Source of the DNA: Aldrovandia affinis
Taxonomy: Eukaryota > Chordata > Actinopteri > Notacanthiformes > Halosauridae
Assembly: GCA_029706075.1 (NCBI GenBank)
Contig: JAINUG010000073.1
Location: forward strand, 872,001 to 936,000
Direction: 5' to 3'
DNA: 64,000 bases
In this document: positions 1-64,000 of the stretch, in pieces
Layout: the number at the start of each line of letters is the position of its first letter
Numbering within the stretch: position 1 is the stretch's first letter
Translations under genes and position numbers: made by a program
Notes under the pieces: model-generated
The model's input: the letters and a program-made list of their open reading frames with translations, nothing else
Database searches by the model: none
What the model was told of the DNA's origin: nothing

Positions 1-40
1 TTGCTTCCTATGGGAAATTAAATTTCTGATATCAGAAACT

Positions 41-344
41 CAGTTTCTTTTTTTTTTCTTCTTTTTTTAATTAGTTTCAAATTACACCCTCTATTTCTGT
101 CAATTTACCCTTCCCCACGAGCGCGCTGCTCGTCCTCAGATTTAAGCCAGTGTTTCCCGCACGGAGAGACGCCTTTCACGCTTCTCGGCGAGCTCATGCC
201 GGCTTTCCCTTCCCCCTCCCTCTGGGGCAGCCAACCAATCGGCCAGAGCCAGGCTGGCACAGCCCGGTTTCAAATCCTGGCCACAGTGGGCAACCTGCAT
301 TCCAAACAAATGCCTTTACCCCCACCCGAGGCCCCCAGAATCTC
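41..344 (-). repeat. tRNA-headed SINE, full insertion with TSD
   Basis: The plus strand opens with a T-rich tail (about 46-70) and ends with the reverse complement of a tRNA-like head (B-box-like GGTTTCAAATCC near 268), so the element lies on the minus strand. It is flanked by 20-bp direct repeats at 21-40 and 345-364 (AATTTCTGATATCAGA then AACT or GACT), one mismatch apart, the expected target-site duplication of a LINE-mobilised SINE. Its body (GGCAGCCAACCAATCGGCC) matches the bodies of repeats at 1.7, 5.2, 12.2 and 48.6 kb. The class is clear; the family name is not assigned. Confidence 0.75.
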
Positions 345-635
345 AATTTCTGATATCAGAGACTTCAATTCCAGATATCAAAAGTTTGAGTTTCTGAGTT
401 GCCATTTTAGCCTGAATGTGCCATCTAGAAACATAGATAGCCTGAATTAAATTATCGGGTTAACTAAATTCGGCTACTGCGAGGAACAGGGTGCTGGCGA
501 GCTAGGTAGCAGGTAGCAACTATAACTAACAACTAGCAAGTAATACTTTATTCATTTTAAGATTCCCTTTATTTTCCTTGAGTTTCACTCACGATGAGTT
601 TTTTGGCAATCGTGCTGATGGATGATTGTGTCGCT

Positions 636-750
636 AGATTATTGAACTATGATTGTTCCTACCATGTATTAATGCTAATTAATATTCATCTTGTAAGTCA
701 CTCTGGATAAGAGCATCTGCTAAATGCTTAAAATGTCAGTGTAAAATGTG
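636..750 (+). repeat. SINE/LINE tail with L2-type hairpin
   Basis: This carries the sequence ACTCTGGATAAGAGCATCTGC (about 700-720), followed by TAAATG, the conserved 3' hairpin of L2-clade retroposons with a GGATA loop. The preceding segment (CAATCATAGTT-like, CATGTATTAATGC) is the same as in the inverted copies at 5.5, 21.2, 52.9, 54.3 and 60.1 kb. It is a partial, old copy. Confidence 0.7.
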
Positions 751-1683
751 ATCAGAATCAGCAAATCACTACAGTCTCTTCTAAGGTAAAACAAGTATAT
801 TAATCATTCCCGTTGCTATCATTGAAAGCTAAATATCTCAGATATTTAAAATGGTAAATATGTCGTTTCAGTTAGCTTGTTGTAGTAAGGAATCTTGTGA
901 TTATGTGGGTACGTGTATTTTAAAAGTACAAACCGCAGATCTTGTTGATAAGTACCAGCCACAGATACTGGCCTAACATCCTATTAAGTGACTTTTTTTT
1001 AATTTTTTTGTTCACTACCTGACAGAGAAGCTCCCTGAATATGTGAGTGGATTGAGACCACTCGTTACAATTAAGAGGTTGCGATTACGATTGGAACGAA
1101 AACCAGCGTAGACGACACAGTGGGTCCCCAGGACCGAGGTTGTAAATCACAGCACTAGCGGGCAGCTGTATTGCTGGTTTGCAAAACGCAGGCGGACCGA
1201 CAGTTACTAGTGGACCACTGCATGCTTGCAAGCTGGGCAATCACCACCGCACTGTTTCCCCCCCCCCCCACCGCCCACTCCCCGTGGCGCAGAAATACAA
1301 GTTCTTCAGTCACGGAGCCTGCTTTCTCACGACACTGCAAGAAAGGCAGGCCGCCTGTGGTCATGGGGGCTTATCAGATTGGAATGAAGCCATCGGGACG
1401 TTTAAAAGACAGGTTCTGGGAAATGGAGGAAGGCAAATATTGACTGAGCAGAGGTGTCGGTTTAACCCGGGAGTCCTGCCGCGCCTCCCTGCGCACTTAA
1501 TGTGTCGTTTAGAATTCACGGGAGAGCCCCCCGCACAGCTGATGTGGTGGTGGAGAATCAATCTCCGGAGCCTTGAGAAGGAGACGAAGCTTATCTAGGC
1601 TACAGGGCTGTATTAATGCGACACACGGGCCGGGGTTACCTGATACACAAAAACCTGCAGTCTGTTTAAGAGAGAGGTCATTA
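751..1683. other. Intergenic, one repeat fragment, no gene
   Basis: No coding signal is recognised. About 968-1145 resembles 4030-4165 (both contain AACATCCTATTAAGTGACTT and a TTCACTACCTGACAGAGA-like segment). Its right end (AGGACCGAGGTTGTAAATCA) resembles the terminus of the hAT-like element at 25.8-26.3 kb. A C homopolymer lies at 1259-1269. The short open frames across 1155-1600 overlap one another on both strands and look like chance. Confidence 0.5.
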
Positions 1684-2051
1684 TTTGTTTATTTTTTTTA
1701 TTTTTGTTTTTGTTTCAGATTTTCTCCCTTTTTCTCCCAATTTACAGTAGTGAATTACACCCGCTATTTTAAGTCAAATTGAACCCACAATGTGCCAAGT
1801 TGCTCTACCCACTGAGCCACAGAGTCCTGTGCCAATTACACCCGCTATTTTAAGTGTAATGTGAGTTCGCTGCCATAGTCCTGTGACCGAAGCATCGAAG
1901 CATCGTCTCCTCCGAGATGGCACCCACCAGGCTGTCGACTGTAACCCGGTACTGCAGAGACACTCCTGTGTGCAGCGAACGTCCCGTCGGCTTCCCTCCC
2001 CCCCTCCCTGGGGCGGACAGCCAATTGCCGCCCCCGATGGCACTCCTGGCC
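1684..2051 (-). repeat. 5'-truncated SINE carrying a nested tRNA-like insert
   Basis: The body matches the family at 12.1-12.48 kb (CCTCCCTGGGGCGGACAGCC, TCCTCCGAGATGGCAC, CTGTCGACTGTAA). It is flanked by AGAGGTCATTA at 1673-1683 and 2052-2062, an 11-bp target-site duplication. The tRNA head is missing, so the copy is truncated at its 5' end. Near its 3' tail it is interrupted at about 1776-1834 by a tRNA-like piece (GCTCTACCCACTGAGCCACA in reverse orientation). Confidence 0.75.
1776..1834 (-). repeat. Nested tRNA-like SINE head with 22-bp duplication
   Basis: A short piece reading, on the minus strand, as a tRNA-like A-box region (TGGCTCAGTGGGTAGAGCAA) with part of the following arm. It is bounded by two copies of AATTACACCCGCTATTTTAAGT (1754-1775 and 1835-1856), identical over 22 bases. 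The duplicated segment belongs to the host SINE, so this insertion is the younger of the two. Confidence 0.65.
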
Positions 2052-2062
2052 AGAGGTCATTA

Positions 2063-3308
2063 CTTTTAATGGAACATGGAGGGAAGGGATTTTTGCCAAG
2101 CGATTAACATATACACTGCCAAATATTCATTCTTAGCAAGTATATTAATCTTGTTTCCAATTAGAAAATCTTACCTGCCTTGAAATAAGATTACAATGCT
2201 AATCAAATGTTGTTTTAATAAGATATTAAGACTTGTTTTAAGAGATCTTAATGAGTGAAAGCTGTCTTATTCTATTGGCAGATAATTTAGCTTATTTCAG
2301 ATATGTTTTAGCTGGATATAAGCTGTTTTTTGACACAGATTTTTTGCAGTGTATGCAGTTAAACTTTACTTATTTCTTAATGAAACTGGCCAAATTTGTC
2401 AGAACCACCCACTGCAGAAAATTGGCGTTCCGTCTGCATGCACCAAATAGCCAAAAAAAGGGTCCCTGCCCTGTCAAAAATGTAGATCCTAAAACTGAGC
2501 CATGATTGATGTCGCACTTCCCCATTCGGTTCTGGAGCAGAAGTCTCACAGCAGAACACATTTCTGCTGTCAGACTTCTTCTGATCTCCAGACGCGATAG
2601 TGTGGGTCAGGTATTTCATAGTCAAAGCAGATTTTTCTAATCCTGTACTCCAGTTGCTGAAGTGGACAAACAAGCACAGGCATAAGTAGTTTTTTAGTTT
2701 TTTTCGAAGATACTGCAAGACTCAAGACCAACGATGAGAAAGCAGAAGTGGCCCATCTGGGACCTCTTGTGAGATGCAGTGTACGGAGGATGGCACAAAG
2801 ACAGCCACTCTACACCATGACGAATGGCAACCACTCTACACTGACCCTGCAATCAATGCCCCCCCACCCCACCCCACAAGTCTCACGATGGGCTGCCAAA
2901 CAATGCACAACCCTCAAGGTTGCAACACATACCATGAGGTCACAGGGAGGTAAAATGATAACTCAAAACTAAAAATAGAGGTTTGGATTAGAGAGAAGGC
3001 CCAGATTCACCACTGCAGCTAGTTATAGCGGAAGAAGTTGAAGAAGAGGAGCTACTCATCCCCCCCTTCAAATAAATCAATGTCATATCAAATGTTACAA
3101 ATCACAAAAATGAGTAGAAGAAAGAATAAACATCTAAATACAAATCCATGATAAATCAATCATAAATCACATTGGAAAAAAGGTGGCGGATGACTATTAT
3201 CCAGGAGTTGAATTCCTCTTGAAGCAAGTAGGTTGATTTGTTCTTAGTCAAAGCATTGCTAAATTGAAAGCACAGGGTATTACAATATTCATTATGTGAA
3301 GACCTAAA
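2063..3308. other. Intergenic, no recognisable gene
   Basis: AT-rich sequence without recognised domains. There is a C-rich run near 2861-2880. ORFs of up to 113 codons occur (2377-2718 minus) but show no family signature, coiled coil or splice context that I can defend. Confidence 0.45.
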
Positions 3309-3655
3309 TTGGTACCTGGTATGAAAGGTAAAAGTTTAGAGGATAGACTTAAGGCACTCAATCTATTCAAGCTTAGCAAACGGAGACTTAGGGGGGATTT
3401 GATTGAGGCTATTAAATTCCTAAAACAGATGAACAAAGTGAACTACCAAGGATTTTTTAAGATAAATTTGGTAAGCAGAACAAGAGACCACGGGCAGAAA
3501 TGAGTTGAAGGCAAATTCTGCACAGATATTAGGACGTTTTTTTTCACAAAGAGAGTTGTCAATGCCTGGAACAGCTCCCCAGGTCAGGTAGTAGAGGCAG
3601 AAACACTTGGGCTATTAAAGTCCAGGCTAGATGCAGTACTAGATAATCTTTAGAT
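3309..3655 (+). pseudogene. LINE reverse transcriptase C-terminal remnant
   Basis: A single frame runs from 3309 to about 3650, broken only by TGA at 3501-3503. Before the stop it encodes RLKALNLFKLSKRRLRGDL; after it, FFTKRVVNAWNSSPGQVVEA followed by a SRLD motif. Both are typical of the region after the reverse-transcriptase domain in fish LINEs (CR1/L2/Rex-like, where forms such as RRRRGDLI and QRVVNxWNSLP are usual). It continues at the DNA level to about 3715 (GAACGGCCCGTTCTT). The copy lacks the RT core and is not functional. The clade is uncertain. Confidence 0.75.
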
Positions 3656-3719
3656 TAGGACATGATGAGCCTAGATGAGCTGAACGGCCCGTTCTTTATT
3701 ATGTATTCTTAAGTTCTTA

Positions 3720-5162
3720 TTTAAAAAAAGGTTCACTTACAATCCTCATGCCCAGACACAATGTATGCGTTTTGTACCAGAGGGTGATATTTGGGAATTT
3801 TACGCCTTACGATTTTATTCACAAAACTGAATGATTGTTGAGATCGGTCTTCTCTTATCGACAGTCGAGAGAGCACCACTTCAACACTGAACGCTGGACA
3901 CAAGCAAGCTGTGTGCCTGAGACAGTTTATTGACTTTCTTGTGGGAAAATGGTGTCGTATTCCTTCTGCAGACTTCCGGACGCAGGTAGACTCAATGCCA
4001 TGGTGCACTCAGACCGTACTGGCCACATGTGGTGGCCCAACATCCTATTAAGTGACTTAATTTCCTTTTTCCAGTTTTTGTTCACTATCTGACAGAGAGG
4101 CTCGTGAGTAGATTACGGGAGTATACTGAGACCCTATATATGAGTAGATTGAGACCAAATTAGATTCATGGCAACCAGCTGTGGTGTCTACTTGAGGCAT
4201 GACAGAAGCGTGTCTTGCTGAAGATGTTGGAAAACTGATGTGAAGGGGAGTGCAACTCGACAGGATATTTCCGACCCAATCAGTTTGTCTGAAACGTCAG
4301 AAGAACAAATTGAATCAATGTGACATTTAGCGGCTAGCAATAACCCGGCAAGCATGCAAGCAATTTTTTCTCAGGGCATTTTAGTTTCTAGTGCCTTAGT
4401 AAAACTGGCACTCTGAGGTTAAAGCGCTTCTAAACTACAGCATAAAATTGTTAAGTGAACATTACCTTCCATTACTTTTTTCTGCACAATAATAAATCCC
4501 ACGTTCCATATCTTAGTGATATACTGGTTATTGCGTAGGCGTAGTCTTGCCGTGTGTATTTCCAATAAATACTGATACTAAGAGGTTTTATCGGTCTTTG
4601 CAGTGCAGTAAAATAAACTTTTAAGTACTGTGACGTAAAGCAGTAAAAGTTGGATTTGTCTTCCCTTAGGGAGCGATTCTATGCCAGTGTTTTACCCAAG
4701 TGTAAGGGAGCTTCAGTTTCAGATATTTTCACATTCAACTCTACTTAGGAACAGCTTGTGTAGTCCATAAATGAGACTTCAGGAGCAAGACAATCTCAAC
4801 AAATTATAATAAAGTTCTGTGCAACAGAGGGAGGGAACTGATGTAGGCAGGAACTGATGTTTTGTCACTCATTAACAAGCCTTGTTTGGATTTATTTTTC
4901 TTGTCTTTCCTTGTTATAATTTTGTATCTACTTCCCCATCTCCACACTGTTTCAAACGCTTACAGCCTGAGGTGATTTTGGCTGCATTAAATGTTTATTA
5001 CGCAGAAGGTGTCTATCATGATAAAGCGGGAATGCATTTTATTACATATACACAAACTTTATATCAGAGTGTATTAGCCATATCAAGCTTCAACTCTCCT
5101 TTGTATACACAATGTACAAATATTAAATTACATAGATGTAAAAACGTAAACACAAACTAGTC
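3720..5162. other. Intergenic, with an old repeat fragment
   Basis: About 4015-4165 shares TGGTGGCCCAACATCCTATT, TTTTTGTTCACTATCTGACA and GAGTAGATTGAGACCA with 960-1065, so both are fragments of one dispersed repeat. The rest (4170-5160) is AT-rich, without recognisable genes. Confidence 0.45.
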
Positions 5163-5177
5163 AAAAAGACTTGCTTG

Positions 5178-5702
5178 AGGGCCTCCCGGGTGGTCTAGCA
5201 GTTACAACGTTTGACGCTGGCCACTGCGACCGGGGTTCGATTCCACCGGCCGGAGTGCCACCGGGGGGTGGCAATTGGCTGTCCGCCCCAGGGAGGGGGG
5301 AGGGAAGCTGACAGGAAGTTTGCTGTGCACAGGTGTGGCTCTGGAGGAGACGATACTTCGCCTTTGTCACTGCTGGTCTCAGGGCTATGGTAGCGAACAC
5401 ACAATACGAGGGGAGGATTGAGATTAAAAAGAGAGGGTGTAATTGGCTACATTTTTACATTTACATTTTAAGTATTTAGCAGATGCTCTTATCCAGAGCA
5501 ACTTACAAGATGTGCATTAATACATAGTGGGAACAATCATAGTTCGTGCAAGAGATCATTGTAGGCAGCTGTGTACCATACCTGTAACACTGGGAAGGAA
5601 AAGGTTAGTAAATTATATATTTTTAAATTATTAAATGAGTAAGCAGGGCTACTAAATTGGGAGAAAGTGGGATAAAATCAGAAACAAATTCTAAAAAATA
5701 AA
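5178..5702 (+). repeat. tRNA-headed SINE split by a second SINE
   Basis: The head begins GGGCCTCCCGGGTGGTCTAG with a B-box-like GGGTTCGATTCC at about 5223. The body carries GGCAATTGGCTGTCCGCCCC and ends with CTAAATTGGGAG and an A-rich tail. Flanking direct repeats AAAAAGACTTGCTTG (5163-5177) and AAAAAGACTTCCTTG (5703-5717) differ at one position. The 3' part is interrupted at 5451-5646 by another retroposon. Without the insert it matches the 36.1 and 48.2 kb copies through the join (AATTGRCTACTAAATTGGGAG). Confidence 0.8.
5451..5646 (-). repeat. Nested L2-tail SINE
   Basis: This sits inside the SINE at 5178-5702 and is bounded by GGCTAC (5445-5450 and 5647-5652). The plus strand reads TAAGTATTTAGCAGATGC then TCTTATCCAGAGC, the reverse complement of the L2-type 3' hairpin, so it is on the minus strand. 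Its 5' half (CTGTAACACTGGGAAGGAAA) is shared with the copy at 52.85-53.03 kb. Confidence 0.75.
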
Positions 5703-5717
5703 AAAAAGACTTCCTTG

Positions 5718-6579
5718 CAAAAATGTCGCTTGCAAAAATCCTGAAACAAAAGGTTGACAATGAAAATCGTAATTTCAAAGAAAATGTTGAGAAAAATATG
5801 CGTTCATCTTAACGACGTTCACTTAAGCCAGACCAATGTGCCTCATATGCAATGAAACTGTTGCCCTTTTACAATGGATTTAATCTTAGATGCCACAGCA
5901 GAACACAACATGACCATTTCAAGGTTTCCTTTCTGGCCACAGTCAGAGGTTTAACAACTAGTCACTCTCACAGCAGCAAATCCTTGTCTGCGGCGCCGCC
6001 CAACAGTCAAGAGAAGGCTAAAAGTGCATCCTTAAAAGCAGCTCAGGCTCTTGTGTGCAATGACATGCCTCTACAGACAGTGACCTCTTCAGTTTTAATA
6101 TGCCACCTTCTTCTCAGAACTCAGAGTCATCCTATTTTATAGAGCCAATGGAACGTTGGCCCGTTTACCACATATCATTATTCATATTGAAAAGTAAAAA
6201 AATTAACTGACTCATTTTTTTCACTTCTATTCAGAAATGTATTCAGAAAAAAAATAGACTGCCATCAATGCGGGAGAGCGCAGCCCATCGGAACGAGCGC
6301 ATTTCATTGGCTGTTTGCGATTCTTGCTCTCAAGGCCAGATCAGCCTTTTTTTGTTTTAAGTGCACTTCACTTTGGACATCATTATTTTTATCTGTTTAG
6401 GCTATTTGATATCCCGATTGTGTAAAGTCTACATGGGAAGCCTGATGCGGTTGTGACCACATGTTGCAGACAAGCCATGGGCCCTGGCCACCACTGCATC
6501 AAAGAGCATTTGTCTGGTCGTGACAGTTGCCCTTTGTTCACCTTAAAGGGGTTTGAGGACATTCTTACAGATTGCTTTT
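5718..6579. other. Intergenic, no recognisable gene
   Basis: Mixed sequence with an open frame at 5852-6142 that I cannot relate to any family. No repeat boundary was identified. Confidence 0.4.
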
Positions 6580-6777
6580 CAGGGTGTCAAACTCATTCCA
6601 TCGAGGGCAGAGTGTATGCAGGTTTCTGTTGCAACCAATGCATTACACCAGGTGATTTCAATTAGGTTCCCTCCTTAGTTGAAGAAGTGGCTAATTAGTG
6701 AAATCACCTGGTGTAGTGCATTGGTTGCAACAGAAGCCTGCATACACTCGGCCCTTGATGGAATGAGTTTGACACCT
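6580..6777. mobile_element. Foldback MITE, near-perfect palindrome
   Basis: The left arm (about 6580-6665) starts CAGGGTGTCAAACTCATTCC. The right arm (about 6690-6777) ends GGAATGAGTTTGACACCTG, and most of each arm is the reverse complement of the other (TTGCAACCAATGCATTACAC versus GTAGTGCATTGGTTGCAAC). The loop is about 24 bp. Termini starting CAGGG/CAGGT fit a hAT-like non-autonomous element. No clear 8-bp duplication was found. The RNA would form an approximately 85-bp hairpin. Confidence 0.75.
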
Positions 6778-7417
6778 GTGGGTCTTAAATGATCTAACAT
6801 TACATGTCCATTCCTGGAGGACTGGTAGGTGTGCTGTTTTTTGCTGCAGCCCAGCCCTTGAGTGACTGATTTCAGGAGCTGATTGTGAACAAGCTGTGGG
6901 CTTGTGAACACTCACCTTTTTTCCAAGCTTTAATTACCTGTTCAAAGCTTACCTCATAAACACCTCCAGCATACACACCAGCTCACCAGGAATGGAGATG
7001 TGCACTCTTGATCTAAAACTTAACCTGTACGCTTGAGGTCATGGTGTAATTTCTATTTTATTTTAAAAAATACTCAAGTGTTTCCTTTATTTTAGCAGTT
7101 ACCTTTAGCTCTTATATTTTTGGGTCGACACTATAGATACAGAGTGTCACTGGCTTTAAAAAATATATATATATATCTATTTCAGCATTACAAACAGTTT
7201 TATGACCAAACCTCCACTTGAACTCCACTGAATGAACCTCACAAGGCAGCAGCAACAAAGGCCTTGTGACACACTATACACGGAAGGTCCCCAGCTGTGA
7301 TCTCCTCTGAAACTCATAGTCGTAATGAACCTGCATCCACACAAGCCACGGTGGGTGTGGATACTCAAAGCACAAATGGAAAACGAAGAACTTGCTAGCG
7401 TGTGACACTGGACACCA

Positions 7418-7603
7418 GGGGCGATTCTAGGATTTGGCCTTTAGGGGGGCCCCCAATGAGAACGTGAGATGTGCACATGCAAAGCACAAGCCTACATTTT
7501 TAATTAATTTACTGTTGCATTCCCCAACATTTTCAGGGGGGCTGAGATGAAAGACAGGAGGGCTAAAGCCCCCCTAAATAGGGTCTAAAATCACCACTGC
7601 TGG
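7418..7603. mobile_element. MITE-like element with inverted termini
   Basis: The left end reads CCAGGGGCGATTCTAGGATT with GGGGGGCCCCC inside. The right end reads TCTAAAATCACCACTGCTGG. The ends are imperfect inverted repeats. A relative with the ends CAGTGGCGATTTTA and TAAAATCGCCACTG is at 29.26-29.41 kb. No coding capacity. Confidence 0.55.
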
Positions 7604-8155
7604 ACACCCATCGCATGGTGTGAGATGTGTTGGGAATGAATGATTGTGCACTGCTTAACAGTGCAGGGGAGTAATGGGGGCTCACACTGCCATTCTGAGA
7701 GGGATATCTTGGGTTTACAAGCTAGGCATAAAATGATTGTTGTTTCTCTACACCCAGCCATACGGAAAAACAAGACTGAGCAAACCATGCAGCATAGTTT
7801 GGGAAGAAATTCTGAAAAGAGAATATGATTTTCTCTTTTTTCTCTCTTTTTTTATGAGTAAAAATTGAATATTTTATCAGTAATTTCATTTCATATACAA
7901 CCTTATGAAAATGATATATACCGTACAATCTTTAAAAGTGATATACAATATTATATACAATCTTTACAAATTCCCCAAACAGCAGAATCGTAGAAGCCTC
8001 ACGGCTCAGACGTAATCTGGGGGCACACAATGGAACCAGACTGCATAGTGGTAGATAGTGAGCCGTATGCACGCATGTCAATATCAACATATCTTTTGTA
8101 AAAAAATAAAATATATATATATTTTTTAAATAAAATGTTTGTCATGCTTACTGAC
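7604..8155. other. Intergenic, no recognisable gene
   Basis: AT-rich DNA with a (TA)n-like stretch near 8110-8122. No gene or repeat boundary is supported. Confidence 0.4.
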
Positions 8156-8516
8156 AGGCGGCACGGTGGTGCAGTGGATAGCACTGTCGCCTCACAGCAA
8201 GAAGGTCTCGGGTTTGAATCCAGTCCGGGGGCCTTTCTGTGCGGAGTTTGCATGTTCTCCCCGTGTCCGCGTGGGTTTCCTCTGGGTACTCCGGTTTCTT
8301 CCCACAGTCCAAAGACATGCACGTTAGGCTAATTGGAGAGTCTAAATTGCCCATAGGTATGAGTGTGTGAGTGAATGGTGTGTGTGCCCTGCGATGGATT
8401 GGTGACCTGTCCAGGGTTTATTCCTGCCTCTCGCCCCTATGCATGCTGGGATAGGCTCCAGCCCCCCCGCGACCCTGACCAGGAATAAGCGGCTTAGACA
8501 ATGAGATGAGATGAGA
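8156..8516 (+). repeat. Dispersed fish repeat with tRNA-like head
   Basis: It begins GGCGGCACGGTGGTGCAGTGG (A-box-like) with GGGTTTGAATCCAG (B-box-like). It continues through GCGGAGTTTGCATGTTCTCC, CAGTCCAAAGACATGCACG, GGCTAATTGGAGAGTCTAAA and TGCATGCTGGGATAGGCTCC, and ends in a short GATGA repeat. This order is the well-known teleost SINE-like repeat. A second copy is inverted at 29.45-29.80 kb. Family name not assigned. Confidence 0.85.
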
Positions 8517-8519
8517 TGT

Positions 8520-9184
8520 TTACTGACATTTACTTACTTCTATTCCAAGCCATCCGTGAACTCAGTGTGAAAAGTCTCTCTGTGTAAGGGAATAAACTAT
8601 AATGCTGTAACGTTTCCTGGATATGTTCGCCAAGTAACAAGGGATTCCAGGAAATGAGGGATGTTGCTTCAAGTGGGTAAAAATTTAGTTTCTCTACTTT
8701 TTTTTTCTACATTTTGAGATAAGATATGGCTGTATAATTTTTCTTTCCAATGTATTCATTGCCGTCTAAAGGACGTGTTTACCAAACATTTAAATATCTG
8801 GACTCTACTGCATGACTGGAGATTCTGAAATCCAACATGCCCTAAATCTGAAGACTTGAAGCAGGATGCTCCAAAAAATTGTGTAATGGTGTAAAAGGGT
8901 GCTCCAGAATTCAGCAATTAGTATGTTCCAGTGTTCCAGAATTTCTTCCATGCAATGTGAGAGACTTATCAATACTTGACCAGTGACCTTTGACCAGTTA
9001 CTGAATCTAAGGGTGCACTTGCTTTTCCCCACTGGGGTATTCGTATATTGTCTGATGGCTTTTTATTGAGTAGATAATGGAAAAGTTGTGTAAAAACCTT
9101 TGTGTTATTTGCTATATGACATCACCATTTATCAACATTAGGACTTATGTGATGGTGAAATATCATTTTTTTGCCAAAAAACTA
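8520..9184. other. Intergenic, no recognisable gene
   Basis: Unremarkable sequence. Possible degraded internal parts of the Tc1-like remnant that follows cannot be delimited. Confidence 0.35.
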
Positions 9185-9345
9185 GAAATGAGCAGTGGAC
9201 CAGAATCTCTGAGGAATGTTTCCAGCATCTTGCTGAATCCATGCCACGAAGAATTCAGGCTGTTCTGGGGGCTAAGGGGGGTCCTACCCAGTACTGGAAA
9301 GGTGTACCTAATAAAGTGGCCACTGAGTGTATATATATTATTTTG
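9185..9345 (+). pseudogene. Tc1-like transposase C-terminal remnant and 3' end
   Basis: One frame encodes RISEECFQHLAESMPRRIQA then VLGAKGGPTQYWKGV, matching the usual C-terminus of fish Tc1-like transposases (..ESMPRRIxAVxxAKGGPTxY). It is followed by GTACCTAATAAAGTGGCCAC, a common transposon end in fish. The catalytic DDE region is absent. Confidence 0.7.
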
Positions 9346-10189
9346 AACAATTCCTGGTTGATGTTTAGCTATACTGCTTAACCTCCTGTGGCCAGGATCC
9401 CGTTCTTAATAGCGCTCAATCTAAGTATTTCATCAGGGGTTGAAACGTTAACCAACCTGCATGGTTAAATAACACTACTTGGTTACTACACTACACTACT
9501 ACTACGCTACTTTTTCGAGCATCTAAGAAGTGTGCGAGTCTCATTCTTTCAAGTAGCTATGCCTCCTAACCTCCTGTGGCAAGGATCCCTTTCTTAAGAG
9601 CGCACAAGTGCTTCATTGGTAATGCTACAAGTTACTATCAAAGAGGATTGTACCTCGCTTGAAGTAGAGGAGGGGGCGGGGGCACGGTCAGCAGTGACGT
9701 GTTGTTGCCGGGCACTGGCGAATGAGAATGGTCTTCCCTCAGGTTCTGAAACCTGCTGGCCTGCATCGGTCAAGAAGAGCAAAATGCAAAACAGATTCAT
9801 TTTTCATACTTTTAGTAGGGCACAGCAAAGTATTACTGGGGCTCATATCCCAGTAAACGGGGTCTAATGACACCCCTGGTCTACAGTGTGTCCACGTGAG
9901 ATACGGTGCTTCCAAATAAGACAAAAACAGTCACGGAGAATGTCAAACGGCATGAAAAAAAGACACACAAAGCCAGAGTTTCATGAAACATTTACAATAT
10001 ATATTTAAGCACATTTACAGAATTGAACATATCAGATATACAAGCTAAGTGCATACATAAAAGGGTTCTTAAACGTGAAAAGGTTATGTCTATGTCTTCA
10101 AGAATGGATGAAACATGTCAAATTACAAAGCTGTTCTAAACCAAAACCACCCAGACATGAATATTTAATATGCACTTCATTTATTTAAT
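9346..10189. other. Intergenic with a small internal duplication
   Basis: CCTCCTGTGGCCAGGATCCC (about 9381-9400) recurs as CCTCCTGTGGCAAGGATCCC (about 9570-9589), each followed by a TTCTTAA(T/G)AGCGC segment. This suggests a diverged tandem duplication of about 190 bp. No gene seen. Confidence 0.4.
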
Positions 10190-10322
10190 AAGCACTCCCT
10201 GGGGAGTGGCTTTTCCTTGCCACTGTTGCCTCAGGCTTGCCTGTGTGGGGGTTCAGGCCGGGGTCTGCTGTGAACCATATTGTGACAAATGTTCGCTATA
10301 CGAATAAAGTTTGATTGATTCA
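10190..10322 (+). repeat. LINE 3'-end-like fragment
   Basis: It contains TGGCTTTTCCTTGCCACTGT, GCCTCAGGCTTGCCTGTGTG, GGGGGTTCAGGCC and AATAAAGTTTGATTGATT. The same module occurs at 32.83-33.02 kb, and in reverse at 37.33-37.76 kb. It resembles the 3' ends of abundant teleost LINEs. Confidence 0.6.
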
Positions 10323-10324
10323 AA

Positions 10325-12094
10325 AAGAGACACTGTAGAGTCCATCCTTCCAGTGATAGTGTAGGAGTTCAGCCAAAGAGAAAACAAGGGGCTCTACTCT
10401 GATGGGGTTAGCAAAGAAGAAAATGGAGTGCAGTGCAGCATATATTTTATGCTTTTATCAATTAATACAAATATCCAAACAAACCCATACACCTCGAAAA
10501 AGGGAAAGCTGTGTGTTCTAAAAACACACAGGAAAAAAATCGACCTTTTCCTACAGGCTGGTATAACTGAGATCTGGTGTGAACTTTGGGCCTAGATTGA
10601 ATCAATTTTGCTCAACTTTGACAGAAAAATACATGCAAATGTCACTTTTCAGTACTCTTTACTTCATTGTTAAACTGTGTTTGTGGAGAAAGATGACGAC
10701 AAACGCTTGTATTTGATTGTGAGTTCATGTGAAACTGTTGCCTGAATCCAGGACTTAGATGGAACACTAAAATACCCTGTTGAGTTTTCAGCCAATACAA
10801 CCCAAGAGCTTATTTACTACCATGTGCGATTTTCCCTAATCCTGCTCAATTGGTTGCATCAATCATCTATAATCTTCTAAATTCTCCATCACTCTTCAGT
10901 CATTATTTCTTCTTTACCAACCCCTTAGAGCCCGTTACTCTTCTCGAGGGTTCTATGTATCGATTTAATCATTGTACACTTTATTGTGTAACTATCAATT
11001 ATGTTTTAATGCAAACTCTTATTTTCCTTCACTGCATTTAGTGTATTTATAGTTGGTCCATTCTGTACACATCTTTTAAATGAGAAGTGGTTTATTAATA
11101 GTTTTTTTTTACCCTACTTCTGGGCACCATCAAAGTGTAATTTCTGAAGCTGAACCACCGATTAAAATCATATTTTAAAGTACAATTAGAATTTGATTTA
11201 TACGTGTTTTTGATGCCTGGGAAAGCTATTAACTTGTTTCCTGACCCTGCAGAATCGCTGGCCATCATAACTGCCTGCTTTGCATTATAAGTGGGCTACG
11301 GTCATTAAATAAATGACTGCTTCTGCCTAATTACACTCTCTGTGCGAAAACAACACAACAACCGAAAAACACAAGACAACTGCAAAAATATAATAATTCA
11401 GGTCACATTTAACAGCACAAATTTTAAAATATAATTTTCAATAAACAGGAAGGTATGCAGAGAAATTTCACCTCAAGTGCGCACATATGCTCTCAATAAC
11501 TTTGTGACAGTTGATTTATGATATAAATTAAGGCAAGTTAGTGGAGTGCACAGACACTGGTTGTCCTTTGTAATCACAAGTAATACATTCATCGATTGTG
11601 GCTAAAAACCTGTCATGTAATGCATGTCAAGGTGTCTTCAGCATCAGAGTACAAACAAATGACCTTGATCTTAACATAACTGTTTTTGACAAGCAAGAAG
11701 AACACAACTAGAGACCATACGTATTATATACATACTGTAGTGGATTGTATTCAAATCAAAATCAAAATGAGTGACCAGGTAGCACTACTATATGTCACGT
11801 GCACACCCAATATGTTTATAATTTTTCTGTCCGAACAAACAAAAAAATACAGAAAAAAAAAAAAAAAAAAAAAAAAGTAGGGGACAGTATTCATTTTCCA
11901 TGTGTATTCTCTACACAAGCAAGGCAAATTCAATTACAAGAGGTGAAACCAAACACATTCATCGGCATTCATATTTCAGTCCCTTTGCACATAAGGACCT
12001 TTGTACAAGGCTATAAAAACGGATAAATTCAATGTGGGGAATAGGGACCAAAGAGGCTCTGGGATGGGGCGGGATCCTGGGCTTATTTGTTGCA
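10325..12094. other. Intergenic, AT-rich
   Basis: No gene recognised. An A homopolymer lies at about 11853-11876 and TTTTTTTT at 11102-11109. Confidence 0.4.
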
Positions 12095-12470
12095 TTTTTT
12101 AAATATATTTTTTTAAATAATTTTTTCCATATTTTACCCTGTTTATTCCCGTTTTTCTCCCAATTTGGTAGCCAATTACTCCCGCTGTGCTTAGTTCATT
12201 CCCCTCCCTTGTAGTTCGCTGCCGTAGCCCTGTGACCGGCAGTGACAATGGCGAAGCGCTGCCTCCTCCGAGACGGCACTCGTCATGCTGTCGACTGTAA
12301 TTCCGGCACCCCAGAACCACTCCTGTGCGCAGCGAACAGTGTCGGCTTCCCTCCCTCCTCCCTGGGGCGGACAGCCGATTGCTGCCCCGGTGGCACTCCC
12401 GGCCAGAGCCGACTCTGGCGCGACGGGGAATCGAACCCCGGTCGCCGTGGCCAGCATCGGCATTTGTTGC
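12095..12470 (-). repeat. tRNA-headed SINE, near full length
   Basis: On the minus strand the head carries the B-box-like CGGGGTTCGATTCCCCGTCG (12422-12441) and the body GGCAATCGGCTGTCCGCCCC-like sequence. The tail (CCAAATTGGGAGAAAAACGG) ends in A/T-rich sequence near 12095-12130. It is the best reference in the window for the truncated copies at 1.7 kb and elsewhere. Confidence 0.8.
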
Positions 12471-12484
12471 ATTTCTACTGTGTA

Positions 12485-13967
12485 ATCACCTTAACTGCTG
12501 GCCTCGGATTAGGCTTCAAAGGCCTTTTCATTTTTAGCCAGGTGGGATGCTTTCTGGTTTTGAAGAGCTAGAGTGGCAAGCCTCCGTCATTTTAGGATGA
12601 CAGGACAAAATTGGGATTCTTTTTGGGAGGTTTGGCTTGCGGCAAGTGTTACACTAAAAAATTATTAATATGGGCATCCAACAGTGACTAAAAATGTCAG
12701 CATATATTTAATACATCGCTTTGAACTCTTCATGGTTTCAGATGACATAAATGCTATGAAAATGATTGGCAACCTTGACCATGGCTACTATTATAATAAT
12801 AATAATTATTATTATTATAATGTCAGGGTGAAGGTGAATGGCAGCTTGAAAGTAAGTATAATTGGAGAACAAACTGTGGGCAGAGTAAATGTTAGCTTCT
12901 GTCATTGAGTGAAGATGAGTCTATGTGTGTCCTCTCAGTGTAATGGCACATCTGAAATGGCCTTCAGGGCTGTATGTTATTACATGTATGGCCCTTCAGG
13001 TTCAACGTGTCACTCTCCAAGGTGATGCCATTTTCTTTGGTTGCAAGGCTTGAATTACAATCGCACGTCCAAATGCAAAGCGGCACATTGAGGTGACGTG
13101 AGGAGGGGGGAAAAAATGGCATAGTTTAAAAATAGCACATCGAGTTCCACTGCAAAATGTTATCGTTAATATAAAGGTCGTTATGAAATATTTTGAGTAT
13201 CAATCATACTTTTGACAAAGTAAATGAAGAGGAGGACATAGTCATCCTCAAGAGGGGATGTCACCTGACGAGACATCTTCACGGGTTTGAGAACACAGAT
13301 GCAGTTTATCAAATTTATGACAAATAAAACAAGCATCTGCAGCATATAGCAACGCTATAGAAACCAACAGAAAGTGAAGACATTTGCCAATGAATCAAGA
13401 ACGTCACCAGGGGACAGCCAGGGGCCAGAAGGGCAAACGCAAGTAATAAAACAGTTAATCACAACAAAACGCACAACACAATACAGATAGGCAATTTCCA
13501 GAGCCAAAGAATGCATCGGTTGGGCTGGCGCTACACACCTGCTATTGTCCCAACACCTTCCCCGTGCACGGTAGCTACAAAGAACGGCTCGATGTGTTTG
13601 AATTGAAAGGCTAATCAGCACGATGTAGCACAATGGAGTAATGCATCGCACCAGTCCTTCTCGGCTGCAAAGCTTTTAGATTTTCACTCGCATTGAGCTA
13701 CCAAGGGTGGCCACTGATCCGGGGGGTGGGGGAAACCACAAAGACTTAGGGTGTGTCGCCATGTAGGAATCGACCAATCGGTGCTCGTCTGCAGAAAGCC
13801 CCACTGGACACGCGTAGCCTAATCTGTGGATGAGCCTGCGATGGCTGCAGCTGCTGTTGTGCCTTTTTTGGCGAGGCTCAATGTCAACAAGCAGTGGATG
13901 TATCAAGACAACGTCAATATGAATGCGCAAATAGGCGCCACAGCCCAAAAGCTGGAGGTTACCGAAG
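12485..13967. other. Downstream flank of the receptor gene
   Basis: It contains a 30-bp perfect palindrome at 12791-12820 but no recognised exon. 13.3-14.05 kb lies just downstream of the minus-strand receptor stop codon and may be 3' UTR, but I see no convincing minus-strand polyadenylation signal close to the gene. Confidence 0.4.
12791..12820. repeat. 30-bp AT palindrome
   Basis: TTATAATAATAATAA is followed directly by its reverse complement TTATTATTATTATAA, with no spacer. It can extrude as a cruciform. Confidence 0.85.
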
Positions 13968-14056
13968 TCAGTGCTTGATGGTGCCGACGACCACAGTTTG
14001 TCCCTGTCGCTCTCTCTTTCGCTCTCCCCCGGGACACAGCGGTCCAGCGGCGGTTG

Positions 14057-15183
14057 CTAGGCGTTGCCGCTGAAGGACCCGTTGCTCAGCGACGACACCT
14101 TGGTGACCTCGTTGCTGACGGTGGAGAGCGGGAAGCTCTCGTAGCTCTCTGGCGCCCCCCAGCAGCGGCAGCGGTGCAGCGTGGCCTTCAGCTCCTTCTG
14201 GAAGTTGCTGTTGAGGAAGCCGTAGATGATGGGGTTGACGCAGGTGGACGCCATGGCGGTGAGGTGGCAGGCGGAGAAGATGACGTTGTGCTGGCAGGTG
14301 GAGATGGCCTCGTGGTTCCAGTCGAACACCGCGTTGAACACGGTGAGCGGCAGCCAGCAGACGGCGAAGACGGCCACGATGGAGGCCAGCATGGTGTTCA
14401 CGCGCTGGGAGCCCTTGGCCCTCTTCCGGGCCTCGCGCGCGCGCTCCACCATGTCCCTCCGCCGGCGCAGCCGCAGAAAGATGCGCAGGTAGCAGACGAG
14501 GATGAGCACCAGGGGCAGGCAGTACTGGAACAGCAGCAGGGAGGTGGTGTAGGCCAGCCGGTTGCCGTCGGAGGGCCAGCGCTCCATGCACACGAAGTGG
14601 TCGGTGAACGGGTTGAACGGGATGCTCAGGTTCTGGTACGGCGTTGGTGAGGATGTGGAAGGAGAGGAAGGGCAGCGAGATGAAGCAGGCCACCATCCAG
14701 GTGACGGCCACGGCCAGGTAGGAGTGGCCCACCGCCGGCTTCCAGCCCGTGGGGCGCAGGATGAGCTGGTGGCGCTCCAGGGCGATGAGCACCAGGGAGA
14801 AGATGGACACGGTGACGGACATGCACTGGACGAAGGGCGTGACCTTGCAGAGGGCCTCGCCCAGGATCCAACGGTCCATGAGGGTGTAGACGACGGTGAC
14901 CGGCAGACAGACGACGCCCATGAGGATGTCGGAGCAGGAGAGGTTGGCGATGAAGATGTTGGTGACGTTCCTCATCTCCTTCTGCCGCGAGATGACGAAG
15001 ACCAGGCAGGTGTTGCCGATGAGGCCCACGGCGATCACGGTGCTGTAGGCCACGATCAGGAAGGTGGTGCCGCTGGTGGAGGCGGGGCACAGGTCCAGCT
15101 CCTCCCACAGCATCTCGCCCGAGAAGGCTCTGCCTGCTGCTGCTGCTGCTGCTGCTGTCGTTGTTGGCGTGGGGCACATCCAT
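14057..15183 (-). CDS. npy8r: Neuropeptide Y receptor, NPY8/NPY4-like, frame disrupted
   Basis: Class A GPCR for NPY/PYY-type peptides at the plasma membrane, Gi-coupled in known family members. In one frame (upstream part): TM1 with GNTC (GN motif), TM2 [12 protein letters not shown], loop-1 [13 protein letters not shown]3 ending IALERHQLI (ERH in place of DRY, a family hallmark), GWKP in loop 2, and TM4 ending SLPFLSF. In the other frame (14057 to about 14638): loop-2 Cys in [15 protein letters not shown]5 [17 protein letters not shown], a basic loop 3, TM6 [12 protein letters not shown]7 [13 protein letters not shown], helix 8 FQKELK, a palmitoylation-type RCRCWG, and the tail [12 protein letters not shown]; stop at 14059-14057. 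The frames meet at about 14639: either one extra base or two missing. I place the start at ATG 15183-15181 (G at -3 and +4), which opens MDVPHANND, but that frame also shifts in or after a serine (AGC)7 run. ATG 15179 and ATG 15266 are in the TM1 frame. The subtype (Y8 versus Y4) is inferred from remembered family motifs. It could be a pseudogene or carry sequence errors. Confidence 0.85.
15140..15160 (-). repeat. Trinucleotide run in receptor N-terminus
   Basis: Seven AGC/GCA units (CTG on the plus strand) code for Ser in the MDVPHANND frame and for Ala in the TM1 frame. Slippage-prone, and a natural place for a length difference that would change the receptor's N-terminal frame. Confidence 0.8.
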
Positions 15184-15362
15184 GACCGCCAGACGTCAGA
15201 AGGTAGGCAGGCCAACCCGGCTCCCGAGCGGTGGACGCAGTCGTCGGAGAAAATTCTTATTTTCACGCCGCTGTTTTCACTTTGCAGGAGTGCTCATTAC
15301 TCCCCTCCCTGTGCATACAATCAAATCAAGATTGCAGTTTTCGCTTTCCCCCCCACCCCGTG

Positions 15363-15364
15363 TC
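15363..15364 (-). other. Predicted splice acceptor upstream of receptor exon
   Basis: On the minus strand, TTTCTTTGTTTTTC then TTTTTTCTTTACAG precedes ACACGGGG: a long polypyrimidine tract ending in CAG, about 180 bases 5' of the receptor start. This is what a 5'-UTR intron would need. Exon 2 would begin at 15363. Inference only, as no transcript is available. Confidence 0.55.
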
Positions 15365-15369
15365 TGTAA

Positions 15370-17299
15370 AGAAAAAAGAAAAACAAAGAAAAGGTTATGG
15401 TAACATTAGGGAGAAGGAAGAAAAAAAAACCATTTTCATGTAAAATGTTCATGGCAATTATAGGAAACATCACAGGGAGAGGGGGATATTCGGCTGAAAG
15501 AAAATGGATCTGTCAATCAATTAATTTCACAGTGCCAGTGCCTGCATGTGACGTTTTTTCCTGCATGTAAAGCAAAGTGACAAGAAGTTACTCCTCATTA
15601 GAGTGCTGTTCAAAAGTAGCTAGAAGCCAATGATTGCTCTGCCGCCATCCCTGGGTTTTCCACACACACTCCCCCTCTCTTGAGGATAGCTCTTCTGTGT
15701 TTTCAATCACATCTAATAGGGTTTCCACCTGTGCTTTTCAGCAGCAATAGGCTCCGTTTTTAAATTGCTCCCACAAAGAAAATCCACAAAGCAATTTTTC
15801 CACATTTCACATTTGAACCGTCTTAAATACATTTTGTATCAGCAGGTCCACAGCTGTAAGTCTAGATATATTTGTGAACCTTACGTGAGTCTTACAAGGT
15901 GTGTTTTTGTCAGACTGGTAACACTATTTTAATGCCAACATTCAAAACGAATGCCTCATTATGCAAATGCTGTGATATGTGCTGTATTACTGACAAACAC
16001 CTTATTGTTATGAATTGATTTTCAATTATTAGTCCTAGATATAACTAAACTATTTTAAGAGTAATGCTAACAAAGAAATTGGGTAATATTACATTTTGAC
16101 AAAGAGATTATGTTTAATTAAAATATTTTTATAATCATTTTTATGATCATATTTTAATTCAAAGAGACAGGGCCATCTCAAGATATTGCAAACACAATTT
16201 AGAGTTAAAAGCCTCTTAATATATACCAATATATTATCATAGTCATCCTGTCACACTTTCAAAGAAAGCACACATTGTAAAAATAATTAATAATTATGGA
16301 TCGCTCTTATATATTACCTTTCATCTCATGACCTCAGAGCTTATCAGTGAAGGGGGGTAACTCCCCTCTGCCACAACCAATATGTAGCACCCACCTGGGT
16401 AATGCACGGCAGCCATTTTGTGCCAAAACGTTCCCCAAACATCAGCAGAGAAGACGGAGGGAGGGATTAATTTAGCCAGTCATATTAGGGGATGATTACA
16501 GCATCATAATTGAGTGAGAATTGAGTATTTGGTTTTTAAAATAAAATTTATCGAAATGAAAATTGAGCCCAGAAACTTTGGGGTAACCAGAAGGGAAAAA
16601 CTGGAACAAGAAAGACCTTTGAGAAATGTATTATTTAAAGACTGTTTTAAAAAAAATGTTTGGTGCAAGGCTGCATGTACCTCGGACAAAATATGAAAGA
16701 AGCTCTGAAGTGTTGCTTTGCAGGATTTATAGCAGTGTGTGCCTCTCTCGGGTACAGTAACTCGCTGTCACTCTCTGGCCAATGTTCTCTCATCTATAGA
16801 TTATCTGAAATGGCACAGCAGAAGCAGTCAATATACCGATACAAGCCATGCCCGCTTTCCGCTTTCTGTCCTCCTTGAGTGTAGAAAAATCGTTTGCTCT
16901 GTGGTGTAAATTATCTTCTTAATTAACCTATGACTAATTCCCTCTGTTTTTTGTTTTTTTGTTAAAGAGTCATAATTGTAAAACAGTTATAGTTGTCTGT
17001 CTAATCCGTATTATCTTGTCTTTGAAAACTTTTTCTCTCTCTCGTCATCTCTCAATTTTGGTACATGCAGCTGAATTAGGCCAACTGCAGTTTTAAACTT
17101 ACTTCCCTCCTGGTTCTGTCGGAATGATAATGTTACCACTTAATATTTTGTAGTTTTTGCGGTTTTGTTTTTTCTTATATTGTCTTCTGTGCTTTAAACC
17201 TGTTACATGTTAATAAGAAAGAAAAGATAGAATACTGATATTCATAGTATTAGTAGTATTAATAGTAATAGTATCATATGTGTACATATACTGAAAAAT
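15370..17299. other. Upstream/intronic sequence of the receptor gene, no exon seen
   Basis: Mostly unique AT-rich DNA. About 16325-16440 (GAGCTTATCAGTGAAGGGGG through GCACGGCAGCCATTTTGTGC) has the look of a dispersed fish repeat fragment. No coding exon. Confidence 0.4.
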
Positions 17300-17368
17300 G
17301 TCAGCATTCACTACTGTAAGTCTCTTTGGATAATAGCATCTGCTAAATGGCATATTTTATTTGTTGTG

Positions 17369-17402
<34 letters not shown>

Positions 17403-17410
17403 TATATATG
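17300..17410 (+). repeat. SINE tail with L2-type hairpin, then TA/CA microsatellite
   Basis: CATTCACTACTGTAAGTCTC, then TTTGGATAATAGCATCTGCT, then AAATGGCAT is the 3' half of the tRNA-headed SINE seen intact at 20.79 kb. A (TA)n block at 17370-17386 and (CA)n at 17387-17402 follow. Confidence 0.7.
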
Positions 17411-20400
17411 AGGGAGAGAGAGAGACAGAGGTAATCATGAAAAGCAGCAAGTTTATTATATAGTGTAAAAAATGTTTTCTCAAAAAATAAAAAATGTAAC
17501 ATGATATTGTAAGAGAACACCTGTGCCAGCCACGCTAAGCAATGACAGCATGCCTGTTTCAGGTGTGACAACGCATGGCCACAGCAGCGTGCATCAGTGT
17601 AGTTCACTCTCCAGTACTGCATCATATTAACTTGTCCTTGGACATCATGGGCTCGTACATCACTGGACAGAATCGATGAATCATGGGGGGGAAAGCTTTA
17701 AAATGTTAATATTTTACTGAGAGTCAATCTATTCAGTGTCTATAGATAGATGACTATCAGTCGTAAATTATTCTATCTACAGTACATAAACCGTTAGGAT
17801 GGAACTATAGAAAGCCAGCCTCTAAACGCTTTCTAAATGTTCACTGGAAACCGAAAGGAATATAACATTGTCAAAAGTAATATATATTTACCATTATGCA
17901 GTACAGCAGTTTCCTTCTCTATTCTCTTTTTTTTACCACAACAATGCAATTCTCAGATGCATATCAGATGCCAGATGTATTGCTTGGGAAGTCTTCCAGG
18001 TATGGACAGGGGTGCGAATAATCTTTATAGATAAAAAATATATATTACTTGAGGAATTGTACGAGTATAAAATATTATCATTTCCCCATTTTTGAGCATA
18101 CACTAGCCTATAGCTCATTACCTGTATTGCTTATTTTATACAGCCTTTGCTCATCTTTATCAAGGGTGTGAATCATGAGGTTACTGTTTGTGAATATTGT
18201 ATGTGTGTGTGTGTGTGTGTGTAAATCACGACTACACAAGTGGTTCCAGTAATATATAGCATGCCTGTGGTGGCACTCCAGCCCAAGGCAAAGCCAGGGG
18301 CCATAAAGCTCATGGCACCACTGTACTCAATGAGCTACATATGGCTGAATGATGTATACTTCCAATGTATGCCGCAGGCTACCAATCAGAACAAATAGCA
18401 CACTACTAATTAAACTCCCTGCAGTGGGAACAAAATCAAACTCACCTCAAAAACGTTTGATGTAACACACGTAAAATCTACAAAGCGATGTTAGAAAAAA
18501 AGGTGTTCGTGTGTAATGAAGTGCATTGGAAAGCAATGCAATATGTATTTTGTGCTGCGTTACTACCAACAAATAAGCAATGTTTAATTGCGGTGTGTAT
18601 ATAATGGCTGCACAGCGTTTAAATTCAAAATCCGAACTCTCCTTACGCCGTTCCAGTACCCATATAGATGATTTTTTGTGGAACAACCTTAGAGCTGGGG
18701 TGGCATGTATCTTTCCCTAATCATACTGTACCAACCGTTTGTGCTGGTTTTGAGCAAACAGGGCATTAATCAAGTGAAGAGTGATAGATTCAACAATGAT
18801 GAAATGAGTCACTTCATTTCCAGCTTATTTGCATTGCGGTCAACTTGATTTCTGGTGTGGTTACACCAGCCCTACTGTAGTTATGGAACAGAACAGAAAA
18901 GCCAAGTACACAATACAGTAAGAGCCACCTGACGAAGCAATTCATGCAAATTAACCGACTGATCCAAGGTCTGCAGGAGACGCATGTTGATGGAGCCATT
19001 TTAAAAATGGTATTTAATGGAAGAAAAACAAATCAGAGGGGAAAAAAACATTAGAAAACATAGGATGAGAAGAAAACCCTCAAATCTTTCACCTGAAAGT
19101 CATTTCCTCCCCCCCCCACTTATGTTGCATCATTAATTTTATGAATTACTGAAGTCCAAGTCAAATTGAAAACCATTATCACTGGAGATACAATAACATA
19201 AAGATCTTGCGTTCTCATCAGTCTTGACGCCACATCCTGCTAAGAATTGCCTTCGCAGCAGGAGTCTGGTCGGATGCTGTAGCTGATTGAAATGGGCTGC
19301 CTTGGCTTTTTTTTTTATACCTTGATTTTTCTAAAGCAGCACACTGAACACATGGGGCTTGAATCTGGAGACAGAGCTGCATACAGACCTTAAACTGGAA
19401 AGGACGGCTTCACGTCCCTTGTGAAAATAGCAGGACGTTAAACAAGTTGGCTCAAGCCTAAGACTGAACGACAATGAGACAGGTCATTCTGATAACACTC
19501 AGAGTGCCATTGAGAAGGGTGTATTAAATTATCACTTGCGTAGCTTTGAGAGATGACAAGTTTCAACAAGGACTTGTGGGCCATACTATGTAGTATAACA
19601 TTTTGAAACAAGCTGATGGATCAGGTCCTAGTTTTACCCAAATTTCATTTGCCCATGGTTGTATTCAGACTTTTATAAAATGTCTGAAACTGATATGGAT
19701 GAAATGGATAAAAAATATATATATTTGAAGACAGAATTGGAAGCAAAAATTATCTGGCACTCCAGCACAGACCAAACACTAGAGACCGTCTCTTCAGCTA
19801 GAGTGTGGCCTGTATTGGTGCGCCAGAGAATTCGGCTTCCAGTTCTGTCTGCAATTGAACCTCATCTTGCACAGCCAGCACCTCCCGAACAAGAGAAGTG
19901 TGATTGTGCACAAAGATTTTCTATACTCTGATTGGATTTTAAAAAACACATACCCGTAGATACAGATACTTATCCACCCATACTTTTTCGTGTGGAAAGA
20001 TAGTGGGCAGAGGGTCTGAAGAGATTGCAACATGTCCACACTTGGATGACCAGACATAAAACAGAAGACCATTACCATCTTCGATTACCAATGCCTGCGA
20101 ACCCGCAACGCGCAAGCTCGCCTCAGATCCAGCACTTCCTGAGATTCAATTTACGCTCAATGGCTTTTTCAATAGCAAAAATATGAAACGGGGTGTTTTA
20201 GATAAAAGGGCAGATGAAATCAATGCACACAGGCCTGCATTCTGATTATAGACATGATTTTTTGTTCCTTATTGCTCTCCTATGAAGCTTTACAGGGGCA
20301 AATGAAATGAAAATCAAATGCAATTAAAAGTCATCAAAGTGTGAGATAAGGCACGCAGGAATGGCCCAGCGGGTCGACGGTATAATTTCGCCTCTCGGAC

Positions 20401-20783
20401 GTAAAGAATGAACCCGCTCCAGGTACACTGGGAAGGGTTTAGGGCCGGGATTACAATCCAATTACAGTGCCAGATCCTGTCGATTCACCTCTCGCCACGA
20501 GTCTCAGGCAAACTCACTTTCCTGCGAGAGGTGGAAATGAAAGCAAACGGCTCTCTGATGGAAATGTAAACCCTGGCTTTTGTGAAGCCGGGATGAGACC
20601 GCCGAGCAACTCCGGGGCTCATTCCAAGGGTCAGGAGCGCCGGTCAATTGGAATGTACTTTGCGGGCCTGACGTGGGCTTGTCAAGGGCACCTCAATCTG
20701 CGAGGGTAAAATCTTAACCCGGCACGCAGTGTGTCTGCTGGCAAAAAAATTATCTTGACTCTAGAAGGAGGATATAATCCTTA
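17411..20783. other. Putative receptor intron, mostly unique sequence
   Basis: No exon or complete repeat. A (GT)n run is at about 18201-18222 and a C run at 19110-19119. Segment 20340-20760 is less AT-rich and free of recognised repeats. It reads like possible conserved non-coding DNA, but that can only be tested by alignment. Confidence 0.35.
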
Positions 20784-20935
20784 GTTCTGTGTGGCTCAGT
20801 AGGTAGAGCATGGCGTCGACAACGCTTAGGCTGTGGGTTCGATCCCACTGGGACCACGTATACTGAAAAATGTATGCATTCACTACTGTAAGTCACTTTG
20901 GATAAAAGCATCTGCTAAATGGCATATGCTATGTT
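20784..20935 (+). repeat. tRNA-headed SINE with L2 hairpin tail (reference copy)
   Basis: A-box TGGCTCAGTAGGTAGAGCA and B-box GGGTTCGATCCC are spaced as in a tRNA gene. A linker (TATGCATTCACTACTGTAAG) follows, then TCACTTTGGATAAAAGCATC and TGCTAAATGG. This is a complete SINE: Pol III head plus LINE-derived tail. Other copies: 17.3 kb (tail), 47.4 and 55.7 kb (inverted), 59.46 kb, and 62.27 kb (head). Confidence 0.85.
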
Positions 20936-21004
20936 ATAATCGGCACATACCAGAACTGATGGTCAAAGCTCATTGCCACGAGTGCCTTCCGCAGCCATCT
21001 ATTG

Positions 21005-21140
21005 TACATTTACATTTGAGCCATTTAGCAGACGCTCTTATCCAGAGCGACTTACACAATTTCTTAACATACAATCCATTTATACAGCTGGATATTTTAC
21101 TGAAGCAATTCAGGTTAAGTACCTTGCTCAAGGGCACATT
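21005..21140 (-). repeat. L2-tail SINE fragment
   Basis: The plus strand reads CATTTAGCAGACGCTCTTATC then CAGAGCGACTTACA, the reverse complement of the GGATA-loop hairpin with a perfect 6-bp stem (CGCTCT/AGAGCG). The following sequence (CAATCCATTTATACAGCTGG) is shared with the 33.9 kb copy. Confidence 0.75.
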
Positions 21141-21260
21141 TTACATTACATTTACATTTTAAGCATTTAGCAGACGCTCTTAACCAGAGCGACTTACAAG
21201 TTGTGCATTAATGCAAGGTAAGAACAATCATAGTTAGCGCACAAGATCAGTGCAGTAAAA
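21141..21260 (-). repeat. L2-tail SINE fragment, second subtype
   Basis: Directly adjacent to the previous fragment, in the same orientation. TAAGCATTTAGCAGACGC then TCTTAACCAGAGCG, where the loop has changed from GGATA to GGTTA. It is followed by GTGCATTAATGCAAGGTAAG as in the 5.5, 52.9 and 60.1 kb copies. Confidence 0.75.
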
Positions 21261-23995
21261 TGGCAATAGACATCTTGTGGGGACAGAAAAACAGACGTCT
21301 CGTCCCCTTGCAGTGAACACACATGACAATTCCATCGAGGCCTTGCATGTACCGCAAACATCTAGAAAACATATGCGCCCTGATGGAAAAATGCAAACAG
21401 CTAGTCTGAGACAACGAACCCGCCGGGGAGCCGATAGCCATGCACTGGGATGGACGGATCGTCTGTGGGCGGGGGGGACAGGAAACAGGAAGCTGCTCTG
21501 ATTAACCCGGATGTCTGGTCTGACCTTGGGACTGCATGAACAGATCCAAGGCTCCCACGTTGGCTCAGAATAAACAAGCACATTTGTGAACTGTCCAGTG
21601 AGAACTTTTCTGAGTCAATTTCTATCCCCTGTTTTTTGTGTGTGTGTGTGGGGGCAGGATAACTGCACTGCAGTCCTGTGGCTGAGATGAGCAGGCATTT
21701 GGCATTGGGGGGCCGGGGGATACGCTGTATGCAAAGCTGGCGCTGGTAGACTGCAACACCTTATCAACCCGGAGGAGTTGCTTTTGTACACTGAGGCGGG
21801 GGCAACCTGCCAACCGAAGCCCTCTCTCCCTGGGGCGACGCTGGGGCTAATTGAAGAGTGTTTTGGGGGACTCAGTGGACTGGGGGCATTGTATTATTTT
21901 TCTGATAAATGGTTAGATATTTGCAGTTTTACTTTTACACTGTTATTCTTAGGGATTCAAGTATTAAAATGTGATTTTTCATGCAAAAAAGCTCCAATTA
22001 AAATAAACAAAAAAAAATTATTTTCTCAGAATTGGTCAAAAGTGAGTTTTGTAAAAACACTCTTCAATCATGCTTCCTCCCCACAGGGCTCCTGGTCGCA
22101 GTCGGAAGCGGTGGCAGGGTCAGCGTTTGATTCCTGATTCTGGACCACATGCCTGCTCCAAGCACTAGCGCCTCAGCCGAAAAGCGCTGCCTGGGTGACA
22201 AACATTCAAACCGCATTTTCGTTTCAATCAGCCACTGGAAATAGAATAATCTCTTCACAGCTGTGGATGGCGTTAACCGCGTGAGCAGGAGCCTGGGAAC
22301 ACGCGCACTGCCCCTGTGACGAATTCAAATGCCCTACGATTCTTTCAACTGCTGGAACTCCCCAGAGACCCTATGATTACCCACATCACAGACACTCTCG
22401 AGCGCGCATCGTGCTCGCATCGTGCTCTGCCAGTTCGGACACCTCTCGGCGTACGCGTTAAATGTCTTGAATGAAAAACCTCTTAGTGATGCAACACTTG
22501 GACATCTGCCACGGACAGCAGCACTCAACAGGCTGAAAGGCAGACGAATGTTTGAGTCTGTCCACAAGGCTCCTAGATCACTTTGATGGATTAACATCAT
22601 GGCACTGTAGCAGGCTGGAATGAGTCGGGCACCCATAGTCTTCCCCCCTGGGGTGTCTCCCAAACCACCATGCGAATCAAATATTCTGAGAGGTTTCCCT
22701 GTTCACACATTATATAAAATCAACCAAGCCAACTGACAGTTACATGCCGGTTATGAGTGAGTGGTGACGATTGACATTCTACGTTCTTACCTACATCAGG
22801 ACAATTTTTTTTCTTTTTTTATATGTTTTTTCAAATAATACAAAATGGAATACAAGCAATGATGTTTCAGACAGTGAAAAGAGAACCAGGGATGATGTGC
22901 ATCTAATATTGAACATATATATTTTTTAATTGATTCCCCCCCCCAATCAAATCTTTTAGACTCTACATTAATTTTCATCTTTTTACTTCTGTGTTTCCAT
23001 TGAAATAAAAATTACTCCTGATAATTCCCAATAGTGCAAAAATATATATATATTTTTTTAAATCTCATTTTATGAAAAAAAAAAAACAAAACACTGTGGA
23101 CAACAGGAATACGTTCAGCTGTGACAGGGAGGGAATATCCTCTGAAGTGTGCAAAAAATGTTAACACACATTTGCCATCCATACTCAATACTGGTAGAAC
23201 CATTCAATACTGGTAGAACCACCCACCTGGGATTGCATTTATACTGTAAATGATGCATACTGCACACAACACCAGCATTACAAACCTAGGGGTTCTCATT
23301 CATACACACACACACACACACAAGCCACGCAGTGAAGAAACAGTGCTATCCCAGGGAGCCATTTAGTGATCTCTACAGAGCAAGCTTTGTCAGTTAAGTA
23401 TTTGTATTTAAGAGTTGTTTTAGGTGGTACGTTCTTTTAGTTAATTTTAAGTGGTTTCAGCTTTCTAAATCCGTTTCTCCTGAAGGGGTAAGCGTGTAGA
23501 TTCTTATAGGGCATATAGGGCTGGTGGCAATTTATACAAATGGCCCATGACATAATACATACACCCCTCTCAGTTCCCTTATAGAGAAACCTGCTCAAAT
23601 TTAGTGTTTTGTTTGGTGAATAAATTCCCTTTCCTTGCTATCTTTTATTGCACCTTGGATTGCCTGATATTGATCAGGATTTCTGTTCATTTGTGATTAG
23701 TTTGAGGTCTCCCCTATTCTTGCAAACACCCACAATGTCCCCCACAGAAATCCATCACGGCCGTGATCATGTTGTGATAACAAATAATAATTCTCATTTA
23801 AGATTACCGACGGGGTTAGAGAGTAGAACAGGCAGCAGCCCGCCCGGCACTTTTAAAACAATCGACTGACACAAACCAAGACATTTGGGAAAATCTGCTT
23901 TGAATGTGGGCAAGATTATATGGTCACACTTCTGCTTCGACTAATTAAAATGTTCACTTTTAACAATGTAAGGTAGGCTGTGTGTGCATTCTACG

Positions 23996-24038
<43 letters not shown>

Positions 24039-25359
24039 ATGCACACTCACACACACACACATATGCGTGCGCGCACACACACGTACATACATAGAATATT
24101 GATGCCAAGGACCAGTTTACTGAAGGTGCATTGGATAGTTGTCATCTTGGGCTTGGCAACATCTGTACAACATATCTGTCTCCTCACACTTCTCATTGGT
24201 GCAGTTAATAACATTTTGTGGAAAATCAATTCCCTGGTGGCACATCTGCTTCCCATCAACATTTTCCTAGAGTAGGCTACAGTAGCCTATGTCTGTATAA
24301 TAACCATACAGCAAAACTCCTGGACGCCGCTTTAACGATCAGAACCACAGTTCGTTCCAAATATTAAATCAAAACTCTCCCCTTTTTGGCACTTTTGACC
24401 TGACCGGGGAAAAAAAAGACTGATGACGTTTGGTTGGCAATCGGATCATTTTCGTTTGAAATCACATATTAAACAAGGTGAAGTTAAAATAAGCGTGAGT
24501 GTGGATGATTTTGATTTGACTACGCTTCAAACGAAAGGGTCCGAATTAGAAGAAAAAAAAACCTCTAGCTTTGTCTTCACAGTTTCCAGTTATAATTTCA
24601 ACAAAGGTGAATGGAATCTTCAGGTTAGGCTACACTTTACTGTGCACTTATAGTGAAAATCCATAATTTGTGCCGTAAAAAAATCACATCAACCACCATT
24701 CTTTCTGTATTTGAATACAACCTTCAAGTCAACGCAAATAAAACAACCGGTTTAATCAAAATCCAATTAAAACCCCGTTACTTGTAGACGGACTCTAGAT
24801 GCACGTCTCATACTCGTTATCAGTATGTTTTACAATATTCTTGTTTCGGAAAGGTGTTGTAGTAGCCCGAGGACTCGAGATGGATTAAGTCATTAAAATG
24901 ACTACAGAAGTTCAGTCGACAGAAAACAAAATGTTTCTAAACCCATTATGAGAGCGAGATACCAGGGGTTCCGATGAAAATAATCACTGCCAATCACATT
25001 ATTGTTGTAATTTTAAAGTAAACCTGGGACGCAATGTTTCTCAATAACCGGCTTTATGTTTTAGGGATTTATTTAGGCTGACTTTGGGTGGATGGGGGGG
25101 GGGCAATTTATATTGTTTCTACAGTATTTTTTATAATCAAAATCTGAAGCTTGCGTTGATTGTACAATGCAATAACTGAAACTGATTTTAATTCATCTCG
25201 CGCAAAATATGACCAAAGTATTGGTCAGAGCATATAACAGAACTATAGCATAAAACTAATTCTTACGCGTTACAAGCATAATTATAAAAAATAATATTAC
25301 AACGTAGGCTACTCCCAACAAATTAGGGAGTATGATATAGTGCGTTGGCTATAACTTAC
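21261..25359. other. Putative receptor intron, microsatellites only
   Basis: Contains a perfect direct repeat of about 19 bp at 23185-23222 (TTCAATACTGGTAGAACCA twice), (AC)n at 23303-23322, and (AC)n at 23998-24036 with imperfect continuation to about 24083. The ORF at 21778-22137 is not recognised. Confidence 0.45.
23998..24083 (+). repeat. AC microsatellite, compound
   Basis: About 19 uninterrupted AC units, followed by imperfect AC/GC-rich units (CACACACATATGCGTGCGCG). Confidence 0.9.
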
Positions 25360-25645
25360 CTTTAAAAAGAAGATATTTCCGCCCCCAAAAAATGTGTTCA
25401 GTGCGTGCTCGCGGAGTTGTATGGGCTGGCACGGGCTCGTATCGCAAGTGGAGGGAACGCTTTGCGGGTCGTGGATGTAAACGCGTCCTTTCAAGCAATC
25501 CCTGGAAACGCACGCAGGCAGGTAGGTAGGGGGCGGTTTATCGGCATCAAACAACGGCGCTGGATTTCTCTTAAAGAGACACAGGGCTGCAAACAACCCA
25601 ACGTTTGTTTTCCTTTTTGATAAGCGGCAGATTAAGCCATCAGAG
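25360..25645 (-). other. npy8r: Predicted non-coding first exon of the receptor gene
   Basis: On the minus strand TTTTTAAAG|GTAAGTTAT (exon end 25360) is a near-consensus 5' splice site. A TATAAATA box lies at 25682-25675, giving an expected start near 25645 and an exon of about 285 bases. The segment is more GC- and CpG-rich than its surroundings. The nearest good minus-strand acceptor before a coding exon is at 15364, so the intron would be about 10 kb. The exon has an ATG at 25659 only if transcription starts further upstream. All of this is inferred from signals; it could belong to another transcript. Confidence 0.4.
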
Positions 25646-25674
25646 CCCGCCTGAAGCAACAGACGTTTCCGCTG

Positions 25675-25682
25675 TATTTATA
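25675..25682 (-). promoter_or_regulatory. TATA box, minus strand
   Basis: TATAAATA on the minus strand within GGCAGTATAAATACAGCGGA, about 30 bases upstream of the predicted first exon. Confidence 0.45.
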
Positions 25683-25768
25683 CTGCCTCTTTAGAAAGCC
25701 TACATTACGATTTTCCTGACAGATCCCAGACCGGTCTCGATTGAACAGAAGGGGAATATGTCTTAAAA

Positions 25769-26327
25769 TAGTGGTTCATAACCTCGGTCCTAGGGACCCA
25801 ACTGCGTATGCTGGCTTTCATTCCAACCATAATTCCGACCTCTGAATTTTAGCTATTTGTTAATTGTTCTTAAGTAGACCCTTGTGATTTCTATTAAAGT
25901 ATGATTTACTCTCTTAAGGCCATATTATGTCAGAAATAGCTAAGCATGCCATGAACAATTAAGGATTTTAAATCAGATCAACTAATGCTCTCGTTTTCTG
26001 TAACGTGCTATGTGACACATGATTCCTCTAGAAAGAGGCTACCTCTTTTAATTGATTCAGTTATAGAATGGCAGGTGAAATCAGTAGGGGCCTTAATTGT
26101 TGAAAGTCTGGACACCTGGTCAGTGAAACTAAACCATTTGTGGAAAATGGAAGAGTTCAATGACAGAAGCAATTGGCAATGAGCCAAACCTGCATTGTGT
26201 TAAAATACGTTTAAGGAAGAAAAAAACGATGGCAGATCTTGCCAACCACTTTAATTGATCAAGAGATTGGCTGGAACAAAAACCAGCGCACACGGTGGAT
26301 CCCTTGGGCCGAGGTTGGGAACCCCTG
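25769..26327. mobile_element. hAT-like non-autonomous element, copy 1
   Basis: The left end TAGTGGTTCATAACCTCGGT and right end GGCCGAGGTTGGGAACCCCTG are inverted repeats. Flanks TCTTAAAA (25761-25768) and TCTTAAAC (26328-26335) match at 7 of 8 positions, as expected for hAT 8-bp duplications. Internally homologous along its length to 44719-45284 (AATAGCTAAGCATGCCATGA; GTCTGGACACCTGGTCA). No ORF. Confidence 0.8.
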
Positions 26328-26346
26328 TCTTAAACAATCTGTAAAT

Positions 26347-26550
26347 CAGGGGTGCCCAAGTTCGGTCCTGGAGATCTACTGGGCATGCAGGCTTTTGTTC
26401 CAGTCCTTCACTAAACACCTGATTAAACTAATCAAGGTCTTGATTGTAGACCATGATTGGTGAATTAGTTGAATTAGATGTTTTAGTGCAGGGCTAGAAC
26501 AAAAGCCTGCACCCACACCGGCCCTTCTCGGATAAGATTGGACACCCCTG
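26347..26550. mobile_element. hAT-like MITE, 204 bp
   Basis: Ends CAGGGGTGCCCAA and TTGGACACCCCTG. Flanks CTGTAAAT (26339-26346) and CTGTAAGC (26551-26558) match at 6 of 8 positions. The interior contains a palindromic core (CTAATCAAGGTCTTGATTG) and GCCTGCACCCACACCGGCCC, shared with 37452-37656 and 26.67-26.82 kb. Confidence 0.8.
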
Positions 26551-26669
26551 CTGTAAGCAATACAATTATAAACTAAAAGATGTAAAACCAGTATGTTTTC
26601 TTTACAAAACTACAAAATATCTCAAATGACCTCCATGAAATAAGACATATATGCGCATGTTCCAACTGA

Positions 26670-26815
26670 ACAGTGACACACCCGATTCCACTAATCAAAG
26701 CCCTGATTGAAGACTTTGATTAGCTGATTAGTCAAATCAGGTGAGCTACTGCTCGGCTGGAACAAAAGCCTGCACCCACACCGGCCCACACAGGGTAAGA
26801 TTGCCCACCCCTGTA
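26670..26815. mobile_element. Partial copy of the 204-bp hAT-like MITE
   Basis: Keeps AAAGCCTGCACCCACACCGG and the terminus ATTGCCCACCCCTG, but the left end is lost. Confidence 0.7.
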
Positions 26816-27339
26816 TTAGCGCCTTCTTGTTCTATAGTTATACTCACAATGACAACCAAACCACAGGGCAGCCAAGCCTGTCTCCAAGGTCACTGCCATT
26901 TATATGCAGATTGAAAAAATGTGTCTTGTAATTCGTTTCATAATTTACAGGTGTACATTAAACACTGTGCAACATCTTTGATATGTAGTGAGTTAACCTT
27001 GAAAATTCACTAAAGGTCAAAGACTATGTTACATAATGAAATAACATATAACTACAAGCTGCTGTATAACACAAGTGTCGAACTGTAAGGATATAGTTAA
27101 CATGCACCATTAAGAGGAGCTGACATTTTGCAGTCTATCCTTTTATCCTTTATCCTGTTATCCTTGGGCTATCTGTTATCCTTTTGGAGTTTTAAATTCT
27201 CTAAAACTTTACAGTGAGTGTCCAGAATCATAAAGACATCACTCTGTGCAAGATAACTTGCAATATACGGGGTCTGAACATTGTCTACTAAGAATAGCAA
27301 AGTCAGGAGCCATCAGTAACTACAAGCTCAGATCTGTAA

Positions 27340-27505
27340 CTACAACCTCACACCTCCACCTCCAAGCCACTTGCACAGCGCATTGCAGCCTCTCCACATT
27401 TCTGTAGTGCACTCTCCGCCTGCCATCATGCCAGAACACATTGAACCACGATTTGTCACAGAACATAACATTGTGCTCATTTGCATTTGGCCAGTTCCTG
27501 TTTGA
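27340..27505 (-). pseudogene. Tc1-like transposase fragment
   Basis: A minus-strand frame gives HNVMFCDKSWFNVFWHDGRR followed by RVHYRNVERL, matching the second catalytic-Asp block of Tc1 transposases (VxFxDESRFxLxxxDGRxRVYRRxxERx). Here DES has become DKS. Only this segment is recognisable. Confidence 0.7.
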
Positions 27506-27559
27506 GTGTCATTCAGAGGTTGTGAAACAGCTAAAACAATTTGCAAGTTCACATCCACA

Positions 27560-29250
27560 CCAGCGGTGGCTGGGGAGCTGGGAATAGACCAGGCAGAAAT
27601 CCCACCTTAGAACCAATCCATCAGTTTCAACCTGTTTTCATTGAGCTTATTTGAATATGCCATTGACAAGTCACACAGAGATTTTGCACATTGTAGCATT
27701 CTCACATTAAATAATGTACGTTATCAGATAATCAGCAGGTATAAGAAAATGCTGCACAATTCTTAGAAAAAAAATACTATCACAACAAATAAAACTGGGA
27801 AGCTATGCCTATTGGCATTGATTATTCAGCTAATCAATGACTTGATAATCAATGCATGTGAACAGAATCAGGCTGAGAGTAATCATTGGTTTAAAGGTAT
27901 GGGGTTCAGCCTCCTGTGCTTCAAGCCAGCCAATCACGACCGATCCACACGTGTGGATTGTGACAAGTATTTGAGTGAACAAGATGGATTTTTTAAGTTT
28001 TAATGGAAAGATTGTGAATATAACCTGTCTGTACTTCTGTGAAAATAGTGGATCCAAAATAAGTATTTCTATTTGAATGCCTCTCTGCACATAATAAAAG
28101 TCAACATTGTTTCCTGTGCAGTGCTAGTTCCCCTGTGGTACACTGCATAGCTTGCAGTGTGAAAAATACTTGGTAGCATGAGGACAAGTGCATCAGAGGC
28201 CAGTAGTTCAGTGGAGTTGCACTGTGGATGAAATTCTGACTTTGTGAAAAATAAGTGCATCAATAGCCAATGGTTTGCGATCACTATAATTTCACGGTGC
28301 ATGGAGTCATAACACCCAGTTATAATTCTTGATTATAAGCCAAGAATTTACAGGACGATATGCAACAGCAACGTTGTCTTCCAACAATTTCTCAACATTT
28401 GGCCGAGAGAGAATCAACAACTTTCAAAAGTTTGATCGGTTCCAAAGTACGTAAACACTGAACACGCGCCTCCTTCCGCTGTTTGCTCTGGAGACGCAGG
28501 CTGAAAATGTGCAGCAAACGAGGGTTTAATCCATGAAGAGTAGAAAGGCAGTCGGCCACACTCCTCCTCCTCGTTCCCCCGTAACGCGTCCTCTACGCTG
28601 GCACCCGTCGCTTTGCAGCCGGTCAGGAGAGCGGAAAAGCATCTTCTACAGCGGCCGCTTCGCACGTTTCCGCCTGTGCTGTGCCTATGACATCATTCGG
28701 GGACGTGGTGTGGCATTCCTAAAGCACGCTGTCTATTCTCACAGTCCTGAAATGGCATGTCCCATTACTGCCCCCCCCCTCATCTGGACTCTTGATGTCA
28801 GAGTTCTTAACAGGCTCCAAAAGAGCCCCCTGTTGTTCTGCCGTTTCGATCTCCGTCCGCCTGTGATTCCGCTCCAAAAGCAGCGCGTGCTTATTGTTCC
28901 CCCGCTCCCTGTTGCTCTTTGCCATTTTGTCTGCTGCGCAAACGGGGCCTAGGGGTCACGCTGACATTTATTGCCTCTGAAGAATAATAATTTGTCTCTT
29001 GGCCACGGTATCAGACGGCAGGCATCAGCGAAGCGTTCTTCACGCTCATTTACATTTAGTTAAGAAACTCGAAGGGATGCAGAGATGGGAGTCTCACGCA
29101 GCGAGCGTCGAGAAGCTGGCCAGGGCTGACAATCTAAGGCGATTTTGCTTTCGGAGCAATGGCCGTTGTAGCGATGTTCCTCCCGGGACGGCGTGTTCTG
29201 AGCGGTGCTACGGAATGCTCACTGTCAGGACGGGACATACCTGGCATCAT
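27560..29250. other. Intergenic, partly GC-rich
   Basis: 28.4-29.25 kb is richer in G+C and CpG than its neighbours and carries overlapping frames on both strands (for example 28533-28952 plus), none with a recognisable domain. It may be conserved non-coding or regulatory DNA, or chance. Confidence 0.35.
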
Positions 29251-29255
29251 CAGTG

Positions 29256-29413
29256 GCGATTTTACCGCGGGTGCAGTGGGTGCATTTGCACCCCCTACTG
29301 CTGGGATGAAAATATTTCAATTTTCAAATCAATGTCAAAAAAACATTTAAAAGAAAATGATTGAATTGAAAAACATTGCACCCCCTGTTTTAAAACCTAA
29401 AATCGCCACTGCC
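29256..29413. mobile_element. MITE with CAGTGGCGATTTTA termini
   Basis: The left end CAGTGGCGATTTTA and right end TAAAATCGCCACTG are exact inverted repeats of 14 bp. Inner motifs TGCACCCCCTACTG and TTGCACCCCCTGTTTTAAAA are shared between the two halves. Related to 7418-7603. Confidence 0.7.
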
Positions 29414-29449
29414 TGGAATCTTGCAAAGATAGGACCACCGAACTGCTAT

Positions 29450-29800
29450 TTTTCATTCATTCATTCATTATCTAACCCGCTTACTCCTGGCCAGGGTCGG
29501 GGGGGGCTGGAGCCTATCCCAGCATGCATTTGGGCGAGAGGCAGGAATACATCCTGGACAGGTCGCCAATCCATCGCAGGGCACACACACCATTCACTGA
29601 CACACTCATACCTACAGGCAATTTAGACTCTCCAATTAGGCTAACGTGCATGTCTTTGGACTGTGGGAGGAAACCGGAGGAAACCCACGCGGACACGGGG
29701 AGAGCATGCAAACTCCACACAGAAAGGCCCTGGCCGAGATTCAAACCCGGGACCTTCTTGCTGTGTGGCGACAGTGCTATCCACTGCAACACCCTGCCCT
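29450..29800 (-). repeat. Dispersed fish repeat, inverted copy of 8.16 kb
   Basis: The plus strand reads GGAGCCTATCCCAGCATGCA, CTCCAATTAGGCTAACGTGC and AGCATGCAAACTCCACACAG, ending in the reverse of the tRNA-like head. It is preceded by a short (ATTC)n run at 29456-29468, the 3' simple tail. Confidence 0.85.
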
Positions 29801-30104
29801 GCTATTTTTTTTAAATGTACTTGTAAACCGCACAGCTGGCAAGCACCGGAAACTAGGTGACCATCTGCATTTGCTGAAACAGGATCTCTTTCGACTAAAA
29901 TGTCGCGGCAGAATTCAGCTCTTATCTCACGTCCCACGTCTGCCCTGCTGGTGACTTCACGCCATGGACGGGAGACCCACGTCACATTCGAAGCAAGAGT
30001 CACAGGGTCTGGTTTCCAAGGCAAAAAACCCCAAACATCACCGGAAGCAAGAGCGAATCCCACAGCATGTGGAGGCTGTCGCCAGGCCGAGCTATTTATA
30101 TATT

Positions 30105-30275
30105 AGCACTGTACTGTATTGTATTGTATTATATTATATTGTATTGTATTGTATTTTTATTACACTTTTTTTCTAAGCTCTTGTTATCGTTTTGGTTGTA
30201 TGTTGACACCCTTACACTAAGGAAAATTCCTTGTACATCGTACTTGGCCAATAAATAATTCTGATTCTGATTTAA
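30105..30275 (+). repeat. TATTG microsatellite and LINE-like 3' end
   Basis: A TATTG/TATTA pentamer run (30114-30156) precedes GGAAAATTCCTTGTACATCG, CTTGGCCAATAAATAATTC and TGATTCTGAT, a typical 3' end of an abundant fish retroposon. Confidence 0.6.
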
Positions 30276-30282
30276 TGCAACG

Positions 30283-30581
30283 GTTATAATGCGCGAGCTT
30301 GCAGCGCGCCCGCATTTCCGAGCGCGCCCGCCGCCGTGTGAGTCACGCGCGCGCCGGAGCAGTGTGATAAAGAGGCACGGCAAGGAGGAGGAGGAGAACA
30401 GACGAGCGGACGTTGACCCTGGGGGGAACTTCCGCGCTTCGGAATGAAGGCGCGTGCGTCTGGAGATACAGAGCAGTCTGGGGTGTGAGGGACTAGCTTC
30501 GTGCGCTATTCAGACCACATTTCTTTGCGTTTCTCCGCTACAAAAATGTGCTTCTGATTTACAAAATGTGCTGATTTGTTC
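30283..30581 (+). promoter_or_regulatory. CpG-rich segment with a splice-donor-like end
   Basis: About 200 bases crowded with CpG (GAGCGCGCCCGCCGCC; CACGCGCGCGCCGGAG), then purine-rich sequence, and TTTGTTCGTAAGTAC near 30576-30590, a good 5' splice site on the plus strand. This arrangement resembles a CpG-island promoter with a short non-coding first exon. No coding exon is found downstream on the plus strand in the following 27 kb, so the assignment is tentative. Confidence 0.3.
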
Positions 30582-30599
30582 GTAAGTACGATTATCAAC

Positions 30600-32820
30600 A
30601 CTGATGACTGCAGTGGTATTAAAGCAGAATCACATTTATTTTCAGGATCAGTGTATATTTTAAACTCCGGCAGGAAGCCGGTAGTGGAGTGAGCATGATA
30701 ACAAGACTCAGGCTACTGTACTTGTAAAGCTGCGCTGTTTGGGGGAACCAAGGGAGGCCCTGTAAGGCCCTAGTATGAATAGAGAGTGGATCCAGACTCT
30801 ACAGTGACACTGTTTTAGTTTTTTTAAATAATTTTTTAATACATTTTACAAAAACACTCAAATTCCATCATCAATCCTGCTGCAAAGTTTGTGGAAGAAC
30901 AGACCGTAATTAAATGGTGCTTCCATCATAGAAACATTTCCATTTAACTTCCATCTTTGCTTCTAGTTCAGTTGATGAAGCTCAACTTCTAAACAAAAAA
31001 TAAAAATGTACCCAAAGAAATTATACAATGGACCGCATGCACGTACAGTTTTTAAAAACTAATGGGACCTTCAACGTTGTAGGAGCATTCTGTGCCATGA
31101 AATTCCAATGAAAACATGTCTAAAAATAATTGAAGCAGTCATTAGATTAATTGCACTACAGTACATGGCAGTGAAATATGAAGCCTGCCCAAAGACAAAT
31201 GGGACAAACATAATTAATCCTGCATGCAACGCTGCCCTCGCAAAACATTCTCACAGTAAACAGAATATCAAGCGTTTCAAGTGAAGCAGAATTAGGCGTT
31301 GACTGATCACTACTTATGATCCGATTATGGGAAATTAAATTCTGCATTCCAGTAAAAAAAAAACACTCCACCTTCCAATCCCACAAGGCCTTGAAATGGA
31401 AAAGCTTGGCCAAGAAGTCTAAAGATCTGCACCACACCATCTCCACAACCCCCCCTGTATCCTGGGTGGCCAGGGAAACATTGATTTACCACCCCATAAT
31501 ATCAGACTTGTACTTGTTTCTGTGGTTCTGGCCAAGAAATGTATATTACAAAACCAAATTATATTCAAAATCAAGAGGAAAACAAACAGGTTCAACCTTA
31601 CTATAGACTACATCCATATAGGAAAAATTACAATGTCAGAAAACACATAAAACAGAATATGATCAAATGTGGCACCCCAATTTATCGCACCTCAATATTT
31701 CACCCGAGGCCCAACATCTACATACTCCACTCCTGCACAACAAGCTAAAGCCCCCCCCCCGAACCCCCCAACCTCCCCCTCCTTTCCATCTCTCCTTACT
31801 TGGTTACATTTCCTCACCTCTTTTCCTCTTCTTTTCTCTCTCTCGCTATTGTTTCAGAGCTTGGGGTTCAAAAATGGGATTTCCATGTATATATATATAT
31901 ATATATAATTTTTTTTTTTTAAGAAAGAAAGAAACTTGGCTAAGAATGGATGGTCCTGAGACTAGAATAGAAATTTTGACACAAGTCAAGTCAGAATGTG
32001 ACACAAACAAAATGACATCACCGACTGTGTCAGTGCCTGAAACGCACAGGGCAAAGCTGTTATCAAAGGCAAAGGGTGGCTATCGCACCCCAGATGAGGC
32101 ACAGGTGTACTCAAACCTTTGACTGGTACTGTATATATATATTTGAAAAAGAAAGAAAGATACTAAGAATGGAAGAGAATGTCATAAGCCAGAATGTGAC
32201 ACAAACAAAATGACATCACCGAGAGAAAGACAAGCCATTGTGACTGACAGACAAAGGCACGCCAGACCTCTCCCGCTGTCTAACACAAGAAAATGGGGAA
32301 AAAAAGATAGTTATTAAAAATGTGAAAGAAATAGATACGGAAGAAAAGTCTATACGTTGAATCTATACATTGAAAAGACATTGAAAAGAGATAATACAGT
32401 TATGCCTGCGACAGCTGTGGCATTGAGACTCAGAAACAATGCATTTGATGCATGTTCTTCTTCCTGCGGTTTGTGTGCATGCACATGTGATGAGAACGTT
32501 GGTAAAGTCGATAATCACAGAGAAAGAGAGACACAATGGTGGAGCACCCTGAGAGCATTGAATCTCTCTCTGTACACATGCATTGCCTTTCTCTAACTCC
32601 CTGTATTGTTTTTCTCTCCCTCTCTCACTGCTGGGGGCGTCTGCCCTGAGTCCTGAGCCTACTCCACCTTCAGAACCCACCATCTACCCACCAGGCACCT
32701 GTCCCAGCCCGTTACCCCACCCCAGGACCACTGGTTCCAGTTGCCTAGAAACAAACAAAGTCCCATATTGAGTTGTGTTACACATGGACTCCTTCACCAA
32801 TGTTGGTCATTACACACTCA
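30600..32820. other. Intergenic with a two-copy diverged duplication
   Basis: CAGAATGTGACACAAACAAA followed by ATGACATCACCGA occurs at about 31990-32023 and 32189-32222. Each is preceded by an AT-dinucleotide run, a GAAAGAAAGA run and CTAAGAATGG. ORFs here are spurious. Confidence 0.55.
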
Positions 32821-32829
32821 GACCCTGAG

Positions 32830-33016
32830 CTGGCCAGAGGAGGATGGGCTCCCCCTCTTGGGTCTGGTTCCTCCTGAGGTTTCTTCCTGTTTGTTCCACC
32901 TGGGGAGTTTTTCCCTTCCTGTTGCCTTAGGCTTGCATTTGTGGCGGTTCAGGCCCTGTAAACCGTCTTGTGATAAATGTTTTGTTGAATGAGCTGTAGA
33001 AATAAAGTTTGATTGG
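32830..33016 (+). repeat. LINE 3'-end-like fragment
   Basis: GGTCTGGTTCCTCCTGAGGT, GGGAGTTTTTCCCTTCCTGT, GCCTTAGGCTTGCATTTGTG and AATAAAGTTTGATTGGC: the same module as 10.19-10.32 kb, and the reverse complement of the module around the 37.45 kb MITE. Confidence 0.65.
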
Positions 33017-33899
33017 CTTATTGATTGCTGGTAAGATGCAATATTAACACAGACAAGCTGTTCTCGGTATAAGCGTGGGATTTAAATGGGTACATTGGGT
33101 ACACATGGCTGGAATTAGATGGAAACTTTCACCCACTTGCCAAGTACAAAATTTTCTTGTAAAAGTATTCTTGTCTCCCGATGTGGGACGCTACCATCAT
33201 GGTGAACTGCAAAGGTCATAGATTGTAGTATTTGAGCCGACTGCAGAAATGTATGACACTATTCAATCTGAGAAAATAGCAGAGTGACACTCCATTGTGT
33301 TAATATCGAACACAATAGAATAAATTGGGCGGGCACATCCTTTTCTCTCCTATCAGCTGAAGCTGACCTCCCAGACAGCGATGTGATAGGACAGAAAGAG
33401 ACACCAATCATTTCAGTCGGCGTTCTGACAGGGTCCTCCTTAATGGGCCCAGAAGAGGGTGTTTCTGGGAATGATAATGCTCCAGTGACATAAGTAATGG
33501 GCGCACAACTTCACTTGTCATTTGCTGATAGATTGCTGTGTCCCCCAAACACAGGAACAGCTCTTTCTTTCCGGAAGGGAGCGATGCCGCTACAGCTGCC
33601 CAGGAGGGAACAAATTGGCCATTTATTATTGTTGTACACGATTGGAATAATAGGGCAAGGCATCATCATCATCTCCTGAGTGATTTTTCTGTTTGTGTGT
33701 GTCGCTCCCGTCTGCTTTCCAGGTGACCTCACATGCTCTACTCCCCCCCAGGGTCAACGAGTCACCGCGCTTTAGGGGGACGAAAACACAACGGCCCATC
33801 GTGACCACACATTTTACACGTTTCTTCTCTGCATTTTTGTTTGAACAAAGCAGCATGGGTATTCCCCTCAGCACTGAACGTTCTGATTATCCAATTCAT

Positions 33900-34020
33900 T
33901 TTACATTACATACATTTGCATTTTAGGCATTTAGCAGACGCTCTTATCCAGAGCGACTTACACAGTTTACATTTCTTTACATACAATCCATTTATACAGC
34001 TGGATATTTTACTGATTGCT
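33900..34020 (-). repeat. L2-tail SINE fragment
   Basis: The plus strand GGCATTTAGCAGACGCTC then TTATCCAGAGCGACTTAC is a perfect-stem GGATA hairpin in reverse. The flank CAATCCATTTATACAGCTGG is shared with 21.07 kb. Confidence 0.75.
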
Positions 34021-34288
34021 CATTGGGGGGGAGACACTTTTGTCTTCTGTGGAATAAAATTTAAAAAAAAAGTTTTTTCAAAAATATCCAAAATGAAAAA
34101 AGTTGTATAGGTTAGCAGTTCCTCTCATGTCCAGTTTGAGCATCTGAGCATTTGTGATCAGCCTATTGCTGCTGCGCTCCATGTTTCTCTCACGCCACTG
34201 GTTGCAGGGCCAGCAGAAGATTTTAAGACACTTTTCTCTGTTGAATTATGTCTTTCAGCCTGTGGAGACCGGGGATTTCCTGACAAAT

Positions 34289-34292
34289 GGCA

Positions 34293-34324
<32 letters not shown>
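34289..34324 (+). repeat. CA microsatellite
   Basis: About 18 CA units. Confidence 0.9.
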
Positions 34325-34327
<3 letters not shown>

Positions 34328-36096
34328 GCTAGTGTTGATTCACTTACACTGGCTGATTCTGTTTTAGGGGCAGGCCAACCTCGGGGAGCTGAAAGAGTGT
34401 TTCATCCGCTACTAAAGTGTCAGCCTCTCCAACCCCAAGCGTACGTCAGTCAATTGAACAAGTTTTTACTTTATATTCCAGTCAATCAGATTCTCAGAAA
34501 GGTCAATGAAACAAGAGACATATTAAAAAACAAAAACCATCACAAAGTTATTTCTTCTTTTATTACAGTTTATTCCCTGCTGTTGATCAACACTTGGATC
34601 AAAACCGATACCTGCCCAGAATCTGGTTACGATTCTCAGCGAGAACAAATACCAAATAGTTCATCGTTGTTCATTTTGAAAAGTTAATTAATTGAACTTT
34701 TGAACACCACAGGGGACAGACCCATCCCAAAAGGTTGCAGTACTGGTGTCTGGGTTCCAAGCAGGGGTGGGTCTTTTTTTTACCCAAATCGACGGTGAGA
34801 AAACCAACTCAACCGATTTCTTCTCACCCCAGGATCTCTGTGGGGCACAGACGCAGGTGTGGGAGCGTGAGCGCGTGGCAGTTTCTCACCTTTCTCACGT
34901 TTTCACACTAAGCAGCTGACACGGGAGGCGATGGCAAGATGACTGGGTACACACCTGGCCCCAGACATATAGCAAATATGAGAGACGGAAGACGGAACAC
35001 TCACGTTACGCACAGCATCTGAGCCTTCGCAAATAAACGCTGGCGGTATCGAGTTGGCACGCCGACAGGGTGAGGCAGGTGTGTGTGTGTGTGTGTGTGT
35101 GGGCAAGGCCTTCTTTGAGGTGACAGGTGTGTATCGGAGATAGAACCGGGCCTTTTTTGTCCCTGTGAGTGGGCAATCGATATCTCTCTAATGATGAAAC
35201 GCAGAGTCCTAGTGGTGAGCTGGCACCACCACCACCCCCCAACACGCAATCTCCTCACACATCACTCAGCCCACCCTCCCTCTCCCGGGACTATTTTTAA
35301 CCAGCCTAGCCAGGGAGGGAGCGAGGGAGCGAGGGAGGGAGGGAGGAGATGAATGAGAGAACCTTTTCGGAGTGAGAGACAGGAAAAAGGAGAGAAGGAA
35401 CATCGGAGCCTTTCAGTTTTATGAAGGCCATTCTGTTGGTGGAGGAGACGGCCGGAGCTTATTGTGTTTCATTCTTTACGGCGGACCGAGGCCTTTGAAA
35501 GGCGGGAGAGTCTCGACGTTGTTCGAAGCTACCGTCCCTGGAACACAAGATGGAGGCGGACTAGAAAGAGGCACAATGTGCCTTGGCGAGGAACAATCCT
35601 TTCACGATGTTGGCGCTGTCCACAGATTTACTCCTTCGATGTCAGCGAGGGAGTGGAACTGCACAGGATGTACCATATTACAATCGTTAAGATAACCGAG
35701 GACAATTGATTAAGTGATGTTTCTGGTAAAACGGCCATCCTTGGACAGCTTTGCGAGAGAAGCCTCATTTGACTGACTGCTATGACCAAAATATTTAGAG
35801 ATTATGGTGAAAAGAACAAAATCCATTGTTATTAACTGGTTATTAAGTATTAACAAGACTCCTTCCGACATTCCTTCCGCTACCAGAAATGGTGCAGATA
35901 TTGAGAGGGTGACTAAATATTAAAACTCTGGTTTTTGAAATTGATCATAAAATTTGAATTTAAAACCTGTGCCAAGTCCATATTCAAGGATACTGCAGCA
36001 ACTCTTTTACAAAAGGGTACTCCAAAGCATTATTGTCTTCTGCCTCATTTGGTTTTTGGTTACATGCAAACACAAGACTAAAAACAAACTAGAAAG
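34325..36096. other. Intergenic, no recognisable gene
   Basis: A (GT)n run is at 35078-35101 and a GGGA/GCGA purine run at about 35310-35346. ORFs such as 34154-34687 (which reads through the CA repeat) have no family signature. Confidence 0.4.
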
Positions 36097-36476
36097 GGGC
36101 GGCGGATAGCGTGGCGGTCTAACTCACCATATTTCGGCTGGTCCAATATGGTGTGTTCTGCCTGTCAGGGACATGGTTTGAAACCTGTCTCTACCAGACC
36201 AGCCCTGGTCATCAGCCCCAATCGGGGGTGGCCTTTGGCTGTCTGCCACAGGGGGGGGGAGTGAGCCGGCTCGGTTCTGCCATAAAGCACGTAAGGAGTC
36301 CAGCACATGGGTGGGCGAATTCCGTCTTGAAGGAAGTGGAGTTCGCTGCCCTTGGAGAATTAGCTTGCCTCATGTGGCGGACCCATGTGGGGAGGGTTAA
36401 TTGAAATGAATAGAGTGTGTAATTGACTACTAAATTGGGAGAAAAACATGAAAAAATCCAAAATAAAAATAAATCA
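36097..36476 (+). repeat. tRNA-like SINE, second head type
   Basis: It begins GGGGCGGCGGATAGCGTGG, then CGGTCTAAC, with GGTTTGAAACCTGTC as a degenerate B box. The body is CCCCAATCGGGGGTGGCC and the tail CTACTAAATTGGGAGAAAAA. Same family as 48175-48540. Confidence 0.75.
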
Positions 36477-36479
36477 AAC

Positions 36480-37330
36480 AAACTAGAAGTGTAGATAGGT
36501 CAGAGAACAAGATAATTGGCACAGATGAGGTCACTGCATCTATACTCACACCTCATGTGCAATAGGGTTGGGCATATTAATGAAAGACATTCGCCATCGA
36601 CTCCAAATCATGCAATAGAAATATGAACGATGAGATATGGAGTCTCCTTCATTCCAGCACCAATAATATTCTACAATGAGTATTTTTAATCACTGCACAA
36701 ATAATTTTCACTGAGCAATATTTTTTAACAAATAGATAAATCATTTATTACTATAACTAAGCTAAAAGTGCAAGCCTTTCACCAAAAATTGTAAGTCTAT
36801 ATTTTAAATTATTATTGCTGTTTAGTCATATGTTTTGATGTGATGTATCATTGTTATTTGTACTGTGGAATATGTTTGTTTTTATGACTGTTTCTAACTT
36901 TGCTGTTTGTTATTATTGCATTGGGAGATTCACCAAATGAATTTCCCTAAATGGGATAATAAAGAATCAGATGACTTCACACCAGGGCTAGATTGCTCCT
37001 GCCTCCTCAACTCCGACACGTCTATATTTTTCGTCACAGACAACCGTCACCTGGATTCAGGACCTTTCATTCATCCGAAAACCAGATTTCTATTGATGAG
37101 ACACAATGTGCTGGAGAACAATTGAATGATGGCTCATTGACCATTGAGTCTTGTGTCAGTGTTGGTGGGAGGGAGCTATGATAAGGTGCACTCTTGTCCA
37201 TGTGAAGAGATGACCGGCCATATTCTGCCGCCATGCATGCCTCTGTATATAAGAGCCCCCTTTTTCCTCCCCCAATGTGTGATGTGCAATTACCACTGCA
37301 GAACTATCCCAGCACTGCAAATTCCTCAGT
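36480..37330. other. Intergenic with a LINE-like 3' end
   Basis: About 36905-36970 (GAGATTCACCAAATGAATTT, then CCCTAAATGGGATAATAAAG) looks like the 3' end of a fish LINE. The rest is unassigned. Confidence 0.4.
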
Positions 37331-37334
37331 CAAC

Positions 37335-37760
37335 TTCAAATCAAATCAAATCAAATGTATTTGTATAGTGCTTTTCACAAATGCATTGTCACGAAACGCT
37401 TAACAGAAGGGAACCCAGGCCTAGACCCCCCCCCAAAAGCAAGCCTAAGATCAGGGGTCTCCAATATTATCCAAGAAGGGCCGGTGTGGGTGCAGGCATT
37501 TGTTGTAGCCCAGAACTAACACACCTGATTTGACTAATGAAGGTCTCGATTGAAGACCACGATTGGTGGATTAGTTGAATCAGGTGTTTTAGTGCAGGGC
37601 TACAACAAAAGCCTGCACCCACACCGGCCCTTCTCGGATAAGATTGGAGACCCCTGCCTAAGATGATAGTGGCAAGAAAAAACTTTGGGAGGAACCAGAC
37701 CAAAAGGGGGGGAGCCCATCCTCTTCTGGCCGGCACAGGGTGTGGCAACTTGGGGAAGCG
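37335..37760 (-). repeat. LINE 3' module interrupted by a MITE
   Basis: TCAAATGTATTTGTATAGTG ... TTGTCACGAAACGCTTAACA ... AAGCAAGCCTAAGAT, resuming after the MITE with GATAGTGGCAAGAAAAAACTT and TGGGAGGAACCAGACC. Reverse orientation relative to 10.19 and 32.83 kb. Confidence 0.65.
37452..37656. mobile_element. hAT-like MITE, 205 bp, perfect 8-bp TSD
   Basis: Ends CAGGGGTCTCCAA and TTGGAGACCCCTG are perfect 13-bp inverted repeats. CCTAAGAT occurs immediately before (37444-37451) and after (37657-37664). Interior as in 26347-26550 (AAAGCCTGCACCCACACCGG), but here the GGGCCGGTGTGGGTGCAGGC arm is also present at the left, so the element is largely palindromic. Confidence 0.9.
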
Positions 37761-37764
37761 CATC

Positions 37765-38225
37765 CTCAGAAATTTTTGCAGTCATCTCCTGCTTCTTTCC
37801 CTCCACGATTCCGTGGTTGTTTACTGCCCTCAATTACTGCGTGAAAGAACAATAACAGCTGCTGCCGGCAGATCGTAGGCCTCCGATCGGCTAGAGGAGG
37901 CGCTGTCGAGCCATGAGGCAGGAATGCTCTCCCAACCGACGCCCTCCCTCCCTCCCTTCCTGTGATAGTTCCTCCCGACCCTATGGCCCACTCCGCATCA
38001 TCCCACGGGGCTCCAGGCCAGTCTGCCTTTCTGATCCTGATCCCGAGCGCCAGTCCACAATGGGAGCGCATTTTCCGAGAGAGCAACAACAAAAAACCCT
38101 GAGAATCTCGGAGCTAAGATGTGATTTCACCCCCCAGATTCTTCTCAAAGGGCTCTCAAGGCCTTGATGGGGCTCGGCCGGCGATTGTAAAATTCATTTT
38201 CTCACAAAAAGCCGCCGATGCCACA
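37765..38225. other. Intergenic, GC-rich, no gene seen
   Basis: ORFs on both strands overlap without a recognisable domain. Possible conserved non-coding DNA. Confidence 0.3.
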
Positions 38226-38230
38226 GAGAG

Positions 38231-38234
38231 ATAG

Positions 38235-38276
<42 letters not shown>

Positions 38277-38292
38277 CCTCTCCCTCTCTCCC
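38231..38292 (+). repeat. CT microsatellite
   Basis: Roughly 20 CT units with imperfect CCCT continuation. Confidence 0.9.
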
Positions 38293-38754
38293 TCACGATG
38301 CTTTGTTCACAACAAGCTATTACTGGCCGTCACTCAGCCTCAGAGCTGAAGGAAAGGGGGCAGAGATTCATTCCCTCCCATGAACTAAAATAGATGTTTT
38401 GTATATGAGCAGAACCGCTCTTATTCCAATTCGTCACTGTCTCACAGTCTGTGCATCCTACTCCCATGAAATGTTAATTCTTTCATCTGTTCTCAGCGAC
38501 GGGCAAACTCACATCATTTATAACACAGCAGCTGTGATAAGCAGTATCTGGCCATGGGTGAACCGCTGGACAGCTGTAGCCCATGCTAGTCATGTGATAG
38601 TGTTAGTTTTATTGGGTCATTTTTGCTCAGCTGCACAACGGCCAATGACATCATCGATCTCATTGCTTTTCTTGTTTTGTTTTTTTCGATGTTCTTCGTT
38701 TTCCCACGTTTTTATTACGTCTTGCTATTTTCTTTCTCTTACCCCGCTTGTTCC

Positions 38755-38818
38755 ATTATTGTTTAATGTAAAGCACTTTGTAAAGCGTTGTTTTGAAAGG
38801 TGATATACAATTAAAGTT

Positions 38819-38856
<38 letters not shown>
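38755..38856 (+). repeat. LINE-like 3' end with ATT repeat
   Basis: GTAAAGCACTTTGTAAAGCG ... GTGATATACAATTAAAGTTG, then (ATT)n at 38820-38855: a common layout of fish LINE tails. Confidence 0.6.
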
Positions 38857-38857
<1 letters not shown>

Positions 38858-41640
38858 GAGGAATTTAAGAGATGGGCAAAACATTTAGACCTTTTTTTTT
38901 TAAATGCATGGTTTATTAATTAACTAAGCTCTTTTGTTCAATGAAGATCGACCACGAAGTTCAAGTTAGGTTTACGTCTTCTCCTTTCTGCATTGGCTTC
39001 ACACGTCATGCACGCCACCTCCAGAGTCCTCCTCTAACGTAACATTCAACAGGGCAGCTATTAAAACATTGATTAAGTGCATGGTAGTGATACCCCAAAG
39101 AGGGATATATCCACTTTTGCTCCCCTAATTCTCAATATCCCCCGTGGTGTTCCACTTGGGATGCGGTCAAATTTGAGGGAGTTTCCCATTACATAAACCG
39201 GTCCCTGGTCATTACTTTCTGGTGGGAAAGTTGTTTGAGCTCATAAAGTGTCAGTGGCTTTGTAAATCAATACGTATCACTGCCCCTGGGCTTGAATTGC
39301 TTGCCTGTTGTGGCGCAAGACAGTCCTAATTTACACTGCTCGGCAAGGGAGCATGCACCCAGTGATATATATTTTTTGCAGTGAGCCACTTTTTACTTCC
39401 ATTTTGAACACCTCGTTGCACACATGTGAACGTGTGTGTGTTGTTCCGTTCCGCTAAGGCACCTCGATTCCTAATTCACTAATATTCCCTCTGCTGTGTG
39501 GTCAGGTTCTGTAAAAATACAGCCCTTAATTTACTTATGAATTGTGATTGGCCTAGATTAAATCAAATAATCTGTCCTTAACTTTAATTCAGATATTAAA
39601 TGCAAGTGGTAGTGTTCTTTCCTTCACAAACACAGTTTGGCAAAAAATTCAAAGAACTCTGCGAAGAGCTAACTTTAGCAACTAAGGCGGTAACTACTTT
39701 AGCAACCAGGTTCGATAACTACTTTAGCAACTAACTCTAGCATTTGTTTTTCATGACAAATGTTGTTAATGACAAATGATTGAATCCAGGACGTTGTTCC
39801 CTTGCCTGTCCCAGTACGCTGGCTTGATTTGTGAGAAAGAAAATAAGTCTTGTTTTTCTGCCAGCCTCGATTAAATCGTCCGAATTAAGAGACGTGGACG
39901 GGCTCGCCCTGAGGAATAGTGCACTGCCCTACAAATGGAAACGCTCAAATGCACCCCGAGTTTTCGCCGACGACCAACGGAAGGGGACGAGGGAGGGTCG
40001 AATAACAACGTAAATACGCAGGATTGAACCTTGAAGGCGAAATTAAGTGAAAGCTCAGGTTCCTTGGAAAAGTCACTGTGCAGATTGTTTTTCTCCCCAG
40101 GGCTCTCCCTCATTAAGATAAATAGGGCAGCACTTCATTTTTCCACTATGGGGTGAAAAGGGTGCGATGCATAAAAACATAAACACAAAGACATTTAGGG
40201 CCCAGACACCTTCCCAAACCCTGCCAGGGGAAGGACCAAGGGGAAGGGAGGAAATGGCCTTCCCACTCAAAAACAACACAGTCTACATTGCAGTCCCTCT
40301 GAGAAGTTGAGCCCTCTCATCATCCTGTATAAGGAGACATTAAATTGACTCCCTCTCACACCCCTCCTGGAACGATTTCAGGGGGTGGGGGTAAGCCGCC
40401 CCCCCTCGTACGACCTCAGCTTTGCACAAGAACGTGAGCAGCTGACATTTTCAGCTTTCCCACTCCTTCCCATGAATCCCACCAGGATCTTGGTTGCTCA
40501 GCCTCAGGAGTGGGGGGATGGGTGGGATGGTTGGAATGCGTCCGGAATTCAGGGACCCCCAGATGTTCCCCATCTCTCTCAGCCCCCCCCCCCCTGGTCA
40601 TCAACGATCTTCCATCTTTCCGTTCTGACGTGAAGCAGCTTCGCCGTCGGGCTCTGGACCACGCGAAGGAGCACGTCGTTTTCCCCAAAACATTAAACAC
40701 GAGAACAAACGGCATAATCTTACCCTTTAAGGAGGTTTCCAAGCACTTGGTCAAAATGTTGCGATGGTGCAACCACATAAAATTATAAACACAAACCTTC
40801 TGAGCACTGTTTGTTTGCATATTTGCAGCCCACGGGATGTAAAACTCTACATTTCTACACTGTTTTGTCCCAGGCCCTATAGTCAACAATTTCACTGTAA
40901 CTACAGTAGCTAATACATCACGGCACTAAAATACAGGAATGCTGGATGAAACAGCCCCCTGGATGACCTGAGGCAACAAAAATGGCATTCTCCAGATTTT
41001 CTTCGCATCTCCCTGTGCCAGTGGAGTGGTGTAGATTTACGGTGTTGTTTTGCTCTCTGTAATAATAATGAACTGAGATGTGCAGAGCCACTAAAGCTGT
41101 GTCTAGCCCCACACAGAAAGAAGGCTCTGCACTAAGGCATTGTTAGCCCTGTGATTATATTAGGGGAAGGAGCCATGGAAGAGTCCATCTATCACGCGCT
41201 AGTACCGCTGTTTTTTCCTTCGGCAATTTGGATTAATTTTGCGCCTCTTCTTCGCGCTCCTCTCGCTCCCTCGTCGAGCCTCTCCGACACAATATCGGTG
41301 ACGCGCACCAAGCACCACTCAGCAGTTCCAGATGGATTCATTCAATATCAAAGCAATCACATTATTTCGAGAAAATGACTGCACACTAGACTCTGGGAAA
41401 AATGGCAACGCATTTGCATTTTAATAAAACAAAACGGATACAAAAGCGTTGGGTATTCGTTCATTCTGAAACGAACGCATTTGCATACTGTATTCATATA
41501 TCTTTTTTTTTATTTTTTATGTGTGTATTTCAATAGCTGCATAATCTGACCAAATTGTATTTTGCGTTTCATTAGCTTTTTCCGATCCAAGGGTTTTGAA
41601 ATTGGCTGTTGTCCACACTGGTCCTTAGAACCTTTTTTTC

Positions 41641-41667
41641 AGGTCACAAGGTCAAAGGTCAAGGTCA
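41641..41667 (+). promoter_or_regulatory. Array of four AGGTCA half-sites
   Basis: AGGTCA at 41641-41646, 41649-41654, 41656-41661 and 41662-41667, giving direct repeats with spacings 2, 1 and 0. AGGTCAAAGGTCA is a canonical DR1 for RXR/HNF4/PPAR-type receptors, and TCAAGGTCA is an ERR/SF-1-type extended half-site. Binding is inferred from sequence alone. Confidence 0.5.
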
Positions 41668-41810
41668 CGGAGGTCCAGGATTTCACCTCTCTAGCCTGAT
41701 TTAGCCGTTTAGTCTCTAACATAGACAGTGCAGCATGGATTTGATTAAACCAAATTGGCATAAATGCTATCCTACCTATTCCAGAGATAAATTATTATTA
41801 TTAGGTTACA

Positions 41811-41823
41811 AGGTCAAAGTTCA
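41811..41823 (+). promoter_or_regulatory. HNF4/RXR-type DR1
   Basis: AGGTCAAAGTTCA, a DR1 in the form usually preferred by HNF4. It is preceded by ACA, as in the 41641 array (ACAAGGTCAAAG in both). Confidence 0.45.
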
Positions 41824-44718
41824 AGGGTCGCTGCTTGTCAGAGGAACTGCATTGCTAATGTCCATGCCTGTTCGTCCATCAAGCTTCTTTATGCAGAAGA
41901 TAACCACATTAAGTTGTCCACTGTCTGAATACTACATTTCTCCATTTTACATTAATAAGATATCAACAAGTCTGGGTTGCCATTGTGATTCACTTTGTAC
42001 TTTGTTGATGTCAATGTCCAAGGACTGTTATTTTAATTTTTACTTGCTGATTTATTTTGTGGCAAATGGTTATGTTATCTCAGTGTAACAGCACAGCGTT
42101 TGAAGCGGTTCCTGTGTGGAGTTATATTGCATCTGCCAGCCAGCCTGTGTGCCCAATAAAATATACGCTTGTCCAATGAAATTGCAGGTGAAGGCAGCGT
42201 ATTTGACATAGCACTGGCAATACGCTGCCTATTTCATTACGGTTAAAATTGAAATCTGGTGCACCACATTGCTATCGGAGGCGCTACTCGATTTCCTTCC
42301 AAGCAGGGTTCTTAAAAGGCCAGGCGCTGTAATGGCAAGCTATGACAGTTGCGTTTGTTACCCACATGCACGCGTGCGCCTGGGCATTACGATCCGAGTG
42401 ACTGCTGTGTCATCGAAACTCAAGCGGATGGCTCTGTCAGACCCGAAGCTGAATTCGTCTCCCTTTAATTGGGTCCATTTGACACCAAGTAAGTACTTAC
42501 ATTTATTTTAGATGGGTAGGGCTCCAGTTTGGGGGGGGCGGTAGCGAAAACGCACCTGGACGGTGGAGTAATTGCTGGTTTCGGCCATCATAAATGAAAT
42601 ATTTCTCGCCCCTCGCCCAGGTAGGTTCGTGGTTGGAAATGAAGGCGTTTCCATCAACATGGGTTGGGTAAATGAGTTGGGTTTGAATAAAAACATTAGT
42701 CGCTGTGCAAGTTTCTTGTGCAATAATTCATTTGCGGGTGACCCTATGCTGTTCACCCTATGTGGAGCATCGCATGTGCATAAATTTAACATAGTTTATA
42801 TTTTTAATAAACATGTCATAACATATGTGGCTTTGATTTTTAAACAAACGTGTGTGCCACTGTATTTTCTCATCCTCCAGGAACAATTATGTTTTCAACT
42901 CCATTTTAGCAGGAAACGGATACACTTAGTTTAGTGCTGTCTCATAATAGCAATTATGTCTCCATTTTATTGTAGCGAAAGCAAGTCGTAACCTGCCCTT
43001 TGCATGCTATAGTGCTTGCTCTTCATCAGACAGAAACGAAATTGCCAGTTCACTACGGCAAAGGTGTTAAAGAGGAAAAAGCTGATGATCTGATTGGCCA
43101 TACTGAATCAAACCCTCACCACACCCACAGGTAATTTATTCTTCTTAAACCAATCTCTTTCACAGCTGTGCTGCAGGTGTGCTACCGTCTCTTCTCACAA
43201 AACTAATGGAACGGACAAGGACAGGCCTTAATGCGCCTCCGTCCTGGATTAGCTCTACAGTCTGCGCATTGCGCTTTTGCCAACGAAACTAGAGCGCTGT
43301 ATGTTGGCACCCTCAGCTCAATGTCATCCACAGCAGACCGATCCACAGAAACTAGAAATACAGAAATGAAAGTGAACAGGGGAAGATATTTGGCATCCAC
43401 AGCTGAGGCAAAGTTGTAATTAAGAGCAATTCCTGCAGTGATCAAAACAGATCCAATCTGCGGGCCGGATGGCAACGGACGATAGAAGTGACGGGTCTGG
43501 GAGAGTTTGTGTTGGTATGGATCCCCTGTGGCGTGGTCCAATTAGAGCACAACCTGCCTGAGATGTGTCAGGTTGCAAATAGCGGGCTTGTGATGTCATC
43601 CTGGCATGGAGCTGTAACAGCCAAATTAAAAGCTAATTCACTTTAGCACTAGCAGCAGTACAAGGCAGCTCATCAGCAAAGTCGTTTCATTTTCCTCTCT
43701 CTAACAGATGGCAGCCTGAATTGCACAGTCGAAAAAGATTGATTGAAAGAGAAGAGTCATTTACAATTATGCTTGAATGACAGAGATGCGAAATGACATT
43801 GCTGGCGTCAAGCAACTGCAGTGAGATGAGCCACACAGGGCCACAGGCACTTATAAATTGCAGAATTCCAGTTTAATATGGGAGTAAATATTAAAGCAGG
43901 ACATTTTAAGGTAGGTGTAGAGCACAGGATCAGATGTTGCAATACTAAAAATGTGTTTTTGTCAAATTCTTTCTATCAAGTTTACGCTTTTCCAAATTCA
44001 TTACGTCCGTGTTCATTGCATTCCTCCATCAAAACTAGGCGGCCTCATCGTATCCATCAACATAATGTCTCTCTCTCTCTCAAGACGCATCTTTACGGAG
44101 TTATCACCACAAACACAGGCCCAGAGGCACGCTTGAGAAATCTACTCAGCGCTTAAGAAAGCCGACAAAGTATCCTGACGAGACGGCGGGGAGATTATGG
44201 CGAGCCCGGTCTTTCTCCCTCTCTCTCTCTCTCCTTAAATGAAGCATCTTTCCATTTGCACTTGTTCCTGAAGCACCACTTCCCTGTTCCGCGATCCCCT
44301 CTCCCCGCACGTCTGTCCCTCTCTCCGGAGTGACGCGGTCACCTTGTGATACACACTCCAGCCTCCGCAGGGAAGCTTTGGCTCCCTCCCGATGACTCAA
44401 CGGCCTTCTGGAAGAGCTCTCTGCTGTGCAGCCGCAATCCCCACACTCCACACAGCCGATTCGATTCCATTTTATTTGTGCAGTGTTGTTTTTCTTGTTG
44501 CTTTTTTAAACAGAGCACTGTCACAAAGACGATTTACAGAAAATAAGAGAAAATATGAAAACATGAAAATACTGGGCCTGAACTCTCAGAAAGCCAGAAA
44601 GTGAGGCAAAAAATGTAAATAAAAATAAACTCCCCAGTGGGGGGGAAAAATCTCAGCAGGACCCCCCCTCTTAGATCCTTAAACTGTGGAAACAGTCTAC
44701 TCTACTGACTTCCTAAAG

Positions 44719-45284
44719 CAGGGGTTCTCAAACTCGGTCCTAGGGACCCACTGTATATGCTGGTTTTCATTTCAACCGTAATTGCAACCTCTGAATTGTA
44801 GCTATTTGTTCATGGTTCTTAATTAGACACTTTTTTATTTCTATTAAAGCCTTATTTACTCCCTTAAGGCTATATTATATTAGAAATAGCTAAGCATGCC
44901 ATGAACAATAAATGTCCCACATTCACATCACAGGACTTTAAATCAGTCGGATCAACTTACATTCTCATTTTCTGTAATGTGCTATATGTCATGATTCCTT
45001 TAGAAAGAGGTTAGAGGTTTTTAATTGATTCAATTAGACTGGCAGTTGAAATCAGTGGGGGCCTAATTGTAAAGTCTGGACACCTGGTCACTGAAACTAA
45101 ACCTAATTAAGAGTTCAATGGCAGAGCAATTGGCAACGAGCCAAACCTGCATAGTGTTAAAATACGTTTAAGGGGAAAAAAATGATGGTAGAACTTACAC
45201 ACATGTTTTCAACAACCTCAATTGATCAAGAGACTGGCTGTAATAAAAGCCAGCATACACAGTGGGGGAGGTTGAAAACTCTTA
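44719..45284. mobile_element. hAT-like non-autonomous element, copy 2
   Basis: Starts CAGGGGTTCTCAAACTCGGT and ends GGGGGAGGTTGAAAACTC, then TTA. Flanks TCCTAAAG (44711-44718) and TTCTAAAG (45285-45292) match at 7 of 8 positions. Homologous along its length with 25769-26327. Confidence 0.8.
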
Positions 45285-45701
45285 TTCTAAAGCACTTAAT
45301 TATTACAGGCCAGCAGTCCTAACATCACTGGTGATTAATTAATTTGAGAAAAATGAGTTGCTCCTCAGGGTACAGGATTCTCTCGAACCTCAGTCATTTG
45401 CTTACAGGGATAAGGTTGAGGATGCTGTTATTATTTTGCTGAACCTTTTTACAATCATCTTGATGGCATGCAAGGCGTTTTTTCGTAGATTTTTCTTCAG
45501 CTTTTAATACGATCCAACTGCACACACAGTCTTGAGTTGAGAGTCTGCTCTCAAATTTTAATCTAGATTTTAATATTGTGGGATGGATCTTTTGTTTTTT
45601 TAACAAACTGATCATAAGGTTAAATGTCCGTTTCTCAGAGCAGCTCTACTCTTGCTGCAGGTCACCTCCTGGATGTGTCCTCTCCTTTATATCTTCTACA
45701 A

Positions 45702-46065
45702 CAGGGCTATTCCATCAAGGACCACAGTGTCTGCAGATATTAGCTCTACCCATGCACTATAACTGCCTGATTTCCATAATTACTTTACCTCATTGGTCCA
45801 GGAGGTGAGCTAATTAGTGAAATCGGGTGACGTAGTGCGTGTGTAACGGAGTTGGTTCTGCCTGCAGCGAGTTTCAAACCGAGGATCTCGACTCGACAAG
45901 AGAGTGATTAGCCCGCTGAGCTCGAACTCTGGGAACTAGTCATACTCTTATCGACGTCACCCTTTGCAGCGGACGCCCACGCACTCAACTTTAACTCACG
46001 CCTTCTGAGCTCCGCTACATGGCAAATACCTGCAGGCCCTGGAGGCCTGGAATTGAATAGCCCCG
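45702..46065. mobile_element. hAT-like MITE inserted in the LINE
   Basis: The left end CAGGGCTATTCCATCAAGGAC and right end GGCCTGGAATTGAATAGCCCCG are imperfect inverted repeats. Flanks TTCTACAA (45694-45701) and TTGTACAC (46066-46073) match at 6 of 8 positions. Interrupted at 45843-46018. Confidence 0.65.
45843..46018 (-). repeat. tRNA-like repeat with GTAGCGGAG inverted ends, inside the MITE
   Basis: The minus strand runs from GTAGCGGAGCTCAGAAGGCG through a TAGCTCAGCGGGCTAAT-like A box (here CGAGCTCAGCGGGCTAATC) and CGGTTTGAAACTCGC (B box) to CAACTCCGTTAC. The same element is at 60702-60902 and, more diverged, at 59.80-59.98 kb. Confidence 0.7.
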
Positions 46066-46791
46066 TTGTACACAAATGACTGTGTGAGTCAGTGCAAGGA
46101 GAGATGCACACTTACATTTTCAGACGACTCCATTATAATCTTCATTGTCTAGTCTTCATTCATTATAGACTCCATCTTCTGATCTTCTCCAAGGTGATGA
46201 CACTGGCCACGGTCCTGTGGGGACCGATTTTGTCAACTGGTTCTTTCTCCAGTCAAATATCACAAAGATAAAAGGACACACTCATTGATTTTAGGGGAAA
46301 AGAAAGAAGAAAGCAAACAAATGTAAAAGACCAGAGGACTGACTTGGGAACAGTTATCGACGACAGATTCGATTTTGACAACAATAGAGGCAATCTACAA
46401 AAAGGGAAAACGGTATCTGTTCTTTCTCAGGAAGCTCAATTCTTTTCAAGTTCGCAGAACCGTGATGACTCTTTTTTATTTAATTTTTTATAGTTCCCAT
46501 ATTGAATCCATTTTGACCTTCTTGGTTCAGTCACTTGGTTCAGAAGTCTGAGCATGAACAAGAAGAACAAACTTGAGAGGATAGTGAACAAGGCTCACAA
46601 AATAATTGGAGAACAGGAGAGGGCATTGTCTGACATTTTTAATAGGCAAGATGTGAGGAAAGCTACAGTTATCCTGCATGGCCACCAACATCCCCTTCAC
46701 GAAGAATTTCAGCTCCTGCCTCAAATTGTCTCTACCAAATCTTAATATGAATATGAATATCAATCGTACAAGAAAAGCCTTTATAGTGCAA

Positions 46792-47378
46792 TAAAAAGCA
46801 TTTCATTGCAAACAGTTTTCTGAGTAAGAGGGTATTTTTGGTTGTATCCCAAATATTCACACGTAATACCAAACAATCTATTTTTACTCTGTGAATCACT
46901 GGCTCCACAAAGTGTTTAGAGGTAGCTCCCCCAACGTCTCTGAGGCCTCTTTGATGTATTGTCTAAGGCCCGGCCAAATCAAGACCATGTCCTGTGCCAG
47001 TGTTGCGTGTGTTTTTTTAATGCTTTTTTTGTATTTCCTGTGACCTTGGTTGCATACCAAATTTCCCAACTGGGAAAATGACATTTGACTTGACAAGACG
47101 AGAGAGGGGGAGAGAGGATCCTCCGTTGGCCAGCCCGGGGATGTCAGTTGCGATAGACAGGCTAAGTGTCCTTAAAAGGTGAGAGCAGGCTCTAAGGTGG
47201 GAAGAATAATGATGGTGAGGGTGAGAGGGCTCAGAAGAGTGGGACAATTCAACCAAAGGCCTCCTCCAGTCTACATCACGGTCTAGGAAGGAACCAGGAG
47301 AGGGTTCGGTGCTGGAGCAGCCTGTGAACTCGATGGGCGATGGAAGGGGCAGAACAACCAGGGAAGAGAACAGAAATA
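46792..47378. other. Intergenic, no recognisable gene
   Basis: No exon, no repeat boundary. Confidence 0.35.
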
Positions 47379-47379
47379 T

Positions 47380-47535
47380 GTATATATATATGCCATTTAG
47401 CAGATGCTTTTATCCAAAGTGACTTACAGTAGTGAATGTATACATTTTTCAATATATGTGGTCCCAGTGGGAATCGAACCCACAACCTAAGCGTCGTCAG
47501 CGCCACACTCTACCTACTGAGCCACACAGAACCAC
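47380..47535 (-). repeat. tRNA-headed SINE with L2 hairpin
   Basis: The plus strand reads GCCATTTAGCAGATGCTTTT then ATCCAAAGTGACTTACAG, then GGGAATCGAACCCACAACC and CTACCTACTGAGCCACACAG: the reverse complement of the 20784-20935 SINE. Confidence 0.85.
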
Positions 47536-47539
47536 GGAA

Positions 47540-48174
47540 AGGTAGAAAGGTAGATAGGAGTCAGAATCGTGCAATGTTGGATACATGGGTTTGTTCAACA
47601 ATGTTGGGTAGGTACATAGAGAGGCCAGCGTGTAGCATGGCACAGCCCCAGCAGGCTATGCTATGGCAGCACATCCTGGGGGGTATGGCACCATGAGAGT
47701 GAACTAGGAATGACTGGTTAAAACAAGGGGGTTATGGGTTAAATAAACGCATGGAGTCATGCAATGCACTGGCAGAAATGATGAATTGTGCCGTGCCTAT
47801 TCCTAAACAGGACTTGAAATCTGTCCAATTAATAAAGTGTGTTTCAAAGCACCTTTCTGGTGCCAGTGAGTATATATAATACGTGGATTGTAGCCTCAAC
47901 ATCCACAGAGCCAAGCCTGAGATGAAAGAAACTGACAAAGAATCTGACCTTTTTAAAAATAAAAAATGATAACATGCAATGCTTATTTGGCATGTAACCA
48001 GCGCCCTTGTGATTCCTGGATCGGGAGGGCAACAAGCCATGCTGTTCAAATATTTCTTTCACTCTTGGCCCCACGCTGGCGCACCACTGACAGGAAGGAC
48101 ACGCAGTCCAGAGTTGGAGAAAGAAAGAGATCGCCGTTGCTTACACTCTTTCCCCTAAAAGAAAGAGTTTTGTA
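47540..48174. other. Intergenic, no recognisable gene
   Basis: Nothing supportable beyond short chance ORFs. Confidence 0.35.
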
Positions 48175-48545
48175 GGGGCTGGCGGATAGCGTAGCGGTCT
48201 AACGCTCCCGTATATGGCTGGTCCTGTACGAGTACAAGCTGCCTATCAGGGATGTGGTTTGAAACCCGTCTCTGCCAGACCGCCCCTGGCCATTAGCCCC
48301 GATCGGGGGCGGTGTTTGGCTGTCCGCTCCTGAAGGAGGGGGGAAGGTGGACGGCACAAACTCGCTGTGAAGCACGTAAAGATGTCTCCAGAAAGGAGGT
48401 TGGTGAGTTCCGTCTCAAAGGAGGCGGATCATCGCCAGCCTCAGCGAGTAGCTTGCCCTGCAGAGATGGGCGGTGAGTTCGTGGGGGAGGGTTAATCAAA
48501 ATAAATAGCGGATATAATTGGCTTCCAAATCGGGGAGAAAAAATG
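48175..48545 (+). repeat. tRNA-like SINE, same family as 36.1 kb
   Basis: GGGGCTGGCGGATAGCGTAG, then CGGTCTAACGC at the head, GGTTTGAAACCCGTC as B box, CCCCGATCGGGGGCGG in the body, and CTTCCAAATCGGGGAGAAAA in the tail. Confidence 0.8.
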
Positions 48546-48594
48546 GGGAAAAATCTGAAATTGAACTTGCTCACCTACTTTCTAGTGACACACT

Positions 48595-48765
48595 TCTTCT
48601 TGTGCTGACTCACCCTCCCCCTGGGTGGACAGCCAATTGCCACACCCCATCGGGGCTCCCGACCAGAGCCGGACTGGCGCAGCCGGGTTTTAAACCACGG
48701 CTGCAGTAGGTAACTTGCATTCCGAGCGAATGCTTAGACCGTTACGCTACCCGAGGCCAGGATTT
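48595..48765 (-). repeat. tRNA-headed SINE, 5' part
   Basis: The plus strand CCCCTGGGTGGACAGCCAAT, then CGACCAGAGCCGGACTGGCG, and TAGACCGTTACGCTACCCGA. The minus strand therefore starts with the tRNA-like head TCGGGTAGCGTAACGGTCTA. Related to 41-344. Confidence 0.75.
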
Positions 48766-51700
48766 GTACCCTGAGGAGGGAAAAAACGTACTCTAATTGT
48801 ACCTTTATTTTTTGAGAGTGTAGTCACCGGATGAATGGCACCAGCGTCTGTATTTGAAAAAGAATGCCCTGTATTCAGTCACTGAAAGGGATTACGGGCC
48901 GAATATTTTCCCTGGAACAGCGAGCGGTTTTTAAAAGATTTATGATTGCGATGCAGGTGCAGCTGCAACTGTCAATATCGTGACTCATGCGGCACACACA
49001 CAAAAAATATATCTGGAATCTTCCATTTGTCACAGCGTATGAGAGAGTTATGTAGCGCTATGAAAATGCCGCACGACGAGGCTGAAGGTTATGCTTTATC
49101 AAAGTCTGGCCCTTAGAGTTGTTACATTATAGGATTCTCGGGTCCGTGAGGAGAATTGATCGAGCCTTCTCACTCGGCTAGCAAGCCCGTGCGCCAATTG
49201 CGATGGCCAGGGTCATACCTCAGCCGCAGTGGAGCTCCGCCTGTGATTTATTTACTGTGCAGTGGGCGGTGTGCCCATAGTTGTGAAGTAAAGACCACTT
49301 TCACGTTCATCTCCGTGAAAGGATCCCCTTTGTCTAAAGAACAAAACACTTGTCCTATTAATGGCCGCGTTACAATCATACTAAAAGGTACAAGAGAAGT
49401 AAAAAGGGTTTATCTCCCGTAGACTACATAGCTCACGATTCATAACCGTGTGATCTTTCCTTCTATTTTTATTTGACGTCTCGGCTGCCAATGCGAGTCC
49501 TCGTCAACGACTGCGCATTTTAATTATGCAAATGTTTGGATTCCGATGCCATGCCAGCGTGATTCTCCCTTGCAGAGGAAAATGAACAGATTGCCCCCTA
49601 TAAATAACAAAAATGACATTTGGTGGAAGCAACCAAACAAGTCTTGCTTTCTAGCTCTCGTATTCTGCTCTATAATCTTAAGCATTTCACAGATCAGTGG
49701 ATATCAGGTTAAAGGGTCGCCTAATAATCACAGTAATCGCAAGGGTTATGTTCTTCAACGTTCTTAAATCTTTTTCAATTGTAGGCTATTGTTTCCTCGC
49801 CCCTTGTTAAATATTTTCGTGGACGTATCATTGATCTTCCCGAGTCGTTCGTTAGGCATTGAAAGGCAGTGAAATTTAGAAACTCCACGTTCAAAAGTGA
49901 GCGAGTTTTAAACACAAGAGTAAACACATTCCTAATTCGTTTTGCTCTTTATGTTTAAATGCAAAGGACAGCAGTAACACCATCAAGACCAATTAAAATA
50001 TGCTCTCTCTTTTTTTTTAAAGAAAAAAAATGAAAATGTAAGAATAAAATCAGGCAGAAAATGGGTCAAATCTTCAGTTGGAATGAGCGGCAAACGGGGG
50101 TCAGAAGGGGGCTCGCGCACACACGTCTCGCGGAGGCGCGCACACAGAACTCCAGTCTCCTGTGTGCCAGGCAGGCTGATTGGCATGGAAACCATCGTCC
50201 CCCCGGGTCGCAGACGTTGATTAGCAGGCCAGCGGGAGCCCACCTGCTCAGTGTGTTAATTATCCGGCATTGTATAAAGATGTACAGTGACATGCCCCCA
50301 CCTAATAATGCAGCACACTGTCAGTTCACCTGTACGCGATCAACCTGCTCTCCAACAAAGAGCTCTATTCTCGCGCCCCGTTCATTCACACCTCCAACTG
50401 CGCGCGATATGCAAATCAAGTGCGTTGTTGTGGCGCGTGGCCCTGTGAAGGCATATTTTTTGACTAATTATTTGTTATGCTTAATTCGTAATACAGAGGC
50501 CTAAGTAGCTTATTCCACCAGAAAAGCATTAACTTATGTTTCAAGAAAATCTGAAATGCAACTTTATCTATGTTTAACATTAATGAGAATATTTTTTTTT
50601 TAAGGGAAAAATACACTGTTTTATTTTTACTTTTGACATTGTTTCTGCTACCATATGAAGCTAACCAGGACAATTGACTGTGTTATTTTTGCCAGTTGCA
50701 ATCTGGAGGAGAAGTTGATCTATATTCCAAACAAAAGCATCCACTTGTTATTCTGAACCTCCCACGCCCTTTAACATTGAACGAGCCTGTTCTTTCCTCT
50801 CCTGAGGCTGCAGCTGGTCAGCTGGTCAACCCTCGACAGGTCCCGCCCAGGCCATGGGCCCTTCCCTGACCCACCCACACTGATGGAGCCTCAGCACCAA
50901 GGCCCTGGTGGAGAGGGACACATCATTGAGGAGTGCCCCCCACCAATACGCTGGAAGAAGGCTTGGTGAGACTGCACACAAACTGCTTATCTTCAGCACT
51001 TTGCATTCGTCCAATAAATAAAAGTGCTGTTGGGAATTCACACGACCAATGCAATTTGATTCACTTCAGGCTTTGTGGGCATTTGGCAGTCTCGAGATGA
51101 CCGATGAGTGCTTGTAACAAGAGGCCCAAGCAAACTGTCCACGCAATCAAAAAACTTCATATTACTTATTTTGTTTGCATCACCAGTTCAGTGCAAGCTT
51201 GTCGGAGCCTGCAGCTCATGAATTCAGAGTAGGTCAAACTGTATTAAAGATACTGTTTTCATGTTGCTGAATGAATTCTCTGAGGGATAGACAAGGGAAC
51301 ATTTCAGTGAGTGCGTTTATGGGGTACACTACTTTTATATCTGGAGGTCTGGAGTGCTACTTTAGTCGCTTCTGAAAACAATATCAAGATCCTGAACAAG
51401 AAAATTGACTCATTTGAAATTGGTACTTGTATTTCATTTTCACTGAAAATAAAATAAACCAGTGCTAAATTGAAAATAACCAGAGCAGCCTTTGTCTCTC
51501 CCCTGAGATTCCTGCTCTTGTCGTGTTTAAGCTTCAGTACAGAAGTACTGAAGTATATAGACAGACAAGATTGCAGTGAATTATTGATGTATCTTGTGTC
51601 AGAATCAACCCTTGGACAACAACAGCCCTGACGAATCTCAGTCCCTTGTTTCACGCCCCGCTCCCCCTCACAGACACGCATCTGCACTGTGATTACATCT

Positions 51701-52300
51701 CGCAAACCCATCATCCGAGTCGATGAGCCGTCCCCCTCCTCTGACATCTGGTCATATTTTTAACGGTCCGTTTAGGGAAAACACACTCATTAATGACAAT
51801 ACCATACCAGACTTTCTGCATCCTTGACTCGGGCCCAACGAAAACAAACAAGCCCTTCAAGTTCACACAGACCGGGTCAAAACATAACAACGCATAAATT
51901 TTTTTTTTTTTTTTTAAACGAAGAAAACTGTATTTCTGTCGCTTTGACACTGCAGCCTTTCGCCATTAGAACACAACTATTTAATCATTTGCTGACATGA
52001 GCCCCAGAGTGCCCTGAGGACCTGATCAAAGTGCGGTTATGTAACATCGGACACCTGTGTTGTGTTGTTATTTCTACCAACTACCTCCGTTCTGCCTCCA
52101 AGGAAGGAGTTTGAGACCAGAAGGAAACAGCCCAGCAGGAAGACTCGAGCGTTAAAGCTTGAGAAACTCTCTGACAAATCCGCTCATTAGTAATTCCCCA
52201 GAAGGTCCCATCTGGCCGCCCAAATGTGAGAGATGGACCCGGAGCCACCGGGGAGGGGGGCACATTTCAGAGGAGCAGCACCTCGTCGTTAACACTTTGT
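48766..52300. other. Long stretch without recognisable genes
   Basis: 49.9-50.45 kb is GC-richer, repeat-free and carries motifs such as GATTGGCATGGAAACCATCG; it is a reasonable candidate for conserved non-coding DNA. 50.82-51.02 kb ends in AATAAATAAAAG and could be an old transcript or retrocopy end. No coding exon recognised. Confidence 0.35.
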
Positions 52301-52362
52301 TGTACGTCGCTCTGGATAAGAGCGTCTGCCAAATGCCTATAATGTAATGTAATGTAATGTCG
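52300..52362 (+). repeat. L2-type 3' hairpin with TGTAA-type tail
   Basis: TCGCTCTGGATAAGAGCGTC then TGCCAAATGCC, followed by three TAATG/TGTAA units (TATAATGTAATGTAATGTAA). This matches what is known of the eel UnaL2/UnaSINE 3' end: a GGATA-loop hairpin followed by TGTAA repeats. Confidence 0.75.
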
Positions 52363-52364
52363 TA

Positions 52365-52848
52365 AGCCGGTGTAGTTGTGTTGCGGATGAGCGGCTAGAT
52401 CGAGCTCGCTGACCCTGGGGGCGGCGGAAGAGAGTGACCCCTGCCACACTGCCACAGGGCCTGCTGGACGGGGTCTGGGCCGATGGGACACTTCGCTGGG
52501 CTTTACCTCACCTCCGGCTCCCCCATACTGCAATAATCAGATGGACGGTGACAGATGATGCGTTCGATGCTGAGAGCCGGGAGAGAGGACAGGGGGGGGC
52601 GGGGGGGAACAGCAGGGGAGAGACGGACACGGCTTGTGACCGAATTCACCTGATACAAGCGAGAGGAAGCAGCTTTACGGACTCAACCTGAAGTAGGCGG
52701 CCTCACGGACTCAACCCGTGAGGTCTATGAAACGTGCCCCTCTCTGCGCATCTCTCTCTTTGGCAAAAGGGTGAAGGCCAATGCTGCCTGGAAGCAGCAT
52801 GTGACAGAAGCGTCACTCGGGAAAAAACGGCCAGACACTTTTTGCATT
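52365..52848. other. Intergenic, no recognisable gene
   Basis: GC-rich with a G run at 52591-52607. No exon or repeat is supported. Confidence 0.35.
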
Positions 52849-53040
52849 TACATTTACATTTTAAGCATTTAGCAGACTCTCTTATCCAGAGTGACTTACA
52901 AGATGTGCATAAATACATGGTAGGAACAATCATAGTTCACACAAGAGATCAGTGCAGTAATACAGCGATAGACATCATTGCAGGCAGCTGCGTACCATAC
53001 CTGTAACACTGGGAAGGAAAAGGTTAGTAATTGGGTTTTT
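52849..53040 (-). repeat. L2-tail SINE, long copy
   Basis: TTTAGCAGACTCTCTTATCC then AGAGTGACTTACAAGATG, through CATAGTTCACACAAGAGATC to CTGTAACACTGGGAAGGAAA: the same full span as the nested copy at 5451-5646. Confidence 0.75.
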
Positions 53041-55724
53041 TTTGGAGACATAAATGTCGGAAATTGAATTCTTGGCACGGTGTAGTGTGTGGGCCTTTGG
53101 TAGTGGGTATGCTAATATGGGCAAGGGAGCATTAAATCTCAGAGGGAACAAAAACAAGGCATTTGCATGTTCATACATAATTTCACATGAGCAATGTCGA
53201 TCTTATCGTTCCTTCACCAAATGCCATAAATTACTGGCAGCCAATCTCCCTCTTTGGTTTTATCAACTCACTGTGCAAAGCACACAGCACAATTACAGAG
53301 GCAGATTCATTAAACGAGCTAAGTGGCTGTTTGCGTTTTGAACAGAGGTGCATAGAGCCTTATTGGTTTCCAAACTCATTACTGCACCCTCCTCTGTGTG
53401 TTTGCAACAGGTTAGTAATAACAGTGAAGGCCTCTACATGCTCGAAGGACAACAACACGACAGCAACACAACCAGGGCTCTGCAACATCAACCTTCGCAG
53501 CCTTTGCGACCCACGCAGAGGGGGTTTCAGAGGGTGTCGCGTACCTAGCACAAAGATCAAACTCGCGACCGCAGCGCAACTGTTCATGTAGATGTTGCGC
53601 AACATTGATTGGTTGGTTAGCGAATGGAGGCGGCGCTGTCATAGTCATAGTTCATAGGTCACAGTTCATCGAGCTAGTAGCTAACGATACAGATAGCGAA
53701 CATCATTTGTTCGACACGGTATAAAATGAACCAGCTTCAGGAAAGATTGGCTGAAGAAGTTTGAAGGTACAGGAGTGTCCCTGCTTTCATGAAAACTTTA
53801 TCAACCTTGTTCAATACATTGACACCTACTAGTGTACAGAAGTGTAAGGACACTATGTTGCATAGGCTGCGCATAGCCTTTGCAGACGTATGAATTGCGT
53901 CATTGAGTGCTTGCGACATTGTTGCGTTCCGCAAACCGCAAAGAAGTCGCACAAGTTACGTAGAAGCATTTAGATGTCTTAAGAGCGAGACAGGCAACTA
54001 AATAACTGGCTGAGGGAATGGTGAATGGTTAGATTTCCAGGATATATGATTTATGGTTTCTGAAATTGAAAGTAAAAAAGGTAAAATATCACTTTTAAAC
54101 AATGCTAGAATAATGTTTTGACATTGTTTTTTACTAAATGACTAAAAACAGATTTAAATGTCATTCTTCAGAATGTCTTAAGAACAAATAACATTACATT
54201 TGCATTTTGCATTTACATTTTAAGCATTTAGCAGACACTCTGATTTACAAGATGTGAATTAATACATGGTAAGATTAATCATAGACTTACAAGATGTGCA
54301 TTAATACATGGTAAGATCAAGGTTGATCACTTATTCAAGGTTAATATTATATATATAAAGGTTCATATTTTTCCATTAAAAATGCTACATTAAATAACTT
54401 CCCACAATCAATTGCAATAAAGTGACACAGTTCCTTGGACTTAAACTTCTCAAAATAATTTGGAACCAAAAAACACATTTTAAAATGAGTAATTCCAGCA
54501 CTAAATATCATGAAATGTTCACTTTGAAAGCACCATTTGAAAGTTTTAAATATAACAGAAATTGGAAAGCTTAACATTCTTGGCTACTCTTATAAAAATA
54601 AATACCAACAATTCTAATGTCTATTAGGCAATTCTTTCCCATTTATTTTTGCTGAGTGCTGATGAAAACTAGCTTGATAATATTTTTTTGGGGGGTGGTT
54701 ATTCTTTTGACTTCTGCACTGAGACAAGCCATGCACCAGACACCATTATATCTTGATGCAATGTCTAAGAAGTCGAGAGTCGATGCCTATTCACTTCACA
54801 ATGGAGGAGGCTCATTTGTTGTGTGTCATTGATTCATGAGCTTGCAGTGATGCCCACATTCGGGCAAAACAGATTACTTCTGTTCAAGGTAAAGGAATCG
54901 ATGATTGATTGCTTTTCAGGGGCGAGATATTTTGCACTACAACCAAATGACTGAACAAGTGGGTTGTACTGAAAACTTGTTGTACATTGGTGATAATGAC
55001 AGGCATAAATATTATTTTCGTGACAGCAGTAGAGTTCTGCTGAAGTATGTAAAAAGTGTGATTCTATTCTTGTATATGAATATATATTCTTGTGTACGCG
55101 TCCTCGACAGCGAGGGGAGAAAGATGGAAAATAATGCAAAGCAGCTCACATGCCGTGTGGGTTCCAGAAACAGCCTGAACTGTGAAAGTTGCAGAAAGTA
55201 CGTGGATGGGGTCATTTTAATAAACGTGCAGCAGGATATTGAAAGTATGCAAATGGGGTTATCCTAAAATGGCAACTGTACTATGTACATATGACTGACT
55301 ATACCATACTAAAGCAATGTTAGGCCTGCTATACGACTCAAAAAGTTCAGACTATTGAGAAAATCGGTCCTGGAAGAGTTTAAGTTTGTGGGAGGTAACA
55401 ATAATCATCATCATAAAACACTTCTTTTTGGAATTCTAAGTTAAAGAAAAGCCTTCTCATGATCACCAGACAATTGAAATTAGCTAGGTTATTAAGATTA
55501 TTAGCTAAGAGATGAAACTGTGTGAACACAGTAGAATCATGTTTTTTTTTTTTATTCACGAGCAAGGGAACACAAAACAGGGCAGCCCCAGGAAATGTCC
55601 ACAGGCTGGTTTACCCATCATTCCCTCTCCGCAGTTCAGTTCTCCCCTCAGTCACGGTTCACAGAGTGGGCAGGGTTTTCCCAAATGCTTACTCTTCCTT
55701 AGAATAGATATTATATATATAATT
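53041..55724. other. Intergenic with one SINE fragment
   Basis: 54.19-54.32 kb is a degraded L2-tail fragment whose hairpin is lost and whose GATGTG(A/C)ATTAATACATGG segment occurs twice. 53.48-53.98 kb is CpG-rich and may be an old DNA transposon, without clear ends. Confidence 0.4.
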
Positions 55725-55727
55725 GCC

Positions 55728-55872
55728 ATTTTAGCAGACGCTTTTATCCAAAGTGACTTACAGTAATGAATGCATACAATTTTTCAGTATGTGTGGTCCC
55801 AGTGGGAATCGAACCCACAACCTAAACGTTGTCAGCGCCGTGCTCTACCAACTGAGCCACACAGAACCACCA
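55728..55872 (-). repeat. tRNA-headed SINE with L2 hairpin
   Basis: TTTTAGCAGACGCTTTTATCC then AAAGTGACTTACAGTAATG, GGGAATCGAACCCACAACC and CTACCAACTGAGCCACACAG: a close relative of 47380-47535. Confidence 0.85.
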
Positions 55873-55874
55873 TA

Positions 55875-58045
55875 TTAGGAATCATCTGGGGAAAATAAGG
55901 GTGCAATTAGTCTGATCTGCACCACTTCAGCTACTTGCAGGCACTTATGGCACCAGGTGGCTTTTTGATTGGCCAGTTCTATTAGCGCACCTGGCGGTTG
56001 AGGATTGGTGGGGCCACCCACCAGCAGGAAGAGCAGCTCGCCACCAGCAGATGGCGCCAGCGTTCCCCCTCCCCTGAAGCAACCTCCTGGTCCCCTGTGT
56101 CACAGACCCATATCTCTACACAGGGGGTGGGACACAGAAATTGAGGCGATACACAAATTAAATTTTTAAAAATGCACTGTGGCTGTGGCTGTGGCCTGAC
56201 TTGTGCTGTTGTCACTGTGCATTTGTCAGATTCTCCTGATCTGGTCTTTCTGTATTCCGCTCCACTATTTGTTGTGGCTCCCATCGATCTGTTTATTTTC
56301 GGGCCTGTTCTGAGGAGGAGACAAATGTCTGGGGCAATAATCAATGGCCCGGCTCCACAAACAAGCAGTTTTAAGGACACAATGACCTGATAAACACAGC
56401 GCATGTATTTACGGACAGAGAGAAAATGGGATGAGAGATTACAGGAGGTCTGTAAGGGGCCAGTGGAGGGGACCACGGACATCCAAAGGACACATACAGC
56501 GCAGGCCCACAGTCTCGCCTTCTCACTGGTCCGTATGCAACGATAACAGAACAGCAAAGTCAAAACAAGTGAAAAACCAATTGTTCCCAGAGCCAGAGCC
56601 GACTGAATCATCTGGTCAGGAAAAAAAACAGGCATTTTGATCATTTATGACAGACATCCTATATTAGCTCTCCTTCTGTAATTCCCTTGAGGCATCAATT
56701 TTTTCCCCTTCTATGACCTTCCAATGTTCTTTGAAGATAATTCTTACATGCCCTTGGAGACATTGCAATTTCTTGAAAGTTGCAACAGTTGTCATAACTG
56801 TTGGAATAAAAAATATATACCCTATCAAAATGTGTGTTAATGTATGTGGGTAATGTCTGAATATATAGCTGTCACAGTAAACTGCTTCCCAGAAAACAGT
56901 AAACACTCATTTACATACACAAATGTGTCCTCTGAAAAAGGCTGCTACAGAAATTAATAATGCCTTTAATCATTTGTTTTCTGTGAAATAAAAGGTAACA
57001 AAAAGCTGATATCTTTCTATCAGGGGAAACCGAAGGCTAGAAATTGAAACATCGACTGACATTCATAAAGAGCAAAATTTTGGACTTCATTCAAAATCCA
57101 CTCCTGATCTGTGTTGCTAATTTACTAGTAAGTCTCAAGCTGCAAGAGCGCCCTCTTTTGGTATGAATGGATATTGACACTTTTTAAAAATTGTTCCAGA
57201 ACAGACGAATGACAGGGGCCTGTGCAGTCTCTTCATTCAAAACATTATTCCTTTTCATTCATTCATTCATTAAATGTTTCCTCAAGCTGTACGATTTAAT
57301 CATCTTTAGGACTACTTGACTTTTGTCAAACTGGCAATTACAATATCGGCAATAAAATAACATTGCTGCCAATTTACTTCACAAGTCGCTAAATGCGAAC
57401 TAAACTATGCATGTGAATGGCTGTAGCAATCAATCAAGAAAAAAGTAGTAGCACATTTTCCCCCCTTAAATTCTCATGCTAGCTTATTCGCCAAAAAAAT
57501 GTAAATAACATGCAGGTACACAAACAGAACTCTCAAGTAAATAGCAGTGACCGTTGACCCGGTTGTTCAGTGTATACAATAGGTACCAGAGCCTGGGAAT
57601 ACAACATTATATGCCCAATTGCTGATACCTTAGCGTCTGATACATAAGTGAAGTTTTGTTTGGGGTAATTTATCATTTTAGTCACATAGATGACGCAAGT
57701 TATTTTTCACTTGTTTTCAGGATATGTAGGCGTATAATGTATTTGGTTGTATATATCTTAGCAATGTGTCAGTTTGACGATTTATCTGGGTTGCTCGTTT
57801 TCCTGGGTCTGTGACCTACCTTATTCTCAAATCTCAAATATGTGAAATTCATGCATTTTCCCAAGGTAACATTGTTATAATTCAGAATAACCACAAATTA
57901 AATAAATTGATCATATTTTTTAAGTTCTTTCTTACACGGATTAGTGACTGAAACGGATGTAATGAATTGGCATACTCATCTAATAATTTTAGTTTAAGAA
58001 GCCAAAAAACATGATTTAGGCTGCAGCAGTAAACCTTTTCTCTGG
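55875..58045. other. Intergenic upstream of COX5B
   Basis: No gene recognised. The minus ORF at 55982-56644 (220 codons) lacks any known domain and has no supporting context. A short (ATTC)n run is at 57256-57270. Confidence 0.4.
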
Positions 58046-58148
58046 TCATGTGATCGCTACAATTTATGACGTCAAATTCGTGCGACTTCTTCAGCCACCA
58101 AGAGCGTCACTGGCTTCACAATCGGTCGTGTCAGGACAAGGACCAAGA
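58046..58148 (+). promoter_or_regulatory. cox5b: COX5B promoter with CRE
   Basis: A perfect palindromic CRE, TGACGTCA, at 58067-58074, preceded by GTCATGTGAT (a USF/E-box-like site) at 58045-58054. No TATA box, as usual for nuclear genes of oxidative phosphorylation. The start site is not determined from sequence. Confidence 0.5.
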
Positions 58149-60288
58149 ATGGCAGCAAGGTTACTACTCAGAACGTCCGTTCGTGCCGTTACAGCTTGCC
58201 GGCTGGCCCCGGTGGCATCTTTTACTCGTGGAATGGCGGCTGGAGGTAAGTTCATTTGCTAAGGTTGTGTAGGATGGATAACCGCGCTTGTTTGTAAAAT
58301 TGATCCCTTGCCAGAGACAGGAAGCTGAAGTGTGGTCGGCTAGCTGTCAGTAATCACTAGCTAGCTGTAGCTTACAGCTAGCCACGACACACGCATTACA
58401 CTGATTATGATTCAGCTAGCTACCTACACACGAATGCGGATTTGTACTGGATAGTCTGATAGCTAAACTTGGTATAACCTCGAGCACGAAGATTAGTGCT
58501 AGCTAGCTGAAGCTGATTTCAAGTCACCTTGCGCTGGCTACATCAACTAGCTTACGCTAGCCATCTGGCTAACTTATTATTGGCTATCTTCTTATGGCTG
58601 CTATCGAATATGTAGCGTTAGTTGGCAAACTAATCTGCTGTCTACAGGACAGAAGAGATGGACAGTAAAATGGTGACTGCAAATTCATAAATCATACGTA
58701 TGAATGGAGCGAACCTTGGTTAACAAAGAGTCGTTTGCTAACTGTGGTGTTTCTGAACGTTTTGCAGGTGTTCCGACTGACGAAGAACAAGCCACCGGGT
58801 TGGAGAAGGATATTATGCGCGCTTGGAAAAAGGGCAATGTGTGTACCTGTCTTCCATATTTTATTACAATATTATAATCTATGTTTGTCCGTAAATAAAT
58901 GTTTATTCGTGCGCTACGATAACATAACTGGACATTGATATTTTTTAAATCATTGCAGTCCAGTACTAACAGACATGCTTGCTAGGTCATTTGAACAGTT
59001 TTGAGTTGGCAGGAGTAGTACCGTAGTAAATTGGTCTGTTCACAAAACTAACAGCTTGATTTCGAGATTCACTTATAATTTATGTAGACCTAGCTAACTA
59101 TGCCTACAAATAACACAAGCCAATGGGAATCAAAGCCCGTCCAGAGTAGTTTTAGTTTCAGGTGAAGATTTTGTAGTGTGTGCTGAAATATGTTTTTTTT
59201 TTGTCACAGGATCCTTACAGCATTTTCAAACCCAAGGAGTACGCGGGGTCAAAACAGGATCCACATATTGTGCCTTCCGTCACCCATCAGCGGATGGTGG
59301 GCTGTGTGTGTAAGTTTGTTTGTTTGTTCTCAAAGTAAAGGCACAGAAGTTTTCTGGGCTCATTTTTTAAACTATTTTGTCTATGTTGTACAAACTGTGA
59401 AAGTGTTCATTACCCGTAAGTTTGCATGTGATGCCAAACATATGTAGGTCAAAGTAGGTGGTTCTGTGTGGCTCAGTAGGTAGGAGGGCATGGCGGTGAC
59501 AACGCTTAGGTTGTGGGTTCGTTTCCCATTGGGACCACATATACAGGAAAAATGTATGCATTCAGTGCTGTATGTCGTTTTGGATAAAACCGTCTGCTAA
59601 ACAGCATACGTGTTGTGTTGTGTCAACGGTCTTAAGAGCTGCATGCGAGGATGAATTGGCAGCTCCATCCCAAGTTTATGTACCGTATGTATCATGCCTG
59701 GGTGGCCCTGTAAATCTCTGGATAAATGTGTCTGCTGGATGACGAGATGGTGATACTGTAATTTGGTTTCCTCAGAGCTGTGTGAATGTGTTAATGTAGT
59801 GGGTGAGCTCTGGTACGTGAGCATCCGCTACAGAAAGTGACGTGAATAAGAGTGTGATTAGTTCCCAGAGTTAGAGACTTGAGTCTTTATCTCAGCGGGC
59901 TAAATCGCTCTCTTGTCGCGTCGAGATCCTCGGTTTCGAAACTCACTGCGGGCAGAACCAACACTGTAGGTGTGGTGTGGCGTGGTGTGATTGCCATCAT
60001 GCGATATCCCAGGGGGAAACAATGTAGCCCCCCCTAGAAATGGCAGGGATGTCGTCCATTTTTTTAACATTTTAGTCATTTAGCAGATGCTCTTATCCGG
60101 AGCGACTTACAAAAAGTGCATTAATACATGGTCCGTCCTGCAGATGTCTGACCCTGACTCTCTCTCCCCCACCAGGTGAGGAAGACAACACCGCGGTGGT
60201 GTGGTTCTGGCTGCACGCCGGGGATGCCCAGCGATGCCCGTCCTGTGGAGCCCATTACCAACTGGTCGCCCACGAACTGCCCCACTGA
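58149..60288 (+). CDS. cox5b: Cytochrome c oxidase subunit 5B, four exons, complete
   Basis: Zinc-binding nuclear subunit of mitochondrial complex IV, on the matrix side of the inner membrane. Exons: 58149-58245, 58768-58838, 59210-59309 and 60176-60288, all with GT...AG introns, joined length 381 bases (126 residues plus stop; the human protein has 129). Exon 1 encodes an Arg-rich, acid-free presequence beginning [18 protein letters not shown]. Exon 2 gives [20 protein letters not shown]; exon 3 [13 protein letters not shown] and [16 protein letters not shown]; exon 4 ends with [12 protein letters not shown] and stops after LPH. The Cys ligands of the zinc site (CVC in VGCVCEED, CPSC near the C-terminus) are present, as is the VVWFWLH strand. 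Introns 2 and 3 carry retroposon fragments only in intron 3 (59.46, 59.80 and 60.06 kb). Nothing suggests inactivation. Confidence 0.97.
59455..59612 (+). repeat. tRNA-headed SINE in COX5B intron 3
   Basis: GGTTCTGTGTGGCTCAGTAG ... GTGGGTTCGTTTCCCATTGG ... GTCGTTTTGGATAAAACCGT, then CTGCTAAAC. The hairpin stem is altered on both sides (GTTTT/AAAAC), preserving pairing. Confidence 0.85.
59800..59978 (+). repeat. Diverged tRNA-like repeat in COX5B intron 3
   Basis: AAGTGACGTGAATAAGAGTG, then TGATTAGTTCCCAGAG, TATCTCAGCGGGCTAAAT (A-box-like), GGTTTCGAAACTCACTG (B-box-like) and CAGAACCAACACTGTAG. Same family as 45843-46018 and 60702-60902. Confidence 0.7.
60060..60145 (-). repeat. L2-tail SINE fragment in COX5B intron 3
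   Basis: GTCATTTAGCAGATGCTCTT then ATCCGGAGCGACTTAC and GTGCATTAATACATGGT, ending about 30 bases before the exon 4 acceptor. Confidence 0.75.
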
Positions 60289-60358
60289 ACCCCGCTCACC
60301 GGGGAAAATGAGTTTAACTTAAAACCGTTTTACGCTCACATGCTTCTGGTTACATACA

Positions 60359-60364
60359 AATAAA
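60359..60364 (+). terminator. COX5B polyadenylation signal, proximal
   Basis: AATAAA 71 bases after the stop codon. Confidence 0.6.
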
Positions 60365-60467
60365 ACTCAAGTTGCACACCCCATGGTTTCGGAGGGCACA
60401 AGACTTCAGCAATTCCATTGTTTAGCAAACTGATTACGTACTGTTACACTTTGGTCCAAATCCTATG

Positions 60468-60473
60468 AATAAA
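60468..60473 (+). terminator. COX5B polyadenylation signal, distal
   Basis: AATAAA within ATGAATAAAATGTATTG, followed by a T-rich element (CTCTTTTTTTTAAGTGTCC) about 15 bases on: the better context of the two. Confidence 0.65.
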
Positions 60474-60701
60474 ATGTATTGCACTCTTTTTTTTAAGTGT
60501 CCTGATTTTATCTCAGTATGCTAAGTGCCTTTGTCTGCCAAATCTTTTTTTAGTAAGTAGATGCACTCACAGGTCAAGGCTAAATGCAGTTGCACTGATG
60601 GATTAAAATGTGATGAAAATAAATTTTCCTTGGTTTTCATAAAATAATCCACCTGCCTTATCAGTTGTCAAAAATGCCCTGCCTGATAGAAATGTTTGTG
60701 T

Positions 60702-60902
60702 GTAGCGGAGCTCGGAAGACGTGAGTTCTTCTGCACGTGATCGTCTGCTGCAGAAAGTGACGTCGATAAGAGTATGATTAGTTCCCTTGGCTGGGGACTC
60801 GGGTTGGGACTTGGGTCTTTAGCTAAGCGGGCTAATCTTGTCTCCTGTTGCATTTGGATCCTAGGTTCGAAACTCAAACGCAATCAGAACCAACTCCGCT
60901 AC
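60702..60902 (+). repeat. tRNA-like repeat with GTAGCGGAG inverted ends
   Basis: Starts GTAGCGGAGCTCGGAAGACG and ends AACCAACTCCGCTAC, so both ends carry GTAGCGGAG in opposite orientation. Inside are TTAGCTAAGCGGGCTAAT (A-box-like) and CTAGGTTCGAAACTC (B-box-like). 201 bp. Confidence 0.75.
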
Positions 60903-60904
60903 GT

Positions 60905-62263
60905 GTGCATGGGAAAACCTAATCAGGCAGCATGTGGGGCTAACCCCAGTTCAGTTCTTGTAGGTTCCCAGTGTTCAAGTCAAATACCTTTTGTTGCAAA
61001 CGTTCTCAAGGAGACTCGGCCAGATTTACAAAAGGATTGCGACGGCTTTCCCAAAGCAAAAGCAGTCTCTACAACGTCGCAACATTACTATTTTCCTAAA
61101 TAATATTTCGGATTCAATAAATGGTCGCAATGAGTCAAATCGCTATTAGGATGCAATTTGCAGGGGTTAAGTCACTGCGACTTTCCTTTAGATTAATAGG
61201 TAATATCTGTTCATGCATATGACAGAGTGGAGACATGGTAAATTAGGTCGATTAAGTATTCCATCTGGTTTACTAAAGCATGCCTAAATTGCAACGTTCC
61301 TCTGCCTGAAAACCTTTAAGAACTCTTGAAACTAGGCGGTATTTTTTTAATGCTGATATCGCCTAGCCTAGGCATTTCACAATTCCCGTTTTGTATTGTA
61401 CTTTACGAAGTGCTAGTCGCTAATTCAATCTTTTGTTCTTTTTTGTAACTGTTTATTAACTATAATAGTAGTATAATACGATAATATTAATTAAATAGCA
61501 CATTGGTTTAAACCGAATTGCAATGGGCATGCAAAAAAATAAATGAAAAAAACCGCGAAGTAGGCCTAATCGAATGTTGATTTAGGATTCGAATGTGAAT
61601 GTTATGAACGAAGCATCGAAGCTTCGAAGCATTCGGCACAGTCCTACTTTAAAGGTCTACTTTTCGCCCCAGTGGGAGCAGAGTAAATTGTGAGTCATTT
61701 TCCCTGCCCTTCGCCCCCACCCCGCTTTACCTTGGCTTGAACTTGGTGCCTTTTGTTTGGGGGTGGAGCAGTCCTTTCAGGAAGTGAAGCCACATAGGAC
61801 ACATTGCCGCCAATTGGTAAGATACATTTCACTTTTTAACATGTTTAAATTGAAATAGCTTAATACCCCAAAATATTAGCATGTACATGAGTGTGTAAGG
61901 AAATATGTTTGATTGTTTAAAGACTTATTTCGTTTTTATTTATATACTAAAACTGTGTTTTTTAATTCGTTGCCTCAGGGCAACATTGTGCAGTTAGCCC
62001 ACTTTTGTTAGGCAATATTATATCCGAAAAATGCGTTTAAAAGCTAAGATTCTCGCCGTGTGGTGTTCGCATTTTCAGATTTCTCGAGTAAACACAGGCG
62101 GAGATTTCCACATTCAAAGTGGGGTGGGACTAACCATAAATCGCCTTCCATTCTTTGGTCTGTAAATCTATCATTCATGGTCGTAAAACCAATCGTGAAG
62201 TTGATCGTGTCCACTTTCCACAAATTACTATGTATTATTCCAGATGACTAGCGTCTACTGACT
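60905..62263. other. Intergenic, 5' flank of the transposase gene
   Basis: 61.68-61.82 kb is GC-richer and ends in GCCAATTGGTAAGATAC, which could be a donor (TTG|GTAAGA) of an untranslated first exon. 61975-62025 (GGCAACATTGTGCAGTTAGC, then CCACTTTTGTTAGGC) is homologous to 62450-62500 just before the transposase. No terminal inverted repeat or TTAA boundary could be fixed. Confidence 0.4.
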
Positions 62264-62345
62264 GGTTCTGTGGCTCAGTAGGTAGAGCACAGCGTTGGTA
62301 ACCCTTAGGTCGTGGGTTCAATCCCCACTGGGTTCACATGTACAA
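62264..62345 (+). repeat. tRNA-like SINE head without tail
   Basis: GGTTCTGTGGCTCAGTAGGT, then AGAGCACAGCG and GTGGGTTCAATCCCCACTG. The B box pairs as a T-arm. It stops after CACATGTACA, without the hairpin tail of its relatives. Confidence 0.75.
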
Positions 62346-62580
62346 ACAATTTTATTTATTTATTATTATTAGTAGTATGTATTATTATTATTATTATATA
62401 GTATATATGATACTTTCAGGACATGGACACAAGAACATTTTATGGGCAGAAGCAGCATGATTGTGCAGTTAGTCCACTCTTGTTAGGCAGTATTATTCTA
62501 AAGTCTGGAGATGTGTTTGGATGCACAATTATGACCATAGTCAATGTTTTGACTTTACTATCTACTGATACTTTCAGGAC

Positions 62581-64000
<1,420 letters not shown>

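Follow-up and report, generated by a model that had tools for sequence, protein, structure and literature searches.

An NPY receptor exon of the Y1 subfamily, most likely Y8, with two frame breaks in an assembly of the halosaur Aldrovandia affinis

The coding intron of the Y1 receptor gene sits after TM5. Among the NPY receptors, Y1 alone is described as having an intron in its coding region (PMC3591787), and introns have been reported for fugu Y8a (PMC2453138). In the alignment of PMC3591787, every coelacanth and human receptor carries between one and three NxS/T sites in its N-terminus, and an NxS/T site lies in extracellular loop 2 (EL2) of coelacanth Y6 and Y8 and of human Y1 and Y4; the same source gives the cysteines of these receptors, which lie in the N-terminus, in EL3, as a pair in EL1 and EL2, and in the tail. 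Published dN/dS values for Y8 are low, at 0.0916 for npy8ar and 0.0988 for npy8br (PMC9177570), and loss of such a receptor should therefore be uncommon.

We analysed a window of 64,000 bases from A. affinis (assembly GCA_029706075.1, contig JAINUG010000073.1, positions 872,001 to 936,000, forward strand). An NPY receptor coding exon of the Y1 subfamily, most likely Y8, lies on the minus strand at 14057-15183, from an ATG at 15183 to a TAG ending at 14057. Where one uninterrupted open frame is expected of a working receptor gene, the assembly has two breaks. In the sense direction, a short N-terminal stretch in its own frame (15126-15183) leads to a first frame break within 15118-15129. A TM1-TM4 block in one open frame follows (14642-15128), then a second break in EL2 within 14638-14645. 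The rest of the loop, TM5-TM7 and the tail again form one open frame (14057-14638), which closes with the native stop at 14059-14057.

Both blocks matched Pfam 7tm_1 (1.1e-31 for TM1-TM4 and 5e-27 for TM5-tail). The best PDB match of each half was NPY receptor type 1, with 184 bits for the N-terminal half and 214 bits for the C-terminal half; type 4 scored 182 and 167 bits, respectively, and was the best match when the TM5 and TM7 pieces were searched separately. Over 148 aligned residues of the N-terminal half, identity is 83 residues with type 1 and 83 with type 4, both of which we take to be human chains. From its match to the solved Y1 and Y4 receptors over TM1-TM7, the exon is assigned to the NPY receptor family, Y1 subfamily, and by family membership its product would be a seven-helix receptor for NPY/PYY peptides. 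The cysteines expected of the family are all present, in the N-terminus, EL3, the EL1-EL2 pair and the tail (DLCP, STCQ, ALCK, FVCM, RCRC). The initial annotation, made from the letters of the DNA, had described TM1-TM4 and TM5-tail as intact and one base apart in frame. Both (15113-14642 and 14638-14057, minus strand) were indeed open and offset by one base, with the 7tm_1 and type 1 matches given above, and the landmarks it had listed (ERH, CWLP, NPIIY and the EL1/EL2 cysteines) were all found.

The third position is G or C in 346 of the 350 codons (98.9%), and thus the reading frame can be traced closely. The cox5b exons, 43 kb away, have a GC3 of 66%, so the bias is a property of the gene and not of the whole window. 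Several further frames across the exon are also open, and open frames are weak evidence here. The breaks were placed with a frame model whose input was position-specific base frequencies only.

For the EL2 break, 98% of the posterior fell at 14645-14638, in agreement with the join that had been proposed at ∼14639; the string that the initial annotation quoted for the join is present, but at 14631-14647, one base off where it had been put. The sense of the break is +1 (one base more) or −2 (two fewer). The distance from the partner of the last residue of the N-terminal half to the loop cysteine is 18 residues in type 4 (182 to 201) and 16 in type 1. The C-terminal block here has 16 residues before this cysteine, plus the content of the broken stretch, so the type 4 spacing fits a loss of two bases. 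Amplicon lengths in fugu (PMC2453138) give the same shift modulo 3 for both Y8 genes. The Y8b product, 460 bp in fugu and 461 here, would imply one base gained, a figure that depends on a weak reverse-primer match, and the Y8a product, 481 less a 63-bp extra exon, or 418 in fugu versus 416 here, would imply two bases lost, assuming that the fugu product contains the extra exon. Thus, the loop may either have lost two bases (Y4 spacing, Y8a amplicon) or gained one (Y8b amplicon). An intron in the loop, as in fugu Y8a, was rejected, since the two blocks adjoin one another directly. A cryptic intron of 193 bases, as in fugu Y8b, was also rejected: the exon region contains three GT-AG pairs with this exact spacing, and the break lies within none of them.

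The EL2 break had been reported as a single frame change. The break itself stands, but it is not the only one: the frame from ATG 15183 (the MDVPHANND frame) differs from the TM1 frame and joins it at ∼15129-15118 through a shift of the same sense (+1 or −2), so the view of the EL2 break as a solitary lesion is unsupported. The posterior for this N-terminal break, 92% of which fell within 15129-15125, places it just past an (AGC)7 repeat in the coding region (15136-15156, minus strand). On codon statistics the upstream frame led by 11.07 nats in the 8 codons that precede the repeat, and by 41.92 nats when 16 codons were counted. Of 332 windows that each covered 8 undisputed codons, one preferred the wrong frame, with a margin of 3.04. 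Over the exon, the model expected 2.0 shifts of +1/−2 sense, and it returned the same 2.0 when repeated with a free starting phase from either ATG (penalties 1e-5 and 1e-7). In 300 mock intact genes made from the same codons, the expected number of shifts never rose above 0.5 (maximum 0.19).

The number of breaks would fall to one if translation began at ATG 15179 or ATG 15113 and the upstream frame were a low-complexity coincidence. ATG 15179 (the MCPTPTTT frame) lies only 4 bases downstream of ATG 15183 and is already in the TM1 frame. At the loosest penalty (1e-3) the model expected 2.03 shifts, with opposite-sense shifts adding 0.05 from 15183 or 0.355 from 15179, and from 15179 the TM1 frame kept 0.31 at the first base. 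Against this, the preference of the codon statistics for the upstream frame holds without the repeat, whose excision (from 15183, penalties 1e-3 and 1e-5) left the two-shift result unchanged. ATG 15183 has G at −3 and +4 and an in-frame stop 15 bases upstream, whereas ATG 15179 has T at both positions. The N-terminal NxS/T site (NDS) occurs only in the ATG 15183 frame and is absent from the TM1 frame that ATG 15179 opens. We consider a single break unlikely, and give it some weight because the disputed stretch is short and partly repeat; it bears on the break count and is compatible with either a consensus error or a loss.

Read as assembled, the sequence makes a receptor from none of the three start codons tried. 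ATG 15183 gives 185 residues of nonsense, and ATG 15179 and ATG 15113 give 403 and 381 residues, respectively, both with correct TM1-TM4 and both with their last 224 residues out of frame, open to 13968.

The subtype is probably Y8. The exon runs from TM5 through the tail with no gap, which disfavours Y1 proper with its coding intron. The fugu primer sequences printed in PMC2453138 were compared with the exon. The Y8b forward primer matched at 19 of 21 positions at 14876, the expected place, and the reverse primer at 14 of 21, tied with an unrelated place. For Y8a the matches were 16/20 (forward) and 16/23 (reverse), and for Y4 they were 18/25 (forward) and 12/21 (reverse, at an unrelated place). 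The NxS site of EL2 is present as NLS, residues 3-5 of the C-terminal block, and does not discriminate Y8 from Y6 or Y4. A Y6 identity would also be compatible with the tests run on the exon.

Signs of decay in the exon are few, and the coding signal is undamaged on either side of both breaks. Neutral decay was simulated from the present sequence with transitions weighted twofold and CpG sites given a sixfold mutability, a run being counted as surviving if it had gained no stop codon and no more than 4 new A/T third positions. Survival was 0.97 at 0.2% divergence, 0.90 at 0.5%, 0.66 at 1%, 0.36 at 1.5%, 0.16 at 2% and 0.018 at 3%; at 5% and at 10%, none of the 2,000 runs survived. If the exon is a pseudogene, constraint would have ended less than ∼2.5% neutral divergence ago under the assumed mutation model, and this bound is generous because all 4 observed A/T third positions are allowed as new. 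An old pseudogene is rejected by the simulation, in keeping with the initial annotation, which had argued against one; the lack of any stop in the 350 codons and their GC3 point the same way.

The exon thus belongs either to an intact gene that was misread or to a gene lost very recently; neither outcome would be unusual. At a probability of about 0.5, we infer that the gene would be intact in the animal, both breaks being small consensus errors in an exon that contains a repeat and is rich in GC (65%); sequence alone cannot tell such errors from a young inactivation. Consensus error is favoured by the near-complete GC3, the lack of stops and the presence of the family motifs, by the low published dN/dS of Y8, and by the base composition of the exon (GC 0.646) and the position of one break beside a triplet repeat. 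Of BUSCO genes, 2.2% carry frameshift errors in VGP assemblies, against 4.9% in other genomes (PMC13320880), and by our own estimate a fresh loss is rarer than these rates. Against consensus error, the EL2 break, as assembled, lies outside any long homopolymer, and one or two indels are also to be expected in a young pseudogene. The intact cox5b and piggyBac frames elsewhere in the window also argue weakly against a uniform error rate: 2 breaks in the 1,127 bases of the receptor versus none in 1,350 other coding bases has a probability of 0.09 under such a rate (0.61 with the cox5b control alone), a comparison that addresses uniform error and not error confined to GC-rich sequence, since the controls have a lower GC (0.578 and 0.477). 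A homopolymer census of the window was uninformative on assembly quality either way.

If the inactivation were instead real and very young, whether fixed or segregating, the two breaks would be in the DNA of the animal, constraint would have ended and there would have been too little time for further damage. Two independent breaks arise more easily by decay than by error where the other coding sequence of the window is clean, the exon is compatible with up to ∼2% neutral divergence, and subtypes of this receptor family have been lost repeatedly, as Y6 was in primates, pig and guinea-pig (PMC3591787). The exon has acquired no stop and lost no motif, however, and the published constraint on Y8 is strong (PMC9177570). 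Types 1 and 4 share the same residue at 113 positions, of which the exon retains 97 and differs at 16, a count in which decay and normal divergence are indistinguishable without a working Y8 reference. We regard a young loss as slightly less probable than consensus error. The breaks could also be real in a gene still in use, if programmed +1 frameshifting or other recoding at both sites yielded the full receptor. Both breaks do have the same sense, as +1 shifting requires, but two sites would be needed within one message, and inspection by eye revealed no known shift site. We know of no programmed shift site in GPCR genes, and consider recoding highly improbable.

No second copy of the receptor was seen in the window, where blastn returned the self match only. 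With tblastx, four short rows of 18-32 codons were obtained outside the exon, at 31-56% identity and E 1.9e-4; these were taken as chance matches in GC-rich or repeat sequence. Searches for relatives with the C-terminal block as the only query gave 11 pattern matches in viral_contigs and 69 in genome_contigs, none of which was confirmed. No published frame-broken fish NPY receptor was found among the papers listed, and a literature search with peptide words returned one nematode paper.

Two other coding features were identified in the window. The gene for cytochrome c oxidase subunit 5B, cox5b, has three intact exons at 58767-60288 on the plus strand, ∼43 kb from the receptor, with matching GT-AG borders; a COX5B match below the Pfam cut-off was confirmed by PDB searches, and the exons (282 bases, GC 0.578, GC3 0.66) contain no breaks. 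COX5B lies on human chromosome 2. That chromosome carries a few of the families of the Y8 region according to PMC2453138, the main text of which does not name COX5B. A piggyBac-type transposase frame (PF13843, 1.1e-62) occupies 62930-64000 on the plus strand and is open to the end of the window; it has 1,068 bases, a GC of 0.477 and no breaks, and a long GT repeat lies just upstream.

A Pfam scan of 10 of the 104 frames of at least 90 codons gave one match. The search for neighbouring genes used 20 long translations with stops written as X (all six frames of 1-13502, 15301-30299 and 30301-45299, one of the six frames of 45301-60297, and one control). No family was found for the positive control, which held the receptor C-terminal block in frame, even though this block reaches 95 bits when searched by itself, and the negatives from these translations therefore carry no weight. 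Similarly, a scan for 30-codon stretches of high GC3 found long runs in the receptor only; it missed cox5b (GC3 0.66) and is therefore no test for other genes.

Repeats are present throughout. Four SINE copies, each combining a tRNA-like head with a UnaL2-like 3′ tail, lie at 20778-20945 (plus), 47370-47538 (minus), 55700-55870 (minus) and 59457-59625 (plus), and are 85-92% identical in pairwise comparisons; Rfam recognised both parts in the first three copies but neither part in the fourth. Isolated UnaL2 tails were found by Rfam at 17303, 21015, 21157, 33921 and 52289, giving eight UnaL2-type 3′ elements in the window, three of them behind recognised tRNA-like heads. UnaL2 is a fish element, and its presence points to a ray-finned fish. 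An inverted pair of a roughly 350-base repeat (8160-8514 and 29457-29798) is 90% identical, and a direct repeat (25761-26298 and 44711-45265) is 78% identical over 575 aligned columns.

Should the breaks prove to be errors, their consequence would lie in annotation: a pipeline would split the gene or call a pseudogene, and a Y8-type receptor would wrongly be recorded as absent from the species. If they are real, the receptor would have been lost very recently, in a family in which the loss of subtypes serves lineage comparisons of feeding control. In either case, the extreme GC3 let a simple frame model locate a break in a fast-changing N-terminus that was beyond the reach of the protein searches used here.

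Compared with the receptors described to date, the exon resembles the ray-finned fish Y8 (npy8ar/npy8br, formerly Yc/Yb) in its Y1-subfamily sequence, in the lack of any interruption past TM5, in its EL2 NxS site and in the cysteines of the N-terminus and EL3. Its length is also similar, at ∼374-375 codons by our count versus 377 in carp npy8br. It differs from these receptors in its two frame breaks, its N-terminal AGC repeat and its 99% GC at third positions. In fugu Y8a, EL2 is the site of an intron (PMC2453138), whereas here the two blocks abut directly. The cryptic intron of fugu Y8b (amplicons of 460 and 267 bp) presumably leads to a partial receptor (PMC2453138). The mammalian Y6 pseudogenes offer a parallel in a receptor of the same subfamily, disabled there in several lineages (PMC3591787); in contrast to them, the breaks in the A. 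affinis exon are very young at most and perhaps not real, and the subtype is probably a different one.
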